DNA from: a virus | DNA: 62,550 bases | IMG/VR virus record: IMGVR_UViG_3300049793_000080 | Coordinates: 1-62,550 of that record | Direction: 5' to 3' (one strand) | In this document: in pieces, positions 1 to 62,550 of the stretch | Layout of the letters: each line of letters starts with the position of its first letter | How positions within the stretch are numbered: position 1 is the first letter of the stretch | The notes under the pieces: model-generated | The model's input: only the letters and a program-made list of their open reading frames with translations | Database searches by the model: none | Told to the model about the DNA's origin: nothing | Translations under genes and position numbers: made by a program

Positions 1-127
1 CGTTGGTCACGTTCAGCGCGATGGCCGTCACGCCGTCCTGGTGCATCTGCTTGCGCTCGGCCTCCACGCGGTCGGATTCGTCCTTGGCGTCTTTCTTGCG
101 CTTGTCCTCGGCGTCGAGTTGCTCCTG
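1..127. repeat. Left copy of 127-bp terminal direct repeat
   Basis: These 127 bases are identical to the last 127 bases of the window (62424-62550). Both copies lie inside the same reading frame of one minus-strand gene, so joining them restores an intact gene. This is the signature of a circular contig whose ends overlap by one assembly k-mer. A true physical terminal repeat of 127 bp is possible but less likely. Confidence 0.95.
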
Positions 128-478
128 AAACGGCGTCTCGTGCGCCTTCGCTTCCTCGATGTACTGCTTGGCGCGGACGTTGAATTGCCGCTGCATGGTG
201 CCGAGCATCTTGCTGCCCGTATCCTGCAGCGCCTGCATCGGGTAGCGCACGGACTCGCGCAGCTCGGTGCGGATGGCGGCGATCTGGTCATAGCCCTTCG
301 TGGTGCGCACATCGGCCACCACGCCGGTGTACTTCTTCGCGAGCGCGTGGCCCAGCGCGGCCAGCTCGGTAATCTTGGTGTTGGTCTTGGTCACCTCCAC
401 CAGTGCGGTGGTCACCTCGTCGGCCGGCGGCGCGGTCAGGTCCGTCGCGGCGGATTCTTCGGCAAGTTCAATGGGCAT
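1..478 (-). CDS. DUF1351-like coiled-coil protein, N-terminal part (continues at 62550)
   Basis: This is the first part of a 495-residue protein interrupted by the window ends. It starts at the ATG at 478 ([14 protein letters not shown]), overlaps the acyl carrier protein stop by 11 bases, and continues in frame into 61414-62550 once the 127-bp repeat is merged. The N-terminal part (a TNTKITELA motif, then [20 protein letters not shown]) resembles DUF1351, a phage family usually found beside recombination genes. The rest is a long charged coiled coil. Its direct neighbour downstream is a RecE-like nuclease. A role in recombination or DNA metabolism is inferred from position only. Confidence 0.85.
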
Positions 479-722
479 GGCTGCGCGCCTCCACGTACTG
501 AATCCACTCGCTGATCGGCGCCGGGGCCAGCTTGCCCGCGTCGCTGTCCGGGATTTCGATGTTGAACTCGTCCTCGATGGACATGACGGCCTCCACGGCG
601 TCGAGCGAATCGCCGCCGTAGTCGGACAGGGCGCGCTCGTCCTTGATGGTGGACGCATCCACGCTCAGCGAGAGCGCCAACGTGCTGCGCACGCGCGCCG
701 CGATGGTAGTTGCTTCTGACAT
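468..722 (-). CDS. Acyl carrier protein
   Basis: The 84-residue product has the size, acidity and helical layout of an acyl carrier protein. The phosphopantetheine site is clear: [19 protein letters not shown] around residue 39, where the Ser of DSL would carry the 4'-phosphopantetheine arm. It is followed by the acidic helix and [11 protein letters not shown] as in bacterial AcpP. A host phosphopantetheinyl transferase would have to activate it. No ketosynthase, acyltransferase or other lipid enzyme is visible in the genome, so its partner is probably a host enzyme. It is the third gene of the leftward operon, and its stop overlaps the next start. Confidence 0.9.
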
Positions 723-743
723 GCAAGTTTCTCCAGTGGTGAA

Positions 744-920
744 TCAGTAGCGAACGCGCGGGCCCACCAGCTTGTTGCGCGCGATCACGTTCTTGTTGAT
801 GTAGGGGCTGGTGGGGCGCATGCCCCAGGCCGAGATGGCGATGCACACAGAGATGGCGCCGCGCAGGGGCTGGGCGATGCTCTCCCACGTCTCGGCGGCC
901 GCGCGCAGCAGGCGCCTCAC
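744..920 (-). CDS. Small conserved-looking protein, unknown function
   Basis: This 58-residue ORF starts at a GTG that overlaps the TGA of the preceding gene (GTGA), which suggests translational coupling. It is basic at the N terminus (MRRLLRAAAETWESIAQPLR), has a short hydrophobic middle (AISVCIAISAWG), and ends in SPYINKNVIARNKLVGPRVRY. The hydrophobic stretch is marginal as a membrane segment. It lies immediately before the acyl carrier protein and could be co-expressed with it. The function is not recognised. Confidence 0.65.
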   Translation of the reverse strand: MRRLLRAAAETWESIAQPLRGAISVCIAISAWGMRPTSPYINKNVIARNKLVGPRVRY

Positions 921-1099
921 GCGAATTCACCCATCATGCCGGCGCAGCCCATGCCGGCGGCGCGCACGGCAGACACATCGCTGTCATCGCCCTCGTCCTC
1001 GTACTGCGGGCCGATGCGCTCCAGGCCGCTGCGCACCTCGTCGTCGTGGTGCTCGCGGATAGCTTCCTGTTCTTCGGGTGTGCGTTCGGGGTCGAACAT
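917..1099 (-). CDS. First gene of the leftward operon, small acidic protein
   Basis: The 60-residue product starts with MFDPERTPEEQEAIREHHDD. It is strongly acidic in the middle (YEDEGDDSD) and ends in a Gly/Met/Cys-rich tail (GMGCAGMMGEF). A good Shine-Dalgarno AAGGAG sits 5 bases upstream of the ATG. It is the first gene downstream of the leftward promoter at 1127-1155. No known family is recognised. Confidence 0.7.
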   Translation of the reverse strand: MFDPERTPEEQEAIREHHDDEVRSGLERIGPQYEDEGDDSDVSAVRAAGMGCAGMMGEFA

Positions 1100-1126
1100 G
1101 CTCGCTCCTTGTGGAATTAGGCCGCC

Positions 1127-1155
1127 ATGATGAACCATGCCAATCCGCGCGTCAA
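1127..1155 (-). promoter_or_regulatory. Leftward sigma70-type promoter
   Basis: On the minus strand TTGACG (1155-1150) is separated by exactly 17 bases from CATCAT (1132-1127). The predicted start is about 20-25 bases upstream of the ribosome binding site of the 1099-917 gene. The -35 matches consensus at 5 of 6 bases and the -10 at 4 of 6. It lies back to back with the rightward promoter at 1183-1211. Confidence 0.65.
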
Positions 1156-1162
1156 CAACTTT

Positions 1163-1207
1163 TGGCACATTTCGGCACCGGCTTGTTTTTGTGCCAGCAG
1201 CGTGGCA
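1163..1207. promoter_or_regulatory. Operator-like repeats between divergent promoters
   Basis: The half-site TGGCACA at 1163-1169 is mirrored exactly by TGTGCCA at 1190-1196. A tighter palindrome TGCCA-N6-TGGCA at 1192-1207 overlaps the -10 of the rightward promoter. Another TGCCA lies at 1138-1142 inside the leftward promoter spacer. This layout fits binding sites for the small HTH protein encoded at 1220, which would then regulate itself and the leftward operon. The assignment is by position only. Confidence 0.45.
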
Positions 1208-1211
1208 GAAT
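1183..1211 (+). promoter_or_regulatory. Rightward promoter, possibly giving a leaderless mRNA
   Basis: TTGTTT (1183-1188), 17 bases, CAGAAT (1206-1211). The expected transcription start is at about 1218-1220, on or next to the ATG at 1220, and there is no Shine-Dalgarno in the intervening CGCCCCCC. The regulator gene would therefore be translated from a leaderless message, as in lambda cI from PRM. Confidence 0.5.
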
Positions 1212-1219
1212 CGCCCCCC

Positions 1220-1405
1220 ATGAACAAAACCCAAATCCGCGCCCACTTCAAGACGATCAACGTGTCGCGATTCGGGGAGCGTCACGGCATCCCGCTGCGA
1301 ACACTGTGGCGCGTCAAGAAGCGAGGCGAATCCGTAAGTTCGCGCACACTCGCGCGCGTCTCCAGAGCCATCGCGGCAGACGTGGCCGCCGGGATCGTGG
1401 AATGA
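1220..1405 (+). CDS. Small helix-turn-helix regulator (Cro/CI-like)
   Basis: The 61-residue product is basic and carries a plausible helix-turn-helix: VSRFGERHGIPLRTLWRVKK (residues 16-35) followed by a second amphipathic helix, RTLARVSRAIAAD. It lacks the oligomerisation or cleavage domain of large CI repressors, so it is more Cro-like. It is the first rightward gene, next to palindromic repeats, and probably binds them. I chose ATG 1220 because the upstream in-frame extension crosses the promoter and operators. Its stop overlaps the next start. No integrase is present, so a lysis-lysogeny role is not assured. Confidence 0.65.
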   Translation: MNKTQIRAHFKTINVSRFGERHGIPLRTLWRVKKRGESVSSRTLARVSRAIAADVAAGIVE

Positions 1406-1620
1406 GCGCCGAGCCCGATGAATTCTGGCCCGGCACCACGGTGAAAAAGTCACTCCATACCGGCTTCACGGTGGGCTTTGGCGACAAGCCGCACGGGTAT
1501 GTGCCGGGCTCCGCGTCGACGCAGGGCAAGGGCGCGATCCGGGGCACGGCGGGCCTGCGCCAGCACCGCGCCTTCGGCTCCATCAACGGCACGATCAATT
1601 TCAAGAAGACGCCAGCATGA
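1402..1620 (+). CDS. Small hypothetical protein
   Basis: A 72-residue basic protein (MSAEPDEFWPGTTVKKS...), Gly-rich in the second half, whose ATG overlaps the regulator stop (ATGA). The coupling suggests co-expression with the HTH protein. No family is recognised. Confidence 0.6.
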   Translation: MSAEPDEFWPGTTVKKSLHTGFTVGFGDKPHGYVPGSASTQGKGAIRGTAGLRQHRAFGSINGTINFKKTPA

Positions 1621-1672
1621 GCAAGCGGCGGAAGTAGACGCGCCCTGCACAACGAGGACTTGAGGAGTGACG

Positions 1673-1996
1673 ATGAGATACCCGCATTCAACGGCGTACA
1701 CGCTGGACGTGATCAAGAACGGCGCGAGCACATTCAGGCCGGAATTCCTGGGCTGGGTGGCGAATAACTGGGGCGTGTGGCTGCGCTTTTGGGAGGAGTC
1801 GCAGAAGGTTCGGGCGACCGGGCGCACGCATTACAGCGGCCGCACCATTGGCGAATACATCCGCCACCAGACAGCGCTCAGCGAGCCCACGGGCGACTAC
1901 AAGGTGAACGATCACGCATGGCCGGACTGCTGCCGCCTGTTCATGGCGCTGGACCACACGGCCGAAGGCTTCTTTGAACTTCGCGGGAGAACATGA
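1673..1996 (+). CDS. Hypothetical early protein
   Basis: A 107-residue protein preceded by GAGGAG 6 bases before the ATG. It is rich in Trp and aromatics (FLGWVANNWGVWLRFWEES), which suggests a compact globular fold. The C-terminal HAWPDCCRLFMALDHTAEGFFELRG could be a small domain. An in-frame GTG six bases earlier is a weaker start. The function is unknown, and it begins a run of short early genes. Confidence 0.65.
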   Translation: MRYPHSTAYTLDVIKNGASTFRPEFLGWVANNWGVWLRFWEESQKVRATGRTHYSGRTIGEYIRHQTALSEPTGDYKVNDHAWPDCCRLFMALDHTAEGFFELRGRT

Positions 1997-2362
1997 ATGG
2001 CAATGGCACCGAAAATTGAGCCTCGACACGTGGCGAAGATCAAGGAGTGGATCGCTAACCTGGGGCCGTCGACCACGGCGGCGCGATACGTCGATGCGCT
2101 GCCGAACACCTACGCGATGGAGCTGCTCGTCGCGTATCGCATGGGCAGCGAATCGGCCGGCTGGATCTTGTGCAGGTACGAGCGCGAGGAGCAAGAGCAG
2201 GCCGCGTTCAACGCGGTGGCCAATGCGGTGCCGCCCAGCCTGGAGCTTGAGGTGCTCGGCTGGCGTCCGGGCTCGCGCCTCGACTGGGTGTGCATCCCAT
2301 CCTTGCCGGCCTCCAACGACCCGCTGGGTCAGTACGGCTACATGGGAGCGAAGTGGAAATGA
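1997..2362 (+). CDS. Hypothetical early protein
   Basis: This 121-residue protein starts immediately after the preceding stop, with GGGAGA upstream of the ATG. It contains a predicted helical N-terminal half (HVAKIKEWIANLGPSTTAAR) and ends in SNDPLGQYGYMGAKWK. No recognised domain. Confidence 0.65.
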   Translation: MAMAPKIEPRHVAKIKEWIANLGPSTTAARYVDALPNTYAMELLVAYRMGSESAGWILCRYEREEQEQAAFNAVANAVPPSLELEVLGWRPGSRLDWVCIPSLPASNDPLGQYGYMGAKWK

Positions 2363-2535
2363 GCAACCACGACGAACACGCGCAGATGGTCACCGACTGC
2401 GAGAACCGCGAGAGCAAGCTGACCGAGTGGGAGGCCGGCTTCATCCAGAGCTGCCGCGAGCGCATCGACGCTGGCCGCGCGTTGAGCCCGCCGATGGAAG
2501 AAACCCTCAACACGATATGGGACCGGATCACATGA
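2359..2535 (+). CDS. Small hypothetical protein
   Basis: A 58-residue, acidic, largely helical protein (MSNHDEHAQMVTDCENRESK...) with an ATGA overlap to the previous gene and another ATGA overlap to the next. The function is unknown. Confidence 0.6.
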   Translation: MSNHDEHAQMVTDCENRESKLTEWEAGFIQSCRERIDAGRALSPPMEETLNTIWDRIT

Positions 2536-2807
2536 CGAAACTACGCTGCTGGCCGGGCGCGCTGGCCGTCATCCTGCGCGGCGAATTGAAGGGCAAGACC
2601 ATCGAGTGCGATGCAGTCAGCTACCGCCCTGACGGCCGCGCCCAGTGGTCCTACAAAGGCGACCGCCTCTATGCCTATGTGGACGGAAAACTATGGGAGT
2701 GCGGCGACATCGCTGACGACAACCTGCGGCCCATCACGCCGCCGCCCACCGACAAGGTTCACGAAGAACCCATCACTCAACTGACACCCGAGGACGCAAC
2801 GACATGA
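2532..2807 (+). CDS. Hypothetical protein with SH3-like beta composition
   Basis: A 91-residue protein. The first 60 residues alternate beta-strand-like segments (LAVILRGELKGKTIECDAV, AQWSYKGDRLYAYVDGK) and are followed by a Pro/Thr-rich tail. The beta pattern resembles small SH3-like barrels, but this is only an impression. It is coupled by ATGA overlaps on both sides. Confidence 0.6.
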   Translation: MTKLRCWPGALAVILRGELKGKTIECDAVSYRPDGRAQWSYKGDRLYAYVDGKLWECGDIADDNLRPITPPPTDKVHEEPITQLTPEDATT

Positions 2808-3223
2808 GCACCACGATGAACCGCGCCGAGAGGCGCAAGGCATCCAAGCACATCGCCCGCGAGAGCAAGAAATTCGATGACGAGTTCGTGGTGGTGCCGA
2901 TCAGCGACGCCATCGCCCCGCCGAACCAGATCCGCGCGCTGCGCAACCGCAAGTTTCTGGTGCAGGAGTTCATGCCGGCCCTGGGCACCGAGGACATGGT
3001 GCTGTGCCGCCTATCCGTCAACATCATCGCCCTGGACGGCGACCAGTGGGTGGACGGCATCGGCTGGGAGGAGCTGCAGCACATCAAAAGCGCGCTCGGC
3101 TACGCGGACATGGAGGCGGTGGAGATTTACCCGCGTGATCGTGATGTCGTGAATGTTGCGGCTATTCGACACATTTTCGTGCTGCGCGGCCTGCTGCCGT
3201 TCACGTGGCGCCGCGGGGTATGA
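2804..3223 (+). CDS. Hypothetical protein (DUF7694-like)
   Basis: A 139-residue protein with a basic N-terminal helix (MNRAERRKASKHIARE) and a mixed alpha/beta body. The segment RNRKFLVQEFMPALGTEDM and the following strands resemble a small phage family annotated DUF7694, though I am not certain. It ends the first early gene block; a 141-base leader separates it from the replication genes. Confidence 0.6.
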   Translation: MSTTMNRAERRKASKHIARESKKFDDEFVVVPISDAIAPPNQIRALRNRKFLVQEFMPALGTEDMVLCRLSVNIIALDGDQWVDGIGWEELQHIKSALGYADMEAVEIYPRDRDVVNVAAIRHIFVLRGLLPFTWRRGV

Positions 3224-3308
3224 ACCCCATTGCGTTGTTCATTGTGGCTCAGCCATAATGAAAGCTGGAACCCCGGCTAGTGGAGGCTTGATCACCTCTG
3301 CGAAAAGC

Positions 3309-3361
3309 GTACTCCCCGCCTGCCGGACGTTCTTTCCTTGGGAGTGCGCGGAGTGCCTTTT
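3309..3361 (+). promoter_or_regulatory. Leader with two competing hairpins before the replication gene
   Basis: GTACTCCC (3309-3316) can pair with GGGAGTGC (3340-3347) or, alternatively, its first seven bases with GGAGTGC at 3350-3356, which is directly followed by CTTTTTAT. The second pairing gives a terminator-like hairpin plus U-tract just before the ATG at 3365. The two pairings exclude each other. The rest of 3224-3308 holds no ORF with a credible start. Confidence 0.35.
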
Positions 3362-3364
3362 TAT

Positions 3365-4201
3365 ATGAAACGTCCAGCGTTCCAGTTCTACACCAAGGAC
3401 TGGCAGACGAATCCGAAGCTGCGTCGGTGTTCACCGGGAGCGCGTGGCGTGTGGATGGACGTCCTGTGCCTGCTGCATCAGTCCGAGGAATACGGCGTCC
3501 TGCGCTGGCCCCTGCGCGAACTGGCCAATGCCGCCGGCTCCTCGATGGCCCACATGCGCGAGCTGATCGACAAGCGCGTTCTCAAGGGAAGCGACGAGCA
3601 CTGCGACCCCTACATTTACACCCCGCGTCACGCCGGAAAGCTGGGCGATCCGGTGGTGCTGCTCGAGGCCACGGATGACCCGTGCTGGTACTGCAGCCGA
3701 TTCCTAAGGGACGAGTGGGTGCGCGGCAGACGCGGCGCAGCGACCCGTTTTGACGAGGAAAATCAGCCACCGACCCGTTCACCAACCGGTCGGGTGGGTG
3801 AACGGCAGGGTGACGGCCCTCCTAACTCCTATTTGCATACTGCTACCTCCGGTATTCCTCAGGGCCCTGCGGGCCCTTCGGAGCCGACGACAAAAAGACC
3901 AAGCCGGAAATGCCCAGAGAGCTTCGAGGTGACTGCTGCACTCGTGGAGTGGGCGAACACCACGGTGCCGAGCATCCCGCCTGACGGCCTGCGCCGGGAA
4001 ACCGACAAGTTCCGCGATCACACGTTCGCGCACAGCATCACCGACTGGCAGGGAGCATGGCGCAACTGGATGCGGCGCGCGGCCGATGGGCGGTCCTATG
4101 CCGGGCACGGAACGGTGAACCGGCAGGAGGCTCAAGAAACCCGAAACCGCGCGGTCGTGGAGGCCGCTTTACGCAAAGGAAATGCCCATGAAGCCGAATG
4201 A
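3365..4201 (+). CDS. Replication initiation protein, O-like
   Basis: The 278-residue protein begins MKRPAFQFYTKDWQTNPKLR. This is the signature of phage replication proteins of the DUF1376/lambda O type, in which an N-terminal winged helix (about residues 1-90: RGVWMDVLCLLHQSEEYGVL...RELIDKRVLKG) binds the origin. A low-complexity linker (about 125-180) leads to a C-terminal helical domain that would contact the helicase loader or helicase. No ribosome binding site is obvious at ATG 3365; in-frame GTG 3353 and TTG 3338 are alternatives. The next gene looks like its partner, and no phage polymerase is present, so replication uses the host replisome. Confidence 0.7.
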   Translation: MKRPAFQFYTKDWQTNPKLRRCSPGARGVWMDVLCLLHQSEEYGVLRWPLRELANAAGSSMAHMRELIDKRVLKGSDEHCDPYIYTPRHAGKLGDPVVLLEATDDPCWYCSRFLRDEWVRGRRGAATRFDEENQPPTRSPTGRVGERQGDGPPNSYLHTATSGIPQGPAGPSEPTTKRPSRKCPESFEVTAALVEWANTTVPSIPPDGLRRETDKFRDHTFAHSITDWQGAWRNWMRRAADGRSYAGHGTVNRQEAQETRNRAVVEAALRKGNAHEAE

Positions 4202-4835
4202 AAAGGCCGAGCTTTTTTCGCTGCTCGGCGACGTCCACGCCTACTACCGGCAGGACGTGAGCGAGTTCACGCTGGAATTGTGGTGGGGCGCGTGCAAGCG
4301 CTTCGACCTGGAGCAAGTGCGCGAGGCGCTGACCGCGCATGCCATGGACCCGGAGCGCGGCCAGTTCGCGCCCAAGGTGGCCGATGTGGTGCGCGTGCTG
4401 GCGGGCACCACCACTGACCGCGCCGCGCTGGCCTGGGGCAAGGCGATGGACGCTATGCGACAGGTGGGCGCCTACCGCGATGTGGTGTTCGATGACCCCG
4501 CCATCCATGCCGTGGTCGAGGACATGGGCGGCTGGCCGAAGCTGTGTCGCACGGAGCTGAAGGAGCTGGGCTTTCGCCAGCACGAGTTCTGCGAGGCGCA
4601 CCGCGCGTACACCGGGCGCGGCAAGTTCGCCTACCCGACGCAACTGCAGGGCGACCGCGACCCGGACCACGAGTACACGCGCCGCGGCCTGTCCGCGCCG
4701 GTGCCCGTGTTGGTTGGGAGCCCGGCCGTGTGCGCACAGGTTCAGGCCGGAGGCGCGGTGGGCGGCAAGACGGCCATCAGTTTCAACGTCGCGGCGCTGC
4801 TGCCCGCACAACTTCGCAATGGAGGTGGAGAGTGA
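4188..4835 (+). CDS. Replication-associated protein, possible helicase loader (DUF6475-like)
   Basis: The 215-residue product follows the O-like gene, overlapping its end. The N-terminal region (LFSLLGDVHAYYRQDVSEF... RFDLEQVREALTAHAMDPER... FAPKVADVVRVL) is a helical domain common in phage genes placed after replication initiators and resembles lambda P-type loaders. The C-terminal third is loosely conserved. I prefer ATG 4188, because AAGGA lies 7 bases upstream; ATG 4182 is too close to it. The loader function is inferred from position and overall pattern, not from a catalytic motif. Confidence 0.6.
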   Translation: MKPNEKAELFSLLGDVHAYYRQDVSEFTLELWWGACKRFDLEQVREALTAHAMDPERGQFAPKVADVVRVLAGTTTDRAALAWGKAMDAMRQVGAYRDVVFDDPAIHAVVEDMGGWPKLCRTELKELGFRQHEFCEAHRAYTGRGKFAYPTQLQGDRDPDHEYTRRGLSAPVPVLVGSPAVCAQVQAGGAVGGKTAISFNVAALLPAQLRNGGGE

Positions 4836-5323
4836 TCGAGGACAAGCTGACGCTTCAATGGCTCCTGGACCGCGCCGAGGACGATGGCGGCGGGTGCTTG
4901 GTGTGGACTGGCTCGGCCAACAACGGCAAGGAGCCGCGCACGATGCTGGCTGGCCAGCGCATTCTGGTGCGCAAGGAAATCTGGCTGCTGGCGCACGAGG
5001 GCTGCACGCCGCCCGCCGGCGCATTCTTCGGGGTGAACTGCCGGACACCCAAGTGCGTGCACCCGGACCATGTGGTGGCCAGGACGCGCCAGCAGGCGCT
5101 CAAGGGCTGTGCGCGCAACCCGGACGCGGCGCTGCGGGCCACGCTGACCATTCGCGCCAAGTCCAAGCTGCAGCAGGATCGCGTCGACATGATCCTTGCG
5201 GACGAGCGGCCCGCCACGCAGGTGGCGCCGGAGCACGGCATCAGCGCGGCGATGGTGAATTTCATCCGGGCTGGCAAGATGCGCCGCCCGATTGGTGGCC
5301 TGTTCTCCGGGTTGATGCGATGA
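4832..5323 (+). CDS. HNH endonuclease-like protein with C-terminal HTH
   Basis: The 163-residue protein starts at a GTG overlapping the previous TGA. Residues about 15-80 follow the HNH homing-type pattern: GGCLVWTGSANNGK, then RKEIWLLAHEG, then VNCRTPKCVHPDHV. The CVHPDHV segment supplies the Cys/His pair and resembles the NxxHLxxG end of HNH nucleases. Residues 120-155 (QDRVDMILADERPATQVAPE... SAAMVNFIRAGK) form a helix-turn-helix. The nuclease-plus-HTH layout is typical of mobile phage endonucleases, yet the gene sits in a coupled replication operon. Confidence 0.65.
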   Translation: MIEDKLTLQWLLDRAEDDGGGCLVWTGSANNGKEPRTMLAGQRILVRKEIWLLAHEGCTPPAGAFFGVNCRTPKCVHPDHVVARTRQQALKGCARNPDAALRATLTIRAKSKLQQDRVDMILADERPATQVAPEHGISAAMVNFIRAGKMRRPIGGLFSGLMR

Positions 5324-5667
5324 AAGTCACCATCCCCATGATGACGAAGGGCTCCAATGCCCGCGAGCATCACATGCAGCGCTCCAGGCGCGTGAAGGCC
5401 GAGCGCAGCAACGTGGCCTGGATGCTGAACACGTGCAAGCTGGGCGCGCCGCCATTTCCGTGCACCGTCACACTGACGCGCCTGGGCCCGAACACAAAGC
5501 CGCTGGACGAGGGCGACAACCTGCCGCAAGCGCTCAAGGGGGCGCGCGATGAGGTGGCGCATTGGCTGGGCGTGGACGATGGCTCCAAGCTGGTGGCGTG
5601 GAAGTACGCGCAGCGCCGCGAGAAATATTGGGCGGTGGAAATCGAGATTGAATGGAGCGCGCCATGA
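5320..5667 (+). CDS. RusA-like Holliday junction resolvase
   Basis: The 115-residue protein has the RusA pattern. The acidic cluster DEGDNLPQALKGARDEVAHWLG (about residues 64-85, D-x-x-D-N-x5-K-x3-D) is followed by a DDGS segment and a basic C-terminal strand, YAQRREKYWAVEIEIEW. In RusA, equivalent Asp residues bind the metal ions that cleave four-way junctions. The length matches the family (about 120). It is coupled to its neighbours by ATGA overlaps and would serve recombination-dependent replication or packaging together with the RecE-like system on the other strand. Confidence 0.75.
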   Translation: MKVTIPMMTKGSNAREHHMQRSRRVKAERSNVAWMLNTCKLGAPPFPCTVTLTRLGPNTKPLDEGDNLPQALKGARDEVAHWLGVDDGSKLVAWKYAQRREKYWAVEIEIEWSAP

Positions 5668-6110
5668 CGCAAGACGACGCCATTGTTTCCGGCGCCACCG
5701 CTGGCCTGCGCATGCTGGCAGACGGCACCATCCGGCTGAGCGTGGACTTCGAGCCGGGCGACGCGCAGGCCGCCATGCAACTGTTCGGCAAGATCGGCCA
5801 GCCGCTGGGCGTGGCCGCGCTCAAGGTGGGGCACGCGGCGGCAGGCGCGAAGAAGGACGACCCGCGCGGGCCGCTGTGCATGGAGGCGATCAGCCTGTGC
5901 GCCAACCAGAAGTTTCAGGAGTGGATAGCGCACGCCGCAGACGCCGGATTCAACTGGAAGCCGACCGCCGACGCCGCCAAAGGGTTCATTCTGAGCCGGT
6001 GCGGCGTCGAATCTCGCAAGGAGCTGGACGAGAGCCACATTGCGGCGAACCTGTTCCGCAACATCACGCGCGCGTTTCAAGAGTGGGTTCGCAACGTGGA
6101 CCGGGCATGA
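5664..6110 (+). CDS. Conserved-looking early protein, unknown function
   Basis: The 148-residue protein starts at the ATG overlapping the resolvase stop. The first half looks beta-rich (LRMLADGTIRLSVDFEPGDA followed by a helix AAMQLFGKIG). The C-terminal half is helical, with SLCANQKFQEWI and a GFILSRCGVESRKELD segment reminiscent of small DNA-binding or recombination accessory proteins of other phages. No domain name can be supported. Confidence 0.6.
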   Translation: MTQDDAIVSGATAGLRMLADGTIRLSVDFEPGDAQAAMQLFGKIGQPLGVAALKVGHAAAGAKKDDPRGPLCMEAISLCANQKFQEWIAHAADAGFNWKPTADAAKGFILSRCGVESRKELDESHIAANLFRNITRAFQEWVRNVDRA

Positions 6111-6586
6111 AAAATTCTGGCTTCAAGAAAGCGGTGTACGTGCCGCCCGCGCCGGCGCCGATCCGCCCGCTCGAGAGCCCGCCGAACTACGGCCGCAACA
6201 CCGCCATGGCCCCGGTGCCCAAACGCCCAGCGCTGCGCAATCAGTACCTGCGCGATCTGGCGCGAGGCGAGGAGTGCTCGGTGAAGATCGGCGGCGCCTG
6301 CGCGTGCCAACCCGAGACGGTGGTGTGGGCGCACACGAACACCTTGGCCGACCAGAAGGGCTTGGGCTACAAGGCGAGCGACGAACAGGGGTTCTTCGCA
6401 GGCCACGAGTGCCACACCGCAATCGACGCTCGGAAGCTGAGCCCCGAGGCGGTGGATCTGTTGGTAATCACGGCGCAACTGCGCACGCGCGAGCGCCTGC
6501 GCGAAATCGCGGACAGCTATTCGGCTCCGCAGTGGAAGCAGAAGGCGGCCATGTGGGCGCTGACCAACCTGGAGAGAAAGCCATGA
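6107..6586 (+). CDS. DUF1364 (YbcO-like) nuclease-type protein
   Basis: The 159-residue protein carries the DUF1364 signature at residues 42-105. It runs NQYLRDLARGEECSVKIGGAC, then ETVVWAHTN, then GLGYKASDEQGFFAGHECH and TAID. The Cys and His residues (C52, C58, C60, H70, H101, C102 and H103 approximately) fit a zinc-binding beta-beta-alpha-metal nuclease fold like lambdoid YbcO. It sits two genes after the RusA-like resolvase, mirroring the nin-type clusters of lambdoid phages. Confidence 0.75.
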   Translation: MKNSGFKKAVYVPPAPAPIRPLESPPNYGRNTAMAPVPKRPALRNQYLRDLARGEECSVKIGGACACQPETVVWAHTNTLADQKGLGYKASDEQGFFAGHECHTAIDARKLSPEAVDLLVITAQLRTRERLREIADSYSAPQWKQKAAMWALTNLERKP

Positions 6587-6903
6587 GCGCATTTCGCCCC
6601 GTCGAAGCCTACGCCACCAGCATGCTCGTGATGCTGGGATCGCGTCTGGAGGAGCACCAGGAGAAGTTCAGCGGCAAGAAGCCGCGCTGCTTTGTCCTGC
6701 ATCGCCCCAGCATTGACGCGCTGGACGCGGAGTGCATGGACCGCTTCGGGATTCTGGAGCGCGGAGAGTTTCCGACCGGGCCCTTCGGGACAGCGCGCAC
6801 GCACCGCGCCTTCATGGGGGTGCTCATCGGCCTATGCGCAGACACCTCACCCACCTGCGAAGACATGATGATCGACTGCAACAACGAGCCGCAGCCGCTT
6901 TGA
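6583..6903 (+). CDS. Hypothetical protein
   Basis: A 106-residue alpha/beta protein (MSAFRPVEAYATSMLVMLGS...) coupled by ATGA to the DUF1364 gene. It has a central PRCFVLHRPSIDALDAE segment and two Cys near the C terminus. No family is recognised. Confidence 0.6.
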   Translation: MSAFRPVEAYATSMLVMLGSRLEEHQEKFSGKKPRCFVLHRPSIDALDAECMDRFGILERGEFPTGPFGTARTHRAFMGVLIGLCADTSPTCEDMMIDCNNEPQPL

Positions 6904-6947
6904 AAAATCTGCCGGCGGATATTCACCGGCGCCACTGGAGAGAAGCT

Positions 6948-7253
6948 ATGTCGAAGATCCTGCCCACCGTGGGCCGAAACCTGTACTACCAGCCGGGCCC
7001 GGGGGAGATACTGGAAATCATCCAGCACCCGCCGAAGGACGACGAGGACAAATCGCAGCCGCTGCACGCGCACATCCTGTACGTGCACGACGAGCGCCAC
7101 GTCACGCTGGAGGTGGTCGACCACATCGGCAACCGTCACGCGCGCGGCGACGTGGTGCTGTGCCAGGACGGCGAGGTGCCCGACGAGGGCGGTGAATACT
7201 GCTACTGGATGCCGTATCAGACCTCGACAGCGAAAGAGGCCAAGCAATCATGA
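6948..7253 (+). CDS. Hypothetical protein, beta-rich
   Basis: A 101-residue protein with GGAGAG upstream of ATG 6948. The N terminus (GRNLYYQPGPGEI) and the strands HAHILYVHDERHVTLEVVD and MPYQTST are typical of small beta-barrel phage proteins seen next to Gp49-family genes. It is coupled by ATGA to the Gp49-RyR gene and may work with it. Confidence 0.6.
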   Translation: MSKILPTVGRNLYYQPGPGEILEIIQHPPKDDEDKSQPLHAHILYVHDERHVTLEVVDHIGNRHARGDVVLCQDGEVPDEGGEYCYWMPYQTSTAKEAKQS

Positions 7254-7942
7254 ACAACATCGAATCCCCCAACAACACCGACTCCAGCATCGAGCAGGAG
7301 ATTCAGGCCAAGGGCAAGACGGCGCCGCGCGTCACGCAGGCCGACTTCGACGCGAACATCATCAGCAGCGAAATCGTCAAGCATGTGTCGCCGTCAGGGC
7401 AGATCCTGCGTTGGGCCGTCATCACCACCGCCAGCGGCTTTGCCGTGACCGGCGACCCCTCGGCCGCAGTGTCGGCTGAGAACGACGACGCCAGCATCGG
7501 CGAACGCATCGCCATCGACAACGCGCGCAACAAGTTGTGGCCGATGATGGGCTACGAGCTCAAGCAGCGGCTGCACGAAGTCAGCAACGGCAATCTGGTG
7601 CGCCGCATCGCCCGCATGTGCCATGAAGTCAACAAGGCGTACTGCGAGGCGCTGGGCGACTTCAGCCAGCCGGCATGGGAAGACGCGCCGCAATGGCAGA
7701 AGGACAGCGCGATCACCGGCGTGTGCCTGCACATGATCAACCCGGACGCTGGCCCGCAGGCATCGCACGAGAGCTGGATGGCGCAGAAGGTGGACGACGG
7801 CTGGGTGTACGGTGCGGTGAAACGCCCGGAGGCCAAGGAGCACCCTTGCATCGTGCCGTTTGCCGATCTGCCGACCGCACAGCAGGCCAAGGACTTCATC
7901 TTCCGCGCCGTGGTGCACGCGGCTGTGGCTGACGCGCCATGA
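7250..7942 (+). CDS. Gp49-family protein fused to a RyR domain
   Basis: The 230-residue protein has two parts. Residues about 25-95 (VTQADFDANIISSEIV... LRWAVITTASGFAVTGD) match the phage Gp49-like family. Residues about 120-225 form a RyR domain: CHEVNKAYCEALGDFSQPAW, CLHMINPD, HESWMAQKVDDGWVYGAVK, HPCIVPFADLP and a final QAKDFIFRAVVH helix. In animals RyR domains occur in calcium channels. Prokaryotic and phage copies are proposed to bind nucleotide-derived ligands. The next gene is a Tad2 homologue, so the pair may deal with host nucleotide-signal immunity; that link is inference. Confidence 0.8.
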   Translation: MNNIESPNNTDSSIEQEIQAKGKTAPRVTQADFDANIISSEIVKHVSPSGQILRWAVITTASGFAVTGDPSAAVSAENDDASIGERIAIDNARNKLWPMMGYELKQRLHEVSNGNLVRRIARMCHEVNKAYCEALGDFSQPAWEDAPQWQKDSAITGVCLHMINPDAGPQASHESWMAQKVDDGWVYGAVKRPEAKEHPCIVPFADLPTAQQAKDFIFRAVVHAAVADAP

Positions 7943-8205
7943 GCTTCGCTGTTCTCACCTTCCCCGAGGCCATGACGCTGGCGCTTGCCACCGGCGCCAA
8001 GGTGGCCCGCCAGGGCTGGAACGGCAAGGGGCAGCACGTTCGCATGACGCAGGGCACCCAGCGCTTTCGATTTACGCTGGAGGACTTCGTGGAGTACGTG
8101 GACGCGGACCCGTTCATGGTGCTGTGCAACGCGCAGGGGCGCTACGTGCCGTGGGCGCCAAGCCAGGGGGATTTGGTGGCGGTCGATTGGATGGAACTGC
8201 CATGA
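7939..8205 (+). CDS. tad2: Tad2 family protein (DUF2829), putative anti-Thoeris
   Basis: The 88-residue protein matches the DUF2829/Tad2 pattern. It has FPEAMTLALATGAKVARQGW and NGKGQHVRM at the N terminus, a DADPFMVLCNAQGRYVPWAP segment, and the closing SQGDLVAVDWMEL. Tad2 proteins sequester the cyclic ADP-ribose-type signal made by Thoeris ThsB and so block that defence. The Trp-Asn-Gly-Lys-Gly motif and the C-terminal SQxDxxAxDW motif, both diagnostic, are intact. It is coupled to the RyR-domain gene by ATGA. The family match is confident; the exact ligand cannot be told from sequence. Confidence 0.8.
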   Translation: MSFAVLTFPEAMTLALATGAKVARQGWNGKGQHVRMTQGTQRFRFTLEDFVEYVDADPFMVLCNAQGRYVPWAPSQGDLVAVDWMELP

Positions 8206-8495
8206 GCGACGGCGCCTTCTATGCGATGGACCAACGACCGCGGTGGAGGCGCCTGCTTTCGCGTCTCTTCCCGCGCGATGCGTTCCAGGGGCTGGACGCG
8301 CCGACTCCCGGCATGTGCGTTGGCGAGATTTACACGCACGTCGAGGTGGATCTCGGTTGGCGTGATCTTCTGCGGCTGCTGGTGAGTGGGCGCGCGCACA
8401 TCGAGGTTCGCCTGGAGACGGACGCGCTGGTGAACAAGACGCGCAGCAGGGCGATGTTCACGGCGCTGCCGCCGAAGTGGCTGGAGCGGCAATGA
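8202..8495 (+). CDS. Hypothetical protein
   Basis: A 97-residue protein with a basic N-terminal third (RPRWRRLLSRLFPRD) and a beta-like second half (GEIYTHVEVDLGWRDLLRLL, AHIEVRLETDA). It is coupled on both sides, to the Tad2 gene and to the Tat-signal gene. The function is unknown. Confidence 0.55.
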   Translation: MSDGAFYAMDQRPRWRRLLSRLFPRDAFQGLDAPTPGMCVGEIYTHVEVDLGWRDLLRLLVSGRAHIEVRLETDALVNKTRSRAMFTALPPKWLERQ

Positions 8496-8845
8496 ACCGG
8501 CGCGGCTTTCTCGGCGGGCTCGCTGGATGCTTTGCAGCGGCGGCCGCGCCAGGCATCCTCGCGCAAGGCGTCATCATGCCGGTGCGCCGCATCGCGTTGC
8601 CCAGCGACACGATTGTGTTTCGGCGCTGGCTTCCTTACGGCAGCGAGGACCACTTTGTTGATGCGCTGCGGTACGGGCTCGGCGTGCGGGAGATGGAAGT
8701 CGGGAGGATAGATAATTTCCGGTTCATCGATGATCGCGAGGCGCCCAATGATCTGCGTAGCATCGAGTACATGAAGAATGCCATGTGGCGCAACATGATG
8801 GACAACATGACGATGGCCATCCCAGCGATTTGGCGCCCGCGATAG
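8492..8845 (+). CDS. Exported protein with twin-arginine-type signal
   Basis: The 117-residue protein begins MNRRGFLGGLAGCFAAAAAP followed by GILAQ. The consecutive arginines plus GFLGG match the Tat consensus (S/T-R-R-x-F-L-K). A hydrophobic stretch and an Ala-rich cleavage site follow, near residue 24-28. The mature part (IALPSDTIVFRRWLPYGSED... and a Met-rich MKNAMWRNMMDNMTMAIP) is not recognised. Export of a folded protein by Tat is unusual for a phage; Sec export is also possible. Confidence 0.6.
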   Translation: MNRRGFLGGLAGCFAAAAAPGILAQGVIMPVRRIALPSDTIVFRRWLPYGSEDHFVDALRYGLGVREMEVGRIDNFRFIDDREAPNDLRSIEYMKNAMWRNMMDNMTMAIPAIWRPR

Positions 8846-8853
8846 ACTGCAAC

Positions 8854-8979
8854 ATGGAAACCGGGCCGGGCCTGCGCATTAGCACCGTGGGCACGGAGCA
8901 TCCTCACTGGACTAAACCCTGCTTCATGGGGGCCGGCCCGGCGACCTATTGCGAATACTGGCGCAGTCTGTCACAATGA
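8854..8979 (+). CDS. Doubtful small ORF
   Basis: A 41-codon ORF (METGPGLRISTVGTEHPHW...) in the gap after the Tat-signal gene. It has no ribosome binding site, and it overlaps the promoter-like sequence at 8949-8977. It is listed because nothing else occupies the stretch. The longer form, from an upstream alternative start inside the previous gene, is no better. Confidence 0.2.
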   Translation: METGPGLRISTVGTEHPHWTKPCFMGAGPATYCEYWRSLSQ

Positions 8980-8981
8980 CA
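8949..8981 (+). promoter_or_regulatory. Promoter with palindromic operator
   Basis: TTGCGA (8949-8954), 17 bases, CACAAT (8972-8977), 37 bases upstream of the secreted-protein gene at 9014. The palindrome TGTCA-CAA-TGACA at 8969-8981 covers the -10 box, so a repressor bound there would block the promoter. This palindrome differs from the TGCCA/TGGCA sites at 1138-1207. Confidence 0.45.
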
Positions 8982-9013
8982 CCGCTTCGATTTTGAAGTG
9001 ACAGGAGAACCGA

Positions 9014-9376
9014 ATGAAGACCTCACGACTTTGGGCCTTTGCCGCCTTGTGCGCGCTGGCCATGGCTTCCACCATCGCAGTGGCCCAGCCCGAGCCCACC
9101 CCCGCGCACCAGCGAATGTCGATCACCGCACCTGCCAGCACCAGCCCCGCCGTTCTCTACGTCACCGACGCCACCCCCACCGGCCAGCTCGCCGCGTTCT
9201 ACCTGGGTGACCAGTCCTGCGATGCCAAGCCGGCGCCGATGGCCCCGGGCAAGGGGAAAGGCAAGGACGGCGGAAAAAAGAAGTGCATCACGGCCAACAC
9301 GCCACTGGATGACGGCTACATGCAGGCGAAGTTCAAGAAGGGCAGCAAGGGTGGGAAGAAGCCGCCCTCGACGTGA
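9014..9376 (+). CDS. Small Sec-exported protein with lysine/glycine tail
   Basis: The 120-residue protein has a textbook Sec signal peptide (MKTSRLWAFAALCALAMAST, cleavage likely after AVA at about residue 24). Its mature region holds a Thr/Pro-rich segment with two Cys (SCDAK, KKCIT), an internal run of Lys/Gly (GKGKGKDGGKKK) and a basic C terminus. It has its own promoter and terminator and so forms a separate transcription unit, like a moron gene. AGGAG precedes the ATG. The function is unknown; a periplasmic or surface role during infection is inferred. Confidence 0.7.
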   Translation: MKTSRLWAFAALCALAMASTIAVAQPEPTPAHQRMSITAPASTSPAVLYVTDATPTGQLAAFYLGDQSCDAKPAPMAPGKGKGKDGGKKKCITANTPLDDGYMQAKFKKGSKGGKKPPST

Positions 9377-9403
9377 GCGGGCGCTAACAACGCGATTCAG
9401 CAA

Positions 9404-9424
9404 AGGGGCCTGCGGGCCCTTTTT
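9404..9424 (+). terminator. Rho-independent terminator of the secreted-protein gene
   Basis: The stem GGGCC/GGCCC (9406-9410 with 9415-9419) has a four-base TGCG loop and is followed by TTTTT. It lies 28 bases after the stop at 9376. Confidence 0.8.
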
Positions 9425-9445
9425 CATTGGTGTGCCAAATTGTGC

Positions 9446-9472
9446 TTGCGCGCCCGAAAAGCCTTCTATAAG
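9446..9472 (+). promoter_or_regulatory. Promoter for the second early block
   Basis: A strong -10 box TATAAG (9467-9472) lies 36 bases before the ATG at 9508. The best -35, TTGCGC (9446-9451), is at a short 15-base spacing, so the -10 may work with an activator. Its place directly after a terminator supports a new transcription start here. Confidence 0.5.
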
Positions 9473-9507
9473 ATGCAGTCTCCTTTAACCACTTTTAGGA
9501 CTCTGAA

Positions 9508-9930
9508 ATGATGTTTGAACCCCGCACCGACCTTGTTGCTCCACCGGAGCTGACCGACGATGACCGCGCGTTCTTCGCGAAATCGCACTGCGCCGACAGC
9601 GTTCGTTTTCGCATCCTCACCGAGCGCGCCATCGCGCGCAAGACTGCCCAGGCGCTGATCGCCGCCGGGTTCTTTGTCCGCGTGCATGACGGCGAAGACT
9701 GGGCATGCGAGCGCACCACCAAGCTGCCCGTCATCATGGCCGCCATCATGGCGACGGACGAGGAAACGCTGCACGTGTACCGCGAGGACACTGGCGCCGC
9801 GCGCTACGGGTGGGTGCAGTTCGTGTACGGCAATGGCGGATGGGACGTCACGAGCGACCACACGACGAACCTGGAAGAAGTGCTGCAGCCCGTGAGCGAC
9901 TACGCCGAGCAACTGAGCGCGTGGTGCTGA
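9508..9930 (+). CDS. Hypothetical protein
   Basis: This 140-residue alpha/beta protein is the first gene after the terminator-promoter pair. The segment RKTAQALIAAGFFVRVHDGE (about residues 45-64), followed by a beta-rich half ending GWVQFVYGNGGWDVTSDHTT, suggests a single compact domain. Codon use is like its neighbours. The function is unknown. Confidence 0.65.
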   Translation: MMFEPRTDLVAPPELTDDDRAFFAKSHCADSVRFRILTERAIARKTAQALIAAGFFVRVHDGEDWACERTTKLPVIMAAIMATDEETLHVYREDTGAARYGWVQFVYGNGGWDVTSDHTTNLEEVLQPVSDYAEQLSAWC

Positions 9931-9932
9931 AC

Positions 9933-10841
9933 ATGATGGCCACATTCAATCCCAAAGCGCCGGAGGACGCCCAGCGTTTCTCCGGCGGCTTCGATGACAT
10001 GCAGGACGACGACCTGGGCGCAGCGGCCCCGGCCGCTGGCGCACCTGCAGCGCCGCGCAAGGTGTACGTCGAGCAGTGCGGCAAGTGCCACGGCACCGGC
10101 CGCTACCACGGGCCCAGCTCGCGCGGCAGCGATTGCTTCGAGTGCCACGGCCAGGGCAATCACACGTACACCACCAGCCCCGAGCAGCGCGCCGCAGCAC
10201 GCGAGCGCGCAGCCGCCAAGAAGCAGGCGCTGCTCGACGCGAAGTGGTTGAAGTGGGCCGCGCTCCACGAGAACGAGGCCGGCTGGATCTTGGCCAACAT
10301 GGAGAGCAACGACTTCGCGCGCGCCATGCGCATCGCCGCGGGCAAGTGGGGATCGTTGACCGATGGCCAGTTGCGCGGCGTGCATCGCTGGATGCTGACC
10401 GACGAGGACCGCGCCGCCGAGCGCATGCGCGCCGAGCTGACGGCCAAGCCGGTCAACACCGTCAACCTGGGCGCGGTGGAGACGGCGTTCAACCGCGCGA
10501 AGTCGCAGGGCATCAAGTGGCCCAAGCTGACGCTCGACGGCTTCACCATCAGCATGGCCGGCGCCGCGAGCAAGAACCCGGGCGCGATCTACGTGAAGCA
10601 GGGCGCGCGCGATGGCACCTACCTGGGCAAAGTGCTGAACGCCGGGTTTCAGCGCTCGCGTGACTGCGACGACGCCACCGAGGCGGCCGTGCTCGCTGCG
10701 ATGGCCGACCCGCTGGCCAGCGCCGTGGCCTACGGCAAGAAGTTCGGGCGGTGCGCCGTGTGCCACCGCGAGCTGAGCGACCCGGAAAGCATCGCTCGAG
10801 GCATCGGCCCCATTTGCCAAGACAGATTGTTCGGAGGCTGA
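9933..10841 (+). CDS. Zinc-finger protein (DnaJ-type finger plus DUF6011)
   Basis: The 302-residue protein has an N-terminal DnaJ-like finger (residues 46-76: CGKCHGTGRYHG then CFECHGQG). A helical middle follows (about 85-190), then a beta-rich domain (VNTVNLGAVETAFNRAKSQG...). It closes with a C-terminal treble-Cys module of the DUF6011 type, GRCAVCHRELSDPESIARGI and GPICQDRL. Zinc binding and nucleic-acid contact are likely. Two ATGs (9933, 9936) and two upstream GTGs are possible starts. No enzymatic motif is visible. Confidence 0.7.
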   Translation: MMATFNPKAPEDAQRFSGGFDDMQDDDLGAAAPAAGAPAAPRKVYVEQCGKCHGTGRYHGPSSRGSDCFECHGQGNHTYTTSPEQRAAARERAAAKKQALLDAKWLKWAALHENEAGWILANMESNDFARAMRIAAGKWGSLTDGQLRGVHRWMLTDEDRAAERMRAELTAKPVNTVNLGAVETAFNRAKSQGIKWPKLTLDGFTISMAGAASKNPGAIYVKQGARDGTYLGKVLNAGFQRSRDCDDATEAAVLAAMADPLASAVAYGKKFGRCAVCHRELSDPESIARGIGPICQDRLFGG

Positions 10842-10842
10842 C

Positions 10843-11091
10843 ATGGCAACACCGAACGAATATCTTGCAGCCCGCGAGGCCGCCCAGGACGACAGCCTGC
10901 CGTTGGCTGGCACGGTGCTGGTGCGCGAGGTGAGCCAGTACGGCGTGTGGGTGCTGCAGCCGGCCAACAAGCTGGCCCGCGCCGTCCTGACGCTGACCGG
11001 CAGGAAGACGATCACGGCGACGGACACGGGCGCGCTCAAGGCGATGGGCTTCACTGTGCAAACAACGGGCGAGAGCCCAAGGAGACTTTGA
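10843..11091 (+). CDS. Small hypothetical protein
   Basis: An 82-residue beta-rich protein (GTVLVREVSQYGVWVLQPAN, ARAVLTLTGRKTITATDTG), one base after the zinc-finger gene and overlapping the next start by one base. The function is unknown. Confidence 0.6.
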   Translation: MATPNEYLAAREAAQDDSLPLAGTVLVREVSQYGVWVLQPANKLARAVLTLTGRKTITATDTGALKAMGFTVQTTGESPRRL

Positions 11092-11441
11092 TGGCCAAGA
11101 AGATCGGAGAGTTTCAATCGACGCGCTGGTGCGTCGTGGACGTGGTTCAGTCGACGTATCTCTCGGCGGATGGGCCCACGGCCATCCTGCTGGAATCCGG
11201 CGAGCACGGGCCGCTGTGCAGGCTCAGCGTGAATATGTACCGCCCGGACTGCTCGCAGGACTCGCGCGAGCTGCCGCCCAACTGCTTCTACATGAAGGAC
11301 TGGGGCCAGGAGGATCTCGCGGCCGAGGCGCAGGCCAGCGGCTTGTTCAAGCTGCGCACGGACCTTGCGCCCGCCGAGAGCGGCCACGTCCAGGCGCAGG
11401 CGTGGGAAATCATTGCGACGAAGAAGGCGGGCTGGCCGTGA
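11091..11441 (+). CDS. Hypothetical protein
   Basis: A 116-residue alpha/beta protein starting at ATG 11091 with AAGGAG just upstream. It contains RWCVVDVVQSTYLSADGPTA and NCFYMKDWGQED. It is coupled to the next gene by GTGA. No family is recognised. Confidence 0.6.
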   Translation: MAKKIGEFQSTRWCVVDVVQSTYLSADGPTAILLESGEHGPLCRLSVNMYRPDCSQDSRELPPNCFYMKDWGQEDLAAEAQASGLFKLRTDLAPAESGHVQAQAWEIIATKKAGWP

Positions 11442-11686
11442 ACAAGCCCGATGACGGCTACGACTTCTACCGCGCTGTGGCTCGCTCCGGCCGGTGGCGT
11501 CTCACCCCGTACCGCCTCGGCCTGTACGTGGGCGCCGCTGGCGCGGATCTGCCTGGGCCCTACACGAACGCGGTGGTGGCAGCCACCTTTCGCGGCGGTG
11601 TGCAGGTGGGCCGTCGCAATCCAGGGGGCTTCGTGGATGACATCCTGTGGTACGAGCTGCGTTCCGGTGTATGGGAGACGAAATGA
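11438..11686 (+). CDS. Small hypothetical protein
   Basis: An 82-residue protein beginning at a GTG that overlaps the previous TGA. It has a basic, Gly-rich beta-like body (RLGLYVGAAGADLPGPYTNA, ATFRGGVQVGRRN). The function is unknown. Confidence 0.6.
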   Translation: MNKPDDGYDFYRAVARSGRWRLTPYRLGLYVGAAGADLPGPYTNAVVAATFRGGVQVGRRNPGGFVDDILWYELRSGVWETK

Positions 11687-12303
11687 CCGACCCGACCAAC
11701 GATGCCATCCAAAAGCTGGCGGCCGAACTGCCCGAGGGGTTCAATGTGGAGTTGAGCATCGAGCGCGGCTACGGTGGCGTGGAGTTGATCCTGCCGGGCG
11801 GGATGGCCGTGCCGGTGGAGAAGGACGGCGGCGGCATTGCCGGCCAACTGCTGGCCGCGCTGCGCATGGCGCGCGACGAGCACATCAAGACGAACATCAA
11901 GCACCAGGAGCCGTGCGAAGTGCTCGGCGTGCCGCCGGCCGTGGTGCTTGGCCCTGCACCTGTCTCGCTTCGACGGCAACCCAAGACGATCCCGCGTGAC
12001 ATAGACGCGAAGTGGGCCGAGCGCGAGGGCTACGTGCCCATGCCGCCCATCGTCATCAGGGTCCGGCCCGAGGCGCTGGCGCGCATCCAGTACGAGCGCA
12101 TGAGCACGAAGCAGTTGCGCATAGCGGTCAGCATGCTGGAGGAAGCCGGGCCCGAGTTCACCACATCCTTCATCGACGGCACAGGCGAGAAGCACAAGCT
12201 GCTCGGCACCACGGCCCACGCCATCGCCTTCGCGGTGCTGGCCGACCGTCTCAATCCCCCATTCCAACCACCGGCCAAGAAGGCCAGAAAGACGAAGCCA
12301 TGA
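11683..12303 (+). CDS. Hypothetical protein with basic tail
   Basis: A 206-residue protein starting at the ATG that overlaps the previous stop. The N-terminal region looks beta-rich (FNVELSIERGYGGVELILPG), the middle is helical (LLAALRMARDEHIK), and the C terminus is PPAKKARKTKP, which suggests nucleic acid contact. No known domain. Confidence 0.6.
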   Translation: MTDPTNDAIQKLAAELPEGFNVELSIERGYGGVELILPGGMAVPVEKDGGGIAGQLLAALRMARDEHIKTNIKHQEPCEVLGVPPAVVLGPAPVSLRRQPKTIPRDIDAKWAEREGYVPMPPIVIRVRPEALARIQYERMSTKQLRIAVSMLEEAGPEFTTSFIDGTGEKHKLLGTTAHAIAFAVLADRLNPPFQPPAKKARKTKP

Positions 12304-12437
12304 AACGCGCCATCATCACCGCCACTCTGCTCCTGTGCTCCCAGATCGCCCTCGCGACGACCGACTGGAAGTGCATGTCCGACTGCAGCCAGTCGGGCTA
12401 CCAGTACGGCTACTGCAAGAAGATTTGCACCTTTTAA
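12300..12437 (+). CDS. Small secreted cysteine-rich protein
   Basis: The 45-residue protein has a Sec signal peptide (MKRAIITATLLLCSQIALAT). The mature peptide is only about 25 residues, with four cysteines spaced C-x3-C-x9-C-x3-C (CMSDCSQSGYQYGYCKKIC). Small exported peptides with this Cys pattern and a GYxYGYC core are seen in many proteobacteria and prophages, with unknown role. Two disulfide bonds in the periplasm are expected. It is coupled by ATGA to the upstream gene. Confidence 0.7.
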   Translation: MKRAIITATLLLCSQIALATTDWKCMSDCSQSGYQYGYCKKICTF

Positions 12438-12471
12438 CCACCCACCGGCGCGAGCCAGAAAGACCCACCCC

Positions 12472-12888
12472 ATGAGCGAACAGATCCACAACGGCGACAC
12501 GCAGATCCAGCCCGGCGAGGCGAGCGCCATCCACGCCGTCGACGCCAGCACGACGCCGCCCGAGGGCATCCAGATGGTGGAGCAGCCCAACCCGAACGAG
12601 CCGCTCAAGGCCGTGACCGTGGACGAGGAGGCCGCCAACGCTGACGTGCTGATCGTCATCAAGGAGAACCAGGGCGGCCTGTCCTTCGGCGTGCGCATCG
12701 CCGCGCCCGTGGCCGACACGCTGAACAACCCCTGCCACTTCTTCGCGGAGTACCTGTCCAAGAACTTCGCATGGCTCATGGAGCAGGCGATGACCGAGTT
12801 CAACCTGCGCCAAGCGCTCGAGCAGGCCCAGTCGCGCCAGCGCCTGAAACTGGTGAGCGCGGACGGCAAGACGCCGCTGGGAGACTGA
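12472..12888 (+). CDS. Hypothetical protein
   Basis: A 138-residue protein with an acidic, low-complexity N-terminal third and a folded middle (ADVLIVIKENQGGLSFGVRI). A long C-terminal helix follows (FFAEYLSKNFAWLMEQAMTE...LEQAQSRQ). The function is unknown. Confidence 0.6.
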   Translation: MSEQIHNGDTQIQPGEASAIHAVDASTTPPEGIQMVEQPNPNEPLKAVTVDEEAANADVLIVIKENQGGLSFGVRIAAPVADTLNNPCHFFAEYLSKNFAWLMEQAMTEFNLRQALEQAQSRQRLKLVSADGKTPLGD

Positions 12889-12890
12889 GC

Positions 12891-13049
12891 ATGGTCACGC
12901 TGGCTGCAAATGATCCTATTAAGGTCGCGCTGATCGTCTTCTACCTATGCGTCGCTGGCACCTGCTTTGTCGTCGCCTGCCTCGTAGGGTACAAGGCGTT
13001 CATGGACTGGCGCGCGGCGCGGCTGATCAAAAAACACGGAGACTTGTGA
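12891..13049 (+). CDS. Small membrane protein
   Basis: A 52-residue protein with one clear transmembrane helix (VALIVFYLCVAGTCFVVACL, residues 12-31) and a basic C-terminal tail (DWRAARLIKKHG) that would lie in the cytoplasm. It starts two bases after the previous stop. Its last base overlaps the next ATG. The function is unknown. Confidence 0.6.
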   Translation: MVTLAANDPIKVALIVFYLCVAGTCFVVACLVGYKAFMDWRAARLIKKHGDL

Positions 13050-13288
13050 TGCCAGCATTTAGCGAAGAAGACCGCGCCGCCCAGGCGGCCAAGGCCCAGC
13101 GCGCCGCGGAAGGCACGTATCAGCGCGTGCTCGCCGCGGTGCGCGCGGCCGGCGGCGCGAGCATGAACCTGATGCGCCAGCAGGGATGCAGCCACAACGG
13201 TGCGATGGCGTTCATCGAGCGCATGCAGCAGGAGGGCGTCATCGGTGAGGCCGACGAGAGCGGGCAGCACCCGTTGATCGCGCCATGA
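13049..13288 (+). CDS. FtsK gamma-like winged-helix protein
   Basis: The 79-residue protein aligns by eye with the FtsK/SpoIIIE gamma domain. The pattern runs YQRVLAAVRAAGGASMNLMR, then QGCSHNGAMAFIERMQQEGV, then IGEADESG. In FtsK this winged helix reads polar KOPS sites on DNA and activates XerCD. The order V..V..G.AS...L.R...I.YN.A...IE.M...G..G is largely kept here, with Ser-His in place of Tyr. A free-standing copy in a phage suggests a small DNA-binding regulator. It is coupled to its neighbours. Confidence 0.55.
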   Translation: MPAFSEEDRAAQAAKAQRAAEGTYQRVLAAVRAAGGASMNLMRQQGCSHNGAMAFIERMQQEGVIGEADESGQHPLIAP

Positions 13289-13641
13289 TGCTGACCGACA
13301 TGGACCTGCAGGCGCCGCCGGGCTCGCGCTGGCGCGCCTATCGCATCGACCCCGCGACCGGGTACCCCGACATCGAGTGCTTCGCGCCGGACGAGCGCGA
13401 GGCGGTTTACATGTTCGGGATCTGCGAGTGGATGATGGACGCTGGGCCGGGCGACCGCGCGCCGCTCGATGCGCCCAAGCCGCGCTTGATTGCGTCGCAT
13501 GGCCATGTCGCTCGCCTGCCCGCTCCACCGTCTATCGACATCGAGATTCTGCCGCTCGCCGACTTGATGCCGCCACCCGCACCAACACCACCACCGAAAG
13601 TATCGACATGGCAGAAGCTGCTCAACCTGCTCGGACGCTGA
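13285..13641 (+). CDS. Hypothetical protein with proline-rich tail
   Basis: A 118-residue protein. The first 60 residues appear folded (SRWRAYRIDPATGYPDIECF... AVYMFGICEWMMDAG) and the rest is Pro-rich (LMPPPAPTPPPKVS) before a short amphipathic end (WQKLLNLLG). The next gene overlaps it by 34 bases. The function is unknown. Confidence 0.55.
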   Translation: MMLTDMDLQAPPGSRWRAYRIDPATGYPDIECFAPDEREAVYMFGICEWMMDAGPGDRAPLDAPKPRLIASHGHVARLPAPPSIDIEILPLADLMPPPAPTPPPKVSTWQKLLNLLGR

Positions 13642-13820
13642 CCGAGGAAGACTACTTCCGCATGGCGCGCGCGCCGATCCGCTCGCGGCAGGTGGGGATG
13701 ACGGCGGGCTTTCGGCTCCTGTTCAACGCCGGCCGCGCCTTCCAGCGCCAACAGGACGCCGCGATCTGCGACCGCCTCGGCGCGGACGAGGCCGCCCAGG
13801 CGATCAGGGGCGAGACGTGA
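13608..13820 (+). CDS. Small hypothetical protein
   Basis: A 70-residue helical, basic protein (EEDYFRMARAPIRSRQVGMT...) that begins inside the previous gene in another frame. Its TGA is shared with the GTG of the next gene. The function is unknown. Confidence 0.55.
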   Translation: MAEAAQPARTLTEEDYFRMARAPIRSRQVGMTAGFRLLFNAGRAFQRQQDAAICDRLGADEAAQAIRGET

Positions 13821-13942
13821 ACGCCGGAGCCCTTGTGTTTGTGTGGATCGCCGCCGGGCTGCTGGGGTACGGCAATTACCCGGCCGCCCAAGCCGCCGCG
13901 CTCATCGCCGTTGCGTTCGGCTGCTCGGACAAGCGGGGGTAA
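13817..13942 (+). CDS. Small hydrophobic protein, last early gene
   Basis: A 41-residue protein from a GTG coupled to the previous TGA. Most of its length is hydrophobic (ALVFVWIAAGLLGYG and AAQAAALIAVAFG), which gives one or two short membrane segments. It ends the early/middle block, just ahead of the late promoter. Confidence 0.5.
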   Translation: MNAGALVFVWIAAGLLGYGNYPAAQAAALIAVAFGCSDKRG

Positions 13943-13950
13943 ACCCGTGG

Positions 13951-13975
13951 CCGTAGGACAACGACCGTAGGAATC
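13951..13975 (+). promoter_or_regulatory. GTAGGA / GACCGTAGGAATC direct motif ahead of the late promoter
   Basis: CCGTAGGA (13951-13958) is followed by GACCGTAGGAATC (13963-13975), directly upstream of the -35 box at 13978. A closely similar pair lies at 49515-49548 before the lysis genes. I see no other copy near a gene start. It could bind a late activator or antiterminator. Confidence 0.4.
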
Positions 13976-13977
13976 TC

Positions 13978-14007
13978 TTGATCAGTATGTAAGCACTAAC
14001 CTACAAT
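13978..14007 (+). promoter_or_regulatory. Late promoter
   Basis: TTGATC (13978-13983), 18 bases, TACAAT (14002-14007), predicting a start near 14014. It is the best sigma70-type promoter on the plus strand and lies at the head of the long structural operon. The terminator at 14045-14066 follows within about 50 bases. Confidence 0.65.
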
Positions 14008-14044
14008 CCCGGCGCGGGCTACCTCAGCAGCTCCCGCCCCAAAG

Positions 14045-14066
14045 GCCCGCTTCATGCGGGCTTTTT
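14045..14066 (+). terminator. Strong terminator in the late leader
   Basis: A perfect stem GCCCGC/GCGGGC (14045-14050 with 14056-14061) with a TTCAT loop and TTTTT. It stands between the late promoter and the first late gene, so late transcription must read through it. A first hairpin (GCGGG with CCCGC, about 14014-14040) precedes it. A short RNA of about 53 nt would be released when it terminates. Confidence 0.8.
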
Positions 14067-14082
14067 GCTTTGGAGGCAGTGC

Positions 14083-14451
14083 ATGGCAGTCGCAGCAACC
14101 CCGGTCAAGGACGAGAACGAGCCGGAAACCATCGTCTGGAAGTGGGTCTTCGGCACTACCGCCACCGACACCGGCGCGGCCATCAAGCTGCCCCAGCATG
14201 CGGACGTCACGTGGCAGGTGGAGGGCACCCCAGGCGGCGCTACCGTCTCCATCGACGGCTCCAACGAGGGCACCACCTTCTCACCCCTCAACCACGCCGC
14301 CGGCGGCACCGCCTGCACTTTCGCCGCGGCCGGCATCAAGACCACGCTGGAAAACCCGGTCTACAAGCGCCCCAGCATCAGCGGCGCCACCGGCACCACC
14401 GCGCTGACGGTGACCGGCCACTTCCGCAAGGGTTACAGGAGCTTTCGATGA
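14083..14451 (+). CDS. Putative virion protein, first late gene
   Basis: A 122-residue Thr/Ala/Gly-rich beta protein (ADVTWQVEGTPGGATVSIDG, SNEGTTFSPLNHAAGG) with an Ig-like or head-decoration look. GGAGG precedes the ATG by 8 bases. Its place at the start of the structural operon supports a virion role. No family can be named. Confidence 0.6.
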   Translation: MAVAATPVKDENEPETIVWKWVFGTTATDTGAAIKLPQHADVTWQVEGTPGGATVSIDGSNEGTTFSPLNHAAGGTACTFAAAGIKTTLENPVYKRPSISGATGTTALTVTGHFRKGYRSFR

Positions 14452-14990
14452 GCATTGACGCCAAGATCGCGCAGCAGGGCGCGGACACCATCCTGCGCCT
14501 GGGCGTCATGCTCCAGGGCATCCCCGAGCTGGCCGGCATGCTGCAGCGGCTCGGCTCGCTGGAGGATGCGGCCGCCACCATGGAGCAGCGCCTGGAGCGC
14601 GTCACGGCGCTGGCCGATGCCGCTGACGGTCGGCTGGCGGTGGCCAATGACGGCGTGACCAGCGCCAAGGAGCAGGCCGCGCAGATCCTGGAGGACGCGC
14701 GCGCCAGCGCCGAGCGCACCACCGGCGAGGCCATCGCCAAGGCCAGCGCCATCACCGCCGAGGCCGAGGCCGCTGCCAGCAACGCGCGCATCCGGGCCGC
14801 CAACGACGCGGCCGACGCGCTCGCCAAGGCCACGCAGGCCAGGAAGACCGTGCTGGACGAGCGCGACGTCGCCCGCCTCGAGGCCATCACCGCGCAGGAT
14901 CAGGCCAAGGCCGCCCGCGACGATCTGGCCGACATCAACGCCAGGATCGCAGAGGCGCGTTCGGCGGCCAAGAACATCCTGGGCGGGTAA
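14448..14990 (+). CDS. Long coiled-coil protein
   Basis: The 180-residue protein is almost entirely alpha-helical and Ala-rich, with heptad-like repeats (EQAAQILEDARASAERTTGE, AITAEAEAAASNARIRAAND). It is coupled to the previous gene by ATGA. Position and shape suggest a virion rod, scaffold or fibre-chaperone role. The function is not determined. Confidence 0.6.
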   Translation: MSIDAKIAQQGADTILRLGVMLQGIPELAGMLQRLGSLEDAAATMEQRLERVTALADAADGRLAVANDGVTSAKEQAAQILEDARASAERTTGEAIAKASAITAEAEAAASNARIRAANDAADALAKATQARKTVLDERDVARLEAITAQDQAKAARDDLADINARIAEARSAAKNILGG

Positions 14991-14996
14991 GCGCGC

Positions 14997-16184
14997 ATGG
15001 CCCTGCAGCGCGCGGACTCGATTGGTGACTCCTGTACCACTGTCGGCACGGGAGCCCTCACCCTTCTTGGCGTTGCGCCGCAGGGGCACCTGCCCATCGT
15101 CGGCAACATCACGGACGGTGCGACCATCCGTGTGCGGATCTTCAACTACGACGCCAGCAACCCGAGCCTGACGAACACGGATTGGGAGGTGGTGGAGGGC
15201 GTCTACACCGCCGCAGGGCAGACCCTGACCCGAGTAACGGTCTACGAATCCTCGACAGGCGGGGCTCCGATCAACTTCGCGGCCGGGACGAAGGCTGTTG
15301 TTGTCGTTCTGACGGCGCAGGACTTGGCCGACAAGCAGGATGCGGGCTCCTATGCCACGCTGGGTGCAAACGCCTTCACGGCAACGCAGACGGTGCAAAA
15401 AGCCGTTGCCGCCACATCGACAGATGGCGCGGCGCTTGAGACGACGGCTGCGGCCACTGTTGGCGCGCAGAAGTGGTCCCCTCGCTTTCGCTGGACTGGC
15501 TCGGGATGGAAGACTGATGCAGTAGCGGCTGCGCAGGCGGTCGATTTCATCGCCGAGGTTCAGCCGGTCCAGGGCTCGGCGAATCCCTCGGGGAAATGGG
15601 TCATCTCCAGTCGGGTAAACGGGGGGGCATACACAGAACGCATGAGGGTCGAATCGGGCGGCGCGTTGGTGCTTGCCAACGGCCTGTTTTTCTCCCCGAT
15701 TTCTGCGTCGCGGCTTGGGATCGGGACCACGTCCGGGGCCGTTGACGGCTTTATTGAGGCGGCTCGATTTCGCGACGACACCAACAACGTCGCGGTCGGT
15801 GGGGTCAACTCTGTCACAGGGCACTTTTGTGGCACCAACGCAGGCATGTGGTGGGGCTCAACGAACTGGTACGACACCCCGAATCTCGGGTTGGTCAAGA
15901 ACGCCAGTGGGGTTGCCGCACTGGTTAAGAGCACGTCCACCAGCGACTTCGGCGACATCAAGCTGCGCAACGTCTTGGCTGCAGGCGGCAACGGCTCCTA
16001 CGTCCAGACCCCGAGCATGACGGTAGCGAACCTCGCTGTCGCCTCGACGGCCGGTGCGGGCGCGAGGGCATTCGTCACGGACGCATCAACCACCGTCATT
16101 CTCGGACTCGGGCTCGCCGTCACTGGTGGCGGCGCAAACAAGGTGCCCGTTTACAGCGATGGCACGAACTGGCTGATTGGATAA
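14997..16184 (+). CDS. Tail fibre or spike-like virion protein
   Basis: The 395-residue protein is Gly/Thr/Ala/Ser-rich, as in phage fibres. The N-terminal 100 residues (ITDGATIRVRIFNYDASNPS, TDWEVVEGVYTAAGQTLTRV) resemble a phage tail-fibre N-terminal module. A stalk-like segment follows, with DLADKQDAGSYATLGANAFT. The C-terminal half has WSPRFRWTGSGWKTDAVA and a final SDGTNWLIG strand, common at fibre ends. It lies far from the other fibre gene (28809), and the two share only general composition. Confidence 0.65.
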   Translation: MALQRADSIGDSCTTVGTGALTLLGVAPQGHLPIVGNITDGATIRVRIFNYDASNPSLTNTDWEVVEGVYTAAGQTLTRVTVYESSTGGAPINFAAGTKAVVVVLTAQDLADKQDAGSYATLGANAFTATQTVQKAVAATSTDGAALETTAAATVGAQKWSPRFRWTGSGWKTDAVAAAQAVDFIAEVQPVQGSANPSGKWVISSRVNGGAYTERMRVESGGALVLANGLFFSPISASRLGIGTTSGAVDGFIEAARFRDDTNNVAVGGVNSVTGHFCGTNAGMWWGSTNWYDTPNLGLVKNASGVAALVKSTSTSDFGDIKLRNVLAAGGNGSYVQTPSMTVANLAVASTAGAGARAFVTDASTTVILGLGLAVTGGGANKVPVYSDGTNWLIG

Positions 16185-16187
16185 ACC

Positions 16188-16409
16188 ATGGCAACCTTCA
16201 ACTTGACGATCACTTACCCCGACGCCCAGCAGACTCGCATCCTGGCGGCGATGAAGGCGACGTATGCCAGCAACGGCACGCCGAACCCGACGAACGCGCA
16301 GGCCATCGAGGCATTGCGCCTTGAAGTCGCCCAGCGCGTCAAGAACATCGTTCAAGGCTATGAGCAGCAACAGGCTGCTGCCGCAGTCGTTCCGGTGGAC
16401 GCCGTATGA
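16188..16409 (+). CDS. Small helical protein
   Basis: A 73-residue protein with TYPDAQQTRILAAMKATY and a C-terminal helix IEALRLEVAQRVKNIVQGYE. Proteins of this type are often encoded beside fibre genes. Its TGA overlaps the next ATG. The function is unknown. Confidence 0.6.
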   Translation: MATFNLTITYPDAQQTRILAAMKATYASNGTPNPTNAQAIEALRLEVAQRVKNIVQGYEQQQAAAAVVPVDAV

Positions 16410-16552
16410 ACGTCGGAATGATCGGCTACGGCTCTGTTGCCTACGGCATGGCGGGCTTCGGCGCTGTCGTGCTCGGCTCTGAGCCCCAGCCGGCATCCGG
16501 CGGCGGCCTGAGTTTCTGGCTGACCATCGCCCGTCGCCGCGGCCGCTGCTGA
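16406..16552 (+). CDS. Tiny glycine-rich protein
   Basis: A 48-residue ORF (MNVGMIGYGSVAYGMAGFGA...) with a weakly hydrophobic N-terminal half and a basic end (ARRRGRC). The ATGA overlap with the upstream gene supports expression. The function is unknown. Confidence 0.45.
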   Translation: MNVGMIGYGSVAYGMAGFGAVVLGSEPQPASGGGLSFWLTIARRRGRC

Positions 16553-16580
16553 ACCCCAAACACCCACGAAAGCCAACCCC

Positions 16581-16898
16581 ATGCCCGCCATCATCATCAG
16601 CACCAACGAGGACGGCAGCGTCACGCTCGCGCCCATTGACGCCACCCCGGAGATGCTCCAGGCCGGCGAGCAGTTCGCCTCTATGGACGAAGCCATGCAG
16701 GCGGTGGGCGAAGTGATGGGCGAAGCCCCAGGCGGTGATCAAGCAGGCGCTGGCGGCCAGGGCGGCGACGGCAACCTCGCGCCCAACCCGGACGAAGGAG
16801 CCGAACCGGCGGGGCTCCCCCCGGACGACTCCGAAGCCCCGACCGAGGACGACGAGCAGATGGGCGCAGGCTACAAGCGCGCTCGCCGCGGCCAGTAA
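16581..16898 (+). CDS. Acidic protein ahead of terminase
   Basis: A 105-residue acidic protein: a short folded-looking start (IIISTNEDGSVTLAPIDATP) and then a disordered Gly/Asp/Pro-rich tail (DQAGAGGQGGDGNLAPNPDE). It sits 15 bases before the terminase small subunit gene. The function is unknown. Confidence 0.55.
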   Translation: MPAIIISTNEDGSVTLAPIDATPEMLQAGEQFASMDEAMQAVGEVMGEAPGGDQAGAGGQGGDGNLAPNPDEGAEPAGLPPDDSEAPTEDDEQMGAGYKRARRGQ

Positions 16899-16913
16899 GC
16901 CGAGCACCAGACG

Positions 16914-17672
16914 ATGACCGAGCGCAAGAAGCCCATCCCGAAGCCCGAACCCGGCGCGAAGCGCCCGCGGGCCAAGGTGAAGCCTGCGCCGAAGAAGAAG
17001 GCCAAAGGCACGAAAAAGCAGGCTTTGCCGTGCGATACCGCCAAGTTCCCGCTTGCCGTCATCCCCGAGCCGCCACCTCCCCCGCCCTTTGTTCCGCCCA
17101 CCCCGAACGAGTTGTTCCGGGCGTGGCGCGACCAGGACGAGGCTGGAAACATCGCCATGGCTGATCTGGCCGATTACATCGTCTCGGAAGGACACCTGCC
17201 AGGGTTCTGCCGTGAACGCGGCTTTCCGTACAGCACTGTCCGGTCCTGGATTGAAGCGTCCGAGGCCCGAGTCGCCTTGTACGCGCGCGCACGCGAGGAC
17301 CGCGCGGACGTTTTCGCAGACAACACCCAGTCCATTGCCGACGAGGAATGCAGCGCGCCGGTGATCGTGCAGGGCGTGCTGGTGGGCTATGCGGTGGACT
17401 CTGCTGCGGTGCAGCGCAACAAGCTGCGCGTGGAAACCCGCAAGTGGCTGGCCGCGAAGATGAAGCCCCGGGTTTACTCCGACAAGCTGGACGTCACGGC
17501 CAACGTGACCCACGACATTCGCACGGTGTCGGACGAGGATCTGGTGCGCACGCTCAACGCGATGGGCGTCGCGGTGCCGGCACTGGGATCCAAGCCCGGG
17601 CAGGACGCGGCCAACGACCAGAAGGTGGGCATGCCTTCGATGCACACCAGCGTTCCGGTGAGGGCGGCATGA
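16914..17672 (+). CDS. terS: Terminase small subunit
   Basis: The 252-residue protein has a Lys/Pro-rich disordered N terminus (about 1-60). A helix-turn-helix region at 66-120 follows (LADYIVSEGHLPGFCRERGF then PYSTVRSWIEASEARVALYA) and a C-terminal RNKLRVETRKWLAAKMKPRV-YSDK block. Both are typical of the small terminase family that recognises phage DNA. The following gene, coupled by ATGA, is the large subunit. It would select the packaging site for headful packaging. Confidence 0.85.
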   Translation: MTERKKPIPKPEPGAKRPRAKVKPAPKKKAKGTKKQALPCDTAKFPLAVIPEPPPPPPFVPPTPNELFRAWRDQDEAGNIAMADLADYIVSEGHLPGFCRERGFPYSTVRSWIEASEARVALYARAREDRADVFADNTQSIADEECSAPVIVQGVLVGYAVDSAAVQRNKLRVETRKWLAAKMKPRVYSDKLDVTANVTHDIRTVSDEDLVRTLNAMGVAVPALGSKPGQDAANDQKVGMPSMHTSVPVRAA

Positions 17673-19168
17673 GCGGCTTTAACCCCCTGGAGCTCAACGC
17701 GGTGCAGCGCGCCGAACTGATGTCCGCGCTGGCCGAGTACAAGCGCCGCCGCGGCATGCGCCTGATCGACCAGTTGTTCCCCGACGAAGGCCCGTACCGT
17801 CGCGAGCTGTATCCGAAGCACCTCGAATTCTTCGCCGCCGGCAAGAAGTACAAGCACCGCGTGTTCATCGCCGGCAACCGCGTGGGCAAGACCGTGGCGG
17901 CTGGCACCGAGTGGAGCTACCACCTCACGGGCCTGTACCCGGCATGGTGGGATGGCTACCGCTTCGACCGGCCCATCACGCTGCTGATCGCCGGCGACAC
18001 GCACGAGACGACGCGCGACATTTTGCAGGTCAAGATGGTGGGCGGCACGCGCGACCAGCCCGAAAAGCTGGGGACCGGCCTCATCCCCGGGCGCTGCATC
18101 AAGGGCTACGTGCCACGCATCCACGTGCCGGGCGCCATCGAGAAGGTGTACGTGCGCCACTACAACGCACATGGCGAGGAAGACGGCGAGAGCGTCATGT
18201 GGCTGCGCTCCTACGTCCAAGGCCGGGAAATCTTCCAGGGCTTCGAGCTCGATGGCTTCTGGCCCGACGAGGAGTGCCCGCCCGAGGTGTACCAGGAGGG
18301 GCAGGTGCGCCTCATGACCACGCGCGGCCTGTCCACCTTGTCGTTCACGCCGCTCGAGGGGCTGACTGAGCTCGTCTCCGGCTTCATGGGCCCGCCCGAG
18401 GACAACGAGAACGCCAGCCGGTTCGTCGTGTCGTGCGGCTGGGACGATGTTCCCCACCTGGACGAAGTCGCCAAGCGCGAGCTGCTGGCCAACCTGCCGC
18501 CGCATCAGAAGGACGCTCGCTCCAAGGGCATCCCGCAACTGGGCGCCGGCGCGATCTACCCGGTGCTGCCCGAGGACATCGAGGTGGACGACTTCGAGCT
18601 GCCCACGCACTGGCACCGCGGCTACGGCATGGACGTGGGCTGGAACCGCACCGCATGCCTGTGGGGTGCGTGGGACCGCACGGCAGACGTGATCTACGTC
18701 TACTCCGAGCACTATCGTGGGCAGGCCGAGCCGATCCTGCACGCTGCTGCCGTCAAGGCGCGTGGGCAGAGCATGCAAGGTGCCATCGACCCGGCATCGA
18801 AGGGCCGCCAGCAGGCTGACGGCAAGCAGTTGCTCAAGATGTACCGCGACCTGGGCTTGAACCTGCACGAAGCGAACAACGGTGTCGAGGCCGGCATCTA
18901 TGACGTGTGGCAGCGCCTGTCCACCGGCCGCCTCAAGTTCTTCAAGTCGTGCCGCAACACGATGGCCGAGTTCAAGATTTACCGCCGCGACCTCAACGGC
19001 AAGATCGTCAAGGCCAACGACCACGCGATGGACGCGCTGCGCTACCTGATCGCCACCCCGCGCGTGTTCGCGCCCGTGGTCAGCGAATACGAGCGCCAGC
19101 AGATCCTCGAACAAGAAACCGCCGACCAGGGTGTATTCATCCCGTTCGATCCGGGCATGAACATGTAA
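17669..19168 (+). CDS. terL: Terminase large subunit
   Basis: The 499-residue packaging motor carries an ATPase with Walker A GNRVGKT (residues 69-75) and Walker B FELDGFWPDEE (about 190). Its RNase H-like nuclease domain has acidic residues at GMDVGW, in DPASKG and in NDHAMDALRYLI near the C terminus. Length and motif order match the family. It is coupled to terS by ATGA; the portal gene follows after 8 bases. Confidence 0.95.
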   Translation: MSGFNPLELNAVQRAELMSALAEYKRRRGMRLIDQLFPDEGPYRRELYPKHLEFFAAGKKYKHRVFIAGNRVGKTVAAGTEWSYHLTGLYPAWWDGYRFDRPITLLIAGDTHETTRDILQVKMVGGTRDQPEKLGTGLIPGRCIKGYVPRIHVPGAIEKVYVRHYNAHGEEDGESVMWLRSYVQGREIFQGFELDGFWPDEECPPEVYQEGQVRLMTTRGLSTLSFTPLEGLTELVSGFMGPPEDNENASRFVVSCGWDDVPHLDEVAKRELLANLPPHQKDARSKGIPQLGAGAIYPVLPEDIEVDDFELPTHWHRGYGMDVGWNRTACLWGAWDRTADVIYVYSEHYRGQAEPILHAAAVKARGQSMQGAIDPASKGRQQADGKQLLKMYRDLGLNLHEANNGVEAGIYDVWQRLSTGRLKFFKSCRNTMAEFKIYRRDLNGKIVKANDHAMDALRYLIATPRVFAPVVSEYERQQILEQETADQGVFIPFDPGMNM

Positions 19169-19176
19169 GGACCACG

Positions 19177-21666
19177 ATGGCCAAAGAATCATTCGCAAGC
19201 ACCGTGGCCGACTCATTCAACGACGAGGCGCCCGAGGACTCGGTGCATGCACAGCGCATCGCCGCCGCCCAGGCGCTGGGTGACGAGCTGCTGCCCAAGC
19301 GCAAGGAGGCCATCGACGGCAAGAAGGCGACTAACATCGAGCAGGACTGGCAGGAGGACGAGGAGTTCTACCAGTCCATCGATGCGGCCAACCCCGAGGG
19401 TGAGACGAACGTGGGCAAGCCGGTCAGCACCGAGGGCGGCCCCATCGGCGTGCAGAAGACTGCGCCGCGCCGCTCCAGCGTGTTCCTGCCGCTGACGCGC
19501 CCCTACGTCGACGCCGCGGCCGCACGCATCGCGGACATGCTGCTGCCCAACGACGACATGCCGTGGAGCCTGAAGCCCACGCCGATCCCGGAGACAGGCT
19601 CATCGCCGGACATGCAGCCTCCAGGCAAGCCCACCGCCGTAGCTGCAGCTGCGACTGGTGGCGACCCGGCCGCATCGATGATGGGCACGCCCCCGCTGGC
19701 GGCTGACATGATGAATGCGGGCCCGGCTGCACCCTCCACTCCGGCCATGGGCAGCACCACGGGCATGGCCGGGCCACTGTCCATGGGCGCGCCAACCGCG
19801 ATGGCGCAGCCGCCCATGAACCCGGCGCAGGCCATCATGGCGCAGCCGGCCGCCGTGGCCACCGCCGCGCCCGACGAGGACGGCGTGGAGAAGACGCCCG
19901 AGGACAAGGCCGCCGACGCTGCGACGAAACAGATCACCGACTGGCTGATCGAGTGCCAGTACCACGCCGAATTCCGCAAGATGCTGGAGAACGCGGCGAA
20001 GCTGGGCACCGGCATCCTCAAGGGCCCGATCCCCTTCAAGCGCGTCAGCCAGAAGATGGTGCGCAACAAGGACGGCACGCAAACGCTCACGCGCGTGGAG
20101 ATGACCGTTCCCATCTCGGTCAGCATCGACCCGCGCAACTTCTTCCCCGACCCGGCATGCGGCGAGGACGTGCAGCGTGGCGGCTACACCTGGGAGTACG
20201 ACACTCTCTCGGCGCGCGTCGTGCAGGAGCTGCTCAAAGACGACAGCTACATCCACGAGCAACTCAAGAAGGTGCTGCGCGAGGGCCCGGCAAAGCAAGG
20301 CGAGGCACCGCGTAGCCCCCAGGCAGATGGTGCCCAGCGCTCCCTCATCGGCTCGTCCTTCGGCGTCTGGTACTTCCACGGCATGGTGGAGCGCGAGGTG
20401 CTGATCGCCGCGGGCATTGAGCCGGACGAGTTCAGCCCCGAGATGGCCGAGATGATGAGCGTGCCGGCCATCATCACCATGATCAACGACACGGTGGTGA
20501 AGGCGGCGCTCACGCCGATGGACATGGGCGGCTTCCCGTATGACGTCATGCCGTGGCAGCGCCGCGCTGGCATGCTGTGGGGCATGGGCGTCGCGCGCCA
20601 GATGCGCACGCCGCAGCGCATCGCCAACGCCGCCATGCGTGCGCTCATGGACAACGCCGGGTTCACCTCCGGGCCGCTGTGGGCCGTGCGCAAGGGCTGG
20701 GTCAAGCCCATCGACGGCTCGTGGGAGCTCACGCCGCGCAAGGGTTTCGAGATGACCGACAAGGCCCCGGACACGGCCAAGATCGGCGACGCCATCACCT
20801 TCACTAACGTCCAGGCGGCGCAGGCCGAGCTCGAGCGCATCGTGCAGTTGGCCATGAAGCAGGCCGAGGATGCCACCGGACTGCCGATGCTGATGCAGGG
20901 CCAGCAGGGCGCCGCGCCGGACACGGTAGGCGGCATGACGATCCTGAACAACAACGGCTCCACCGTGCTGCGCCGCATCGCGCGGCAGGCCGACGACTGC
21001 GTGACCGAGCGCCACATCCGGCGGTACTACTACTGGCTGCTGGAGAACAGCAACAACGAGGCGGCCAAGGGCGACTTTCAGATCGACGCGCGCGGCAGCA
21101 CGGCGCTGGTGGACCGCGAGCTGGCCAATCAGGCGCTGGTGCAGCTCGCGCCCATCCTGGAAGCGGACCCGGACATCCACAAGGAGCGCTTCCACACCGA
21201 ACTGCTCAAGGCGCACCGCATCGACCCGAAGAACCTGTTCATGACCGCTGCCGAGAAGAAGGCGCGCGACGCCAAGGGCGCTCCGGTCGACCCGCGCGTG
21301 CAGGTGGCGCAGATCAACGACGCCGGCGAGACGACGCGCCACGAGAAGGAGTTGATCGCCAAGCACGTCGACGCGACCGAGGACCGCAAGGTGGACCTCA
21401 AGAAGATCGAGGCCGAGTACGAGGCCTTCCTCGGCAAACTGGCGCTCGACCAGGGAGTGAGCAAGGACAAGATCAAAGAGTCCCTGTTCAAGACCACTTC
21501 GACGCTGAACACGCAGGTGGCCCTGGCCAACGCCGCGCGCGAGCACCAGTCGAACGAATCGGGCGCCGACCGCGCGCAGGGCGACGCGCACAAGGCCATC
21601 GACGTGGCCACCGCCGCAGCCGAGCCCCCCGACAAGGCCAAGGCAGGACACGCCTTCGAGCAATGA
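19177..21666 (+). CDS. Portal protein
   Basis: The 829-residue protein fits a podovirus-type portal by position and motifs. It has RRSSVFLPLTRPYVDAAAAR near the N terminus, a WLIECQYHAEFRKMLENAAK segment, and IDPRNFFPDP. TPQRIANAAMRALMDNAGFT and TVGGMTILNNNGS, which are typical of large portals, come later. An insertion at about residues 139-234 is low-complexity and rich in Met, Pro and Ala (MMGTPPLAADMMNAGP...). The C-terminal 100 residues are helical and charged. The portal forms the DNA entry ring at the capsid vertex. Confidence 0.85.
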   Translation: MAKESFASTVADSFNDEAPEDSVHAQRIAAAQALGDELLPKRKEAIDGKKATNIEQDWQEDEEFYQSIDAANPEGETNVGKPVSTEGGPIGVQKTAPRRSSVFLPLTRPYVDAAAARIADMLLPNDDMPWSLKPTPIPETGSSPDMQPPGKPTAVAAAATGGDPAASMMGTPPLAADMMNAGPAAPSTPAMGSTTGMAGPLSMGAPTAMAQPPMNPAQAIMAQPAAVATAAPDEDGVEKTPEDKAADAATKQITDWLIECQYHAEFRKMLENAAKLGTGILKGPIPFKRVSQKMVRNKDGTQTLTRVEMTVPISVSIDPRNFFPDPACGEDVQRGGYTWEYDTLSARVVQELLKDDSYIHEQLKKVLREGPAKQGEAPRSPQADGAQRSLIGSSFGVWYFHGMVEREVLIAAGIEPDEFSPEMAEMMSVPAIITMINDTVVKAALTPMDMGGFPYDVMPWQRRAGMLWGMGVARQMRTPQRIANAAMRALMDNAGFTSGPLWAVRKGWVKPIDGSWELTPRKGFEMTDKAPDTAKIGDAITFTNVQAAQAELERIVQLAMKQAEDATGLPMLMQGQQGAAPDTVGGMTILNNNGSTVLRRIARQADDCVTERHIRRYYYWLLENSNNEAAKGDFQIDARGSTALVDRELANQALVQLAPILEADPDIHKERFHTELLKAHRIDPKNLFMTAAEKKARDAKGAPVDPRVQVAQINDAGETTRHEKELIAKHVDATEDRKVDLKKIEAEYEAFLGKLALDQGVSKDKIKESLFKTTSTLNTQVALANAAREHQSNESGADRAQGDAHKAIDVATAAAEPPDKAKAGHAFEQ

Positions 21667-21731
21667 ATCCAGTGAGAGCCCTTTGACATTCCAAAACGTC
21701 ACCTGATTAACAGACAAAGGAAACCAGCACC

Positions 21732-22307
21732 ATGAATCTCTTCAAATCCGCCGACAAGCTCAGGATCACCGAGCGCCTGTCGTTCTCCTTCAACGCGATG
21801 GTCCGCGCCTACAAGCAGGGCGGCTCCTACGACGAGTGCAACGCCATGGAGGTGGTGCGCGCCTGCGATGCGTCGAGCCGCATCGTGAGCGCGACGGCCG
21901 CCACATTGGTAGTCACCGAAGCACTGCACAACGATCGCATCATCTTGCTGGATCGCGCCGCCGGGATCGCTGCGACGTTGCCAGCGGCTGCCATTGGCCT
22001 GCGCTTTCGCTTCATCGTGAAGACCACCTTCACCGGCGCTGCCAGCATCAAGAGCGTCGTGGGCAGCGACATCATGATCGGCCACGCGATCATGGGTAAT
22101 GACTCGGACAACACGGTGGTTGATTGGCAGTCCATCGCGGCGACGACCAACGACACCATCGATCTGTTCGGCGCGGCCAACTCCACCGGCGGCATGGCGG
22201 GCCAAGAAATCGAAATCATCGGCTTGGCCGCGGGCTTGTGGTTCGTGTCGATTCGCGGTGACGCGGCTGGCACGGAGGCCACGCCGTTCGCCAACACGGT
22301 GGCGTAA
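21732..22307 (+). CDS. Putative head decoration or minor virion protein
   Basis: A 191-residue beta-rich protein (IVSATAATLVVTEALHNDRI, RFRFIVKTTFTGAASIKSVV, LWFVSIRGDAAGTEATPF). The repeated short strands and lack of charge clusters fit a capsid-binding or spike protein. It lies between portal and scaffold and is followed by a hairpin at 22325-22345, as highly expressed genes often are. The family is not recognised. Confidence 0.55.
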   Translation: MNLFKSADKLRITERLSFSFNAMVRAYKQGGSYDECNAMEVVRACDASSRIVSATAATLVVTEALHNDRIILLDRAAGIAATLPAAAIGLRFRFIVKTTFTGAASIKSVVGSDIMIGHAIMGNDSDNTVVDWQSIAATTNDTIDLFGAANSTGGMAGQEIEIIGLAAGLWFVSIRGDAAGTEATPFANTVA

Positions 22308-22324
22308 CCCGGGTCAGCTTGCGC

Positions 22325-22345
22325 AAGGGGCGTGACAGGCCCCTT
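22325..22345 (+). terminator. Hairpin, possible partial terminator
   Basis: AAGGGGC (22325-22331) pairs with GCCCCTT (22339-22345) around a seven-base loop. There is no U-tract, so it is more likely an RNA-stabilising or partially terminating hairpin between virion genes. Confidence 0.45.
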
Positions 22346-22367
22346 CCCCAATGCACCAGGACACGAC

Positions 22368-22655
22368 ATGGAAATGACGCAACCCATCGAGGCAGAACGC
22401 GAATTCGCGCTGACCCGCGCCGAGGTGATCAGCCCGTTGTGGCAGCGCCTAAGCGCGTACCTGACCGATGAACTGCAGTCGCTGCGCGAGCGCAATGACA
22501 ACGTGCAGGACATCCGAGACACGACCCTGCTGCGCGGTGAACTGCGCGCGGTCAAAAGAATTCTTGCCCTGGCCGACGAGGCGGGACAGGAATCGCGGCA
22601 GGCCGATGAAGAGAGCTTCACCGAGCTTGCAATTCCCCGCCTCAATGGCGGATAG
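22368..22655 (+). CDS. Small helical protein before scaffold
   Basis: A 95-residue acidic helical protein: FALTRAEVISPLWQRLSAYL, DELQSLRERNDNVQDIRDTT, and LRAVKRILALADEAGQES. The start ATG 22368 follows AGGACA. It lies directly upstream of the scaffold gene, and a role in head assembly is inferred from place alone. Confidence 0.6.
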   Translation: MEMTQPIEAEREFALTRAEVISPLWQRLSAYLTDELQSLRERNDNVQDIRDTTLLRGELRAVKRILALADEAGQESRQADEESFTELAIPRLNGG

Positions 22656-22674
22656 GCCAACTGGAGAGACTTAG

Positions 22675-23610
22675 ATGGGCGAAGAAGTTATCGATGATCT
22701 GCAACCACTGACAGGAACGGCGCTCGACAGCCTGGGTGATGGAGGCGTTGACGACGACTCCGACATGATGGCTGGCTACGAGGGTGCTGGTGGCGGCGAA
22801 GGCGTGGACACCGTGGCGCGCGAACCCATGAAGGACGCAAACAGCGTTCCCGAAGGCGACGACGACATCCCGGGCGTACCTACTGCAGCCAAGCCCAAGC
22901 CCACCGCAGCACCGACGGCGGCCGCAGCCCCCGAGAAAATTGGGGACTGGACAGTGGCCGAGGTGCGCGAGCGATTCGCAGCGATGGACGCAGTGGTGAA
23001 GGGCCACGCCACCGTCGCTGGAACCGTGGGCAACCTCAAGCAGCGCCTCGACGGCGAAGCGCGCCAACTCACCGCCGCCGATTTCCCCGGCGTGGTGGAG
23101 GAGTTTGGCGAGCAGTACGCCACCGCCCTGGCCAACGACTTCAACAAGGTCCGCGGCCTGGGCGTAGCAACTCAAGGTCCATCGAAAGACGAACTCGAAG
23201 CGCTGATCAGCACCCGAGCTTCCGAACAGGCGACCCTCCTCGAGCAAAAGCTGGAGAAGAAGGCCGTCCTGCGCGCGCACAAGGATGCAGACGATCACTT
23301 CACCACGTATGCGCCCGATGGGAGCGTGAAAGCTGGAGCGAAAGCCGAAGCCTTCCACGCCTGGGTGGGTGCGCTCCCGCAGGACCGGCAATCGCTCATC
23401 GCGAACAGCTGGGACTCGGACGTGATGATTCAGGCGCTCGCCGACTTCAAGACTCACGAGAAGGCTCAATCCGCTCCCGCCGGAGGTGCAGCGGCATCCC
23501 GACAAAAACGACTGGAGCGCGCCGCCACCCCGCAAGGAAGTGGAGCAGGCGCCCCGGTCGCTGAAGACGATCTGGCCGCCGGCTACGACTCTGCCAAGGG
23601 ACGTCGCTGA
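22675..23610 (+). CDS. Putative scaffolding protein
   Basis: A 311-residue acidic protein, upstream of the major capsid gene as expected for a scaffold. The N-terminal 80 residues are disordered and acidic. A helical middle (WTVAEVRERFAAMDAVVKGH... VGNLKQRLDGEARQLTAADF) and a charged coil (ISTRASEQATLLEQKLEKKA) follow. The C-terminal third ends in a basic stretch (SRQKRLERAATP) that could bind coat protein. Overall composition matches N4-type scaffolds, but there is no diagnostic motif. Confidence 0.65.
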   Translation: MGEEVIDDLQPLTGTALDSLGDGGVDDDSDMMAGYEGAGGGEGVDTVAREPMKDANSVPEGDDDIPGVPTAAKPKPTAAPTAAAAPEKIGDWTVAEVRERFAAMDAVVKGHATVAGTVGNLKQRLDGEARQLTAADFPGVVEEFGEQYATALANDFNKVRGLGVATQGPSKDELEALISTRASEQATLLEQKLEKKAVLRAHKDADDHFTTYAPDGSVKAGAKAEAFHAWVGALPQDRQSLIANSWDSDVMIQALADFKTHEKAQSAPAGGAAASRQKRLERAATPQGSGAGAPVAEDDLAAGYDSAKGRR

Positions 23611-23654
23611 ACGGCTCACACCCTCAATCGGAAATCAATTAAGGAGCTGCCACC

Positions 23655-24698
23655 ATGGCAATTCAACTCACTACCACCCAGACCGCGCGGGTAAACAAGC
23701 TCAAGGGCGAAATCATCGCCCACGCGGAGCCCAAGGAAGTCCTGGGCATCACCGGCGACCAGAAGGACATGGCGAAGAACGTGGGCAACACCTACATCTT
23801 CCGACGCTGGTTGCCATACGGCGGCGTCGACAACAAGTGGGTCACCGGCGCCAACGTTGCCGCGTTCGCGACCAACCACCTGGGCGTCGAAGGTCAGACC
23901 CCGGCGGCCGACACGCTCACGGCAGTGGACATCACCGTGGTGCTGAACCAGTACATGTGCCTGTACGCGGTGACCGACCAGACCGTCGACCTGTACGAGG
24001 ACAACATCCCCACGGAGATGAAAGTCCAGACCGGCCAGCGCATCGGGCTCGTGCGCGAGATGGTTCGCTACGGCGTGCTCAAGGGCATGACCAATGCCTT
24101 CTTCGCCGGCGGCACCACGCGCGGCACCGTGGCGGCATCGTTGACGCTCAACATGGTGCGCAAGGTCACGAAGTCGCTCCAGGCCAGCCACGCCGAGATG
24201 ATCGGCAAGGTCATCGCCGCGGGTCCGCACTTCAACACCAGCCCGGTGGAGGAGACGTATCTGGTGTTCTGCCACACCGACATGGCACCGGCCATCCGTG
24301 ACCTGCCGGGCTTCACCAAGGTGGTGGAGTACGCCGGCATGAAGCGCATTCACCCGCTGGAAATCGGCGCGTGCGAGTCGTTCCGCTTCATCCTGTCGCC
24401 GGAATTGGCCCCGTACATCAACGCCGGCGCCGCAGTGGGCACGCTGGGCCTGTACTCCACGGGCGGCACGCTGATCGACGTCTACCCGGTGATCGTGGCG
24501 GCCGAGAACGCATGGGGCCAGATCGCGCTCAAGGGCAAGAAGTCGCTGGACGTGACCTGGATTCCCCCGGGCACGAAGGACACCAACGACCCGCTGGGCC
24601 AGCGCGGCTACATCGGCGCCAAGACGTACTTCAACTGCACGATGCTCAACCAAGGTTGGGCAGCGGTGGTTGAGTGCGGCACGCCGGATCTGGCGTAA
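23655..24698 (+). CDS. Major capsid protein (N4-gp56 family)
   Basis: The 347-residue protein shows the N4-gp56 family pattern. It has FRRWLPYGGVDNKWVTG near residue 50, NQYMCLYAVTDQTVDLYEDN, and QRIGLVREMVRYGVLKGMTN. The C-terminal domain has GFTKVVEYAG and IHPLEIGACESFRFILSP. It folds as an HK97-type coat protein and builds the icosahedral shell. A strong AAGGAG ribosome binding site and the flanking hairpin at 24706 fit high expression. The neighbours are scaffold upstream and a decoration-type gene downstream. Confidence 0.9.
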   Translation: MAIQLTTTQTARVNKLKGEIIAHAEPKEVLGITGDQKDMAKNVGNTYIFRRWLPYGGVDNKWVTGANVAAFATNHLGVEGQTPAADTLTAVDITVVLNQYMCLYAVTDQTVDLYEDNIPTEMKVQTGQRIGLVREMVRYGVLKGMTNAFFAGGTTRGTVAASLTLNMVRKVTKSLQASHAEMIGKVIAAGPHFNTSPVEETYLVFCHTDMAPAIRDLPGFTKVVEYAGMKRIHPLEIGACESFRFILSPELAPYINAGAAVGTLGLYSTGGTLIDVYPVIVAAENAWGQIALKGKKSLDVTWIPPGTKDTNDPLGQRGYIGAKTYFNCTMLNQGWAAVVECGTPDLA

Positions 24699-24705
24699 GC
24701 GTCAT

Positions 24706-24727
24706 GGGCCCGGGGTGACCTGGGCCC
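24706..24727 (+). terminator. Hairpin after the capsid gene
   Basis: GGGCCC (24706-24711) pairs with GGGCCC (24722-24727), extended by internal GG/CC pairs around a GTGA loop. It is followed by GCTTCAA, with no true U-tract. It lies 8 bases after the major capsid stop and probably stabilises or attenuates that message. Confidence 0.5.
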
Positions 24728-24766
24728 GCTTCAACAACCTCACGAAACTCTCAAGGAGCCACGAAC

Positions 24767-25132
24767 ATGGCAACCAATATCGTTTACACCGCCACTGGCG
24801 GCGCCGGCGACGGCACCAAGCACCACGCGCTCGGCAAAGTGGTCTTCGACGCGACGGCCATCGTCGCCGCCGACTCGGTGATCATCCTGTGCGGCTTCAA
24901 GCCGCGCCGGGTACGCTGGGTCAACATCACCGACCGCGTGGAGGGTGAGTGGTTTGAAGGCATGGCCGACGACTCGTGCCTGAAAACGGTCGCGGCCGGC
25001 ACGCGCACCCTGGAAGTGACCGGCGGCAACGGCGGCATCACCGTGGGCGAGCGCGGGTTCAGCGTCCTGCAAAACGCCACGCTGGCGCTGATCCTGGCCA
25101 GCAAGACCATCCAGTACGAGGCCTGGGCCTAA
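24767..25132 (+). CDS. Head decoration-type protein
   Basis: A 121-residue beta-rich protein (IVYTATGGAGDGTKHHALGK, DSVIILCGFKPRRVRWVNIT, ASKTIQYEAWA). It comes directly after the capsid gene with AAGGAG before its ATG and has its own hairpin downstream. Size and composition fit a capsid surface or cement protein. The call is from context. Confidence 0.6.
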   Translation: MATNIVYTATGGAGDGTKHHALGKVVFDATAIVAADSVIILCGFKPRRVRWVNITDRVEGEWFEGMADDSCLKTVAAGTRTLEVTGGNGGITVGERGFSVLQNATLALILASKTIQYEAWA

Positions 25133-25141
25133 GCGGCATCC

Positions 25142-25168
25142 GGGGCTCGCTTCGGCGGGCCCCTTCTT
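25142..25168 (+). terminator. Terminator-like hairpin after the decoration gene
   Basis: GGGGC (25142-25146) pairs with GCCCC (25159-25163), with an inner CGC-TTCG-GCG stem giving a very stable tetraloop, then CTTCTT. The short, interrupted U-tract suggests partial termination. Confidence 0.6.
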
Positions 25169-25189
25169 CATTCACTTCAAGGAATCGAC

Positions 25190-26008
25190 ATGGCAGCTCC
25201 CAAAGACGACAAGGCAACGGGTCAAACGAACGCCCCGCGCCAGATCGCAGGATCGCAACCGCCCGCCCCGCCCGCAGCCGCTGGCGACGCACTGAACATC
25301 CCGACGCTGGGCGCGAAGACCGCCGATCCCAGCGCCAAGAACACCGACCCCGGCTACGACGCCACGACCGAGAACAGCGCGCTCGCGCAAGCCCGGCCCG
25401 GCAATGCTCCCGACGCGGCGCCGACCATCGCACAGATGCAGCAGCTGATCGAGAGCAGCCAGCTGTCCACGCTCAACGCGGTGGACCGCATGTTGCGCGC
25501 CGCCGAAGAACGTTGGGCCCGCGACCGCCCCGCGATGATCACGCACCAGCAGGACGCGATTTCCACCACGCCGGACAAGATCCTGGACATGTCGGTGGAC
25601 TCCTCGCTCGACTCGATGATGCGCAGCGACCTGGAGATGGCGCAGGCCGACCCGGTGACGTTCGCCGACCACGCGGCCATGCTCACGTTCCTGAACGAGC
25701 CGATCATCATCAACGTGGCCGAATCGACCGACCCGAACGACCAGATGGTGTTCCGCCTGTCCGTCAACGGCCGCGAGGTGTGGATCAAGCGCGGCGAGAA
25801 CACCAAGCTGCCGCGCTACTACGTCGAGCAGCTGTTCCGCGCCAAGCCGCAAAAGGTGCAGATCACCGTGGGCCGCGACGCCAACGACAACGTGGTCAAC
25901 CGCGCGCGCAAGACCTCGGCGCTGGCCTTCCCGTTCCAGATCCTGCACCACGGCCAGCAGCGCGAGAAAAGCGTGCAGTGGGCCAACAAGCTGATGCGCG
26001 AAGGCTAA
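25190..26008 (+). CDS. Hypothetical virion protein
   Basis: A 272-residue protein with a disordered Pro/Ala-rich N terminus (1-80) and a helical central part (QQLIESSQLSTLNAVDRMLR). The beta-rich C-terminal domain has NEPIIINVAESTDPNDQMVF, FRLSVNGREVWIKRGENTKL and YVEQLFRAKPQKVQITVG. A similar protein lies between coat and connector genes in related podophages. A head-completion role is inferred. Confidence 0.55.
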   Translation: MAAPKDDKATGQTNAPRQIAGSQPPAPPAAAGDALNIPTLGAKTADPSAKNTDPGYDATTENSALAQARPGNAPDAAPTIAQMQQLIESSQLSTLNAVDRMLRAAEERWARDRPAMITHQQDAISTTPDKILDMSVDSSLDSMMRSDLEMAQADPVTFADHAAMLTFLNEPIIINVAESTDPNDQMVFRLSVNGREVWIKRGENTKLPRYYVEQLFRAKPQKVQITVGRDANDNVVNRARKTSALAFPFQILHHGQQREKSVQWANKLMREG

Positions 26009-26012
26009 GCCG

Positions 26013-26714
26013 ATGACCGCGCCCGCCGCCCCTTCCACCTTCCTCGAGCTGGTCAAGCGCACCTACCGGGAGTGCAACTTGGTCAACTCGCCGCCGAGCA
26101 CCTGCCAAAGCCAAGTCAATCTGGCCGGCAGCGTGGTGAACTGGGTTCTCGCGGCCGCGGCCGAAATCGAGGACGACCGCGATTGGAGGTTCAAGTGGGC
26201 GACGGTCAGCAAGGTGCTGCAGGCCGGCGTGGACACCTATGACCCGGTGGCCGACTGGGCGATCCAGGTCAAGGAGTGGGTGACGCGCCCGCTGGCCTCG
26301 TACATGTACCTCACGAGCGTGGGCGTCAGTTCGCGCCAGTGGCTCACCTTCATGCACTGGGAAATCTTCCGTGGCCTGAACGTGCCAACCATCAGCAGCG
26401 CGGTCACCACGCCGATCTACTGGACCATCAACCCGCTGGGCCGGGTGGTGTACTTCCCCACGCCCGGTACCGCGCTGTGGACCGTGGTGCACGAGTACGG
26501 CACCGACTCCACGCCGATGGCCGCCGACGACGACACGCCCGCGGTGCCGGCCAAGTACCGCATGGCCATCGTGTGGCGCGCGGTGATGTTCTACGCCGGC
26601 GGCAAGACGCACGGCCCGCTGTACCAGCACGCGCAAAACGAGCTGAGCAAGATCATGAACCGCATGGAGTTTCAGGAACTGCCCAAGATGCTCAGCCCCG
26701 GGAGCCTTGCATGA
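26013..26714 (+). CDS. Head-tail adaptor (P22 gp4-like)
   Basis: The 233-residue protein has the adaptor-type opening (FLELVKRTYRECNLVNSPPS... AGSVVNWVLAAAAEIEDDRD) and the closing PAKYRMAIVWRAVMFYAGGK plus a final helix. In podophages of this type such a ring binds under the portal and links it to the nozzle. The following gene, overlapped by ATGA, is nozzle-like. The beta-rich middle with Trp-rich segments is typical. Confidence 0.65.
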   Translation: MTAPAAPSTFLELVKRTYRECNLVNSPPSTCQSQVNLAGSVVNWVLAAAAEIEDDRDWRFKWATVSKVLQAGVDTYDPVADWAIQVKEWVTRPLASYMYLTSVGVSSRQWLTFMHWEIFRGLNVPTISSAVTTPIYWTINPLGRVVYFPTPGTALWTVVHEYGTDSTPMAADDDTPAVPAKYRMAIVWRAVMFYAGGKTHGPLYQHAQNELSKIMNRMEFQELPKMLSPGSLA

Positions 26715-28804
26715 AGCTGGACACCCGCAGCTGGCCGGAGCCGCACGACAAGTACGTGCCCTACGGCGGCGGCGTCGACCTCGCGAGCAGCCCGCGCGCC
26801 ATCAAGCCGGGCCGCCTCACGCAATGCCTGAACTTCGAGGAGGCGTTCGGCTTCCAGGGCTACCGCTCCATCTACGGCTACGAGCGCAAGGACGGCCGCA
26901 CCTCGCCGAGCAGCCAGACTTACTACACCCAGCCGTTCGACGCGGGCAGCATCGCCATCGTGGCGGGCGAAACCGTCACCAACGCGACCACGGCGACCGG
27001 CGAGGTGGTATCCGTCACGCTCACGTCCGGATCTTGGGCCGGCGGCGACGCGGCGGGCTACCTGATCCTCACGTTGGTGGACGACACCTGGACCGACAAC
27101 GACCCGATCCGCGTGGGCGGCATCCAGCGCGCTCTGGCCAGCGACGACAGCGCGCCCGGCACGCAGACGGACGACGACTACGAGACGAACCTTGCCGCGG
27201 CCTACAACGCAGTGCGCGCTCACATCACCAAAGTGCCGGGCGATGGATCGGTACTGGGCGTGGCCGTGTACCGCGCCACGGTGTACGCCGTGCGCAACAT
27301 CGTGGGTAGCCTGAGTGCAACCCTGTGGAAGACTTCGGCGGCCGGCTGGGTCAGCGTGAAGACCGGGCTCATCCCCTCCGGCGCGTGGGAGTTCGTCGTG
27401 GCCAATTTCAGCGGCGCGTCGACCACGCTGGCCCTGTTCGGCGTGGACGGCAAGAACCGCCTGCTGAAATACGATGGAACGACTGTCACCCAGGCCGCGC
27501 CCATCTACGGCAGCGAGGCCACCAGCACGAGCAACATCACCATCGGCACCGGCGCCAAGGTGTTCACCGTGGAGGCCGCGCGCAGCTGGGTTGCCGGGGA
27601 TGCGCTCGTGATCTGGAGCCAAGTCGACGCAGCCAACAGCATGATCGGCACCGTCACGTCGCTCGTGGGCACCACGCTGACCGTGAACGTCACGGCCGTG
27701 ACCGGCGCGGGCACCCTGGCATCGTGGCAAATCGGGCGCGCGGACTTTCAGGACAAGCCCTACCTGCTGACCGAGCACAAGGACCATATGTTCCTGGGCT
27801 ATCCGCTGGGCCAGCTGCAGACGTCCAACCTGGGCGATCCGATGGTCTACACCACCACGGCCGCCCTGTTCGGCCTGGGCGCTGACATTACGGGCCTGAC
27901 CTCCATGAAGGGCACCCTGCTGGGCGTGTTCTGCCGCGAGAAGATCAGCCTGCTGTCGGGCTCCAGCTCGCTGGACTGGGTGATGAACCCGCACAGCAAG
28001 GGCGCGGGCGCGATCCTGGGCACCGTCGTGGACAACGTGGGCAACGCACTGTTCCTGGACGACAAGGGCGTGCTCAGCCTGCAGGCGACGCAGGCGTATG
28101 GCGGATTTGAGCCGGGCATTCTGTCGCGCGACGTGAAGCCATTCCTGGACGCGCGCATCGGCACCGTGATCGGAGCGCGCATGGTCAAGGGCACCAACCA
28201 GTACCGCCTGTACTTCGCGGACGGCACCCTGCTGCGCTTCACCATCATGTCGGGCAATCCGGTGCTGCAACCGCGCGACGTCAGCGCGACGCGCCAAGAG
28301 TACCCGCACATCCCCACCTGCTTTGCCACCGGCATCATGGAGGACGACGCAGAGGCGATGTTCTTCGGCACCACGGACGGCTACGTGATGCAGGAGGACA
28401 AGGGACCATCGTTTGACGGCGAGGCCATCGAATTCGTGATGCGCACGGCGTTCGGCCACTACGACACGCCCAGCAAGGACAAGCAGTTCGGCAAGCTGGA
28501 CTTCGAGCTCGACTCGCCCGACGCGATCACCGTGAGTTTCCGCATGCTGTTCGACTACGACGATGGCGTGCGCGGCGCGAGCGAATCGCAGGACGCCGAA
28601 GTGATCGGCAAGGGCGGCGCCTTCGACGTCTCGATGTTCGACACCTTCCGCTATGACCTGCCGGTGTACTCGCGCGCCGAGGTGAACGTGGAGGGGACCG
28701 GCCAGAACATGGCGCTCCTGATCTACATCACCACCGCCACCGCACGCCAGTTCACCTTCCAGGGGTTGACGGCGCAGTTCTTCATTCTCGGAACGCAAAG
28801 GTAA
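26711..28804 (+). CDS. Tail nozzle / stabilisation protein (P22 gp10-like)
   Basis: The 697-residue protein is beta-rich and of beta-propeller type. It opens with KYVPYGGGVDLASSPRAIKP and GRLTQCLNFEEAFGFQGY, and contains repeated strands with LLKYDGTTVTQAAPIYG and YLLTEHKDHMFLGYPLGQ. A DVSATRQEYPHIPTC segment and a C-terminal QFTFQGLTAQFFILGTQR strand follow. These are common to phage stabilisation/nozzle proteins that plug the portal channel. It follows the adaptor with an ATGA overlap and precedes the glycine-rich fibre. Confidence 0.75.
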   Translation: MKLDTRSWPEPHDKYVPYGGGVDLASSPRAIKPGRLTQCLNFEEAFGFQGYRSIYGYERKDGRTSPSSQTYYTQPFDAGSIAIVAGETVTNATTATGEVVSVTLTSGSWAGGDAAGYLILTLVDDTWTDNDPIRVGGIQRALASDDSAPGTQTDDDYETNLAAAYNAVRAHITKVPGDGSVLGVAVYRATVYAVRNIVGSLSATLWKTSAAGWVSVKTGLIPSGAWEFVVANFSGASTTLALFGVDGKNRLLKYDGTTVTQAAPIYGSEATSTSNITIGTGAKVFTVEAARSWVAGDALVIWSQVDAANSMIGTVTSLVGTTLTVNVTAVTGAGTLASWQIGRADFQDKPYLLTEHKDHMFLGYPLGQLQTSNLGDPMVYTTTAALFGLGADITGLTSMKGTLLGVFCREKISLLSGSSSLDWVMNPHSKGAGAILGTVVDNVGNALFLDDKGVLSLQATQAYGGFEPGILSRDVKPFLDARIGTVIGARMVKGTNQYRLYFADGTLLRFTIMSGNPVLQPRDVSATRQEYPHIPTCFATGIMEDDAEAMFFGTTDGYVMQEDKGPSFDGEAIEFVMRTAFGHYDTPSKDKQFGKLDFELDSPDAITVSFRMLFDYDDGVRGASESQDAEVIGKGGAFDVSMFDTFRYDLPVYSRAEVNVEGTGQNMALLIYITTATARQFTFQGLTAQFFILGTQR

Positions 28805-28808
28805 CTCG

Positions 28809-30617
28809 ATGGCTACCAATTCCTTTTTCGACTGGAGCGCCGCAACGCGCTTTGTCCGCTTCGACACCGTGCGCTCGTCCGATGCGAATGCGGCGCTGGA
28901 TCTGGTGACGGTCGGCTTCAACAAGCTGCCCACGCCCTACGAGCTGCACGGCGGCACGGCCAACTATGCGGCGGCCAGCGGCGCGGTAAACGCCTTCGCG
29001 GTGACGCTCGACGCCAACGTGACCTCGCTGGTGGACGGCCTGGAGGTGCGCTTCAAGGCGAACCTCGCCAACACCGGAGTAGCCACACTCACCGTGACCG
29101 GCTCCGGCGCGTTCGCGGCCAAGACCATCGTGCGGCCGACCGGCAACGCGCTCGAGGCGGGCGATATTGCGCTCGGAATGCTGGTCACCTGCGTCTACGA
29201 CGCGACCAACGACCGATTCCAGCTCGCCACGCTGTCCAGCGGCGGCGCCGCGCCCACCACAGTGTTCTCCGGCACGGCTGGCGGCACCATCGACCTCCTC
29301 TCGGGCGTTCCTATTGCCAGCGCGGCGACGATCAACCTGAACACGGCCACCGGCAACCGCGTGCACGTCACCGGCACAACGCCGATCACGGCCGTGACGC
29401 TCGCGCGCGGGCCGCGCGAAGTGATCTTCGACGGCATCCTGACGCTGACGCACCACGCCACGAACAACAACCTGCCGGGCGCGGCCAACATCACCACCGC
29501 AGCGGGCGACCGCGCTATCTATAGCAGCGACGGCACCACGGTGTATTGCATGGCATACACACGGGCGAGCGGCTTGTCTGTCGTCGCGCCACCGACACCA
29601 TTCACCTATGACGCGCACACTGCCAACGTGCAATTGACGGCGGCCAACTTCGCATCGAGCACGCGCATCTTTCGCGACATCACGGCCAATTCGTTCACGC
29701 AGACTCTCGTGGCCGCTGCCACTATCGGCGTGGGCTGGATGCGAATTCGCAACAGCGGGGTTGGCGACATCACCATCGACCCGAACGGCGCGGAGCTGTG
29801 GGATGGCCTGAGCAGTTTCATCATGTACCCGGGCGAGTGCCGCGATGTGTACTGCGACGGCGCGGCTTTCCGATCTGTCGTCGTTTCGCCCTTCGCCAAA
29901 ACGTTCACCGCGAATGGGACCTACACCAATCCGCCAGGGTACAACTACTACGGCGGCTTGCTATGGGCTGGTGGCGGCTCTGGATCGCGGACAAGCGGGT
30001 CTGCTACTGGCGGCGGCGGTGGAGCCTGTGTGCCATTTTCCCTGCCCGCTGGCAACTTCGGGACGACTGAGGTTGTGACGATCGGGGCCTTGGCTGCTGG
30101 GCCAACTACGAACGTCGCTGGAACGAATGGCAACAACAGTACGCTCGGAGCGCTGGTGACGGCTTATGGAGGAGCTGGAGGCCTCTTGGGCAATAGTGGT
30201 GGCGGCGGCGGCGGCCCGCTGTCAGCTGGTTCTACATCAGCAGGAGGCAGTCCTGCAGGCGGGGCTGTTGGTGCCACCAGTCCTGGCGGTGATTCCAGCT
30301 TTGGCGGTGGTGGTGGCGGCAATGGTAACGGTGGCGCAGGCGGCAAGTCATTCTACGGCGGCGGTGGCGGCGGAAGCAGCGGCGGCGGCGGCTCCACAAA
30401 CGGCGGTCAATCTGCCTATGGTGGCGGTGGCGGCGGGGGAGGTGGACAGACGACTACTGGCGGCCAGTCACTGTGGGGCGGTGCTGGCGGTGGCGGCAGC
30501 GCTGCATCGAGCGGCACAGACGGTACGGCGCCTGGAGGCGGCGGCGGCGGCACAGGAACAGGCATCAAGGCTGGTGATGGCGCGCGTGGAGAACTTCGCA
30601 TCTGGGGCATCGTTTAA
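28809..30617 (+). CDS. Tail fibre with glycine-rich (polyglycine II-like) tip
   Basis: The 602-residue protein has an N-terminal fibre-attachment region (about 1-150: GGTANYAAASGAVNAFAVTL, ADGLEVRFKANLANTGVATL-type segments). A middle of beta repeats follows (about 150-380). From about residue 385 to 595 it is extremely Gly-rich: clusters of five to nine glycines (GGGGGG) alternate with short loops. Such packing occurs in polyglycine II adhesin tips (e.g. S16 gp38), where the loops bind the host receptor. The protein ends GARGELRIWGIV, a strand seen in other fibres. Receptor binding is inferred. Confidence 0.8.
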   Translation: MATNSFFDWSAATRFVRFDTVRSSDANAALDLVTVGFNKLPTPYELHGGTANYAAASGAVNAFAVTLDANVTSLVDGLEVRFKANLANTGVATLTVTGSGAFAAKTIVRPTGNALEAGDIALGMLVTCVYDATNDRFQLATLSSGGAAPTTVFSGTAGGTIDLLSGVPIASAATINLNTATGNRVHVTGTTPITAVTLARGPREVIFDGILTLTHHATNNNLPGAANITTAAGDRAIYSSDGTTVYCMAYTRASGLSVVAPPTPFTYDAHTANVQLTAANFASSTRIFRDITANSFTQTLVAAATIGVGWMRIRNSGVGDITIDPNGAELWDGLSSFIMYPGECRDVYCDGAAFRSVVVSPFAKTFTANGTYTNPPGYNYYGGLLWAGGGSGSRTSGSATGGGGGACVPFSLPAGNFGTTEVVTIGALAAGPTTNVAGTNGNNSTLGALVTAYGGAGGLLGNSGGGGGGPLSAGSTSAGGSPAGGAVGATSPGGDSSFGGGGGGNGNGGAGGKSFYGGGGGGSSGGGGSTNGGQSAYGGGGGGGGGQTTTGGQSLWGGAGGGGSAASSGTDGTAPGGGGGGTGTGIKAGDGARGELRIWGIV

Positions 30618-30634
30618 TCATAAGGAAACAGAAC

Positions 30635-32632
30635 ATGGCAACCACCCTTCCACCCCCGATCCAGACCACCGGCACCGGCCTGCCGCCGCCCGTTGTTCCA
30701 ACGCCCACACCCTCCCCGAGCCCGACGCCCGCGCCGGGCGGGATGATGGGCCCGGCCGTCACGCCTGCACCATCGCCAACGGGGTTCGTCCCAGGCTCCA
30801 CAGGCCTGACGCCCGCGCAAGTCTCGCAATACAACGCGATGAACGCGGCCAGCCCGTATGCGCAGAACCCTGACTGGATGGCCTTGTCCGATGAGGAGCG
30901 CGCGGGCCGCATGTCGGGTGCTATCGCGGGCCCGGGTCCAGGCGGCAACGTGCTGCAGACCTACGGCAACCCGGACAACAACCACCCCAATGGCGTGTAC
31001 GAGGGCCCGTATGACCCGAACTTCGGGACGCCCAGCGCACGCGCCCCGATGACGGCGCAGCAGTCTGCCGATCACTACCAAAGCATCGCGACCAGTGCAG
31101 GCATGCAGCCGCGCGGCGCGCCGGCCCCAGCGCCCACCGGCATGGCGGGCATCCCACCGGCACCCTCGCCGCTGGCCAACGCACCGGCGAACCCGCAGCG
31201 CACCGCGGAGATCCAGGGATGGCTCACCGCACACCCTGGCGCCACGGACGCGGACATGCGCGCGGCGATGGTGCAGTTCGGCGTCACGCCGCAGGAGATG
31301 GCCGATGCCACCGGCGTGCCCCTGGCCGCCGTGCAGCAGCGCTTCAACGCGGCGGGCGGCACCACCCCCGGCGCGACGCCAGCGCCCGCAGCGGCCCCCG
31401 TGCAGGCCGCGCCAACGCCCGGCAACGTGACCGACGATCAGGTGCGCGCGTGGTTCACCGAGCACCCGAACGCGACCGACCAGCAGATTGCCGCGGCGAT
31501 GAACCAGTGGCAAGTCGGCGCCGGGCAGCTGTCGCGCGTCACCGGCGTGACCACCAGCGAAGTGCAGCGCCGCTACCAGCTCGCCACCAACCCGATACTG
31601 CCGGCAGGCACGCCCGCCACGCCCGCCGGCGCTACGAGCGGGTTCATTCCGAACCTGATTCAGCAGCTGCCGGTCGACGCGACCATCCAGGGCCGCCTCA
31701 CCGAGCTGCTGGCGCGCGACGCGAACGGCACCTACACCAGCGACGTGGTGCGCCAAGCCGTGGACCGCGCGATGCAGACCTTCGCCACGCGCGGCCTGCT
31801 GAACACCTCCATGGCGGTGCAGGCCGGGCAGGAGGCGGCGATCAGCAAGGCCATCGAGATTGCCGGGCCGGATGCCCAGCGCGCCTTCGAGCAGTACCGC
31901 GCGAACCAAGACGCCAACAACGTGTTCGCGCGCGATGAAATCAACCAGAGTTACACCGAGCGCAACAACGCGCAGCAGTGGGCGCACCAGGACGCCACGC
32001 AGGCGAACGACCAAGCGTTTCGCGAGCGGATCTTGACCCAGGAACAGTCCCTGACGCTGCGCCAGAACTACGTGGAGGCACAGGACCACGCGAATGCCCG
32101 CTACAGCGCCCAGGTAAACCAGATCAATGCCTCGGACATGACGCCGCAGGACAAGAGCGTCGCGATCCAGCAGGCCAGCGCGGTGCGCGATGGCGACTTG
32201 GCCTACAACAACAACCTGTTCGCCTCGCAGCCCGGCTTTGCGCGCGAGTGGCTCGCCATGGCCGTGCCCACGGCCGGCGTGGACGTCGCCCATGTGAACA
32301 ACCTGGACACGCTATCGAACATTGCCAACGACCCGGCGCAGAGCGCTGAGGTGCGCGCCGCGGCGACGGCCCGCCTGCAGGAAGTGCGCGCCGCCGGCCC
32401 GAGCACGCAGGCGGTGACGACGCAGGCGCAGGCCAGCACTTACGACGCCTATCAGGCCGCTGGCGGCACCATGACGCAGGTGCAGTGGAACGCCGCGCGC
32501 AGCGTGGGTATCGTCGCGGTCGGGAACGCTGGAGGCGACGCCAACGGCAGCACGTCGGGCGGCGCGCCCGGCGACAGTGCGGGCAACAACGCCAACGGCG
32601 ACGCGGCCGGGGTTGGTGCCGGGCCGATGTAG
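30635..32632 (+). CDS. Putative ejection (internal virion) protein
   Basis: The 665-residue protein has a Pro/Thr-rich start (PPVVPTPTPSPSPTPAPGG) followed by MMGPAVTP. Two repeats occur at about residues 191-239 and 267-315. The first has GWLTAHPGATDADMRAAMVQ then PLAAVQQRFNAA. The second has AWFTEHPNATDQQIAAAMNQ then TTSEVQRRYQLA. Each looks like a small HTH-like module. The remaining 350 residues are helical and Gln/Ala-rich, as in virion-internal proteins ejected with DNA. It shares the GGMMG motif with downstream genes. No enzyme motif is seen. Confidence 0.6.
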   Translation: MATTLPPPIQTTGTGLPPPVVPTPTPSPSPTPAPGGMMGPAVTPAPSPTGFVPGSTGLTPAQVSQYNAMNAASPYAQNPDWMALSDEERAGRMSGAIAGPGPGGNVLQTYGNPDNNHPNGVYEGPYDPNFGTPSARAPMTAQQSADHYQSIATSAGMQPRGAPAPAPTGMAGIPPAPSPLANAPANPQRTAEIQGWLTAHPGATDADMRAAMVQFGVTPQEMADATGVPLAAVQQRFNAAGGTTPGATPAPAAAPVQAAPTPGNVTDDQVRAWFTEHPNATDQQIAAAMNQWQVGAGQLSRVTGVTTSEVQRRYQLATNPILPAGTPATPAGATSGFIPNLIQQLPVDATIQGRLTELLARDANGTYTSDVVRQAVDRAMQTFATRGLLNTSMAVQAGQEAAISKAIEIAGPDAQRAFEQYRANQDANNVFARDEINQSYTERNNAQQWAHQDATQANDQAFRERILTQEQSLTLRQNYVEAQDHANARYSAQVNQINASDMTPQDKSVAIQQASAVRDGDLAYNNNLFASQPGFAREWLAMAVPTAGVDVAHVNNLDTLSNIANDPAQSAEVRAAATARLQEVRAAGPSTQAVTTQAQASTYDAYQAAGGTMTQVQWNAARSVGIVAVGNAGGDANGSTSGGAPGDSAGNNANGDAAGVGAGPM

Positions 32633-32640
32633 GACGCCAC

Positions 32641-33027
32641 ATGGTCTACATGCCCGACTTCTATCAGGTGCTGGTGCGCTGCGGCATGAAGCCGCCGCCC
32701 TATGAGCAGTGGCGCGCGCACTACTCCCACAACAGCGACCTGTGGCCGATCACCGACCGCGACACGCAGCGCCTGATCGGCGGCCTGCTGTTCAAGGGCC
32801 ATCTGGTGCACATCGCCATCGAGCCCGAGTGGCAGGGCCGTTGGATCAGCAAGACACTGCTGCGCGCCGAGCGCGAGTGGACCCCGCAGGCCGACGTCAT
32901 CGCCGCCATCCCGCCCGACAATGCGAAGGCCATCGAGTTGGTGAGGCGCCTGGGGTGGAAGCACCGTGGCCAAGAAGAAGGTTTTGAAATCTACGCGAAG
33001 GAGAAGGCACCATGCCCGCAGCCCTGA
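32641..33027 (+). CDS. GNAT-like (acyltransferase fold) virion-region protein
   Basis: The 128-residue protein shows the GNAT layout. It has strands around RLIGGLLFKGHLVHIAIEPE, then WQGRWISKTLLRAEREW in the place of the acetyl-CoA loop (usually Q/RxxGxG/A; here QGRWIS, so the P-loop is imperfect). It closes with DVIAAIPPDNAKAIELVRRL-GWK, as in acetyltransferases. T7 gp13, an internal virion protein, has a related fold, so it may be structural rather than catalytic. It overlaps the next gene by 16 bases. Confidence 0.65.
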   Translation: MVYMPDFYQVLVRCGMKPPPYEQWRAHYSHNSDLWPITDRDTQRLIGGLLFKGHLVHIAIEPEWQGRWISKTLLRAEREWTPQADVIAAIPPDNAKAIELVRRLGWKHRGQEEGFEIYAKEKAPCPQP

Positions 33028-33818
33028 TCACCCCCGTGCTTATCGGCGCCGCAGTCGGCGCTGTAACAGCGGCCGTCACTGGCGGCAGTATCTTGAAGGG
33101 CGCGCTGCTCGGCGCGGTGGGCGGTGCCATTTCCGGCGCGTTCACCGCCATGGCCGGCGCGGGCAGCAGTGCGGCCGGAGGTGTGGCCGAAGCGGGCGCC
33201 AGCGCCGCCGCCTCCACCGTGCCGGAGGCGGCGGCTGGCGCGGTGACCGAAGCCCTGCCCACGGCCGCATCGAGCGCCACCGATGCGTTCAGCGCCAGCA
33301 CCATGGGCGATCCGGCCGCCTTCACCGCCAGCACGCCGGGCACCGGCATGGCGGGGTTGAACAACCCGTCGGCCTACTCGGCGGGCGGCGCAGACACCGG
33401 CTTGTCTCCAAGCGTCGCGACCACCGGGCTCTCCGGCCCCGGCGCGGGCTCCACCAGCATCGGCGCCACGCCTGCAACTACCGGGCTGGGCCCGAACGTG
33501 GGCAACACCGGCATCGGCGGCACGCCCAATGCCATGGACGTGCGCCTGGGCGCGGGCGCAGGTGCCGCGCCGGGCGCCGCGCCGCAGTCGTTCCTGGACA
33601 AGCTCCTGAGTGCCGGCTCCGGGATGATGAACAACCGATTCGCGGTCGACTCGCTGGGCCGCGTGATCAGCGGCTACGCGCAGGGCAACCAGCAGCAGGC
33701 GATGCTGGACTGGAAGCAAAAGCAGATCGTGGATGCCCGCAATAACGCGCGCTTTGGCGCCACCGGCTCGCGCTACAACACGGGCGGCATGATGGGCCCG
33801 ACCACCTACCCCACCTGA
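33012..33818 (+). CDS. Putative ejection protein with glycine-zipper segment
   Basis: The 268-residue protein starts inside the GNAT-like gene. Residues 1-60 are hydrophobic and Gly/Ala-rich (IGAAVGAVTAAVTGGSILKG, ALLGAVGGAISGAFTAMAGA) in a glycine-zipper pattern that could insert into a membrane. The middle is low-complexity Ala/Ser/Thr/Gly. The C-terminal 70 residues are helical (FLDKLLSAGSGMMNNRFAVD... QQQAMLDWKQKQIVDARNNA) and end NTGGMMGPTTYPT. It is likely ejected to help form a DNA channel; this is inferred from composition and neighbours. Confidence 0.6.
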   Translation: MPAALITPVLIGAAVGAVTAAVTGGSILKGALLGAVGGAISGAFTAMAGAGSSAAGGVAEAGASAAASTVPEAAAGAVTEALPTAASSATDAFSASTMGDPAAFTASTPGTGMAGLNNPSAYSAGGADTGLSPSVATTGLSGPGAGSTSIGATPATTGLGPNVGNTGIGGTPNAMDVRLGAGAGAAPGAAPQSFLDKLLSAGSGMMNNRFAVDSLGRVISGYAQGNQQQAMLDWKQKQIVDARNNARFGATGSRYNTGGMMGPTTYPT

Positions 33819-33828
33819 AAGACACCAC

Positions 33829-34296
33829 ATGGCCACCACTCCCGCGCAGGCCCAGGGCCTGGACCCGACGCAGCAAAAGGCGATGCAGATCATGGTCAAG
33901 CAGGCCATGAGCCTGCTGCTCAAAGACGAGACGGCGAAGCACATCGTCGCCAAGGCGCAATCGGCCGACCCGAAGCACACCGTGCTGGAGGCCGTGGTGC
34001 CGCTGCTCACGCAGATCTACCAGATGGCGCAGGTCGCCGGCGCCAAGGTGGAGATGGTCACGCTGCTGGCCGCTGGCATCCAGGTGATTGCCGTCATGGC
34101 CAAGATGCTCGAGGCCGCTGGCGTGATCACCGAGCAGGAGGTGCCAGCGTTCTGCGCGGACGTCGCGAAAATGGCCGTCGACCAGCACAACCTGGGCGTG
34201 TCGAAGCAAGCACCCACTGCGCCGCAAGGCCAGCAGCCACAACAATCACCGGGCGGCGGCATGATGGGCGCCGCGCCTCAACTCCAAGGAGCCTGA
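33829..34296 (+). CDS. Helical virion-region protein with GGGMMG tail
   Basis: A 155-residue all-helical protein ([60 protein letters not shown]). It has a Gln-rich linker and a [16 protein letters not shown] end. Hydrophobic helices suggest membrane or protein-protein contact. It sits among the ejection-protein genes and shares the GGMMG motif. Confidence 0.6.
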
Positions 34297-34297
34297 C

Positions 34298-35920
34298 ATG
34301 GCAAGCATGGGCATGATGGGCGCGCTCGGCGGCCTGGGCAGCGGTCTGGTGAACGAGGCCGGCGTGATGCTCAAGGACGAGGAGCGCGCGAAGGAAGACG
34401 CTTCCAAGAAGTCGTTCCAGCAGTGGCTGATGGCCGCGCAGCAGGAGTACAAGGTGGGCGACGAGACGCGGGCCGAAGCGCGCGACGTGCGCAAGGAAGG
34501 CCGCGCCACCGATGCCGACATCGCCAAGGACCAGCGCACCTTCGACAACAAGGTGAAGCGCGCGCCGACCGAGCGCGCCATGAAGGTGGACGACGAGACG
34601 GCAAGCGCCGAGGGCAAGCTGGGTTTCGAGTCGAAGAACCTGCGCACGCTGGCCGAGAACAAGGGCGCGATGACCGAGGCAGGCGTGACCGACAGCCAGA
34701 AGCGCGAGCAGTCGGCGCGCGCGGATCTGTACGAGGCCAGCGCAGCGGACGTGAAGGCCAACGGCAAGCGCGGCGGCAAGCTCGACCCGCTGATGAAAGA
34801 GCAGATCGACGCCCTGGACACGGAAATCAAGGCGAAGGCCGACAAAATCGACGCGGCGCGCGCAAACGGCAACTGGGTGACCGGCAAGGACAAGGACGGC
34901 AAGGAAATCTCCGGCTCGCCCGAGCAGCGCGCCATGCAGTCCGAGTTGGTGGCCATGCGCCTGCAACGCTCCGCGCTGTACGCGCGCGGCACCCGTGGCG
35001 GCGGCGATGCCCTGCCGGACCCGCAGGGCCTGCGCAGCAAGGGCAAGCAGCCGGACCCGCTCGGCCTGGACCCGAGCAAGCCGGCCAGCGCCACGCCGCG
35101 CGGCCAGTTCGCCTCGACGGACGACGAAAAGGACATGGACCTGACCTACAACGACGCCTACAAGCAGCAGGTGGGGTTCAGGGACGCGGCCAAGACGCCA
35201 GTGGAGCGCCAGCGCGCGGAAACCGACATTGCGGCCATCCGCAACGAGGCCAAGCGCGCTGGCGTGACGCTGCGCGAGGACGGCGCGGCGCCGGCGGCCC
35301 CAGTCGTGGCCGGCGGCGGCATGATGGGCCCGCCGCGCCCGCCAAGCAACATCAAGACTGCTCCGGCCGGCTCGGTGGCGCTGAAAGGTACCGACTTTGT
35401 GGCCGCCACCAGTGCGACGCCGAGCGTGCCTGCCGGGCAGACCGAAGCGGGCAACATCAACCTGAACGACCGCCCGCGCGTGAAGAACAAGGACGGCTCC
35501 ATCAGCACGGTGCGCAGCATTTCCATTGGCACCGACAAGGGCGAAGTGCTGATCCCCACGGTGAGCGATGACGGCCGCGTGATGACCGACGATGAAGCCA
35601 CGGCGCAGTACCGCAAGACCGGGCGACACCTGGGCATTTTCAAGACGCCGGAGCAGGCCACGGCTTACGCGAAGTCGCTGCATGACGATCAGGCGAAGTT
35701 GATCGACACGCCTCTCTCCGATGGAACGGACCCGGCGATGGAGGCGCGCAAGAACAACGAGTCGCGCGAAATCGTGGACATGAAGCGCGCCGATTTCAGC
35801 CCCGAGGTGAAGGCGTACAAGGACAAGGTGAAGTCGCTGAAACAGAAGCTCGAGGAGCGTCGGCGCGGCGAGTATTCGCAGCGCGAGTTCCGGCGCTCGC
35901 AGGCCAGCATCGGCTTGTAA
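34298..35920 (+). CDS. Putative ejection protein with conserved C-terminal domain
   Basis: The 540-residue protein begins [17 protein letters not shown] long charged helical region (about 25-220) follows, then a [11 protein letters not shown] linker (about 339-350). A conserved module at about 384-470 has [40 protein letters not shown] and [20 protein letters not shown]. That module recurs in virion proteins of many phages, with unknown role. The C terminus is basic and coiled. It directly precedes the giant gene and is probably ejected with it. Confidence 0.65.
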
Positions 35921-35975
35921 CTCTGCATTTCCGAGGCGACAATCCCCACGGGCACAGAGGCCCAAAAGGAACGAC

Positions 35976-38900
35976 ATGGACATCACCGCGGCACGCAGCT
36001 TGCCCGAACTCGCCGGCCTGGACGACGATCAGATCGTTGACGCACTCCATCAGGCCTATTACCCCGACCTCCCCCGAGATGAAGTAGCCAAGTCGCTTGG
36101 CATCAAGCCCACGGCCGCGCCGCGCCCGGAGACGACCTGGGGCGACCGTGCGAAGGACACCGGCATCAGCTTGCTGCAAGGCGCCGTGGCGGTGCCCCAG
36201 GCGGCGGTGGGCGTTGCGGATCTGGTGACCGGCGGCGCGGCGGGCAAGCTGGCCGAGGATGTCGGGTTCCGACCGAAAGAGGCGACCGACTTCCTGGGCG
36301 AGCGCTTGAGCGACGCGCAGAAGGGCGCGAACAAGGAAGTGCAGGACGCCGAGGGCTTTTGGGGCACCTTCAAGGCCGCCGTCTCCAATCCTTCGGTGGT
36401 GTTCCAGTCGGTGGTGCAGTCGCTGCCTTCCATGGGCGCGGGCGGCGTGGTGGCGCGCGGCGTGCTGGGCGCGAGCATGACGCCGCGCCTGCTGGCCAAG
36501 CTGTCGGCCATGGCCCCCGAGGCGCGCGAAGCCGCCATCCTGGGCATGCAGACCACCGCCGGCGCCGTGGGCGAGGGCGCCGTGCAGGCCGGCAGCGCCG
36601 CCGAACAGGCGCGCACCGACAACCCGCTGGGCACGCTGGACGGCAAGGGCGCGCTGTCGGCCGTGGCCAGCGGTGTGGGCGACACCATCATCGCCCGGTT
36701 CAGCGGGCGCCTCGCCAACAAGCTGGGCATCGCGGACGCGGACACCATGCTCGCTGGCGCCGCGGTGAACCCGCGCGCGGCCAAGAGCGTGGTGAAGGCC
36801 GCGCTCGGCGGCATGGTGACCGAGGGCTTGCTCGAGGAACTGCCGCAGTCGGTGCAGGAGCAGGTGTGGCAGAACCACGCAGCCGGCCGCCCGCTCGATG
36901 AGGGCGTGAATCAAGCCGCCGTGCTGGGCATGCTGTCCGGCGCGGCGATGGGCGGCGGTGCCAACCTTCTGAACGCGGCTCGAAAGCCGAAGCCCGACGA
37001 CATCCTGAACGCGCCGGACGTCGACGCCGCGCTGCAGACCGCGCAGGACGCGCTCCTGTTGCCCCCGCCGACGATCAGCGTCACGCTGGGCGGTACCGCC
37101 GTCACGCCGGAGCAGCGCGCGGATCTGGTGCAGCAGGAAATCACGCGCCGCGCCGCCGGCATGATGGGCGGCGAGGACGTCACCGATGTGCAGGCCAAGG
37201 GCACGCCGCCGGTGGAAGTGCCTCCGACGACGCCACCCTCGACCCCCCCAGCCTTCCCGGACCCGTTCAGCGCCGCCAAGCCGGTGGACCTGGACGCGAA
37301 CGAAGCGCGCATGCACCGCGACGCCGACCGCGACGCCCAGGCGCTCAAGGAGCACGACCCGCTGACCCTGCCGCGCAAGGGTCTGCCGGAGCTGGACGCC
37401 GAGTACGGCAAGGGCGAGGGCGACACGATCCAGAAGAACGGCGCGCCGTGGCCCAGCGAAGCGGCGGCGATGCTGTCGCTCAAGATGGCCAAGAAGAAGG
37501 GCCGCGCCGTGCCGGTGGCCGGCGGCTTCATCGCGCGACCGAACAAGGAGACACCCAATGCAGCGCCCACCCCTGAAAACAAGCCTGACGGCGCTCGCGG
37601 CGCACAGCCTGCTGCAGCAGCACCGGCCACCGACGCCGCCACTGCCCAGCGACCCGACGATCAGCATGGAGGACTTCCTGCGCCCGACACGGGAATTGCA
37701 GGCGGCAGTGCGGCGGCTGTCGCGACCCAGCCCGCGCCCGGCGGGCAAGTCGTGGGCGCAGGCGACGCTGCGCGCACACCTGGAGACGGTGTACTACGGC
37801 CAGTCAATGACGCGGCTGTGGATGGAAGAGATGAACGGCCAGCCGATGGCCGAGCGAGTGGACCCGTATCCGCACCCGTGGCAGCGGGAGCAAATGACGC
37901 GGGAACAACTACTGGCGCTGCAAAAACCGGAAGTGAGCAATCACTAACCGAAGCTGGCGCGCAATGGACCCGCATGACGGAAATCGAGCGCCGCGCCGTT
38001 GCGGGCCGCACGGCAGGTAAGGCGAAGGCGCTAGATCGCATCGTCTCGCAGAAGTGGGAAGACCTACATTCCGGCTGGCAGAAATCCCTCGCGCGGGTGA
38101 TGAACACGCCCGGCGCGCCGATTGCTCCACGTGAAACGTCAGCGCCCACTTCGCACCCAACCGCCAGCGCAGGTCCGCGCGTCATCATCAATCGGCTCGG
38201 CCCTGATGGTCTAACCGACGCCGAGCGCGCGGCTGGCAAGCCGTCCTATGCCGACAAGCCCGCCGAGGTGACGAGCGAGACGGCGCGACGCGGCGATTTC
38301 AACGTCAAGAACCACCTGGGCAAGATGGAGCGCGCGACCGTGACCGAGGGCGGCACACGCGGCCGGTTCGCCGTCAAGATCGGCGGCGAGTCCATGGGCC
38401 AGTTCCAGATGGACGACCAGGGCGCGGTGAGCCGCATCGAGGCGCGCGCCAACTGGGCCGAGGATTCCGTGCGTGACGCGGCGATGCAGTTCGTCGCGCA
38501 GGAGCGCGCCAAGACGGCACCGGCCGCCGCCGAGCAGCCGCGCGACCAGGACACCGGGCAGTTCGCGGAAGCCCCGGCCGACACGCTCCCCGCTGGCGTG
38601 CGTCGCCGCGAGAAGGGTGTGGCAAACACCAAGGCGCGCATCGCAGCCGAGGCGGCCCGCGCGGCGTACTTCACGCCCGGCAACGTGGTGCGCGGCTATG
38701 GCGGCTTCGATGAGGTGCTTGCGTACAACCCGCCCACCGAGCCCGGAGGCGCATGGAGCGTGCGCGTGCACGAAGTCAAGGAAGCCACGCCCAACAACTG
38801 GGTGCGCGTGGGCCGCCCCCAGGACGCGCGACAGCACAGCACCGAGCCGGAGGAGCGCGAGCTGCGCAACGGGCCGCGCGCCCAGTTGTCGGCCCTGCCC

Positions 38901-41900
38901 GCCAGCGAAGTGCCGTACACCGTGCCGCGTGCCGATGGCAAGGTGCACCCGGATGCCGAGCCGCGCAGCAACCCGCGCGCCGCAGCCGAGCCCGCCAAGA
39001 TCGTGACCGACAAGGCCGAGATTCGCCCATACCGCCGCTCGGACGGCAGCGTGGGCTACGAGGCCGTGCCGATCCAGCCGCCGGCCGCGCCGAATGACGA
39101 ATTGATCGTTCAATCCATTCGACCCGGCTCCAAGCCGCACGTTGTCAAGGTGGAGCCTGCGCCCGCCGCTAGCACAAACAAGGTGTTCACCGACGAGATG
39201 GCCGCCGCAGCGCGCGCCCGCCTCAAGGCCAAGCTGGGCCGGCTGAATTCGCTGCTGGACCCGCAGGACATGCTCGACGGCATCACGCTGGCCGGCTACC
39301 ACGTCGAGAAGGGCGCGCGCAGCTTCGCCGCCTTCGCGCAGGCCATGCTCGCGGATCTTGGCGAGGGTGTGCGCGCCCACCTCAAGAGTTTTTACATGGG
39401 CGTGAAGTATTCGCCCGCCGCGGCCGAGTTCTCCAAGGACATGAGCAGCGCCGCGTTCGTGGAGGAGTTCGACCTGTCGCATATCGCGGCGCCGTCCGAC
39501 ACGGACACCCTTGAAACTCAGCCGCCCGCGGCAGATACTGGAGCCAATGATGGAAGCAGCAGCCCAACACTCGACGTGGATCGCGCAGGCCCGGGGCCAC
39601 TGGAAGGAGCACCTTCCGGGGATGTACGCGCGCCTGCAGGAGAGCGGAAAACTGGAGACGGCACTGGCCGAAGCAGCGACGGCGACCAGCGAGGGGATGC
39701 ACGCCCTGATGCAGCAGGGGGCAACGTGGCAGGAGGCGTGGGAGCAGGTGCGGGAACAGTACCTGTTTCCACCGGAGGAGCCGAGCAAGGAAAAGGCCCC
39801 GCCAAGCCAAGGGTACCGCGTACACCGCGAGCTGATGGCGGGCCTGGGCTCTTTGACGATGCCGGGGGAACGGGAGGAGTAAACCCGGCCCCGAACGCCG
39901 CGCCCACGCCGGCGCCGCAGTTCAAGCCGTCCGAGGACTTCACCATCGAGGATGACCTCGCGCTGGGTGACGGCGGCGAGAAAACCAAGTTCAAAAACAA
40001 CGTGGCGGCGATTCGCCTGTTGCGCGAGCTCGAAGCGGCCGACCGCATGGCGACACCCGACGAGCAGCGCACGCTCGCCCAATACGTGGGCTGGGGCGCC
40101 TTGTCCAAGGCATTCGACGCTGACCGCGCGGAATGGGCCAAGGAGCACGCCGAGCTCAAGGATCTGCTGTCGCCCGAGGAGTTCGCCGCAGCGCGGCAAT
40201 CCACCCGCTACGCGCACTACACCAGCCGCCAGATCATCCAGGACGGCGTTTATGCCGCGCTGCATCACTTCGGCTTCACCGGCGGGCGCGTGCTCGAGCC
40301 GGGCGCCGGCGTGGGCAACTTCATCGGCATGATGCCCGCCGACATGCGCAGCGCGGGCCGCATCACGGCCATCGAGCGCGAGCCCATCGCCGCCGGCATC
40401 GCCAAGAACCTGTACCCGCTGCAAAACGTGCAGCAGGCCGACTTCACCGCGTTCAAGGGCACCGATGGCTATTTCGACGCGGTGGTGGGCAACCCGCCGT
40501 TCGCCTCCGACCCGCAGACCGACACCAGCGGGCGCAAGCACCTGGGCGGCCTGACCCTGCACAACTACTTCTTCGCCAAGAGCGTGGACCTGATGCGCGA
40601 GGGCGGGATCTTGGCGCAGGTGGTGACCAACTCGTTCATGGACGCGGCCGGCGACCGGGCCCGCAAGTACATCAGCGACCGCACCAAGCTGATGGGAGCC
40701 ATCCGCCTGCCGAACAACGCATTCAGCAAGAACGCGGGCACCGAGGTGACGACCGACATCATCTTTCTGCAAAAGCGCCCGGAGGCCGAGTGGGGCAACA
40801 AGGCGACGCGCCAGGAAGCCAAGGCGTGGCTGGACGTGGTGAAGCAGACCGACCGGCGCAACGGCGGGCAGTACAACCTCAACCAGTATTTCATCGACCA
40901 CCCGGAGATGATGCTCGGCGACTTCGGCGCGCACGGCACGATGTACGGGCCCAACCAGCCGGCGCTCATCGCCCGGCCGGGGCAGGACACGCTCGCACTG
41001 CTCCGCGAGGCGGTGCAGCGCCTGCCGGGCAATGTGTTCGTGGACCGTGCGGTGCTCGGCACCGACGCGGCCATCGAGAACGCCACCAAGGCCCTGACGA
41101 ACCCGCCGGTGCAAGAGGGCGGCTTCTATGTCGAGGGCGACAAGCTGATCCAGCGCGTACCCGACATTGCCGGCGAGCCGCGCGGCCGGGAAATCAACGC
41201 CGCAACGCAGTGGACTGCCAAGACGCCGCTGGGGGAGGCGGGCTACCAGAAGATCCGCGCGCTCACGCAGATGCGCACCACGCTGCGCGGACTGCTGGCG
41301 GCCGAATTGTCCGGCGACAAGGACATGGACGCCCTGCGCACGACGCTGGGCAAGCAGTACGACGACTACACCAAGGCGCACGGCCTGCTGGGCGACCCGG
41401 GCACCGCGCGCGTCTTCGATGACGACCCGGATTTCCCGCTGCTGCTGTCCCTGGAGCACGAGTACCGGCCCGGCATCGGCATGGCCGCGGCCAAGCGCCA
41501 GGGCATCAAGCCGACCAAGAGCGCGGCGAAAAAGGCGCCGATCTTCATGCGCCGCGTGGTCGACGCGCGCAAGCCGGTGCAGAAGGTGGAGACGCCCGCC
41601 GACGCGCTGGCCGTCTCGATGGCCGAGCGCGGCAAGCTCGATACCGTCTACATCGGCCAACTGCTCGGCAAAGACCCGCAGGAGGTGTTGAAGGAGCTGA
41701 GCACCGGCGACAAGCCGCAGCTGTTCCTGGACCCGGCGACCGACGAATACGCGCTGCGCGACGCCTACCTGTCGGGCAACGTGCGCGCGAAGCTGGAGCA
41801 GGCCAAGCAGTCCGGGCTGAGCATGAACGTGCGCGAGCTGGAGAAGGTGCAGCCCGAGGACGTGGGCGCGCATGAAATCTCGGCGCGCATCGGCTCGCCG

Positions 41901-44900
41901 TGGGTGCCCACCAGCGTCTACGAGGACTTCGCCAAGGAATTGTTCGGCGAAGGCTCGACGGCCCGCGTGCACTACATGGCGCTCAATAGCTCGTACACGA
42001 TCAGCACGTCCGGCACCAACGAGGTGAACACCACCAACAAGTGGGGCACGCCGCAGTACTCCGGCCCGGAGCTGATGTCCGCGCTGCTGAACAACCGCAC
42101 CATCCGCGTGATGCACCCGAAGGTGGGCGACACGCCGGCGTCGCTGAACGTGGAGGCCACCGATATGGCCAACACGAAGGCGCAGGAAATCCGCGACCGC
42201 TTCCAGGATTGGCTCTTTGCCGAGCCGGAGCGTTCCGAGCTGCTCGTGCGCACGTACAACGACACGAACAACAACTACGTGACGCGCAACTATGACGGCT
42301 CGTGGATGACGTTTCCGGGCAAGGTGCCCAATTCCGTGTTGCCGGGCGACGGCGGCATTTCGTTTCGCCGCCACCAGCGCAACGCCATCGCGCGTATCGT
42401 GCAGGACCGCACCGCGCTGCTCGACCACGTAGTCGGCGCTGGCAAAACCTTCACCATCGTCGCCGCGGCAATGGAGCTGCGCCGCACCGGGCTGGCCAAG
42501 AAGCCGCTCGTGGCCGTGCCGAACCACCTTGTGAAGCAGTGGGCCGCCGACTTCTACCGGCTGTACCCGGGCGCCAACATCCTCACGGCCACGAAGAAGG
42601 ACTTCGAGAAGGTCAACCGCCGCCGCTTCCTTGCCAAGATCGCAACGGGCGACTGGGACGCCGTGGTGATCGCGCACAGCTCCTTCGGCTTCATCAAGCC
42701 GGGCGCGGAATTCGAGGCCGAGTTCAACGAGCGGCAGGTGAAGATGATCATGGACACCATCGCCGCGGTGCAGGACGGCGATGGTGAGAAGGCGCAAAAG
42801 AAACGCACCGTCAAGCAACTCGAGGGCATGAAGGAGCGGCTGCAAAACCGCATCAAGAGCCTGCGCGACAAGGCGATGGACGACCTGCTGGACTTCGAGC
42901 AGCTCGGCGTCGATCAACTGTTCGTTGACGAAGCCCACATGTTCAAGAACCTGATGTTCACCACGAAGATGCAGGGCGTCTCAGGGCTGGGCGATGGGTC
43001 GGGCTCGCAGCGCGCCTACGACATGTACGTGAAAAGCCAGGAGGTGCTGGAGAAGAACGGGCGCGGCCAGGGGCTGGTGTTCGCGACCGGCACGCCAGTG
43101 TCCAACTCGCTGGGCGAGAAGTACCACATGATGCGGTACCTCATGCCCCGGCAGATGGAAGAACTGGGCTTCCAGTCGTTCGACGCCTGGGCCAACACCT
43201 TCGCCGCCGTGCAGCAGGTGTGGATGCAGAAATTCAGCGGCGACGGCTACAAGCCGCAAAACCGCATGAGCGATTTCGTGAACGTGCACGAGCTGCTGAA
43301 AATGTTCGATCAGGTGGCCGACACGGTGACGCTGGACGACATCAAGAAGGCGTACAAGGAGGAGAACAACGGCGAGGAGTTCCCGATCCCGCGCGTGAAG
43401 ACCGGGCGGCGCCAGCCGGTCAGCCTGGAGAAGTCGGCCGCGCAGATCGCCTACATGGAGCACATTGCCGCGCGCGCCAAGATCCTCGAAGCGCGCAGGG
43501 GCCCGCCGCGCAAGGGTGATGACAACGCGCTGGTGATCATGGGCGACGCACGCAAGGCGGCGATGGACATTCGCCTGATCAGCCCGGCCAAGCTGCGCAA
43601 GGCCATCGGCTATGACGTGGACGGCCGCGACCCGGGCGGGCGCATCGACCGCAGCGCGCAGGAAATCCACCAGCGCTATCAGCAGTGGAACCACGTGAAG
43701 GGCACGCAGCTGGTGTTCGCGGACCTGGGCACGCCCGTCGAGCACGCGGCCACCGAGTTGAAGGAGTACGAGGCGCTGATGGAGCGCATCAACGCCGCGA
43801 CCGATGATGTTCGCCTGCGGGCCGAGCTTGGGGCGGAAGACGCACTGGTGATCGTGAATGATGCCGAGGACGCGCAAGCCGACATCGACGTGAAGGGCCA
43901 GGACTGGCTCGACGGCATCGAGGCGGCGCAACGCGGGTTCAGCATCTACGACGACTTGAAGGCGGCGCTGATCGAGCGCGGCATGCCCGAGGACCACATC
44001 GCGTTCATCCACGACTACGGCAACGATGAACGCAAGGCGACGCTGTTTCGCAAGGTGAACGCGGGCGACATCCGCGTGCTGATCGGCTCCACCGCGAAGA
44101 TGGGCGCTGGCACCAACGTGCAGGAGCGCATCGTGGCCGAGCACCACCTGGACGTGCCGTGGCGCCCGAGCGACGTGGAGCAGCGCGAGGGCCGCATCGA
44201 GCGCCAGGGCAATAGCCTGCTGTGGACGCCGCAGAACCCGAACGGCATCAAGGACTTCGAGGTGGAAATCTTGGCCTACGTGACCAAGGACACCCTGGAC
44301 ATGCGCATGTGGCAGATCCAGGAGGTGAAGCTCAAGATGATTCACCAGCTGCGCACGCGGCAGATTTCGCGCGACATCGACAACGCTTTCGAGGACATGG
44401 AAATGTCGGCCGGCGAGATGCAGGCCGCGGCGACCGGCAACATGGACCTGTTGCGCGAGATTCAGGCGCGCAGCGATATCAAGAAGCTGGAGCAGAAAAA
44501 GCGCAGCTTCGACGCCCAGCGCTCGGACCTCATCAACCGCAAGAAGCGCGCCGCCGAAAAGCTCGCGCAGCTGCCCGCGCAAATCAAGGGAGCCGAGGTG
44601 TTGGCCGAGGGCTCGCGGGAGTACCGCAAGGCACTGGAGGACAACGCCGAGAGCTTCAAGGTCACCATCGACGGCAAGGACTTCACCGACCGCCATCTGG
44701 CCAGCGCCTACCTGCTGGACAAGATCGACGGCAAGATTTACGTGCGCACGGTGGAAAAGGACGGCAAGAAGCTGCGCGAGGAAATCAGCGCCGAGCAGTG
44801 GGCCGCGCTGCCCACCGGCGACGAGCGTGCGTTCTATGACCCGAAGGCCGCGCCGCTGGACCTGACCATGAACGGCGATCTGTTCACCGCCCGCGCAAAG

Positions 44901-47900
44901 CTGCAGGAGGCGTGGAGCAACGTCGCGGGCGACCGCGAGCCCATCGTGTGGGAGTACCAGGGCAAGACATTCAACCGGCGCACCGCGCTGGCCGTGGCGC
45001 AGCGCCAAGCCGTGGCCGACGCCGTGGCAGACGAGAAGGAAGTGGACCTGGGAAAAGTCGGCCCGTTCGCGGTGACGGCCGAAGGGCAGACCGGCAAGTG
45101 GGGCAAGTTCCTGGACGTGGTGATGACGTACAAGGGCCGCAAGATCGAGGGCGACATCGGCGTGCCCGAGGGCGACGTCTCCACGCAACTGGCCGAGCGG
45201 ATGGCGTCTTGGGCCAGCCGCAAAGCCGAGCACGCGGCCGATGACCTGCAATACCTGAAAGGCGACCTCGAGCGCGCGCAAAAGCAGAAGGCCGAGCTCG
45301 ACGCGGCCGACGATGTGGGCGACGTGTGGCCCGAGCAGAGCAAGCTGGAGGAAGCGCGAAACCGCCACAAGGCCATCCTCGCGCGTCTGGGCGGCCAGAA
45401 GGACGCGCCGCCAGCCACCGGCGACGAGCCGGCGTTCGGGCAGGGCGCAGCCACCGGCGGCATGAGCCCCGCGCTCGCGCAGCACGCGGCCGACACGGTG
45501 GCATCCGTGTGGGACAACGCGCCGCAGATCGTGGCGCTGCCCTCCATCGCGCGCGCACCGCAGAAGGTGCAGGACGACGCACGCCGGCGCATGGAGCGCG
45601 GCGGCGGCAAGCCCAAGGCCGTCTTCTATGACGGCACGGTGTACCTGTTCGCTGACGCGCTGGCCAGCCCGGCCGAGGCGGTGGAGTACACCTATCACGA
45701 AGTCCTGGGTCACTTCGGCATGCACGGGCACCTTGGCCCCGAGTTGGACAAGGAATTGAAGGCCGTCGCCACGCTGCGCAAGGAAGACATCAGCGCGATG
45801 TACGAGCGCACCGGCAAGGAGCGCAGCGCCGCGATGGATCTGCGCATGGCCGAGGAGGTGGTGGCCTACATGGCGCAGACCAAGCCCGAGCTGTCGCTGG
45901 TGCGCCGCGTCATCGCTGCCATCAAGAACTTCCTGCGCGACCACGTGCCGGGCTTCGGCTCGCTGAACATGAGCGACGCGGACATCATCCAGAAATTCGT
46001 ATTACCTGCTCGCCAGTTCGTGGAGGGCGCCCCAACGGACCCGAATGGCGGCGGCGAGTTCGATCCTGCGTTCGGTCAAGCGCGAGGCTTGAATTCACGA
46101 GAAATCCAGGTCAATGGAAAGTGGAGGCCCATCGAGACGGCCGGCGGCGAACTGATCGCGCCCACGTTCCATGGGCAAAGCGAATTTTGGAAAAAGCACG
46201 CCGACGCCTTCGCGCTGGATGACAAGGGCCGGCCGAAAGCAACGCCGGCAGAAATCAAGGCGCTGATGGGCGACAACCCTGACGATGCGATGTTCGCCCA
46301 GGGTGCGCCGCTGAACGATCCGCGCGCCTTGTGGGGACGCGCCAAGCAAAGCCTTGCGGACATGAGCAGCGCGCCGGGCACGATGCACTGGTGGAATAAA
46401 AGCATTGGCACGGAATATCACCTTGCGCAGAAGTACCCGGCGTTCAAGGCCGTGTTCGACCGCGTGCAGGACTTCATCAACGACTCCAGCCTGTACGCCA
46501 ACGAGGCGGCCGATCTAGCCCGCACCATCCTGCCGAAACTAGAGGGCTGGCGCGATGTGGTCCCGAAGCTGCTGGGCGGGAGCGGCAAGTCGCCTATTTC
46601 TGCCGCGTTCAATCGGCAGATCCAGGCGCCCATCAACGAGGGGACGCTGATCTGGACGCGCGGGGAGGACGGCAAGCCCGTGCGAGTAGATGAGTTGGAG
46701 AAGGCTGCCGACAAGATGAGCGCCGACCAGAAGGCGCAGGCCATGTTGCGCGCGGGCAAGCTGCCTGAGAGCGTGTTGAAAATGTGGCGCGGCCTTCCGC
46801 TGGATCAGTACCAGCAGGCCGTCTCCACTGCCTACAAGAACCGGATGTTGACCCCGGGCATCGTGTGGACGGACGCGGAGTTGCGCGAGAAATTCGGACT
46901 CGGCGCCGCACAGATCGCCCTGTACCGCGAGTTCCGCGCCGCGGTGGACCGCAGCATCACGCAGCTCGCCGTGAGCGACTTGGTGCGCTTTGTCGGGCAG
47001 GATGGCGACTTCATCCGCGATCAGGTGCTGGCTGCGCCGGATGTGATGACGGCCGCCAAGATGCTCGTGCAGCAGATCGACCAGCTTATCGTGGACAACC
47101 CCGAGCGGCAGGACGTTCTCAACGACACGGCCGCCAAGGTCAAGTTGAAGGCCGACAAGGCGCATGAACTGATCCAGCGCGGGTATGCCCCGCTGTCTCG
47201 CTTCGGGCACTACACGATCACCGTTCGGGCAAAGAGCGATGACGGCGAGCCCGGCGAGGTGCTGTACTTTGGCATGTACGAGAGCCGCCCGGAAGCCGCG
47301 AAGGCTGCGCGGCAGCTCGCCGCGGAAGAAGACTTCCAAGGCGCAACGCTGGTGCGCGGCACGATCAGCCACGAGCAATACAAACTGTTCGCCGGCGTGA
47401 ACCCCGACACCATTGAGCTGTTCGGAGAAATGCTCGGCCTGGAGGGCGCGGGCAATGCAGCATCCGATCAGGCGTTCCAGCAGTTCTTGAAGTCGGCGCG
47501 CAGCAACCGCAGCACGATGAAGCGGATGATTCATCGCAAGGGCACGGCGGGATTCTCCGAGGACGTTCCGCGCGTGCTGGCGTCCTTCCTTTACAGCAAC
47601 GCACGCCAAGCCAGCCGGAACCTGCACTCTCTGGAAATCGACCGCATGGGCAACGAGATTGCGCAGGCAGAGGGCGAGTTGAAGGATCATGCCGTCAAGC
47701 TGATCGACTACGTGAAGAACCCCGTGCAGGAGGCGCATCAGTTGCGTGGACTGCTATTCGCGCAGTTTCTTGGCGGGAGCATCGCATCCGCCATGGTCAA
47801 CATGAGCCAGCCCTTCATGATGACGCTGCCCTACCTGTCGCAGTTCGGTGCACGCGAGGCCGTCTCGAATTTCAAGTGGGCGTTGCTTCACGGATGGAAG

Positions 47901-49232
47901 GACACCACTGGCGACCCGACCTTGGACGCGGCGATCAAGCGGCGCGTGGAGGACGGCACCATCGCGCCCCATGAAGTTCATCAACTCCTTGCGCAATCGC
48001 TGGGCAAGGCCGAACTGAAATCAGGCGACGGCACGCTCACCGGCGATGCGGCGGCACAGGCGAATAACGCGCTCGCGCGGCTGCAGCTCGGATGGGGAAA
48101 GTTCTTCTCGACCGCCGAGCTTTTCAATCGGCGCGTCACCTACGTGGCCGCCTACCGCCTCGCCAAAGAAAAGAAGATGGCCGACCCGGACGCCTTTGCC
48201 AAGAAGGCGGTGGACGAGAGCCAGGGCGTTTACAACAAGGGCAACAAGCCTGTATGGGCCCGCGGCGCGGTGGGCAGTGTCGCGATGACGTTCAAGCAGT
48301 ACAGCATCGCGTACTTGGAGTTCGTCGCGCGCATGTGGACCGCAGGAGAGCCGGGAAGCCCGGAGCGAGCGGCCGGTCAGCGCGCGGTGTACTTCGCTGC
48401 CGCCATGCTGCTGATGATGGGCGGCGCCGGCGGCCTGCCGTTTGAAGACGATGTGGCCGATGTGGTGGACGGCATCATGCAACGCCTGGGCTACAACTGG
48501 AACACGAAGCAAAAGCGCCAGGAGATGCTGGAGAAGGCATTCGGTCGCGGCTTCGGGCACGTGCTGGAGAAGGGTGTTTCTGGTCTGCCGGGCGTGCCGA
48601 TTGATGTCGCCGGCCGCTTCGGTATGGGCAACCTCATCCCCGCCACCGGGCTGCTGCAAAAGAAGGCCGATCACACCAGCGACGTTCTGGAAATCGGAGG
48701 CCCGGCCGCGAGCCTCGCCAAGCGATTCTTCCAGGCCAGCAACCTCGCGGCGGAAGGCCGAATCGTGGACGCCGGCTTGCTGGCCTCGCCGGTCGCCGCG
48801 TCCAACATCGCCAAGGCCATCGACATGGCATCGAGCGGTATCTACAAGGACAGTGCGGGCAAGAAGGTGATGGACGTCGACGGCTGGGATGCCATGTCGA
48901 AACTGATCGGGTTCCAGCCTTCTGCCGTGGCGCGCGTCCAAGATGCCGACCGATCCGCGCAGGTGATGGTGGAGCAGGTGAAGATGCGCGAACGGGAAAT
49001 CTCGCAGCAGTGGGCGCAGGCGCTTGCTGACGGGGATCGGGATGGTGCGACCAAGGCGCGCGAAGCCATCGCGGCGTGGAATGCCAAGAACGAGGACACC
49101 CCCATAAAAATCAAACTTGGAGATGTGCTGCGCCGCGCGAAAAACATGCGAATGGATCGCGCGACGCGCATCGAGAAAAGTGCGCCAAGCGAAGTTCGCG
49201 GAACCGTTCGGGAAATGCTGCGCGAACCGTAG
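35976..49232 (+). CDS. Giant polyvalent virion protein (DarB-like methylase/helicase, zincin, PLxRFG)
   Basis: The single 4,418-residue ORF makes up over a fifth of the genome. Visible modules in order are as follows. The N terminus resembles structural ejection proteins, with GMMGG at about 395. Low-complexity linkers lie at about 520-660 and 1190-1305. An N6-adenine methylase is marked by VLEPGAGVGNF (about 1437) and NPPF (about 1506). A SNF2/superfamily 2 helicase has Walker A GAGKT (about 2153), DEAH in VDEAHMFKN (about 2315) and QREGRIERQG (about 2733). A zincin-like HEVLGH lies at about 3240 and the PLSRFG signature at about 3738; a helical C-terminal region follows. Phage P1 DarB, with methylase and helicase domains, protects incoming DNA from type I restriction, and Bcep22-type phages carry a virion-borne counterpart of about 4,600 residues. 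Ejection with DNA, entry and restriction protection are the likely roles. Two ORFs are nested in its +1 frame. Confidence 0.9.
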   Translation: MDITAARSLPELAGLDDDQIVDALHQAYYPDLPRDEVAKSLGIKPTAAPRPETTWGDRAKDTGISLLQGAVAVPQAAVGVADLVTGGAAGKLAEDVGFRPKEATDFLGERLSDAQKGANKEVQDAEGFWGTFKAAVSNPSVVFQSVVQSLPSMGAGGVVARGVLGASMTPRLLAKLSAMAPEAREAAILGMQTTAGAVGEGAVQAGSAAEQARTDNPLGTLDGKGALSAVASGVGDTIIARFSGRLANKLGIADADTMLAGAAVNPRAAKSVVKAALGGMVTEGLLEELPQSVQEQVWQNHAAGRPLDEGVNQAAVLGMLSGAAMGGGANLLNAARKPKPDDILNAPDVDAALQTAQDALLLPPPTISVTLGGTAVTPEQRADLVQQEITRRAAGMMGGEDVTDVQAKGTPPVEVPPTTPPSTPPAFPDPFSAAKPVDLDANEARMHRDADRDAQALKEHDPLTLPRKGLPELDAEYGKGEGDTIQKNGAPWPSEAAAMLSLKMAKKKGRAVPVAGGFIARPNKETPNAAPTPENKPDGARGAQPAAAAPATDAATAQRPDDQHGGLPAPDTGIAGGSAAAVATQPAPGGQVVGAGDAARTPGDGVLRPVNDAAVDGRDERPADGRASGPVSAPVAAGANDAGTTTGAAKTGSEQSLTEAGAQWTRMTEIERRAVAGRTAGKAKALDRIVSQKWEDLHSGWQKSLARVMNTPGAPIAPRETSAPTSHPTASAGPRVIINRLGPDGLTDAERAAGKPSYADKPAEVTSETARRGDFNVKNHLGKMERATVTEGGTRGRFAVKIGGESMGQFQMDDQGAVSRIEARANWAEDSVRDAAMQFVAQERAKTAPAAAEQPRDQDTGQFAEAPADTLPAGVRRREKGVANTKARIAAEAARAAYFTPGNVVRGYGGFDEVLAYNPPTEPGGAWSVRVHEVKEATPNNWVRVGRPQDARQHSTEPEERELRNGPRAQLSALPASEVPYTVPRADGKVHPDAEPRSNPRAAAEPAKIVTDKAEIRPYRRSDGSVGYEAVPIQPPAAPNDELIVQSIRPGSKPHVVKVEPAPAASTNKVFTDEMAAAARARLKAKLGRLNSLLDPQDMLDGITLAGYHVEKGARSFAAFAQAMLADLGEGVRAHLKSFYMGVKYSPAAAEFSKDMSSAAFVEEFDLSHIAAPSDTDTLETQPPAADTGANDGSSSPTLDVDRAGPGPLEGAPSGDVRAPAGERKTGDGTGRSSDGDQRGDARPDAAGGNVAGGVGAGAGTVPVSTGGAEQGKGPAKPRVPRTPRADGGPGLFDDAGGTGGVNPAPNAAPTPAPQFKPSEDFTIEDDLALGDGGEKTKFKNNVAAIRLLRELEAADRMATPDEQRTLAQYVGWGALSKAFDADRAEWAKEHAELKDLLSPEEFAAARQSTRYAHYTSRQIIQDGVYAALHHFGFTGGRVLEPGAGVGNFIGMMPADMRSAGRITAIEREPIAAGIAKNLYPLQNVQQADFTAFKGTDGYFDAVVGNPPFASDPQTDTSGRKHLGGLTLHNYFFAKSVDLMREGGILAQVVTNSFMDAAGDRARKYISDRTKLMGAIRLPNNAFSKNAGTEVTTDIIFLQKRPEAEWGNKATRQEAKAWLDVVKQTDRRNGGQYNLNQYFIDHPEMMLGDFGAHGTMYGPNQPALIARPGQDTLALLREAVQRLPGNVFVDRAVLGTDAAIENATKALTNPPVQEGGFYVEGDKLIQRVPDIAGEPRGREINAATQWTAKTPLGEAGYQKIRALTQMRTTLRGLLAAELSGDKDMDALRTTLGKQYDDYTKAHGLLGDPGTARVFDDDPDFPLLLSLEHEYRPGIGMAAAKRQGIKPTKSAAKKAPIFMRRVVDARKPVQKVETPADALAVSMAERGKLDTVYIGQLLGKDPQEVLKELSTGDKPQLFLDPATDEYALRDAYLSGNVRAKLEQAKQSGLSMNVRELEKVQPEDVGAHEISARIGSPWVPTSVYEDFAKELFGEGSTARVHYMALNSSYTISTSGTNEVNTTNKWGTPQYSGPELMSALLNNRTIRVMHPKVGDTPASLNVEATDMANTKAQEIRDRFQDWLFAEPERSELLVRTYNDTNNNYVTRNYDGSWMTFPGKVPNSVLPGDGGISFRRHQRNAIARIVQDRTALLDHVVGAGKTFTIVAAAMELRRTGLAKKPLVAVPNHLVKQWAADFYRLYPGANILTATKKDFEKVNRRRFLAKIATGDWDAVVIAHSSFGFIKPGAEFEAEFNERQVKMIMDTIAAVQDGDGEKAQKKRTVKQLEGMKERLQNRIKSLRDKAMDDLLDFEQLGVDQLFVDEAHMFKNLMFTTKMQGVSGLGDGSGSQRAYDMYVKSQEVLEKNGRGQGLVFATGTPVSNSLGEKYHMMRYLMPRQMEELGFQSFDAWANTFAAVQQVWMQKFSGDGYKPQNRMSDFVNVHELLKMFDQVADTVTLDDIKKAYKEENNGEEFPIPRVKTGRRQPVSLEKSAAQIAYMEHIAARAKILEARRGPPRKGDDNALVIMGDARKAAMDIRLISPAKLRKAIGYDVDGRDPGGRIDRSAQEIHQRYQQWNHVKGTQLVFADLGTPVEHAATELKEYEALMERINAATDDVRLRAELGAEDALVIVNDAEDAQADIDVKGQDWLDGIEAAQRGFSIYDDLKAALIERGMPEDHIAFIHDYGNDERKATLFRKVNAGDIRVLIGSTAKMGAGTNVQERIVAEHHLDVPWRPSDVEQREGRIERQGNSLLWTPQNPNGIKDFEVEILAYVTKDTLDMRMWQIQEVKLKMIHQLRTRQISRDIDNAFEDMEMSAGEMQAAATGNMDLLREIQARSDIKKLEQKKRSFDAQRSDLINRKKRAAEKLAQLPAQIKGAEVLAEGSREYRKALEDNAESFKVTIDGKDFTDRHLASAYLLDKIDGKIYVRTVEKDGKKLREEISAEQWAALPTGDERAFYDPKAAPLDLTMNGDLFTARAKLQEAWSNVAGDREPIVWEYQGKTFNRRTALAVAQRQAVADAVADEKEVDLGKVGPFAVTAEGQTGKWGKFLDVVMTYKGRKIEGDIGVPEGDVSTQLAERMASWASRKAEHAADDLQYLKGDLERAQKQKAELDAADDVGDVWPEQSKLEEARNRHKAILARLGGQKDAPPATGDEPAFGQGAATGGMSPALAQHAADTVASVWDNAPQIVALPSIARAPQKVQDDARRRMERGGGKPKAVFYDGTVYLFADALASPAEAVEYTYHEVLGHFGMHGHLGPELDKELKAVATLRKEDISAMYERTGKERSAAMDLRMAEEVVAYMAQTKPELSLVRRVIAAIKNFLRDHVPGFGSLNMSDADIIQKFVLPARQFVEGAPTDPNGGGEFDPAFGQARGLNSREIQVNGKWRPIETAGGELIAPTFHGQSEFWKKHADAFALDDKGRPKATPAEIKALMGDNPDDAMFAQGAPLNDPRALWGRAKQSLADMSSAPGTMHWWNKSIGTEYHLAQKYPAFKAVFDRVQDFINDSSLYANEAADLARTILPKLEGWRDVVPKLLGGSGKSPISAAFNRQIQAPINEGTLIWTRGEDGKPVRVDELEKAADKMSADQKAQAMLRAGKLPESVLKMWRGLPLDQYQQAVSTAYKNRMLTPGIVWTDAELREKFGLGAAQIALYREFRAAVDRSITQLAVSDLVRFVGQDGDFIRDQVLAAPDVMTAAKMLVQQIDQLIVDNPERQDVLNDTAAKVKLKADKAHELIQRGYAPLSRFGHYTITVRAKSDDGEPGEVLYFGMYESRPEAAKAARQLAAEEDFQGATLVRGTISHEQYKLFAGVNPDTIELFGEMLGLEGAGNAASDQAFQQFLKSARSNRSTMKRMIHRKGTAGFSEDVPRVLASFLYSNARQASRNLHSLEIDRMGNEIAQAEGELKDHAVKLIDYVKNPVQEAHQLRGLLFAQFLGGSIASAMVNMSQPFMMTLPYLSQFGAREAVSNFKWALLHGWKDTTGDPTLDAAIKRRVEDGTIAPHEVHQLLAQSLGKAELKSGDGTLTGDAAAQANNALARLQLGWGKFFSTAELFNRRVTYVAAYRLAKEKKMADPDAFAKKAVDESQGVYNKGNKPVWARGAVGSVAMTFKQYSIAYLEFVARMWTAGEPGSPERAAGQRAVYFAAAMLLMMGGAGGLPFEDDVADVVDGIMQRLGYNWNTKQKRQEMLEKAFGRGFGHVLEKGVSGLPGVPIDVAGRFGMGNLIPATGLLQKKADHTSDVLEIGGPAASLAKRFFQASNLAAEGRIVDAGLLASPVAASNIAKAIDMASSGIYKDSAGKKVMDVDGWDAMSKLIGFQPSAVARVQDADRSAQVMVEQVKMREREISQQWAQALADGDRDGATKAREAIAAWNAKNEDTPIKIKLGDVLRRAKNMRMDRATRIEKSAPSEVRGTVREMLREP
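37558..37947 (+). CDS. Nested ORF A in the +1 frame of the giant gene
   Basis: This 129-codon ORF lies entirely within the giant gene, whose own frame here encodes a disordered Ala/Gly/Asp/Pro linker. An ideal Shine-Dalgarno AAGGAG (37545-37550) lies 7 bases before ATG 37558. From Met 37 onward the product looks like a real protein (MEDFLRPTRELQAAVRRLSR, TLRAHLETVYYGQSMTRLWM, then PYPHPWQREQMTREQLLALQ), with aromatic residues and mostly G/C third bases in this frame. The protein is not recognised. Independent expression is likely but unproven. Confidence 0.6.
   Translation: MQRPPLKTSLTALAAHSLLQQHRPPTPPLPSDPTISMEDFLRPTRELQAAVRRLSRPSPRPAGKSWAQATLRAHLETVYYGQSMTRLWMEEMNGQPMAERVDPYPHPWQREQMTREQLLALQKPEVSNH
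39547..39882 (+). CDS. Nested ORF B in the +1 frame of the giant gene
   Basis: This 111-codon ORF is in the same +1 frame as ORF A and again lies over a disordered linker of the giant protein. CTGGAG (39538-39543) is 6 bases before the second ATG (39550). The product looks well ordered (HSTWIAQARGHWKEHLPGMY, ARLQESGKLETALAEAATAT, GATWQEAWEQVREQYLFPPE) and is helical, with many Trp and charged residues. That is unlike a random shadow frame, which in this genome gives Arg/Pro/Ala runs. I recall similar small phage/bacterial hypothetical proteins ending in REQYLxPPE, but no function. Confidence 0.65.
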   Translation: MMEAAAQHSTWIAQARGHWKEHLPGMYARLQESGKLETALAEAATATSEGMHALMQQGATWQEAWEQVREQYLFPPEEPSKEKAPPSQGYRVHRELMAGLGSLTMPGEREE

Positions 49233-49242
49233 AATGGACGAA

Positions 49243-49271
49243 GCCCCGGCGCACTGACATGCGGGCGGGGC
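49243..49271 (+). terminator. Hairpin after the giant gene
   Basis: GCCCCG (49243-49248) pairs with CGGGGC (49266-49271); an inner CGCA/TGCG stem closes a CTGACA loop. CTCTTACC follows. It begins 11 bases after the giant gene stop and may attenuate or process the message ahead of the small ORF at 49303. Confidence 0.5.
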
Positions 49272-49302
49272 CTCTTACCACCAACCTTAGAAGGGAAGGC
49301 CG

Positions 49303-49380
49303 ATGGCTGACGCAATTCTACGCGCGCCGCTCACCTATGTGGCCGCCAAGCGCCTGCTGCACGCGGGCAATACGCTGTAG
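49303..49380 (+). CDS. Very small ORF between giant gene and terminator
   Basis: A 25-codon ORF (MADAILRAPLTYVAAKRLLH...) with a strong AAGGGAAGG ribosome binding site. It ends 10 bases before a perfect terminator. It would encode a short amphipathic basic helix. Size alone makes it uncertain; the ribosome binding site argues for expression. Confidence 0.4.
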   Translation: MADAILRAPLTYVAAKRLLHAGNTL

Positions 49381-49390
49381 CCCGAAAAGA

Positions 49391-49420
49391 AAGCCGCCCG
49401 GTTACAACGCCGGGCGGCTT
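49391..49420 (+). terminator. Strong terminator of the structural operon
   Basis: An 11-bp perfect stem AAGCCGCCCGG/CCGGGCGGCTT (49391-49401 with 49410-49420) with an eight-base loop. It ends the late structural operon. The strand run is fully symmetrical, so it could also stop leftward transcription. Nothing else of note fills 49421-49510. Confidence 0.8.
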
Positions 49421-49514
49421 CAAAGGGGAGGGAGGATGTTGAAGGAGGCTGAGAGCGCCCATCCTACCGCTTGCGTCGCCCGAGCACAACGAGTAAACCC
49501 GGGATGAAACATTC

Positions 49515-49548
49515 TGTAGGAATTGACCGACTGCGACCGTAGAATCCC
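49515..49548 (+). promoter_or_regulatory. Late-type promoter or activator site before lysis genes
   Basis: TGTAGGAATT (49515-49524) and GCGACCGTAGAATCCC (49533-49548) repeat the motif pair found before the late promoter at 13951-13975. TAGAAT (49540-49545) could be a -10 box, but no consensus -35 exists at 16-18 bases, so activation by a phage factor would be needed. It lies 51 bases before ATG 49599. Confidence 0.4.
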
Positions 49549-49598
49549 GCCTACACCTGCTCAGCTTGACAGTGGGTGCCCACCAACAAAAAGGAACA

Positions 49599-49679
49599 AT
49601 GGGCATGTCGGCGGCCAGCATTTCTATCGCATCAGGGCTGTTTTTCGTCCTGCTCAGCGCCTTGCGGGGCTGCTCGTGA
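49599..49679 (+). CDS. 26-residue hydrophobic peptide at the head of the lysis genes
   Basis: MGMSAASISIASGLFFVLLS plus ALRGCS: a single hydrophobic segment. AAAAAGGAAC lies just upstream of the ATG. Its TGA overlaps the GTG start of the holin-like gene (GTGA), so it may exist to set translation of that gene or act as a lysis regulator. An in-frame second ATG (49605) is available, as in dual-start holins. Confidence 0.45.
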   Translation: MGMSAASISIASGLFFVLLSALRGCS

Positions 49680-50080
49680 AAGAGCCGGAGGCCACCGTCA
49701 CATTCACTGCCGTGGGCGGTGCTGCTGCCATCCTTGGGCCCGTTATCGGGCCCTTTGCGTTGGTGCTGTTCGCCGCTGTGATGGGGGGCATGCTGGCCAT
49801 GTCCAAGGAGCGCGGCAAGGACGATCTGCCAATGACGCGCCTGGAGGGCGTGCAGTTCGTTGCCGTGAGCGCCGGCGTGGCGATTGTGCTGAGCGGGTTT
49901 TGCGTGTGGCTGGTGGAGCGCTACACCGACATCCCCGGAAACATCGCGCTGATGCCGGTGGCCTTCTTTCTCTCGCTGGGCCGCGGCTTCATGCTCGGAT
50001 TGGTCGAGCGCATCGTGGGCGTCATCGGTGACGTGTTCGCGGCCTATGCCCAGCGCCGCACGGGGGGTGACGGCAAATGA
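49676..50080 (+). CDS. Holin-like membrane protein 1
   Basis: The 134-residue protein starts at a GTG coupled to the tiny peptide stop. Three hydrophobic regions are visible: AAILGPVIGPFALVLFAAVM (about 17-36), VQFVAVSAGVAIVLSGFCVW (about 59-78) and LMPVAFFLSLGRGFMLGLVE (about 91-110). Charged loops and a C-terminal YAQRRTGGDGK lie in the cytoplasm. Its position first in the lysis cassette, before a soluble endolysin, indicates a holin or antiholin. No named family can be assigned with certainty. Confidence 0.65.
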   Translation: MKEPEATVTFTAVGGAAAILGPVIGPFALVLFAAVMGGMLAMSKERGKDDLPMTRLEGVQFVAVSAGVAIVLSGFCVWLVERYTDIPGNIALMPVAFFLSLGRGFMLGLVERIVGVIGDVFAAYAQRRTGGDGK

Positions 50081-50412
50081 ACCTCTTGGTCCTGCAATTC
50101 GCCTTGGGCTGCGCGCTGTTCTATTCGTGCTTTTGCCGCCTGACCAAGACCAACGCGGACACCGTTCGCGAGATTCGCTGGGCCATTTTGCTGGAGGCGG
50201 TGGCCGCCGGACTGGTGGCTGGCGCGCCGCTGCTGCCGCTGATGGTGCCGCAGCTTCACGGCACATCGCCGCTGCAGTGGATGCCGTGGACCACGCCCTG
50301 GTGGATCTGGCTGGTGCTGCTGCTGGCCGCCACGCTGGTGCAGCTGGCCACCGCGCGCTACTGGCGCTTCAACGTGCCCGAGGACTTCCAGACAAGGGGA
50401 TTCCTGCCATGA
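50077..50412 (+). CDS. Holin-like membrane protein 2
   Basis: The 111-residue protein has three membrane segments: LLVLQFALGCALFYSCF (3-19), AILLEAVAAGLVAGAPLLPL (about 36-55) and WWIWLVLLLAATLVQLATA (about 75-93). It overlaps its neighbours by ATGA on both sides. With protein 1 it may form a holin-antiholin pair; which is which cannot be told from sequence. Confidence 0.65.
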   Translation: MNLLVLQFALGCALFYSCFCRLTKTNADTVREIRWAILLEAVAAGLVAGAPLLPLMVPQLHGTSPLQWMPWTTPWWIWLVLLLAATLVQLATARYWRFNVPEDFQTRGFLP

Positions 50413-51038
50413 GCCTGATCGAACGCGCAAGCGAAGACTGGGACCGGATCTTGACGTTGTGCGGCTGTCAGCCGCGCGAGGCTATCTCATGGTCGGGCGT
50501 CTTCGCTGAATACCTCGCCGGCGACGCGCTCAACATGGGTGAGGAGGAGCTGGACGACTTCCTGGGGCAAGTGCTGCACGAAAGCGGCATGCTGCGCGCG
50601 ACGGTCGAGAACCTGAACTATTCGGCCGAAGGGCTGATGCGCACGTGGCCCTCGCGCTTTCCCGATCTGGCCACGGCCAACCAGTACGCGCGCCACCCGG
50701 TGGAAATCGCCAATAAGGTGTACGGCGGCCGGCTGGGCAACTGCAAGCCGGGTGACGGATGGAAGTACCGCGGGCGCGGCCTGATCATGGTGACGGGGCT
50801 GGATGGCTACACGCACCTGGGCGCGCTCATGGGGCTGGATCTGGTGGACGAGCCGGAACTGCTCGAGCAGCCCGAACATGCGCTGCGCGCGGCCATCCTG
50901 TGGTGGGAGGGACGTGTTCCTGACGCCTTCATCAACGATCTGGTGAAGGTCACCCGGCGCGTCAACGGCGGCGACATCGGCATCAAGCACCGGGCCCAGG
51001 TGACGGCGGCGGCGGCCGGAGCATTGGCGGTCGCATGA
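50409..51038 (+). CDS. Endolysin, GH19 (chitinase-like) family
   Basis: The 209-residue protein follows the glycoside hydrolase 19 endolysin pattern: FLGQVLHESGMLRATVENLN (catalytic Glu58 in HESG), YSAEGLMRTWPSRFPD, IANKVYGGRLGN, and DGWKYRGRGLIMVTGLDGY. These enzymes cleave the glycan strands of peptidoglycan. There is no signal peptide or membrane anchor, so holin-made holes are needed for release. It is coupled to the holin-like gene and to Rz. Confidence 0.9.
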   Translation: MSLIERASEDWDRILTLCGCQPREAISWSGVFAEYLAGDALNMGEEELDDFLGQVLHESGMLRATVENLNYSAEGLMRTWPSRFPDLATANQYARHPVEIANKVYGGRLGNCKPGDGWKYRGRGLIMVTGLDGYTHLGALMGLDLVDEPELLEQPEHALRAAILWWEGRVPDAFINDLVKVTRRVNGGDIGIKHRAQVTAAAAGALAVA

Positions 51039-51610
51039 ACGCCGTCCTCGACTGGTTCAGCCCCACGCGCATCATCATCGTGCTGGGGCTCGCGCTGGCC
51101 CTGCTGGCGTCCGTGCTGGGGTACGGCGAGGTGCGCTACAGCGCCGGCGAGAAGGCGGCCGAGCAGGTAGCCGAAGCCGCCATCCTGAAACTCAAGACGC
51201 AGGCCGCCATGGATCTGGCCACCGAAACGCGCAAGGTGCTGGCGCTCGAGCGGGCGCTGGCCAACGTCACGGCAAAACTGGAGGCCGACTATGAAAAACG
51301 CAGGATGGACAGCCGCGCGGCTGAAACGGCTCTGGCCGCTGATGCTGCTCGCAATGGCGGGCGGCTGCGCGACCCGAACGCCGGACGTGGGATCTGTGGT
51401 GGTGGCGCCCCAGGTGCAGCTGCCGCCGGTGCCGCAAGCAGTGCTGCGCCTGGAGCCGAAGCCCCCGGGCTTTTATCCGAACCTCTTACGCGACTACTTC
51501 AACGAGTCGCCAGCGAAGCCCAAGGATGGAATGACGCCTTCGCCCTCTGCAGGGCCCACGCCATCGAGGTGAACGGGATGATGAATTCGCCGTTGTCTCC
51601 CCACCCCTGA
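51035..51610 (+). CDS. Rz: Inner-membrane spanin subunit (Rz)
   Basis: The 191-residue protein has an N-terminal membrane anchor (IIIVLGLALALLASVLGYG, residues 13-31). A long periplasmic coiled coil follows (AAEQVAEAAILKLKTQAAMD... LERALANVTAKLEADYEKRR). It is longer than usual because its frame runs on past the nested Rz1 gene, giving a Gly/Ala-rich tail. It acts with Rz1 to fuse inner and outer membranes at the end of lysis. Confidence 0.85.
   Translation: MNAVLDWFSPTRIIIVLGLALALLASVLGYGEVRYSAGEKAAEQVAEAAILKLKTQAAMDLATETRKVLALERALANVTAKLEADYEKRRMDSRAAETALAADAARNGGRLRDPNAGRGICGGGAPGAAAAGAASSAAPGAEAPGLLSEPLTRLLQRVASEAQGWNDAFALCRAHAIEVNGMMNSPLSPHP
51291..51572 (+). CDS. Rz1: Outer-membrane spanin lipoprotein (Rz1), nested in Rz
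   Basis: The 93-residue lipoprotein is fully inside the Rz gene in the +1 frame. Its signal peptide ends in the lipobox LAMAGGC, with lipidated Cys at about residue 26. A Pro-rich mature region follows (VQLPPVPQAVLRLEPKPPGF) as is usual for o-spanins. AAACG-type bases lie ahead of ATG 51291; no strong ribosome binding site is visible. Complete nesting is the classical lambda-like layout. Confidence 0.85.
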   Translation: MKNAGWTAARLKRLWPLMLLAMAGGCATRTPDVGSVVVAPQVQLPPVPQAVLRLEPKPPGFYPNLLRDYFNESPAKPKDGMTPSPSAGPTPSR

Positions 51611-51710
51611 GCCGGAGGCCGCAAACCGTCCGGCGGGCCCTTATTGGATTGGGGGCCTTCTCCAGCAGGGGTTTCATAGGGCCGCTCGGAGGCAACCGGG
51701 CGGCCCTTTT
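51611..51710 (+). terminator. Terminator region after lysis genes, between convergent operons
   Basis: Two hairpins lie here. GCCGGA/TCCGGC (51611-51616 with 51629-51634) is followed by GGGCCCTTATT. GGGCCGC/GCGGCCC (51679-51685 with 51700-51706) is followed by TTTT. The second is a good rho-independent terminator for the rightward lysis operon. The leftward operon ends at 51715 on the other side. Confidence 0.75.
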
Positions 51711-51714
51711 CTCG

Positions 51715-51906
51715 TCAGCGGGCGGTGATGTGGATGCCGCGCTCGGCCAGCAGCTTGGCGCGGCCTTCGGGGCTGGCGATGCGATACAGCCAGTCCTGGC
51801 CCAACTCCTCGATGGCATCGATCACCCGCAGGTATTCGGCGGCGGTGACGTCTTGGTGCGCGCGTGCGGGTGGCTGCGCGGTGCGGGTGACTTCGAGAGT
51901 AAGCAT
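51715..51906 (-). CDS. Small hypothetical protein, last gene of the leftward operon
   Basis: A 63-residue protein (MLTLEVTRTAQPPARAHQDV...) with AAAGGA ahead of ATG 51906. Its second half is helical (AAEYLRVIDAIEELGQDWLY) and ends RAKLLAERGIHITAR. A longer version from 51954 lacks a ribosome binding site. The gap 51907-51999 upstream has a small hairpin but no clear promoter. Confidence 0.6.
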   Translation of the reverse strand: MLTLEVTRTAQPPARAHQDVTAAEYLRVIDAIEELGQDWLYRIASPEGRAKLLAERGIHITAR

Positions 51907-51999
51907 GTTCGCGTCCTTTCCATGGTGCGGCCAACCTTGTAAGTGGCCGCTCACTTGCGGTGACGCGGAATGTAATATGGGAACTTTCAGCCGTCAAGC

Positions 52000-52500
52000 T
52001 CAGGTATTGCCGCCGGATCGATCCCCCGGGGGTGCGGATGCAGATGGAGCGGCGCCGTCGATGAGGCTGGTGAACTTGGCCCACGTCAGGCACCAAGCGC
52101 ACGGCTTGCCCGCCTTCGCGCCGTTGTCCGAGTCCCAAATGCCGGGAACCTCGTGTCCGTGGCCGGGAGCGTTTCCCCCATCGTCCTCATCCATCTCGCG
52201 AAACACAGCCTCAAGAATCGCGCGATCCTCGGCCGAAAGCGAAATGGCCCGCGCATCGGGTGCTGCTGGTGCAGGCGTGGCGAGTGCGACGACTGCATTT
52301 AAGTCGGCAAGGCCCACGCGATCCAGCGCCAGCTTCGCGCGCCCGTCGATTTCGTTGTCCGGGTAGGCTCCCATGCGCAGCTCGTGGAGGAACGTCGCCA
52401 GAATCGCCAGCTTGTGCGAATCCTGCCGCGCCTCTGGTAGCGCTCCTACCTGACCAACTTTCAGCGTTGCATCTTCGGATTGGAGAGGTTGATAAGTCAT
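52000..52500 (-). CDS. Hypothetical modular protein
   Basis: A 166-residue protein: a helical N-terminal part (HKLAILATFLHELRMGAYPD... GRAKLALDRVGLADLNAVVA) and an Ala/Pro linker (TPAPAAPDARAIS). A C-terminal part follows with a CAWC pair (KAGKPCAWCLTWAKFTSLID) that may bind zinc. The linker style matches the modular neighbours. The function is unknown. Confidence 0.55.
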   Translation of the reverse strand: MTYQPLQSEDATLKVGQVGALPEARQDSHKLAILATFLHELRMGAYPDNEIDGRAKLALDRVGLADLNAVVALATPAPAAPDARAISLSAEDRAILEAVFREMDEDDGGNAPGHGHEVPGIWDSDNGAKAGKPCAWCLTWAKFTSLIDGAAPSASAPPGDRSGGNT

Positions 52501-52506
52501 GTCGGC

Positions 52507-52713
52507 TTACTCCTGTGGCTGTATGGTGGGCTGGGTAGATGCAAGGGCGGCGTGCCTCTGCACACACTTGGCGTCCTTGACGCGGATCCGAGCTGCGGTA
52601 AAGGACTTCATCGATTCGCATTCAGCGAGAGAAGCAATGCCCGGGATCGATCGCATTTCGCTCTGTCCAGATAGCAGCGATACCACCACGTAAAAAAGGG
52701 TGTATGAGGTCAC
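52507..52713 (-). CDS. Small protein with N-terminal membrane or signal segment
   Basis: A 68-residue product from a GTG with AAGGAG 9 bases upstream. The first 16 residues (MTSYTLFYVVVSLLSG) are hydrophobic and may be a signal anchor. The rest is Ser/Ala-rich with two Cys. The upstream in-frame extension lacks a ribosome binding site. The function is unknown. Confidence 0.5.
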   Translation of the reverse strand: MTSYTLFYVVVSLLSGQSEMRSIPGIASLAECESMKSFTAARIRVKDAKCVQRHAALASTQPTIQPQE

Positions 52714-52751
52714 GGTGTCGGCTCCTTCGGGGTCTGTAGGGAAATGGATTT

Positions 52752-53069
52752 CTAAGGAGCCGTTGGGTCCATGGTGACGAAGGTCATTTCCCACCATGGA
52801 CCAGTTAGCAGTTTGTTCTCGTTCACCGGATACACAAGTTTGAGAGCGGCCACTGGCAAGCCCCGCTCACACGCAACACCGAACGCCTTGAACCCCGCGG
52901 CCACGGGCCCGAAGAAGCGCACGGTAGGCTCCGCAAACGGGTGCCCCTCTCCGCCCTGACAGGATTCAAAGGTTTCTACGCCGCCTTCCTGCAAGGCAAG
53001 TACATAGGACCGTATGCCGGAGTCCAACGCCATATCCAGCCCAGCTTCAAATGATTCACGAGCTGTCAT
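52752..53069 (-). CDS. Conserved-looking small phage protein
   Basis: A 105-residue protein. Its middle, SYVLALQEGGVETFESCQGG followed by EGHPFAEPTVRFFG, is typical of a phage family often encoded in accessory regions. A CQGGEGH motif could bind metal. It has an ATGA overlap with the large gene upstream. The role is unknown. Confidence 0.65.
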   Translation of the reverse strand: MTARESFEAGLDMALDSGIRSYVLALQEGGVETFESCQGGEGHPFAEPTVRFFGPVAAGFKAFGVACERGLPVAALKLVYPVNENKLLTGPWWEMTFVTMDPTAP

Positions 53070-54565
53070 TCCGCCCCCTCAGAGGTAGCTGCAACACCGC
53101 TTGCGCTATCCCGGGCGATGATGGCGCGGGCGCTGGATTTTGCTTGCCTTACGCGCTCGGCGGCTCGGACGATGCGAATATCGGACGCCGCTGCGGACGA
53201 CCGAAGGCTGAAATGCTCGTCCTCTGCCGCCACCAGCTCCCGCAGCACTTCCATGGGCTCGCTCACTGCCACTGGTTGAGATGCGCGAGCTGCGTAGAAG
53301 TCTGCGATTTCATCGGCCAGCAATTCGATCTGCGCCTTGCCGGGGCCAATGTCGCCGCCCGATGTGATGCGATCCACCAGGAGCGAGCCGTCGCCCATAT
53401 CGTCTACCCAGTTCGACAAGCGGAAGCCTGCGATCAACTCGGCCAACTTCGTGCGCTCGTCTGCATCTATAGGCTGCGCGACTGGGGAGGCTGCAACGAT
53501 AGGCTCCCCATTGAGGTCTAGAGCCGTCCGATTTCCCCAATCGGGATCGGCTGGGGATGCCAGCTCGGCTCGGATGATGGGGAGGGCAGCACGGCTCGCC
53601 TCTTTTGCGCGAGCGGCGATCCTGATGAAGTTCCATGCTTGCCGCGCGTGGAAGCGGTCTGCGGCGGCGTCGTCGTTCATCGCTTCCATCGGCAGGCCCA
53701 TCCCGGCAAGCGCGATTTCGTCCAGCGCATCGAGCGCGATGTCGAGGCGTTGCGCCAGCACTTCCATGGGCTCGCTCCCTGCTACTGGTTGAGCAGCGCG
53801 AGCGCGATAGCCGATCCATGCAAAACAAATCGAGGCATCCGCGTATTCCTCCGGGTCGGAAGCGTCGCGGATGAAGTTGGCACCAGGATGCCGAGCGGAC
53901 CAGAATTTCTCGAACTTCGCCCGCTCGTCTTCTTGCCCCACTGGCCCCACTGGCTGCGAGGCGACGGTCAGATAGCCCGGTTTGGTTTTGTGCCAAGCAG
54001 CGCGAAAGGCTTCGCGGGCGGTCGCTGGAGCGCCGTTGAGATTCCGCAGATACTGCCGGTACTGAGCATCGCACTCGTCGGAATCAAGGCCCAGCATGAC
54101 GCGCTCCTGCATTGCGGCTTTCGGGCTGCAGTCCGGGCATGGCTCGCCACCTTCGCCCGGCTCGTAAAAGCTCGGGCCGCCAAGCCATCCTGACCCGCCG
54201 CACGACAGGCAGCGCATCGCTGTATCAATCGCATGGTCGGCGGTTTCCTCGGTGAGGTAGTAGCCGCTGTTCATTCCGTTGGGCATGGCGATGCACGGCT
54301 GGCCCGCAATCCCGGTGCGCTCTATAGCCAAGTTGCGCAGGTGGCGGTAACGCGCCGCATCTGTCAGATCGCTCGCCTGCGGCCCCACTGGCTGCGAGGA
54401 TTCAAGAACTGCGCGCTCAATGGCTCGGGCAAAGTCGTGGGTGAATGGGCGCGGCTCTGTGATGTCGTATGGGCCAACTTCCCGAGTCAACACGGCTCTA
54501 ACCTTATCGTCTTCGTTGCGCAGGAAATCAAGAATCACGGCGTCGATCTTTTCAGCGGTGAGCAT
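53066..54565 (-). CDS. Modular accessory protein with repeated QPV linkers
   Basis: The 499-residue protein is a string of short modules joined by similar linkers. These are SSQPVGPQ (about 58), VASQPVGPV (about 202), RAAQPVAGSEPMEVL (about 257), VAQPIDADE (about 362) and RASQPVAVSEPMEVL (about 433). One module has four Cys (CLSCGGSGWLG, CPDC) like a DnaJ-type zinc finger. Such mosaic linker proteins resemble the Ea22/Ead-like accessory genes of other phages. Two linkers share a direct DNA repeat (about 43 bp), which suggests growth by module exchange. The function is unknown. Confidence 0.65.
   Translation of the reverse strand: MLTAEKIDAVILDFLRNEDDKVRAVLTREVGPYDITEPRPFTHDFARAIERAVLESSQPVGPQASDLTDAARYRHLRNLAIERTGIAGQPCIAMPNGMNSGYYLTEETADHAIDTAMRCLSCGGSGWLGGPSFYEPGEGGEPCPDCSPKAAMQERVMLGLDSDECDAQYRQYLRNLNGAPATAREAFRAAWHKTKPGYLTVASQPVGPVGQEDERAKFEKFWSARHPGANFIRDASDPEEYADASICFAWIGYRARAAQPVAGSEPMEVLAQRLDIALDALDEIALAGMGLPMEAMNDDAAADRFHARQAWNFIRIAARAKEASRAALPIIRAELASPADPDWGNRTALDLNGEPIVAASPVAQPIDADERTKLAELIAGFRLSNWVDDMGDGSLLVDRITSGGDIGPGKAQIELLADEIADFYAARASQPVAVSEPMEVLRELVAAEDEHFSLRSSAAASDIRIVRAAERVRQAKSSARAIIARDSASGVAATSEGAE
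53247..53289. repeat. Direct repeat, copy 1 (linker of modular gene)
   Basis: About 43 bases (ACTTCCATGGGCTCGCTCAC...) recur at 53760-53802 with only a few mismatches, inside the 53066-54565 gene. They encode the QPV-SEPMEVL linker on the minus strand. Recombination between the copies would delete the roughly 0.5-kb module between them in frame. Confidence 0.6.
53760..53802. repeat. Direct repeat, copy 2 (linker of modular gene)
   Basis: This is the partner of 53247-53289: ACTTCCATGGGCTCGCTCCC and following bases, differing at a handful of positions. The spacing of 513 bases is a multiple of three, so exchange between the copies keeps the reading frame. Confidence 0.6.
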
Positions 54566-54851
54566 GGTTGTCTCCCTTCATGGTTACGTCGATAGCGAAC
54601 ACGCGCACAGGCTTATCGCCAAAGTGGGGATGGGTGATCGTCTCGATGCCGTAGCCGTTCCACACGCGATGTAGGCGGCGCTCGTGGTCATCGCGGGCTG
54701 GGTAGCCCTTGGTCAGAACGATTTCGCTGTAGCTGCGGCCGATGAGGCGCTTGCTCCAGTAGTCGTTGACCAGCCGATATTCCTTCGGCTTCGACCCATC
54801 GCGGATCGCGTCGAAGTATTCGGCTTTGAGTGACAGGACAAGTGCGGTCAC
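54552..54851 (-). CDS. ASCH domain protein
   Basis: The 99-residue protein starts at a GTG overlapping the previous TGA. It shows ASCH features. TALVLSLKAEYFDAIRDGSK opens it, KPKEYRLVNDYWSKRLIG gives the Lys/Arg-rich binding loop, and GYPARDDHERRLHRVWNGYG and a final strand follow. ASCH folds are related to PUA and bind RNA or modified nucleotides; some hydrolyse acetylated nucleosides. The role in the phage is unknown. It is embedded in a tightly coupled accessory cluster. Confidence 0.75.
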   Translation of the reverse strand: MTALVLSLKAEYFDAIRDGSKPKEYRLVNDYWSKRLIGRSYSEIVLTKGYPARDDHERRLHRVWNGYGIETITHPHFGDKPVRVFAIDVTMKGDNHAHR

Positions 54852-55252
54852 TTCGCACCCCCAGCCATGGCAGAACGGATGGCGGCGCGAACAGTGGGAC
54901 CGTGTCCGAGTGCACGCCCCCATGCGGGGCACCTAATGATGTAGTGCGTCTTGCCTTCGCGAAGGAAGTAGTCGATGTGAAAATCCTCGCGAGACTCCAG
55001 CCAATCCAGCAGCATTTCCGCATCCCCTGTAGACGGTGCTGCGCCTGATTGATCGGCAGGGGTGGCGCGACGGCTACGGTCGTAGTTCGCGCCAAGGTGG
55101 AAGCCTCGCTTGAAGAGGCTGTATTCCGTGCCGTGCCCTTCATCGACAACTGCTTTCCAGTCGGCGTCGAGTTGCCGTTCCAGAGCTTTGCGCTCGGCGT
55201 CGTCCTTGCGGAATTTCGCCTCCATCGGGTGAATGTCGTAGCGGCCGCTCAT
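54848..55252 (-). CDS. Hypothetical modular protein
   Basis: A 134-residue protein: a charged helical N-terminal half (EAKFRKDDAERKALERQLDA), an ATPADQSGAAPSTG linker, and a C-terminal beta module (FHIDYFLREGKTHYIIRCPA). It has ATGA overlap upstream and GTGA downstream. The linker resembles those in neighbouring modular genes. The function is unknown. Confidence 0.6.
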   Translation of the reverse strand: MSGRYDIHPMEAKFRKDDAERKALERQLDADWKAVVDEGHGTEYSLFKRGFHLGANYDRSRRATPADQSGAAPSTGDAEMLLDWLESREDFHIDYFLREGKTHYIIRCPAWGRALGHGPTVRAAIRSAMAGGAK

Positions 55253-55977
55253 GACAGGCTCCTCTTGAAATTCTCAGCCCGCGCAATCATTCCTTGCAGG
55301 CGGTTGCGCGGCTCAAGTTCGTTATCGAGGCCGTGCGAGATCGCGTCATCAATGAACGCGAGAACGGCATCCTGCGGCACCAAGGCGGGCACCCCAGGTG
55401 AAGCAACACCCACCTGTTCCGGCTGGGCAGTTGTCAAGAAATCCTTGACAGGTGGGGCGGGGAGATGAGGTGCGTAGAGGGGGAGCCAGCCTGCGTTTTC
55501 CTCGGGCGGCTCCTTGTCCCAATAGAACTCCGGCTCGTCCATGCCGATGGGCCTGCCGGTGCCGTCCTCGTAGATGAAGTCGCGCTTCATCCACGCCACT
55601 GGCAGCACTTCATCTCCTGCGGCCCCCGAAGGGCGAGCGGCTTCCTGCGGCGATGGCGCAGCACGGCCAACCTGCAAGGCGTCGGACATGCCAGCGGTGT
55701 AGCCCGCATCAAAGCTGCCGTACTCGTAGCAGGAGCCGTCCGCGATGCTCTGGCTGAAGGCTGCGACCATCTTGTGATACCAGAACTTCACGTCCCGGCC
55801 CCACTGATCGAATGAGGTAGTCGGCTCATCTGGCGCAGCAGGGAGAGCGAGGGCTTCTACTTCGTCGGCCCAGCCGTTCATGCGAACGGACAGCTCGTGC
55901 TCCGCGACGAATTGCGCGCGGGATCGCAGATAGTCAGCCAGTCCTTGCAGCGGTGTCGGTACGGGGGACTCAGACAT
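55249..55977 (-). CDS. Hypothetical modular protein with DUF551-like segment
   Basis: The 242-residue protein starts at ATG 55977, overlapping the previous gene by 8 bases. The C-terminal half has VLPVAWMKRDFIYEDGTGRP and WLPLYAPHLPAPPV. Such PVAW...PLY modules are common in phage accessory proteins of the Ea22/DUF551 kind. The N-terminal half is helical (LADYLRSRAQFVAEHELSVR). An Ala/Pro linker (SPQEAARPSGAAG) joins them. The function is unknown. Confidence 0.6.
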   Translation of the reverse strand: MSESPVPTPLQGLADYLRSRAQFVAEHELSVRMNGWADEVEALALPAAPDEPTTSFDQWGRDVKFWYHKMVAAFSQSIADGSCYEYGSFDAGYTAGMSDALQVGRAAPSPQEAARPSGAAGDEVLPVAWMKRDFIYEDGTGRPIGMDEPEFYWDKEPPEENAGWLPLYAPHLPAPPVKDFLTTAQPEQVGVASPGVPALVPQDAVLAFIDDAISHGLDNELEPRNRLQGMIARAENFKRSLS

Positions 55978-56305
55978 TGCTTGCTCCTTCGGATACGACG
56001 AGCTTCGCGCGTGCAAGGCGCTTTGCGGCGAACTCGGTCAGTGGTTCGATGAATCGGCGGCGGATTTCATCGCTGAAACACTCGGGGTCCGTCTTCACGA
56101 TGGCCGCGCCGATCTGTCGCAGTTCCTCGGCGCGCAGATCGTTGCCATGACACTGGAAGTCCATGCTGTCGGCCTGATCCTGCTGCATGTCGTGGTAGTC
56201 CATCAGGATCAGCAGCGCATCGGGATTGCCCAGCAGGTACTTCTGTTCGGCGGGCGTCAGGGTCGGTACGGGGGCGGTGGGGGTGGGGGAGACGGGGGAG
56301 TTCAA
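55970..56305 (-). CDS. Hypothetical protein from a TTG start
   Basis: The 111-residue protein probably begins at TTG 56305, which overlaps the previous TGA and has CTGGAG 8 bases upstream. The first 20 residues are Pro/Thr-rich. The rest is helical (EQKYLLGNPDALLILMDYHD, LRAEELRQIGAAIVKTD, FAAKRLARAKLVVSE). No ATG lies near the coupling site, so the rare start is favoured. The function is unknown. Confidence 0.6.
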   Translation of the reverse strand: MNSPVSPTPTAPVPTLTPAEQKYLLGNPDALLILMDYHDMQQDQADSMDFQCHGNDLRAEELRQIGAAIVKTDPECFSDEIRRRFIEPLTEFAAKRLARAKLVVSEGASNV

Positions 56306-56748
56306 AGCGGTAGCTCCAGGTTGTTGCGCTTGGCCACGCGCGTTGCGTAGGCCGTCTCGATGTGGTGCTGCTGGTCGTAGGCGAGGTGATGGCGCTGGCA
56401 CGCGACAAAGAGGTTATCCGGCGCGCAGTTGGTCGGGTCGTGATCCAGGTGTGCCACGGTGAGCACAATGACGATGATGTCCGGCTCGCCCTTCGGCGCT
56501 GGCCCATCGCCGTAAGCCCTGAAATGGAGTTCGGCGGCAAGTTGCCGCGCGTAGGCGTACTCGTGCACGCGCTCGGCCTTGGCCATCCAAAATGGGCCGG
56601 ACCTAGACCGCATCCACATGCCTACATCGTATTGCTGCGCGGTGCAGCCCTCGTGCTGGCATCGCCATGCCGCCCGCTCGCGCGCCTGCAGGCTGATCGT
56701 TGGCCAGTCCTTGGGATATTTGCCCTTGTTTTCCTTTTTTATGGGCAT
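56302..56748 (-). CDS. HNH-like nuclease protein 2
   Basis: The 148-residue protein starts MPIKKENKGKYPKDW, sharing its first seven residues with the preceding HNH gene. A treble-clef opening WRCQHEGC (about 32-39) and the late VAHLDHDPTNCAPDNLFVAC plus QRHHLAYD block give the HNH beta-beta-alpha-metal pattern (His-Asp-His, then Asn, then His-His). The middle insertion (VHEYAYARQLAAELHFRAYG) is unusual. It is probably a nuclease in DNA processing or mobility. Confidence 0.75.
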   Translation of the reverse strand: MPIKKENKGKYPKDWPTISLQARERAAWRCQHEGCTAQQYDVGMWMRSRSGPFWMAKAERVHEYAYARQLAAELHFRAYGDGPAPKGEPDIIVIVLTVAHLDHDPTNCAPDNLFVACQRHHLAYDQQHHIETAYATRVAKRNNLELPL

Positions 56749-57389
56749 TGCAGTCTCCCGCTCCAATCGCGGTCTCGCTTCGCTGAGTTGCATGACTTGC
56801 AAGCCGGAGCGACATTTCGCGCGGTGTGCCGGCCACCTTTAGATAGTGGGGTAATGTGGTCAACCGTGAGTTTTTTTGGTTCCCCGCAATACGCGCACCT
56901 ATTTTTGTACCGCTGGCAAACGTCTAGCCATTCTGAATGCGTCAGATCACCATCATGTTCAGCAGCACGGCGGCGCGCCTTGAAGTTGGCCTGTGCGAAT
57001 CTATACTTCTCCCCTTTCGCGTGCCGCCGCGCCACCGCCCTCCGCAATTCCATTTGCGACGGGCTGCTCTTTACGCGGGCAGCCCTGCTCGCGTTTTTGC
57101 AAACGCCTGAACAATACGCGGCCTTTGCAGACTTCTCGGGTTTAAAAGAATTGCCACAGTGCACACATGGCTTGCTTGGCTTGATGAGCGCCCTACGGGC
57201 AGCGCAATAGCTTGCCCTCGCGCAGGCGGGCGTACAAAACTTCGCGCCCGCAATTAGGTGCGGGCGGAATGGTATTTTGCAGTGCGCGCACGGGATGGGA
57301 ACCCCGCGCTCCTGCCGCGCCGCACGCGCTGCGGCATTGAGTGTTCTGTTTTGGCCCGGCAGCGCTCGGTTCTCTTTTTTGATCGGCAT
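56739..57389 (-). CDS. HNH endonuclease with zinc fingers
   Basis: The 216-residue protein begins MPIKKENRALPGQNR. Two Cys-rich fingers follow at about 34-60 and 74-98 (CAHCKIPFRPHLIAGAKFC, CVHCGNSFKPEKSAKAAYC). The C-terminal HNH domain at about 165-210 reads CAYCGEPKKLTVDHITPLSK, GGRHTARNVAPACKSCNSAK. All HNH catalytic positions (DH, N, CxxCN) are present. It may be a free-standing homing endonuclease. It overlaps the next gene by 10 bases. Confidence 0.85.
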   Translation of the reverse strand: MPIKKENRALPGQNRTLNAAARAARQERGVPIPCAHCKIPFRPHLIAGAKFCTPACARASYCAARRALIKPSKPCVHCGNSFKPEKSAKAAYCSGVCKNASRAARVKSSPSQMELRRAVARRHAKGEKYRFAQANFKARRRAAEHDGDLTHSEWLDVCQRYKNRCAYCGEPKKLTVDHITPLSKGGRHTARNVAPACKSCNSAKRDRDWSGRLQCP

Positions 57390-57445
57390 GGTGGGTTGAA
57401 TTTGTTGCCGCAGAATCCGCTGCGGCGCCGGAGCACGCCGAAGTG

Positions 57446-57685
57446 TTACGCAGTTTCCTGCGCGAAGATCACACCATCCGTCGTGGGCTGGGCACCGCCG
57501 ACTTCGACGTAAGGCACGCTGGTCCTGGCTTCAAAGGAGCCGTTGTGGAAGCGGCGCATATCCACCTGCGTGTCGCTGCTCACGCCCGTGATGAAGGCGA
57601 ATTCGACGTTGATGTAGGTAGGCACTCCCAGCTTGGTTTCGCACTTGATCGACTGGACAGTTTGTGAGATGAAGGGTGCTGTCAT
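57446..57685 (-). CDS. Small beta-rich hypothetical protein
   Basis: A 79-residue protein (MTAPFISQTVQSIKCETKLG, VPTYINVEFAFITGVSSDTQ, SVPYVEVGGAQPTTDGVIFA) with no charged clusters, probably a small beta sandwich. A repeated hairpin element lies upstream (57715-57735). The 106 bases between this gene and the DUF2303 gene hold that element and another hairpin. The function is unknown. Confidence 0.6.
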   Translation of the reverse strand: MTAPFISQTVQSIKCETKLGVPTYINVEFAFITGVSSDTQVDMRRFHNGSFEARTSVPYVEVGGAQPTTDGVIFAQETA

Positions 57686-57714
57686 TTGAAGTTTCCTATT
57701 TGATTTCAGTTGGT

Positions 57715-57735
57715 GCCAGTGGCCGACTGGCGGCG
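57715..57735 (-). repeat. Repeated palindromic leader element, copy 1
   Basis: GCCAGTGGCCGACTGGCGGCG, a hairpin-forming GCCAGT/ACTGGC palindrome about 30 bases upstream of the 57685 start. The same element with one base less lies at 59170-59189 upstream of another gene. Equal placement suggests an RNA-level signal. Confidence 0.5.
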
Positions 57736-57756
57736 GTTTTTCTGAATCTCAGTGTG

Positions 57757-57780
57757 GAGCCGGCGCGTTGGCACCGGCTC
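57757..57780 (-). terminator. Hairpin after the DUF2303 gene
   Basis: GAGCCGG (57757-57763) pairs with CCGGCTC (57774-57780), just past the end of the gene at 57792 in the direction of transcription. There is no U-tract, so it is a weak or factor-dependent stop, or an RNA processing or stability element. Confidence 0.4.
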
Positions 57781-57791
57781 GGGGCTGGGCT

Positions 57792-58703
57792 TTAGGTCGC
57801 GAACATCGGCACGCTGGTGCCGTCTTCAATTTCCGCACGCACCGCCTCGAAGGCGTGCTCCAGGCTCTTGTGCGGGCGCACCAGCTCGTACCACAGCATC
57901 AGGCCGCCAGCCGACACGCGGTAGCGCAGGTTCGCCGCGATGACGTAGGGCGCGCCGCCCCTGAACACCGGGATGGTCACCTCGAATTGCGACGGCAGGG
58001 CCAGCGATCCGGCCGGGGTCTGCTGCTCGGTGTTCTCGGCGTAGGCGAACTGCACATCGCCGTTCTCCAGGCGCCGGGCGCTGGCGAACTTCACATCCTT
58101 CTTCGCCTCGAAGGAGCGCACCGCGGCCAGCATCGCGCCGCTGGCCGGCAGCGTGATGTCCAGCAGGTTGTCCTCGATGAACTGGATGAAGTCGGCGTGC
58201 TTCATGCCGCGCTTGGCGTCGACGCTTGCCGCGTGCTGGCTGTTGCCGTGCCAGCGCATCCATTCCTCGGACAGCGGGCAGTCGTAGGTGGCGGTGAAGT
58301 CGCCCCAGCCCGGCGCACCATCGGCGCCGCTGCTGCTCGAGCCATCTGCGACGGGCGGCGCGGGCTGCACGTTCGCCGCGTGCCCGTTGAAGATCGCTTT
58401 GAAGTCCGTGCTGAATTCCTTCGCGTAGATCACCGTCTCCGGCGTCTTGTTGCGGTTCACCCAGTCGATGAACGACGCGGCCGTGGTCAGTGTGACATTG
58501 CCCTTCTTGCGGTTCGGAGCGAGCTGGAACTTTTCCAGGTCGACGTTCACCTGCTCGAGCCGCGAGCCGGCGGGCACGACGATGCCCATGAGCTTGACGG
58601 AGCCCTGCTCGCCCAGGGTGTGCGGGGTGCCCAGCGCTTGGCCGGCGTTGATGGCCGACTGGATGTTATCGACGGCAACGGTGGGGGTTGTGGTTGGAGT
58701 CAT
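57792..58703 (-). CDS. DUF2303 family protein (YfdQ-like)
   Basis: The 303-residue protein matches the DUF2303/YfdQ pattern. It has KLMGIVVPAGSRLEQVNVDL, LTTAASFIDWVNRNKTPETV, FKAIFNGHAA, and WGDFTATYDCPLSEEWMRWH. HADFIQFIEDNLLDITLPAS and FEVTIPVFRGGAPYVIAANL complete it. YfdQ-like genes occur in many phages beside recombination functions; the biochemical role is not known. ATG 58703 is chosen because the longer ORF has a shadow-like Arg-rich start. Confidence 0.85.
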   Translation of the reverse strand: MTPTTTPTVAVDNIQSAINAGQALGTPHTLGEQGSVKLMGIVVPAGSRLEQVNVDLEKFQLAPNRKKGNVTLTTAASFIDWVNRNKTPETVIYAKEFSTDFKAIFNGHAANVQPAPPVADGSSSSGADGAPGWGDFTATYDCPLSEEWMRWHGNSQHAASVDAKRGMKHADFIQFIEDNLLDITLPASGAMLAAVRSFEAKKDVKFASARRLENGDVQFAYAENTEQQTPAGSLALPSQFEVTIPVFRGGAPYVIAANLRYRVSAGGLMLWYELVRPHKSLEHAFEAVRAEIEDGTSVPMFAT

Positions 58704-58732
58704 GTTTTCTTTCGGAGTTGCGGGAGGGTGGA

Positions 58733-59143
58733 TCAGGCGACGCGCACGCCGGCCTGCTGCTGCGGTTCTTCCATGCGCACGCCTTCGCCGCGCGGCTTGT
58801 CGACCACGCGCAGGCCGTCGATTTCCATCTGGCGCGGGTCGCGGTTCGTCAGGTTGCCGTCCGGGCCCACCCACATGATGGCGGGCTCCACGTCCTTGGC
58901 CGGCAGCTTGTTCTTCACGTCGATGGTGACGTCATAGCGCCCGGCGCCCATCTTGCCCACCGGCTTGATCTTCATGGTGACGATCACCTCGGTGGCCTTG
59001 CCGCTGCGTTCGGAGGCGTCCAGGGCCTCCTTGAGCTTGTGGGTCGCCTCCTCGGCGGTGTAGCCGAAGTGGTGATCCTGCAGCGTCTGCGCGAACGTCT
59101 TAGGCCCTCGCGTCGGGGGCTTTTCTTCTGTCGCTTCGTTCAT
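58733..59143 (-). CDS. Hypothetical protein in the recombination cluster
   Basis: A 136-residue protein: a helical part (TFAQTLQDHHFGYTAEEATH, KLKEALDASERSG) followed by beta segments (ATEVIVTMKIKPVGKMGAGR, YDVTIDVKNKLPAK) and an acidic end. Proteins of this type are encoded next to DUF2303 genes in other phages. Its leader carries copy 2 of the repeated hairpin. The function is unknown. Confidence 0.6.
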   Translation of the reverse strand: MNEATEEKPPTRGPKTFAQTLQDHHFGYTAEEATHKLKEALDASERSGKATEVIVTMKIKPVGKMGAGRYDVTIDVKNKLPAKDVEPAIMWVGPDGNLTNRDPRQMEIDGLRVVDKPRGEGVRMEEPQQQAGVRVA

Positions 59144-59169
59144 TGAGCTTCCTCGTTGTGGTTGGAATT

Positions 59170-59189
59170 GCCAGTGGCGACTGGCGGCG
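59170..59189 (-). repeat. Repeated palindromic leader element, copy 2
   Basis: GCCAGTGGCGACTGGCGGCG, identical to copy 1 (57715-57735) except for one missing C. It sits in the leader about 27 bases before ATG 59143, and directly after the stop at 59190 of the preceding gene. Confidence 0.5.
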
Positions 59190-59498
59190 TTAAAACTTCG
59201 GCAGATTGGGCGCGGGCACGACGCGCGGCGCCGGGCGCAGCATTGGGTCTTGCATGAACCGCTCCTCCACATCTTGGCAGTGGACGGCGAGATTCCACGC
59301 CAGCGCGGTGTGGAGGTCTTCGCCCGACAAGCCTTGCGCCTCGGCCCAGCAATAGACGTTGCGCAGGATCGGGCTCGACATGGCGAGGTTGGCATAGTGG
59401 CCGCCGTCCAGCAGCGGCCGCCCGGTACGTGCCGAGCGCATCAATTCCTGCCGCATCTCGCGCGGATCGGTCAGGGCCAGGGCTTCGGAGCGGTTCAT
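59190..59498 (-). CDS. Hypothetical helical protein
   Basis: A 102-residue protein starting at the ATG that overlaps the previous TGA. It is helical (PREMRQELMRSARTGRPLLD, GEDLHTALAWNLAVHCQDVE) with a Pro-rich end (LRPAPRVVPAPNLPKF). It is part of the recombination cluster. The function is unknown. Confidence 0.6.
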   Translation of the reverse strand: MNRSEALALTDPREMRQELMRSARTGRPLLDGGHYANLAMSSPILRNVYCWAEAQGLSGEDLHTALAWNLAVHCQDVEERFMQDPMLRPAPRVVPAPNLPKF

Positions 59499-60577
59499 GG
59501 GTTGAACTTCTTCAAGCACTCGTCGTAGTGCTCGCCCAAGTTCATGCGCACGGCATCGTCCGGGTAGGCGGCGGCCGTGATCCAGCCAGCCAGGACGTCG
59601 AGCGTGTCCTTGTTCTTGGCCTTCTTCATTTTTTCGATCAGCGCCTCGGGTGTCGGCGGCTTGGGCGCACCGGCGTCGGCCACGGGTGACCCCGCGAGGT
59701 CGGTGGTCGGGCCCGGCGCGGGCGTCGGCGCCGGCGTGGCCGCGGGCGTGCCGCGCTTCTCCAGATCCGCGAGCGAGGTAGCCTCTCCCGCCTTTGGCGC
59801 GGGCGGCGGCATATCGAACCACTCGGCGGGCGTGCTCATGTCGTCTCGCAGGCTCACGTAGATGCGCTTCAACTGCACCATCTGCGCTGGCGTGATGGCA
59901 TCGAGCCGGCGCTGGATGCGAGTCTCGATGTGCTCCTTGGTCACGCCCCAGCGGTCGAACGTCTCGAGTAGCTTCTTCTGCGCCTCGGGCGATACATCGG
60001 CATGGGTGTTGAGCGTGGTGCCGGCCTGCTTCATGGCCATCTCGATCACGTCGCCCGGGATGTTGGCCAGGATGCACTGGCGCAGGCGGCGCTGTGCCTG
60101 ATTGGCGCACAACTCGTAAATGTCGCGCTCGTCCTTGAGCTTGTAGCCGCCGCCCTTGGTGTCGCGCCAGTGCGGGACCATGAACTGCAGCGCCTTGCGG
60201 TTGGTCGATTGCAGGTCGATGCAATACGCCTGCACCACGCTGTACGGGATGCCCTTGGCGTCGATGCCCCGATCCACCTCTTTCCAGCCGGTATCCAGGT
60301 TGCCCCACTCCTGCGCGATGGCCTCGGCCGCGCGAATGCTCGGCCCGGTGATGTCGGTGCCGCCGCGGGAGAACTGGTACTGGCTGACTTCGGCCAGCGT
60401 CGGGCGGGCGAATGCGTTCAGGATGCGGTCCATGCACTCGGCCTGCACGCGCGGGAACTTCTTCGCCATCATGACCATAGCGAATACTTCGGTTTCCTCG
60501 CGCTTTTCCATTGCCTGCACGGCCCCGGTGGGACGCGCAGCCACGGCGAACATGTTGGTGATTTTGTCGTCTTCCAT
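59495..60577 (-). CDS. Recombination-associated protein, candidate annealing partner
   Basis: The 360-residue protein begins MEDDKITNMFAVAARPTGAV, then EETEVFAMVMMAKKFPR, and continues with FARPTLAEVSQYQFSRGGTD and SIRAAEAIAQEWGNLDTGWK. LCANQAQRRLRQCILANIPG comes later. The C-terminal 110 residues are Ala/Pro-rich and probably flexible. It is directly downstream of a RecE-like nuclease, the place where a RecT/Red-beta single-strand annealing protein normally lies. It does not resemble RecT by eye. The annealing role is therefore inferred from position. Confidence 0.6.
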   Translation of the reverse strand: MEDDKITNMFAVAARPTGAVQAMEKREETEVFAMVMMAKKFPRVQAECMDRILNAFARPTLAEVSQYQFSRGGTDITGPSIRAAEAIAQEWGNLDTGWKEVDRGIDAKGIPYSVVQAYCIDLQSTNRKALQFMVPHWRDTKGGGYKLKDERDIYELCANQAQRRLRQCILANIPGDVIEMAMKQAGTTLNTHADVSPEAQKKLLETFDRWGVTKEHIETRIQRRLDAITPAQMVQLKRIYVSLRDDMSTPAEWFDMPPPAPKAGEATSLADLEKRGTPAATPAPTPAPGPTTDLAGSPVADAGAPKPPTPEALIEKMKKAKNKDTLDVLAGWITAAAYPDDAVRMNLGEHYDECLKKFNP

Positions 60578-60583
60578 TGCAAG

Positions 60584-61417
60584 TTACTCCAGGTGATAAG
60601 GGGGAACGACGATGGTTTTCAGGTCATCGCCGTGGCCGGGCCACACGTTGGTGGTGCGGCATTCGTGGTAGGTGTCCAGCGCGCGCCGCACCTTGCGCTG
60701 TGCCGATGCGCGCGCCTCGGGCGCAAGTTCCATCTGCGCCGTGACGTGCGGGTACTCGGCCTCGATCACAATGAAGATGAAGCCGAGCACCTCCATGCCG
60801 CTGGCGCGCGCGTACACGTCGCTGTAGAGCACGTCCTGGATGTCATAGCCCATGGAAACCACCTGCACGCGGCCGAAGTCTTCCTCGTCGCAGCTCTTGT
60901 AGGTCTTCACGTCCGCCAGGATCACCTGCTTGTCGTTGACCGGGTACACGTGGTCCGGGCGCACCTTGATCTTCACGCCGGTGGTCGGGTCGATGGCGCA
61001 TGCGGTCACCTGCCCGAAGCCCTTGGAGAACAGCCGGGCAATGTCGGGCACGCGCATGGCGCCGGCGCGGGCGGCCTTCGCGCGCTTGAGCGCATCGGCA
61101 TCGACGGCCTGGGCGCCAGCCGCGACGCACTCTTTCTTGAACGCCTTCCATTCGTTGGTGTTCTTGTTGACGTCCGGCCCGACGAGATAGCGCGTGTTGA
61201 GCGCGGCCGGCTCGGTCATCGCGCAGTCCACCATGTTGCCGAACAGGCGCGCGGCCGATTCGGTGTCGGACTCCGGCGGGCAGGCCGGGTCCAGGTACTG
61301 CCCGTAGTAGTAGGCTGGCGAGCGCAGCATGGCCATGAGCCCGCTGCGCCCAACCGCTGACCGATCTGCGTGGTACTCGTCGTTGCTGATGTTGAAGTGA
61401 ATGCCGGGTTCCATCAT
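60584..61417 (-). CDS. RecE-like PD-(D/E)XK exonuclease (DUF3799)
   Basis: The 277-residue protein resembles the C-terminal nuclease domain of RecE. It has GIHFNISNDEYHADRSAVGR, then GRSGLMAMLRSPAYYYGQY, and AARLFGNMVDCAMTEPAALN. The catalytic core is KIKVRPDHVYPVNDKQVILA, then DVKTYKS (the D...DVKT motif) and YDIQDVLYSDVYA. It would resect double-strand ends for annealing-based recombination. ATG 61417 overlaps the previous stop, with AAGGAG 4 bases upstream; the adjacent ATG at 61414 is an alternative. Confidence 0.85.
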   Translation of the reverse strand: MMEPGIHFNISNDEYHADRSAVGRSGLMAMLRSPAYYYGQYLDPACPPESDTESAARLFGNMVDCAMTEPAALNTRYLVGPDVNKNTNEWKAFKKECVAAGAQAVDADALKRAKAARAGAMRVPDIARLFSKGFGQVTACAIDPTTGVKIKVRPDHVYPVNDKQVILADVKTYKSCDEEDFGRVQVVSMGYDIQDVLYSDVYARASGMEVLGFIFIVIEAEYPHVTAQMELAPEARASAQRKVRRALDTYHECRTTNVWPGHGDDLKTIVVPPYHLE

Positions 61418-62550
61418 GCGTCTCCTTCGATTTCGTTGATCAATGTCTCCACCTCGCCGGCCAGCTCATTGCCGTCCTCGGCCAGTGCCGCGCACGCGCG
61501 CACGAGCATGTCGAACATGCGCGGCGCGGCGGCCTGCATGCGCACCAGCTGCTGCGTCTCGGCCTGCTTGCGCTCCGTCTCGATGCGCCGGGCTTCGGCT
61601 TCCTCGGCCTCGCGCTGCTCGCGGGCGACGGCTTCGCGCTGGGCGGCGCCAACAGCATCCAGCACGGCGAGGTGCAGCGCCAGGGCTTCCTGCAGCCGGT
61701 CGCCGTAATACTCCTCGGTCAGCGGTTCATCGTTCAGCGCCTCGATGCGGTCAACAAAGAATTGCGCGCTGGCATCCGGCTCCCAGTTGCCATAGGCCGC
61801 GAGGTTGTTCAGGTTCACCTGGATCTGCGCGGCGACAGCTTGCTTGCGCTCCTCGGCTTCGCGGGCCACGGCCGCATCGAACACCGCGCGCAGCCGCTCG
61901 AGGGCTCCGGCCCTGGCGGCTTCGGCCTCGGCCACCCTGTCGTCGTACTGGCCGTGGTAGAGCAACGTATCTTGCAGCGTGCGAAGATATATCTCGATGT
62001 CCGCCGATGCTGCCATGTAGCTGAAAGCCGCGCCGTAGTTGGCCAGCGCGTCGATGCGCGCCTGCACCGCCTCCTTGCGCTCTTGAATCGCGCGCTCCTG
62101 CTGCTCGCGCTGCGCGTTCAGCGCTAGCTGCTGCAGCGCCATCTCGTTGCGCTGGCGCTGCAACTCGGCGGCCTGTTCGCCCAGCAGCTTCTGCTGGGCG
62201 GCCTGCTGCTCGCGAAACTGCGCTTGCCGCGTGCGCTCCTGCTCCAGCTCCATGCGTTCAGCCGCATCTATCCGTTCGGCCACCAGCATGCCATTGAGCT
62301 GGCGCAGCGCTTCGTCCTTGGCCTGCTGCGCCTGCCCTTGGTACTCCTCCCACTGTTCGTCAATGGCGATGGCTTCCACCGCCGCGATGCGGCCTTCCAG
62401 CCCGGCCACGTCCAGCCCCATGGCGTTGGTCACGTTCAGCGCGATGGCCGTCACGCCGTCCTGGTGCATCTGCTTGCGCTCGGCCTCCACGCGGTCGGAT
62501 TCGTCCTTGGCGTCTTTCTTGCGCTTGTCCTCGGCGTCGAGTTGCTCCTG
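61414..62550 (-). CDS. DUF1351-like coiled-coil protein, main part (N terminus at 478-1)
   Basis: This is the remainder of the 495-residue protein that starts at 478. The in-frame GTG near 62490 is not the true start, because the frame stays open to the window end and across the join. The part here is a long coiled coil (QQAKDEALRQLNGMLVAERI, QKLLGEQAAELQRQRNEMAL) with two repeated segments having LNNLAAYG/LANYGAAF. It ends before an acidic helix (LAGEVETLINEIEGDA). It is coupled to the RecE-like gene. The function is unknown, possibly linked to recombination. Confidence 0.85.
   Translation of the reverse strand, partial: QEQLDAEDKRKKDAKDESDRVEAERKQMHQDGVTAIALNVTNAMGLDVAGLEGRIAAVEAIAIDEQWEEYQGQAQQAKDEALRQLNGMLVAERIDAAERMELEQERTRQAQFREQQAAQQKLLGEQAAELQRQRNEMALQQLALNAQREQQERAIQERKEAVQARIDALANYGAAFSYMAASADIEIYLRTLQDTLLYHGQYDDRVAEAEAARAGALERLRAVFDAAVAREAEERKQAVAAQIQVNLNNLAAYGNWEPDASAQFFVDRIEALNDEPLTEEYYGDRLQEALALHLAVLDAVGAAQREAVAREQREAEEAEARRIETERKQAETQQLVRMQAAAPRMFDMLVRACAALAEDGNELAGEVETLINEIEGDA
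62424..62550. repeat. Right copy of 127-bp terminal direct repeat
   Basis: Exact match to bases 1-127, beginning CGTTGGTCAC. Removing one copy gives a circle of about 62,423 bp and restores a continuous minus-strand gene of 496 codons including stop. Confidence 0.95.

Follow-up and report, generated by a model that had tools for sequence, protein, structure and literature searches.

A solo AcpP-like carrier protein in a leftward phage operon with recombination genes, and its possible role as a docking mimic

Acyl carrier proteins (ACPs) encoded by phages have been published as auxiliary metabolic genes (PMC5463345, PMC8224337, PMC11705849, PMC10152775), with examples from Erythrobacter phage R6L, Vibrio phage R16F, Alteromonas phage R22Y, roseobacter prophages and PhiSH19. 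Their authors either regard them as auxiliary metabolic genes or call their role unclear, and the label of lipid-synthesis gene is routinely applied without a functional test. Members of the phage family PHROG 5934 (Erythrobacter phages ZS04 and R6L; Motura, pf16, Bajun, R22Y and R16F) are solo genes without fatty acid synthesis (FAS) genes, and several of them sit in early or replication/recombination regions. The Ackermannviridae proteins (ViI, CBA120, LIMEstone1, AG3) share a related fold, acidic residues in helix II and the ACP name. Here, we describe an ACP gene in a 62,550-nt stretch of viral DNA (IMG/VR record IMGVR_UViG_3300049793_000080, in full; hereafter the window), which adds a new sequence of low identity to the phage ACPs already published.

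The gene is located on the minus strand (468..722) and encodes an 84-aa protein of the AcpP type, as judged from profile and fold. It starts with ATG, with an RBS-like GGAG site ~11 nt upstream (5′), and the G+C content of its three codon positions (0.61/0.47/0.87) resembles that of the terminase gene, a sure phage gene (0.65/0.41/0.90), while overlapping ORFs differ; codon phase and RBS-like site thus support a real gene. The protein matches Pfam PF00550 (PP-binding; E 8.1e-12, 45.7 bits, cut-off 20.8) and PHROG 5934 'acyl carrier protein' (E 1.1e-12), and a PDB sequence search returned 92 matches at E ≤ 1e-3, the top ones being ACPs. Its attachment serine is present in a GGDSLD motif, as Ser39 (Ser36 in E. 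coli AcpP), at the N-terminal end of helix II. An AlphaFold model (mean pLDDT 91.5) has four helices (7–19, 39–53, 59–65 and 70–81), with Ser39 capping helix II, and a Foldseek search with this model found E. coli and P. putida AcpP (TM 0.8–0.9) as well as AcpP structures in complex with FabZ, FabD, FabH, AcpS and MukBEF. As modelled, the protein has the four-helix carrier fold, and profile, motif and model agree with the initial annotation, which had proposed an ACP with an intact DSL motif and flanking helices. Against the NCBI equivalog model for AcpP (TIGR00517) it scores 57.2, short of the cut-off of 70.45, and is thus by sequence AcpP-like, yet no orthologue under this equivalog rule. 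The gene encodes a genuine AcpP-type carrier protein, which most likely derives from a bacterial AcpP and has been retained as an accessory early gene.

Bacterial AcpP of type II FAS and the window ACP have the fold, the DSL serine and the acidic helix-II docking face in common. The window ACP is ~36% identical to AcpP in E. coli structures. The best value in our tree set, where it has a branch length of 0.98, is 46%, with a Burkholderiales AcpP; local identity to the phage proteins of PHROG 5934 is ~30–45%. The window ACP differs from bacterial AcpP in its diverged C-terminal part and in standing alone in a phage early operon, with no fab cluster. Residues kept relative to E. coli AcpP are D35, S36, L37, D38, E41, V43, M44, E47, E53, I54, P55 and D56; E48 is replaced by Asp, and the docking residues are otherwise kept or conservatively swapped. 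In AcpP complexes, the face that holds these residues is the one recognised by AcpS and the FAS enzymes.

A direct terminal repeat of 127 nt (1–127 = 62424–62550) shows that the assembly is a complete circular phage genome of 62,423 bp (G+C 65.6%), so that missing partner genes are not an effect of a fragmentary sequence. The genome encodes an SU10-type portal and adaptor, a Terminase_6 large subunit and a giant 4418-aa gene (35976–49232) with matches to Eco57I, N6_Mtase, ResIII and SNF2. With ~62 kb and one protein of more than 4000 aa combining methylase and helicase-like domains, the phage looks like a Bcep22-like podophage, Bcep22 itself being a podophage with such a giant protein; this sets the window ACP apart from the PHROG 5934 examples above. 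A nucleotide match for the structural region (26000–50000) was sought in the phages collection and none was found. The nearest terminases among bacterial genomes include those of the Burkholderiales Xenophilus, Rhodoferax and Pelomonas, which makes a Burkholderiales host likely.

Across this complete genome, searches for a ketosynthase, a phosphopantetheinyl transferase (PPTase), a polyketide synthase, FabD/FabG or a lipid acyltransferase gave nothing besides one GNAT-fold gene, and the ACPS domain (PF01648) is absent from the whole record. These profile searches bear out the initial annotation in that no lipid or polyketide partner gene is present. Its view that an ACP without partners is peculiar does not hold, as 42 of 44 ACP-bearing phage records are without a ketosynthase (present in two) and 41 of 45 without an ACPS-type transferase (domain found in four, three of them above the cut-off). 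Solo ACPs are therefore the rule among phages, and the window ACP, with its PHROG 5934 match and no FAS partner, fits it. An all-against-all BLAST of the flanks of phage ACPs yielded no universal immediate-neighbour partner gene; only the recombination module recurs. The GNAT-fold gene (phrog_1249; 32641..33027, plus strand) is the sole acyltransferase-like gene of the genome and had been put forward as a partner of the ACP. We dropped this candidate on position and strand: it lies in the virion block, on the opposite strand and in a separate transcription unit. Since the complete genome supplies no partner, the window ACP must act with host proteins.

How it would do so is a matter of graded likelihood. 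Our favoured reading, held tentatively and at somewhat below an even chance, sees the window ACP as an AcpP mimic, modified by the host, that acts by docking on the ACP-binding proteins of the host, with lipid supply being less likely. Speaking for it are the docking residues kept in the window ACP, the matches of its model to partner-bound AcpP structures, and the lack of a ketosynthase or PPTase in this genome and in most ACP-bearing phages. Host AcpS would attach phosphopantetheine, and the acidic helix II would then dock in trans on host AcpP-binding proteins, candidates being phospholipid acyltransferases, FAS enzymes, SpoT, IscS, SMC-like or other proteins. Early in infection, the ACP would in this way compete with or rewire the host ACP hub instead of supplying a lipid carrier. 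There are bacterial precedents: apo-ACP strongly inhibits glycerol-3-phosphate acyltransferase and halts growth (work cited in PMC3896788), MukB is stimulated by apo- and holo-AcpP alike (PMC8602292), and IscS is bound by ACP (PMC13343975). SpoT does not bind apo-ACP (PMC3896788).

A plain auxiliary metabolic gene, whose extra holo-ACP boosts or diverts the making of fatty acids or phospholipids in the infected host cell, is how PMC8224337 and PMC11705849 read phage acpP. The intact DSL motif and AcpS footprint of the window ACP agree with this, as does its nearest bacterial match being a Burkholderiales AcpP. We nevertheless consider it unlikely, though deserving of serious attention. AcpP is already present at ~100 µM in E. 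coli (PMC8602292), so the carrier is unlikely to be limiting, which favours the docking mimic; furthermore, no ketosynthase accompanies the ACP here or in most phage records, and the TIGR00517 score places it far from AcpP. On the other side, the serine kept by the window ACP means that a carrier function may be important here, and a true FAS carrier would need the docking residues as well.

Serine and docking residues come apart when phage ACPs are compared. In a short alignment of 45 non-redundant phage ACPs (E. coli AcpP numbering), E47 is invariant (100%), D35 is acidic in 100% and E41 is kept in 43 of 45 (96%), while the carrier serine is kept in 91% and replaced in four (by R, A, L or D); the homologues were collected with an AcpP-like query, so this Ser-less share is a lower bound from uneven sampling. 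All seven bacterial AcpPs compared have the serine. Ackermannviridae ACPs carry Glu or Asp at its position in all eight sampled, across several genera (e.g. L143:3842-4165, L202:301-612 and L207:292-564), whereas the window ACP keeps Ser; all eight retain D35, D38, E41, E47 and D56. On the tree, the serine state changes at least five times, and the sister pairs L109/L115 and L123/L120 have related operons with and without it. L115 is without E41 as well as the serine, and its ACP may be decaying. Taken together, the phage ACP counts, the Ackermannviridae proteins and the repeated changes of the serine indicate that phage ACPs hold on to the docking residues no less strictly than to the carrier residue.

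With Glu or Asp at the serine site, no phosphopantetheinylation of the Ackermannviridae proteins is expected, and the name 'acyl carrier protein' looks misleading; the substitution suggests a phosphomimetic-like residue. An earlier report of Ser-less phage ACPs was not found in the literature, in which subscription journals were thinly covered; the proteomic table of PMC10892097 lists a 'putative acyl carrier protein' for the Vi01-like phage Sajous1. Base hypermodification was considered as a role for the Ackermannviridae ACPs and rejected, as PMC5977210 makes no link to an ACP.

The initial annotation had also offered titration of the host PPTase (or of CoA), a reading to which the AcpS-contacting residues kept in the window ACP would lend some credit. 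We regard it as very improbable, given the vast abundance of host AcpP (PMC8602292), beside which another substrate could scarcely compete, and the loss of the PPTase target serine in several related phage ACPs. It had further named substitution of the DSL serine in close relatives as evidence against a carrier: the nearest phage relatives, G008 and L085, retain the serine, and it is in distant ones that it has been lost. As the Ser-less proteins share only ~24–31% identity with the window ACP, their role need not hold for it. As a class, phage ACPs could be AcpP docking mimics of the host hub and not metabolic carriers, with a dispensable, repeatedly lost phosphopantetheine serine and a conserved helix-II face, delivered early with recombination genes in some temperate-type phages; the window ACP would then be a serine-retaining member. 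We offer this generalisation as a possibility on the doubtful side. Solo layout, an early recombination operon and repeated serine loss with the docking acids kept all argue for protein docking, and, if true, such a role would change how these genes are routinely annotated: an ACP matching the Ser-less LIMEstone1 protein is present in 269 phage records.

The window ACP is the third gene of a leftward operon on the minus strand. Upstream of the operon lies a sigma-70-like promoter match (TTGACG-17-CATCAT; 1127..1155; a consensus match only, one found versus 0.1 expected). It is followed by a 60-aa ORF (917..1099) and an overlapping 58-aa ORF (744..920), both without a family, the ACP, and a 495-aa gene of a family without assigned function (phrog_16469/1376) that spans the circular junction (5′ part 1..478, 3′ part 61414..62550). 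Subsequent genes encode a RecE/exonuclease VIII-like protein (phrog_412; 60584..61417), to which we attribute the Pfam DUF3799 match of the block, a phrog_3657 protein (59495..60577) at the spot where a ssDNA-annealing protein is expected, a phrog_204 protein and a 303-aa phrog_210 protein (57792..58703), to which the DUF2303 match is attributed. Judging from this layout, the ACP gene is probably expressed early, as part of a recombination operon. Opposite the promoter match, a small rightward gene (1220–1405) has the look of a Cro-type regulator.

This arrangement raises the possibility that the ACP is an accessory of the recombination module itself, binding either a product of its own operon (such as the 495-aa protein or the exonuclease) or, in the host, an SMC-like protein or one of DNA repair, in a place like that of lambda Gam or P22 Abc. 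The ATG of the 495-aa gene sits inside the 3′ end of the ACP gene (11-nt overlap), the start of the RecE gene follows that of the ACP by ~1.7 kb, and AcpP binds MukB (PMC8602292). In other phages, YqaJ exonuclease occurs in nine of 44 ACP-bearing records, and eight of these nine have it on the ACP strand at a distance of 2.2–4.2 kb. The annealing-type neighbours of phage ACPs vary: Erf (G008, L109, L115, L117), RecT (L120), Sak4 (L119) and, in the window and four other phages (L108, L113, L119, L123), phrog_3657; L108 also has an SSB. The 495-aa protein recurs in exonuclease/annealing operons (G003, G005, G008, G062) and may itself be a recombination accessory. However, six of the eight YqaJ-linked records (G055, G057, G058, G062–G064) share genes and are not independent, leaving ~4 independent lineages, the window included, and early operons accumulate unrelated cargo; for these two reasons the link is suggestive only. 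Many phage ACPs also lie away from recombinases, the ACP occupies different operon positions in the window and in G008, and G003 carries the 495-aa gene without an ACP. Altogether, we rate a recombination accessory as improbable.

Among near-complete relatives of the window phage, two of ~9 have the ACP; of the ~8 recruited by terminase (56–63 kb), G008 is the only one. The gene is thus accessory in this phage group. In G008 it is found in a similar operon, with Erf, YqaJ, a homologue of the 495-aa protein and a DUF2303-like gene, where it precedes a putative integrase gene (the DUF2303-like and integrase genes were both assigned by the look of their sequence); G003 has the 495-aa homologue together with an Erf-like ORF. 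A back-translated scan of viral contigs found no close relatives of the window ACP, and its placement in the tree is without support. Its absence from most near-complete relatives and its long branch would both be expected of neutral or transient cargo taken from a bacterial genome. We give this a slim chance: motif and docking surface have stayed intact through high divergence, as have codon phase and start signals, which implies selection, and ACPs recur across many unrelated phages.

Two records met along the way concern labels. 'Acinetobacter phage MD-2021a' (L141, CAKLQH020000007.1) was rejected as a phage, since its fabD-fabG-acpP and housekeeping genes are those of a bacterial chromosome. 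The record L180/L146 (NZ_CACSJA010000044.1) goes under the name Pantoea sp. 18069. Its AcpP is almost the same as those of Comamonadaceae, and it contains a terminase of the window phage's type; this assembly is probably mislabelled or mixed. Elsewhere in the window, a plus-strand ORF (7939–8205) is a probable Tad2-like (anti-Thoeris) gene; PF11195 matches within 744–17672 (E 6.6e-19), and the ORF was assigned by the look of its sequence. Lastly, the leftward gene block contains a direct repeat of 48 nt (53243–53290 and 53756–53803; 92% identical) at a spacing of 513 nt.

Follow-up and report, generated by a model that had tools for sequence, protein, structure and literature searches.

A phage operon that probably combines Acb4-RyR and Tad2 sponges against several immune signals

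Acb4 forms a tetramer that soaks up the cyclic dinucleotides of CBASS; the available text of the preprint describing it equates its 1,331 homologues with Pfam family PF13876, reports that 3'3'-cGAMP was bound by all eight homologues assayed, and mentions that some homologues bear 'additional extensions', whose function is unexplained there (PMC11722364). RyDEP, the subject of a second preprint, is a phage RyR-domain glycosidase acting on 2'cADPR and 3'cADPR. In the parts of that source available, six of eight RyDEP homologues bound 2'/3'cADPR and none cleaved the signals, two homologues, assayed for sponge activity, let phages grow again in the face of Thoeris, and Q54 is among the RyDEP positions that were mutated (PMC13232231). 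The characterised Tad2 relatives take gcADPR or His-ADPR, according to the accessible portions of two papers (PMC12043709, PMC13299392).

The 62,550-base sequence analysed here, referred to as the window, is an entire IMG/VR record; its genes include those for terminase, head-tail connector, and major head proteins. We consider it likely that positions 6948-8205 form a phage anti-signalling operon, in which an Acb4-RyR protein and Tad2 would act as sponges that sequester multiple signals, a function assigned by homology. The initial annotation had placed a fusion of an RyR and a Gp49-like domain, followed by Tad2, at 7250-8205; the open reading frames are as it stated, and each domain scores above its Pfam cut-off. 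The features are as follows.

6948..7253, plus strand: gene of the phrog_2293 ('WMPYQ') family, 101 aa (PHROG match, neighbours, AF2 model)
7250..7253, plus strand: ATGA start/stop overlap between the 6948 gene and the fusion gene (sequence)
7250..7942, plus strand: Acb4-RyR fusion gene, 230 aa (Pfam PF13876 and PF02026, AF2 model)
7331..7573, plus strand: Acb4 domain (Phage_gp49_66, PF13876), residues 28-108 (E 3.9e-15)
7586..7933, plus strand: RyR (R12-like) domain, residues about 113-228 by structure and 171-215 by Pfam
7766..7894, plus strand: codon stretch of H173, W176, H198, and D215 (alignment to DyoEdafos gp78)
7939..7942, plus strand: ATGA start/stop overlap between the fusion gene and tad2 (sequence)
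7939..8205, plus strand: Tad2-like gene, 88 aa (Pfam PF11195, PDB matches)
8202-8205: 4-base ATGA overlap between tad2 and the gene at 8202-8495 (sequence)

The fusion gene and tad2 had been described as translationally coupled, with the neighbours 6948 and 8202 in the same run. The 4-base ATGA overlap at 7939-7942 is indeed present, but with the starts that we chose, seven of the nine consecutive gene junctions between 4922 and 8845 show a 4-base overlap; coupling is thus a trait of this entire stretch and not one particular to the pair. Both neighbours join the run through ATGA overlaps, and the 6948 family is conserved beside the domains. Gene 8202-8495, however, gave no Pfam or PHROG match, had no relatives in the loci collected, and lies outside any conserved unit that we found. 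PADLOC returned no match for the six proteins submitted, and no Acb2/Tad1 hairpin was found in the window record. Just upstream of the module, positions 6107-6586 encode a YbcO-like nuclease (PF07102) and positions 5320-5667 give a weak RusA-like match. Elsewhere in the window, a strong coding signal marks a single open frame 4,418 codons long (35976-49232, plus strand), which encodes a giant phage protein.

By homology, the 'Gp49' part of the 7250-7942 product is an Acb4 domain, and the product is an Acb4-RyR fusion. Phage_gp49_66 scores 56.6 bits against a curated cut-off of 27, with E 3.9e-15, and RyR (PF02026) scores 37.2 bits against a curated cut-off of 27.4, with E 3.4e-9; the family profile of the former also retrieved Acb4 9e4w from the PDB (E 1.5e-9). 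The AF2 model of the 230-aa fusion, built from 32 rows, has a pLDDT of 89.8 and a pTM of 0.62, the latter leaving the arrangement of the Acb4 and RyR domains unsure. In the model, one continuous long helix, residues 81-134, joins the two parts. Model residues 28-105 match Acb4 9e4w_N with a Z of 8.6 and an rmsd of 2.6 over 73 residues, a fold match that is supportive but not specific, since 2fgg also scores a Z of 7.8 against this part. Residues 113-230 match the RyR R12 and RyR-repeat structures, with Z up to 9.9 (6uhi).

The pocket of SPO1 Acb4 is only partly kept in the window domain: the equivalents of F48 and I66 are retained, whereas F62 is replaced by Asp and E49 by Ala, and in all K36, E49, V56, Y57, F62, N63, T70, and K81 differ. 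Most of these differing pocket sites also vary across the family, and Asp at position 62 occurs in other members. Cyclic-dinucleotide binding by the window domain is therefore uncertain, and the Acb4 part could instead be a degenerate scaffold that multimerises the RyR domain and no longer holds cyclic dinucleotides, leaving a module of RyR plus Tad2 that is anti-Thoeris only. The substitutions E49A and F62D fit such a scaffold, as do the tetramerisation of Acb4, described in the available text of PMC11722364, and the continuation of helix 81-134 into the RyR part of the model. We nevertheless judge it unlikely, because these pocket sites differ greatly from one family member to another and yet eight of eight homologues bound 3'3'-cGAMP in the assays given in that text (PMC11722364).

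In the preferred reading, that of a multi-signal sponge operon, the N-terminal Acb4 domain would oligomerise and sequester CBASS cyclic dinucleotides, the C-terminal RyR domain would be a sponge for 2'cADPR/3'cADPR, which are Thoeris signals, and Tad2 (7939-8205) would sequester Thoeris signals. Judged by homology, two classes of signal are probably handled by the one fusion protein, with Tad2 covering a third or an overlapping one. The gene products, if made together, would keep several nucleotide alarms from their effectors; for this scheme we infer ligand binding, ligand choice, expression timing, and translational coupling. The initial annotation had proposed an anti-signalling module whose Gp49-RyR protein 'senses or binds' a second signal. 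Binding is favoured by homology to the Acb4 and RyDEP families, but nothing points to a sensor.

The Tad2 assignment comes from a Pfam match over residues 7-86 of the 7939 ORF (PF11195, E 6.6e-19, 68.7 bits against a cut-off of 25) and from PDB matches to ModTad2 (9eib, 1.4e-8), SptTad2 (8wjd, 2.7e-7), and SPO1 Tad2 (8sme, 5e-6). The invariant core columns of the Tad2 alignment are kept in the window protein.

We then counted how often the domains lie together, using anchor-only scans with purpose-built HMMs; each fraction below gives the loci with the partner within 1 kb over the loci having that partner, counted as distinct loci where a distinct total is stated. Loci were made distinct by DNA deduplication, because hallmark genes, or RyR domains on their own, led single linkage to join nearly all of them. 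Around RyR anchors (80 viral loci, 50 distinct), the fractions were 14/16 for Acb4, 3/3 for Tad2, 5/6 for the 6948 family, and 6/6 for the Acb2-type hairpin; under another deduplication, Acb4 reached 15/17, where position by chance would give 0.142 (p 2e-11). Around Tad2 (80 loci, 73 distinct), they were 5/8 for Acb4, 4/4 for the Acb2-type, and 0/1 for the 6948 family, and RyR lay beside Tad2 at none of the 73 distinct loci. A smaller Tad2 scan of 36 loci gave Acb4 at 1/1 and no RyR. Acb4 anchors (80 loci, 69 distinct) gave Tad2 4/4, RyR 2/4, the 6948 family 2/2, and the Acb2-type 1/1, and anchors from the 6948 family (80 loci, 70 distinct) gave Acb4 11/12, Tad2 9/10, RyR 5/11, and no Acb2-type. 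Named genomes anchored on RyR (65) gave Acb4 5/8, Tad2 0/1 (4 kb away), the 6948 family 0/2, and the Acb2-type 3/3. In every scan set, the majority of loci carried none of these partners.

Direct RyR-Tad2 adjacency is the rarer link (3 of the 50 RyR-anchored loci), and the conserved links are Acb4-RyR and Acb4-Tad2. The Gp49-RyR/DUF2829 co-occurrence raised by the initial annotation accordingly stands for Acb4 beside RyR (14/16) and fares poorly for RyR beside Tad2 (3/50 and 0/73). In the first RyR scan of 80 whole records, the Pfam model found Tad2 in four, each at most 400 bases from RyR. A joined RyR-Tad2 query against named phages produced no true adjacent pair among the best 60 of 525 matches. 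A candidate pair in Erwinia phage phiEa2809 was rejected: the alignment had run past a stop, and the downstream stretch is not Tad2 by Pfam. Two RyR neighbour clusters, with 50 and 46 loci, were also discarded, since chaining and ORFs in the wrong frame had enlarged them. As a separate observation, Acb2/Tad1 hairpin genes (PF24729, confirmed for L305:9519-9752) occur at 16 of the 80 RyR-anchored viral loci, all 16 within 1 kb of RyR; phage RyR thus often has a signal sponge, known or likely, as its neighbour.

Tight packing of small accessory genes in phages might by itself have made these genes neighbours, the fusion being incidental and the roles unrelated. The 4-base overlaps at most junctions of the stretch would agree with this, and so would the positional control around Tad2, where three of five further recurrent families were likewise no more than 1 kb away in at least 80% of cases. 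Around the WMPYQ anchors, however, the 11/12 for Acb4 and 9/10 for Tad2 compare with a median fraction of 0.14 within 1 kb for 32 other families. Six of those 32 did lie within 1 kb in at least 80% of loci; several of the six, which overlie the module on the other strand, look like wrong-frame shadows. Native fusions in several combinations, named phages included, also speak against mere packing, which we regard as improbable.

A tally of these fusions over 478 loci (355 distinct), which includes the first scan, whose two-domain query favours fusions, found 70 distinct loci with at least two kinds of domain within 1 kb and 11 with at least three; the arrangements numbered 26. Same-frame fusions, counted with the window and the triple fusions included, joined Acb4 to RyR at nine distinct loci, Acb4 to the 6948 family at six, Tad2 to the 6948 family at four, RyR with the 6948 family at two, and Acb4 to Tad2 at one. 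All ten fused ORFs run through Pfam carried the expected known domains. Assembly error could lie behind some metagenomic fusions, but their recurrence and their presence in named phages argue against it for all of them. Among named phages, Bue1 (Erwinia) and FGH (Vibrio) have Acb4-RyR fusions, and Pmp13 and Pm86 (both Pasteurella) and, weakly, QDWS595 (Alcaligenes) have Acb4-Tad2 fusions. Separate neighbouring Acb4 and Tad2 genes are found in Klebsiella phage KP8, Escherichia phage Huey, and N4; in N4 (L499, 33632-34485), gp48 matches PF13876 (Acb4) and gp49 is Tad2-like, with a one-base overlap. In QDWS595 (L136:2438-2953), Acb4 is also fused to crAss001_48 (PF21825), beside the Acb4-like/Tad2 protein, possibly another partner domain.

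The upstream gene at 6948-7253 belongs to an uncharacterised family. Its protein matches phrog_2293 with E 8.1e-5, as do 12 of 12 members of the family alignment; Pfam gave no match for any of the 12, nor did NCBIfam for the four members checked. Relatives were obtained with the alignment as query, a scan with the single sequence having returned none. The AF2 model (pLDDT 80.5) is a small beta-barrel; Foldseek found no match at E<=1e-3 in the PDB or the viral models, and the best VIA match, with a Z of 6.4, is too weak for naming a fold. Pseudomonas phage PA8 (two records) is the only named-phage match, through a 268-aa protein without a Pfam match. At another locus (L453:10007-11275), a 6948-family domain, DUF2158 (PF09926), and Tad2 share one 423-aa frame.

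The phrog_2293 relatives adjoin, or natively fuse to, Acb4, RyR, and Tad2, and this repeated association with three known signal antagonists makes the family a candidate fourth. From these patterns, the family, with its SH3-like barrel and hallmark WMPYQ, may be a new immune-signal antagonist, an interchangeable domain that fuses with the other three into multi-signal sponges, such as the single proteins WMPYQ-Acb4-RyR and WMPYQ-Acb4-Tad2. We hold this tentatively and place it slightly short of an even chance. The role is assigned through guilt by association, and the domain could instead be a stabilising or targeting one.

Compared with RyDEP, the RyR domain of the window retains four aligned residues: H173, W176, H198, and D215 correspond to H75, W78, H100, and D117. 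Q54 is absent, its equivalent being Ser or Ala depending on the alignment; among 162 RyR rows it was found in one, RyDEP itself. Lacking Q54, the window domain is predicted to be a sponge and not a glycosidase. Identity of the domain to RyDEP is 40%; it rises to 58-60% with the RyR proteins from two other phages, V21 (Ruegeria) and CB4 (Pectobacterium). The record, possibly a fragment, had no match at E<=1 to PF04095 (NAPRTase) or PF13793 (Pribosyltran_N), which we take to cover the phage Adps/Namat enzymes of the NARP1 operon. The least probable reading of all is that the domain works as a glycosidase, converting cADPR signals to ADPR from which NAD+ is rebuilt, as in DyoEdafos. Both equivalents of the catalytic dyad, H173 and D215, are in place, but the Q54 site is Ser or Ala, none of eight assayed homologues cleaved signals in the available text of PMC13232231, and the absence of NAPRTase and Pribosyltran_N matches from this possibly incomplete record gives no sign of a NARP1 operon.

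The families themselves were already known; the combined protein, the conserved linkage, and the association of the 6948 family are new within the literature searched, which held few subscription papers, without supplements, and in which we found no earlier description of Acb4-RyR or Acb4-Tad2 fusions. Our results suggest that a single phage polypeptide, and a single operon, may combine sponges for CBASS cyclic dinucleotides and Thoeris cADPR, and such combined sponges could account for the extensions seen on some Acb4 proteins. The association also points to the phrog_2293 domain family, and N4 offers a laboratory-ready Acb4-Tad2 pair.

Acb4 of Bacillus phage SPO1 (gp1.3, PF13876) shares its Pfam family and predicted fold with window residues 28-105, but is a 96-aa stand-alone sponge, whereas the window domain is fused to RyR and has several pocket residues changed. 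RyDEP (Mycobacterium phage DyoEdafos gp78, PF02026) belongs to the same family as the window RyR domain and shares H75, W78, H100, and D117 with it; the window domain differs in its 40% identity, its lack of Q54, its fusion to Acb4, and the NARP1 genes not found in the record. The sponge-type RyDEP homologues H4 and H7 have the host genera Ruegeria and Pectobacterium, as do V21 and CB4, a match at genus level. The window Tad2 shares the conserved core of the Tad2 family (PF11195; AcrIIA7 in the PDB) and, at 88 aa, is about the length of ModTad2; in contrast to known Tad2, it lies directly behind an Acb4-RyR gene, and its ligand type is not predictable from sequence. In Escherichia phage N4, gp48 and gp49 are, as in the window, Acb4 and Tad2 from overlapping neighbour genes, but no RyR domain is present there, and the N4 Tad2 protein carries an N-terminal extension of ~80 residues.

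Follow-up and report, generated by a model that had tools for sequence, protein, structure and literature searches.

The window analysed here is the whole 62,550-base record of an uncultured phage, and it holds one giant ORF (35976-49232, + strand, 4418 aa), a DarB-like gene of the methylase-helicase, polyvalent type. The PHROG matches of the N-terminal part of its product include DarB-like antirestriction, the annotation that related giant genes carry. Two shorter ORFs lie on the same strand in its +1 frame: ORF A (37558-37947, ATG to TAA, 129 aa), preceded by the Shine-Dalgarno sequence AAGGAG (37545-37550) with a 7-base spacer, and gene B (39550-39882, 110 aa), just upstream of the methylase domain, with GGAG at 39540-39543, 6 bases before its ATG. 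Directly 3' of ORF A, the giant frame encodes a small WTRM-type domain (37950-38109, + strand). Relatives of the giant gene were gathered by helicase and methylase domain scans, which yielded giant genes in viral contigs and in a Xenophilus prophage; a set of 399 genomes from the family to which the Xenophilus genome belongs supplied more prophages, and protein searches the annotated phages. An earlier note on this DNA had looked to Bcep22-like phages for homologous giant genes. That label fits in a broad sense, BcepIL02 having a giant gene of the same type, but the nearest relatives that turned up belong to uncultured phages and the Xenophilus prophage.

ORF A is complete, with both its start and its stop inside the giant coding frame, and the 129-codon length and the AAGGAG 7 bases before the ATG are as the earlier note had described them. 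A 6-base Shine-Dalgarno sequence precedes just one of the 76 out-of-frame ATGs of the giant gene, that of ORF A, and the RNA around this site and the ATG is weakly folded (z +1.6); no promoter or terminator patterns were found near the ORF. Translation of the giant frame across ORF A gives the expected Ala/Gly/Asp/Pro filler. The ordered helices that had been attributed to the ORF A product are another matter, since single-sequence structure prediction returned a low-confidence model (pLDDT 54). The product has no family match in Pfam or PHROG and no match in the PDB, and neither an HNH nor any other nuclease domain was recognized by Pfam or PHROG. No homologues were found in phages (DNA and protein), viral contigs, plasmids, related records or the PDB, nor in the 399 family and 369 class genomes around the Xenophilus genome. 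Two 23-bit matches among those genomes contain an internal TGA and were taken as chance, and a weak match in the relative L008 (E 0.008) was dropped, as it came from a tblastn search with the low-complexity linker that yielded only noise. The linker around ORF A fails to align between relatives, and two viral scans with the giant-frame flanks of ORF A found no closer relative.

In composition, this stretch looks like a gene in the nested frame. For the frame of ORF A, GC by codon position is about.70/.50/.83, the profile of a normal gene, whereas by giant codon position it changes from.74/.51/.90 before ORF A to.82/.69/.50 inside it. The high third-position G/C that had been claimed for the nested +1 frame is thus real (.83 against.50 in the giant frame), and the earlier composition and start-site claims for ORF A all stand. 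Giant-frame GC3 is.504 inside ORF A versus.87 elsewhere; when synonymous codons are redrawn with the giant protein held fixed,.884 +/-.028 is expected across ORF A. In a codon-usage scan, based on a codon model trained on the giant gene itself, the bias leaves the giant frame for the +1 frame at 37581 and returns at 37941, both change points lying near the ends of ORF A. Only two long segments of the 13-kb gene, A and B, score higher in the +1 than in the giant frame, with gains of about 75 for A and 83 for B (39534-39876), and the next +1 segment, at the 3' end, gains 12. ORF A scores +73, compared with a maximum of -133 among 130-codon windows in 40300-49000, and the nested +1 frame is the best-scoring of the six frames.

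None of 20000 synonymous resamplings that kept the giant protein fixed reached the +1 score of ORF A, so that its coding signature exceeds what the giant frame allows. Under a stricter permutation, limited to the region's own codons, the score of ORF A had p=0.0013 and its open frame p=0.0055, a signal as strong as that of gene B, which is conserved (p=0.0018). The scarcity of Arg in the giant frame across ORF A was considered as proof of dual selection and rejected (p=0.026 by resampling, 0.73 by permutation); given the permutation value, we make no such claim.

Gene B offers the comparative record. Throughout one panel of giant genes, a +1 ORF ends shortly upstream of the methylase domain, and 25 relatives align to the B of this phage with 29-63% identity, in the same place and the same +1 phase. 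USP_18, BcepIL02 and L031 (13-19%) have equivalents of B by position and phase, their homology being unproven; the ORFs at this place in the most distant relatives (L032, L035, L036 and L038) look unrelated to B, and no B-like signal was seen in Shewanella phage Y11 or in the split giant gene of phage F116. B homologues occur in phages of Erwinia, Klebsiella, Vibrio, Agrobacterium, Ochrobactrum, Sinorhizobium and Microcystis. A Shine-Dalgarno-like motif of at least 4 bases is present at 29 of 31 chosen B starts, a descriptive count in that the starts were picked partly by the motif. In six phage records (Atu_ph08, PEp14, VvAW1, SopranoGao, Mwe-JY07 and POI1126) the B ORF is offset +1 from the annotated giant CDS, as is the ORF at the equivalent place in BcepIL02, and in none of these seven places is it annotated as a CDS.

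Pairwise comparison of 12 genes (66 pairs) shows higher conservation of the nested B protein than of the giant frame in 64 pairs (means 51% vs 40%), although these pairs share ancestry and are not independent. In the B alignments it is the nested third position that changes most. These comparisons support selection on the nested frame of B across its homologues. AlphaFold, given 19 sequences, produced a confident helical model of B (pLDDT 86.5), which has no significant match in the PDB and one significant viral match, Q8W6J4. The core of B weakly resembles Pfam TnpV (PF14198, E 0.0017), but its score falls below the curated cut-off (18.8 vs 27 bits), and B is nested in a phage gene. In Sinorhizobium phage PBC5 (L065:2767-9309) the annotated gp22 ends in B and the rest of the giant ORF is in another frame, a change of frame that suggests a frameshift or a sequencing error. 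PHROG 938, labelled endolysin, likewise ends in B, perhaps because of the frame change in PBC5 gp22.

The linkers of relatives contain further ORFs of this kind. When ORFs of at least 45 codons were surveyed across 33 giant genes, z>5 was exceeded upstream of the methylase by 47 of 287 +1 ORFs (B ORFs included) and by 0 of 54 +2 ORFs. The score climbs also when the giant-frame codon bias merely relaxes, an effect for which the permutation test corrects. Downstream of the methylase the threshold was passed by 2 of 343 +1 ORFs and by 0 of 154 +2 ORFs. Some linker ORFs encode known families. One is in L089, a prophage in the family of the Xenophilus genome, whose 190-codon +1 ORF (L089:3423-3995), with AAGGAG before its ATG, encodes an HNH endonuclease (PHROG E 6e-50). 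In L014, a 72-codon +1 ORF with AAGGAG matches PHROG 16759 (E 2.9e-19) and 122 phage records, and the match is annotated as a separate short gene in both of the two records inspected. Phage PEp14 has a linker ORF as well (L060:6763-6993). The strength of the case varies between linker ORFs, as the permutation results are uneven: p exceeds 0.05 for 7 of 26 linker ORFs of relatives, including the L089 HNH ORF (p=0.23), whose own open frame is nonetheless unlikely by permutation (p=0.006). By this test ORF A is among the stronger cases.

Several other features of these genes were noted in passing. The N-terminal linkers of four giant genes (L017:3915-4070, L071:16835-16945, L088:3373-3516 and L091:3215-3367) encode, in +1, a short basic peptide that bears a KPSKxARN-like motif, a recurrence judged by inspection of translations, with weak database support (E 4). 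A relative of the WTRM-type domain follows the nested peptide ORF in L088 (by blast) and, by eye, in L017 and L071, and one precedes the nested HNH ORF in L089. Coding-like +1 ORFs are also present in the C-terminal third of giant genes (L039:14331-14660, L006:13455-13637 and L010:13071-13325), two of the three passing the permutation test. In Pseudomonas phage Itty13 (L062), the genes annotated over this region are on the strand opposite an open giant frame of 4,112 codons, which looks like a misannotation, and the giant gene of Pseudomonas phage F116 (L069:14821-26182) is broken into two ORFs (p59 and p60) in different frames.

On the basis of the sequence statistics and the comparable ORFs in relatives, ORF A is very probably a real out-of-frame gene with its own ribosome site, nested where the giant frame reads the same bases as a disordered linker. 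A separate protein of 129 residues would be made by ribosomes that start within the giant mRNA at AAGGAG-7-ATG, and those translating the giant frame would read these bases as Ala/Gly/Asp/Pro linker. The product might be an accessory protein made together with the giant protein, which is a guess.

How such a gene originated is a separate matter. ORF A could have arisen de novo by overprinting, within an existing Ala-rich linker, and be translated and younger than the giant frame; it would stay a nested gene in that event, and we regard this origin as possible, if somewhat doubtful. Its orphan status and its Pro/Gln/Leu/Arg-rich make-up fit birth within a linker, as does the giant-frame Arg content across A (7 of 129 residues), to which none of 597 shadow windows of ordinary genes falls. 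Against this, the codon bias belongs to the nested frame, with giant GC3 at.50 versus.87 elsewhere, so that the nested frame would be the older one on the usual reasoning from codon usage, and known gene families sit in such linkers in some relatives.

Another reading denies the gene altogether: relaxed selection, a pair of compensating frameshifts or foreign DNA would have cost the linker its GC3 bias, with the +1 signal arising only as a by-product. A lower giant GC3 does lift the +1 score by itself, and an open frame is cheap, the giant frame being open in 41% of resamplings given the protein of ORF A. However, the permutation tests, which use the region's own codons, reject this reading for both the score and the open frame. 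Furthermore, the bias switch begins near the ATG that bears the only out-of-frame 6-base Shine-Dalgarno sequence and stops at the stop codon of ORF A, and that ORFs of this kind can be genes is shown by gene B and by the L089 HNH and L014 ORFs. We therefore consider the absence of a gene improbable, and compensating frameshifts are not favoured as the source of the signal. Very improbable is an out-of-frame homing-type insertion like the published ShiLan case in a phage methylase gene (PMC11855218), for which the nested HNH in an L089 linker could be cited, as ORF A matches no nuclease family, has no convincing flanking repeats and has yielded no empty site, the linker being shared with no close relative.

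If ORF A is the nested gene that it seems to be, its phase calls for no special explanation. Of 110-codon windows in the ordinary genes of this phage, 39% lack a stop in the shadow frame one base upstream and 2.6% in the other shadow frame. Stops alone would thus favour the +1 phase, with no need to invoke further selection. Similarly, the 41% of resamplings with an open giant frame imply that a gene could lodge in the linker without special adjustment. The linkers of relatives hold unrelated ORFs in the same phase, and N-terminal linkers therefore seem to be sites where small genes can lodge or arise while the giant protein stays intact. We lean slightly towards the more general view that the N-terminal linkers of DarB-like giant genes are a hiding place for genes, with a core gene B in most of them and a changeable slot, occupied here by ORF A. 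Such a slot would take varied small genes, all with their own ribosome sites and in the one phase in which the giant frame readily stays open, and parts of the linkers of giant proteins would be the out-of-frame shadow of other genes.

This wider pattern, for which B is the firm case, has more value as a result than ORF A. Giant genes make up as much as a fifth of a phage genome (22% for the gene of the same kind in phage JC1; PMC9144972), and their linkers look like filler. If these linkers hold out-of-frame genes, genes are being missed, B among them, in the annotation of an entire group of phages, and there would be a testable reason for the look of the linkers, a disordered linker being partly the by-product of another gene. 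The papers searched, the original Bcep22/BcepIL02 genome paper not among them, yielded no account of genes nested in giant genes of the DarB-like type.

The host gene of A and B encodes one of the polyvalent or DarB-like giant proteins; in the paper on such proteins (PMC5512222), a word search turned up no mention of out-of-frame nested genes. A complete gene lying inside a phage gene in a different frame is known from Rz1, which is embedded in Rz in the embedded spanin class of Lessievirus phages (PMC9144972). Rz and Rz1 are lysis partners, whereas the host frame of ORF A is a disordered linker and no link to lysis was seen. The ShiLan domain, an out-of-frame HNH within a mycobacteriophage methylase gene (PMC11855218), resembles ORF A in being an independent out-of-frame protein in a phage methylase host gene whose overlapped stretch stays open and yields an unstructured host-frame product. 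It differs in that ShiLan has a GTG start and no detectable ribosome-binding site, while ORF A has a strong Shine-Dalgarno sequence with an ATG and is not an HNH. A close parallel to ShiLan among these genes is L089, where a nested HNH with AAGGAG lies within a giant gene.

Follow-up and report, generated by a model that had tools for sequence, protein, structure and literature searches.

The virus record IMGVR_UViG_3300049793_000080, classed as "linear" and analysed here over its 62,550 nucleotides (the window), includes a 13,257-bp gene, 21.2% of the record, coding for a single chain with a methylase, a helicase, a zincin-like domain and a PLxRFG module. This organization raises the question of whether the protein works as one chain or is cut by its own zincin and, if so, where. 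The idea that the zincins of phage polyvalent proteins act upon the chain they belong to dates from 2017, when Iyer et al. (PMC5512222) published the zincin-like core of polyvalent MPTases, including the HEXXXH set, and proposed self-processing or host targets for them. P1 DdrB is their example of processing, and the N4 virion RNA polymerase, packaged uncut despite its zincin, is the counter-example and counts against self-cleavage (PMC5512222). The candidate sites described here, which recur in dozens of distinct relatives and are altered in the lineage of this phage, make self-processing a specific and testable proposal. If this holds, it accounts for the delivery of several separate activities into the cell by a single packaged chain.

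Organization of the giant gene

The initial annotation had described one gene of 4,418 residues filling about 21% of the DNA and combining an N6-methylase, a SNF2-type helicase and a PLxRFG signature, and all of these observations were confirmed (Table 1). The G+C content at codon positions 1/2/3 is 0.68/0.46/0.86, which is coding-like for a GC-rich phage. Two minus-strand ORFs, 38211-42938 (1,575 codons) and 42981-45944 (987 codons), cross the gene, and because of the 86% G+C at third positions these long antisense frames are most likely an artefact. PHROG 10089 (DarB-like antirestriction) matched the protein with 1935 bits, the best stretch being residues 1204-2917; Pfam Eco57I, ResIII, SNF2-rel_dom, MTS and N6_Mtase exceeded their cut-offs, and NCBIfam NF032893 (PLxRFG) covered residues 3736-4405 with an E-value of 1.3e-182 and 608.9 bits against a curated cut-off of 100 bits. 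Judged from these sequence matches, the modules are far beyond chance. The chain fuses an N6-adenine methylase with NPP(Y/F) to a SNF2-type SF2 helicase, as DarB-like (PHROG 10089) proteins do, and has unrelated enzymatic domains in one chain beside virion genes, as is characteristic of phage polyvalent proteins; on these features it can be considered a DarB-like polyvalent protein of known overall design.

Table 1. Location of the giant gene, its modules, motifs and candidate cleavage sites in the window
Feature	Coordinates	Strand	Residues	Evidence or remark
Giant polyvalent gene	35976..49232	+		4,418 aa, 477 kDa, ATG start
N-terminal module	36102..36989	+	43-338	phrog_30335 E 3.3e-71; blastp
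Uncharacterised conserved domain	39018..39470	+	1015-1165	phrog_938 positions 1920-2070 of 2185, E 1.2e-31
N6-adenine methylase core	40278..40865	+		Pfam Eco57I 1487-1578, MTS 1435-1556, N6_Mtase 1496-1603
NPPF	40491-40502	+	1506	of methylase
SNF2-type helicase	42357..44210	+		Pfam ResIII, SNF2-rel_dom, Helicase_C
GAGKT	42435-42449	+	2154	within helicase
DEAH	42927-42938	+	2318	within helicase
Candidate cleavage site 1, PAFGQ	45429..45443	+	3152-3156	F 87 residues before HEVLGH
HExxxH zincin-like domain	45462..46040	+	3163-3355	48-domain alignment, AlphaFold2, phrog_14770
HEVLGH	45696-45713	+	3241	within zincin-like domain
Candidate cleavage site 2, PAFGQ	46065..46079	+	3364-3368	F 125 residues after HEVLGH
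Candidate cleavage site 3, AMFAQ	46287..46301	+	3438-3442	just before C-terminal module
C-terminal PLxRFG module	46392..49229	+	3473-4418	NCBIfam NF032893
PLSRFG	47190-47207	+	3739	within C-terminal PLxRFG module

The N-terminal module is common to F116 p59, 8P, USP_25, Y7 and Y11. The domain at residues 1015-1165 is present in other giants too; the family that it matches, phrog_938, carries the name endolysin, and the match is limited to the short part of that family given in Table 1. In an alignment with ten relatives retrieved by the helicase query, conservation is highest in the methylase-helicase, of which RM.BsaXI is the sole PDB sequence relative at E ≤ 0.001. The C-terminal module was modelled as mostly helical (pLDDT 76.3) and had no fold match by Foldseek or VIA (best Z 5.1). 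A membrane-spanning reading was dropped, as no 19-residue stretch of the whole protein reaches a mean hydropathy of 1.6. The protein is a mosaic: its methylase-helicase part is nearest to the VvAW1/Itty13-type giants (about 41% identity), and its C-terminal module to F116-type Pseudomonas phages (about 48%). At the DNA level, searches of the phage collection for near and for distant relatives gave no match. Elsewhere, the plus-strand ORF 9705-10841 (378 aa) includes DUF6011 together with a segment that bears a weak likeness to multihaem or DnaJ zinc motifs.

The Bcep22-type counterpart to which the initial annotation pointed was found in JC1 gp69 (4,515 aa) and BcepIL02 gp70 (4,667 aa), which share the NPPF methylase, the GAGKT helicase and a place before the lysis genes, with about 33% identity in the methylase-helicase; virion association is documented for JC1 gp69 (PMC9144972). 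The likeness does not extend to the zincin, since the HExxH motif that occupies the corresponding slot in them is HEAFH, nor to the PLxRFG module, to which they had no blastp match. The F116/8P-type Pseudomonas PLxRFG proteins have a C-terminal module 47-49% identical to that of the giant protein, a related N-terminal module and an FSR motif before the C-terminal module, but differ in carrying HExxH twice (HELQH plus HEMIH or HEMTH) in place of HEVLGH and, for F116, in being split over two genes, unlike the single-chain giant. Residues about 521-683 of F116 p60, between two FSR-type motifs, resemble an ADP-ribosyltransferase, and the giant protein seems to retain no more than a short stretch of similar appearance, residues about 3372-3430. 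The comparison with P1 DarB stands, as it too pairs a methylase with a helicase and acts in antirestriction (PMC9024508, PMC5512222), although it has 2,255 aa and is without HExx(x)H. The HEXXXH polyvalent MPTases share with the giant protein the HEXXXH motif, the zincin-like core and the polyvalent context (PMC5512222).

The zincin-like domain

The metallopeptidase-like site HEVLGH is present, but it is HExxxH, with three residues between the E and the second H, and not a classical HExxH. The domain matches phrog_14770 over residues 3169-3350 (E 9e-21). An alignment of 48 zincin domains that are less than 75% identical by an ungapped measure has H79, E80, H84, E131 and E132 invariant, the two last being the EE at residues 3293-3294, and was used as input for AlphaFold2, which gave a model with mean pLDDT 90.2 and pTM 0.77. 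The model consists of a helix (3-14), three strands (22-26, 53-56 and 59-63) and two helices (70-85 and 123-140), with HEVLGH (79-84) on the first of these two and the two glutamates on the second. Structure prediction, proposed as a check with the initial annotation, thus put HEVLGH in the active-site helix, and the combination of HEXXXH, a downstream Glu helix and a three-stranded sheet with an N-terminal helix makes the predicted topology confidently zincin-like. Assignment to the published HEXXXH MPTase clade was by motif and topology only.

Foldseek with the zincin model returned nothing at E ≤ 0.001, with N4 vRNAP gp50 ranking fourth and sixth at E near 1. VIA-align against solved structures gave low Z scores (best 5.7); many of the matches listed were metallopeptidases (selecase, abylysin, M61, M1, IrrE, collagenases and lugdulysin), most of them aligning with the portion that has HEVLGH at its end. 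The best E-value of the zincin profile against PDB sequences was 0.55, and Pfam gave nothing credible on all 48 domains, DUF6504 being commonest (12 of 48, best E 0.0014). The zincin region had no tblastn match in 50,697 phage records, either as 279 aa or as 205 aa with a looser E-value, and the 279-aa region as sole query for related loci yielded 14 pattern stretches, none of them confirmed. Relatives were retrieved when the alignment was the query: the family is large, viral contigs having 296 relatives, of which 80 were kept, and genome contigs 56 relatives in 55 loci, many labelled Burkholderiales. Among the columns conserved to 80% or more, the zincin of this phage departs from consensus at 24, a number tied for second among the 48. 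One relative (L027) has tandem HExLGH zincin domains in one ORF, at 9995-10573 and 10667-11245, with a PAYSRP copy between them.

Protease position among relatives

We defined the slot as the region between the helicase and the C-terminal module or ORF end. Among 56 ORFs with a matching helicase, 34 of them distinct, HExx(x)H was found in the slot of 31 of the 34, where shuffles expect 1.28; without the seven loci that came from the zincin query the count was 25 of 27. There were 35 matches per 35,419 residues inside the slot versus 4 per 114,407 outside. The three ORFs without it were those of Atu_ph08, PBC5 and L135. L135 has its zincin on the next, overlapping ORF, and the zincin/C-terminal part is on a separate ORF in both F116 and L135. 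The methylase-helicase and zincin frames of L135, on a contig of a Methylophilaceae MAG, share 17 bases (9785-9801), which could be a natural gene split or a frameshift.

A second sample, obtained with the C-terminal module as query (318 stretches, 296 relatives, 80 kept, 51 distinct ORFs), had HExx(x)H upstream of the PLxRFG module in all 51 distinct ORFs (1.7 expected) and in 79 of all 80, always within 1,000 residues upstream and in none of the 51 inside the module. The motif was HEx(L/A/V/G)GH in 27 of the 51 and of other forms in 24. As read from these sequences, the protease slot is retained while the zincin that occupies it differs, which we count as new.

A linker motif at module edges

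The sequence [PA]-x-F-S-R, absent from the initial annotation, repeats at the zincin edges and ahead of the PLxRFG module far above controls. Among 55 distinct HExLGH domains, a loose form, [FY][SGA][RKQ], was found upstream in 30, downstream in 38 and on both sides in 23. A profile was trained with no sites other than 46 from the downstream edge (77 distinct ORFs, with the phage under study excluded). At a score of 12 it gave 127 matches in 233,403 residues versus 5.2 in shuffles; 47 were at the trained place, 23 before the module, 17 at the upstream edge and 40 elsewhere. This downstream-edge profile found the pre-module site at 29 of 37 GYAPLxRFG anchors, and the motif at a score of 9 in 36 of 51 ORFs of the second sample (1.07 expected), some contigs of which are shared with the first sample. 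Its density was 54 per 100,000 residues in giants versus 1.9 in 1,722 control ORFs (both strands), where some of the matches look like giant fragments. JC1 and BcepIL02 have DGARFSV 133 residues after HEAFH. The closest helicase relative of the giant protein (L008, 88% identical there) has FSK at both zincin edges and is without the PLxRFG signature; the C-terminal module of L008, which lies in the 3' part of its giant ORF, has apparently been exchanged. The motif strings were not found in the literature searched (outside subscription journals and supplementary files), nor was the linker or FSR motif found by a term search of the main text of PMC5512222. The candidate cut sites appear to be new and the overall protein design already known; the new element is the evidence from motif and slot.

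At the three corresponding places the giant protein has no F-S-R and has instead PAFGQ, PAFGQ and AMFAQ, which we consider candidate self-cleavage sites on the basis of position and motif. The two PAFGQ copies are coded by CCG GCG TTC GGG CAG and CCT GCG TTC GGT CAA; having three synonymous differences and identical residues, they are not a fresh duplication.

Possible self-processing and its alternatives

The giant gene lies downstream of terminase, portal, major head protein and tail-like genes and upstream of endolysin and spanin, and JC1, BcepIL02, PEp14, 8P and F116 have the equivalent gene in the same place. JC1 gp69 was detected by mass spectrometry in CsCl-purified virions with 51 unique peptides and 15.6% coverage (PMC9144972), and an N-terminal signal brings P1 DarB into the capsid (PMC9024508). 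Because the gene place matches and the JC1 homologue is in virions, the giant protein is likely to be packaged as well. We favor, with a probability of roughly one half for the explanation as a whole, a late-expressed, probably virion-packaged DarB-like protein that would enter the cell with the phage DNA. Its methylase-helicase part, by analogy with P1 DarB, would shield the incoming DNA from restriction, the helical PLxRFG part may serve packaging or ejection, a role suggested by context alone as the module has no fold match, and the HExxxH zincin would cut the chain near residues 3154 (PAFGQ), 3366 (PAFGQ) and 3440 (AMFAQ). The products would be an antirestriction part of ~340 kDa, a zincin of ~23 kDa, a spacer of ~8 kDa and a PLxRFG part of ~107 kDa. 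Of the earlier suggestion that the zincin could cut its own protein, ejection partners or a host target, the first part has thus gained candidate sites, the idea itself being already published (PMC5512222); as an interpretation it is partly supported.

Several results count against self-cleavage. Only 15 of 77 zincins have an upstream-edge motif that scores above threshold, although an FRR form is also present at this edge (10 sites); VvAW1, Itty13 and LASTA, with other HExxH zincins, have no profile match at 9 or more, and neither does P1 DdrB, the sole protein for which processing is reported and taken as positive control, at 7 or more. The Foldseek and VIA-align results on the zincin model (no PDB match at E ≤ 0.001, best Z 5.7) and the serine codon bias given below weigh in the same direction. 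Departures from SR are mostly not common to the sites of one protein. A count of matched changes per protein, which excluded the downstream site of this phage as below the score cut, gave 2 non-SR pairs versus 0.24 permuted (p 0.015, 49 proteins) and was set aside as too thin. P1 DdrB also has loose matches to LSR, at 218 and 720, which were judged to be chance.

The zincin could instead work in trans once ejected, its target being a host protein or some other protein of the virion, with the linker motif unrelated to it. Iyer et al. list this alternative (PMC5512222), and several zincin types in one slot would be expected if substrates vary by host; but the motif brackets the zincin and the module borders in non-random places, and a host-directed protease has no need of a repeated motif in its own chain, so that we regard this explanation as unlikely. 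Equally unlikely, in our opinion, is that the motif was left behind by module shuffling, as a short linker spread with the domains by duplication or recombination and with no role for the protease. The FSR serine is AGC or AGT (AGY) in 99 of 111 sites versus a background of 44% across those ORFs, with 54 of the 111 being TTCAGCCGC alone, a bias which indicates that the motif copies share ancestry and which keeps this alternative alive. There are, on the other hand, 24 distinct FSR codings, and a linker acting at the DNA level would not need the two PAFGQ copies to keep their residues across three synonymous differences, nor a Q at the third site also.

We consider even less probable that the fold is structural or nearly inactive and is retained for packaging. 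N4 virion RNA polymerase cannot be encapsidated without its MPTase-containing region, yet the protein is uncut (PMC5512222), the extra residue of HExxxH demands a bend to place both histidines, and the domain of the giant protein strays from the conserved columns more often than do most of the 48 members. The residues presumed to be ligands (H, E, H and E), through which the domain would bind metal, are nevertheless invariant across these divergent domains, and HExxH and HExxxH types both occupy the slot.

Motif and zincin may have diverged together in this phage, the sites from F-S-R to F-G/A-Q at three places; a coordinated change of this kind would account for the variant sites as well as for the departures of the zincin from consensus. 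Extended tentatively to the whole group, this would make PLxRFG-type polyvalent proteins true polyproteins in which an exchangeable zincin, its slot being fixed, cuts its short cognate motif at the module borders, both diverging together.
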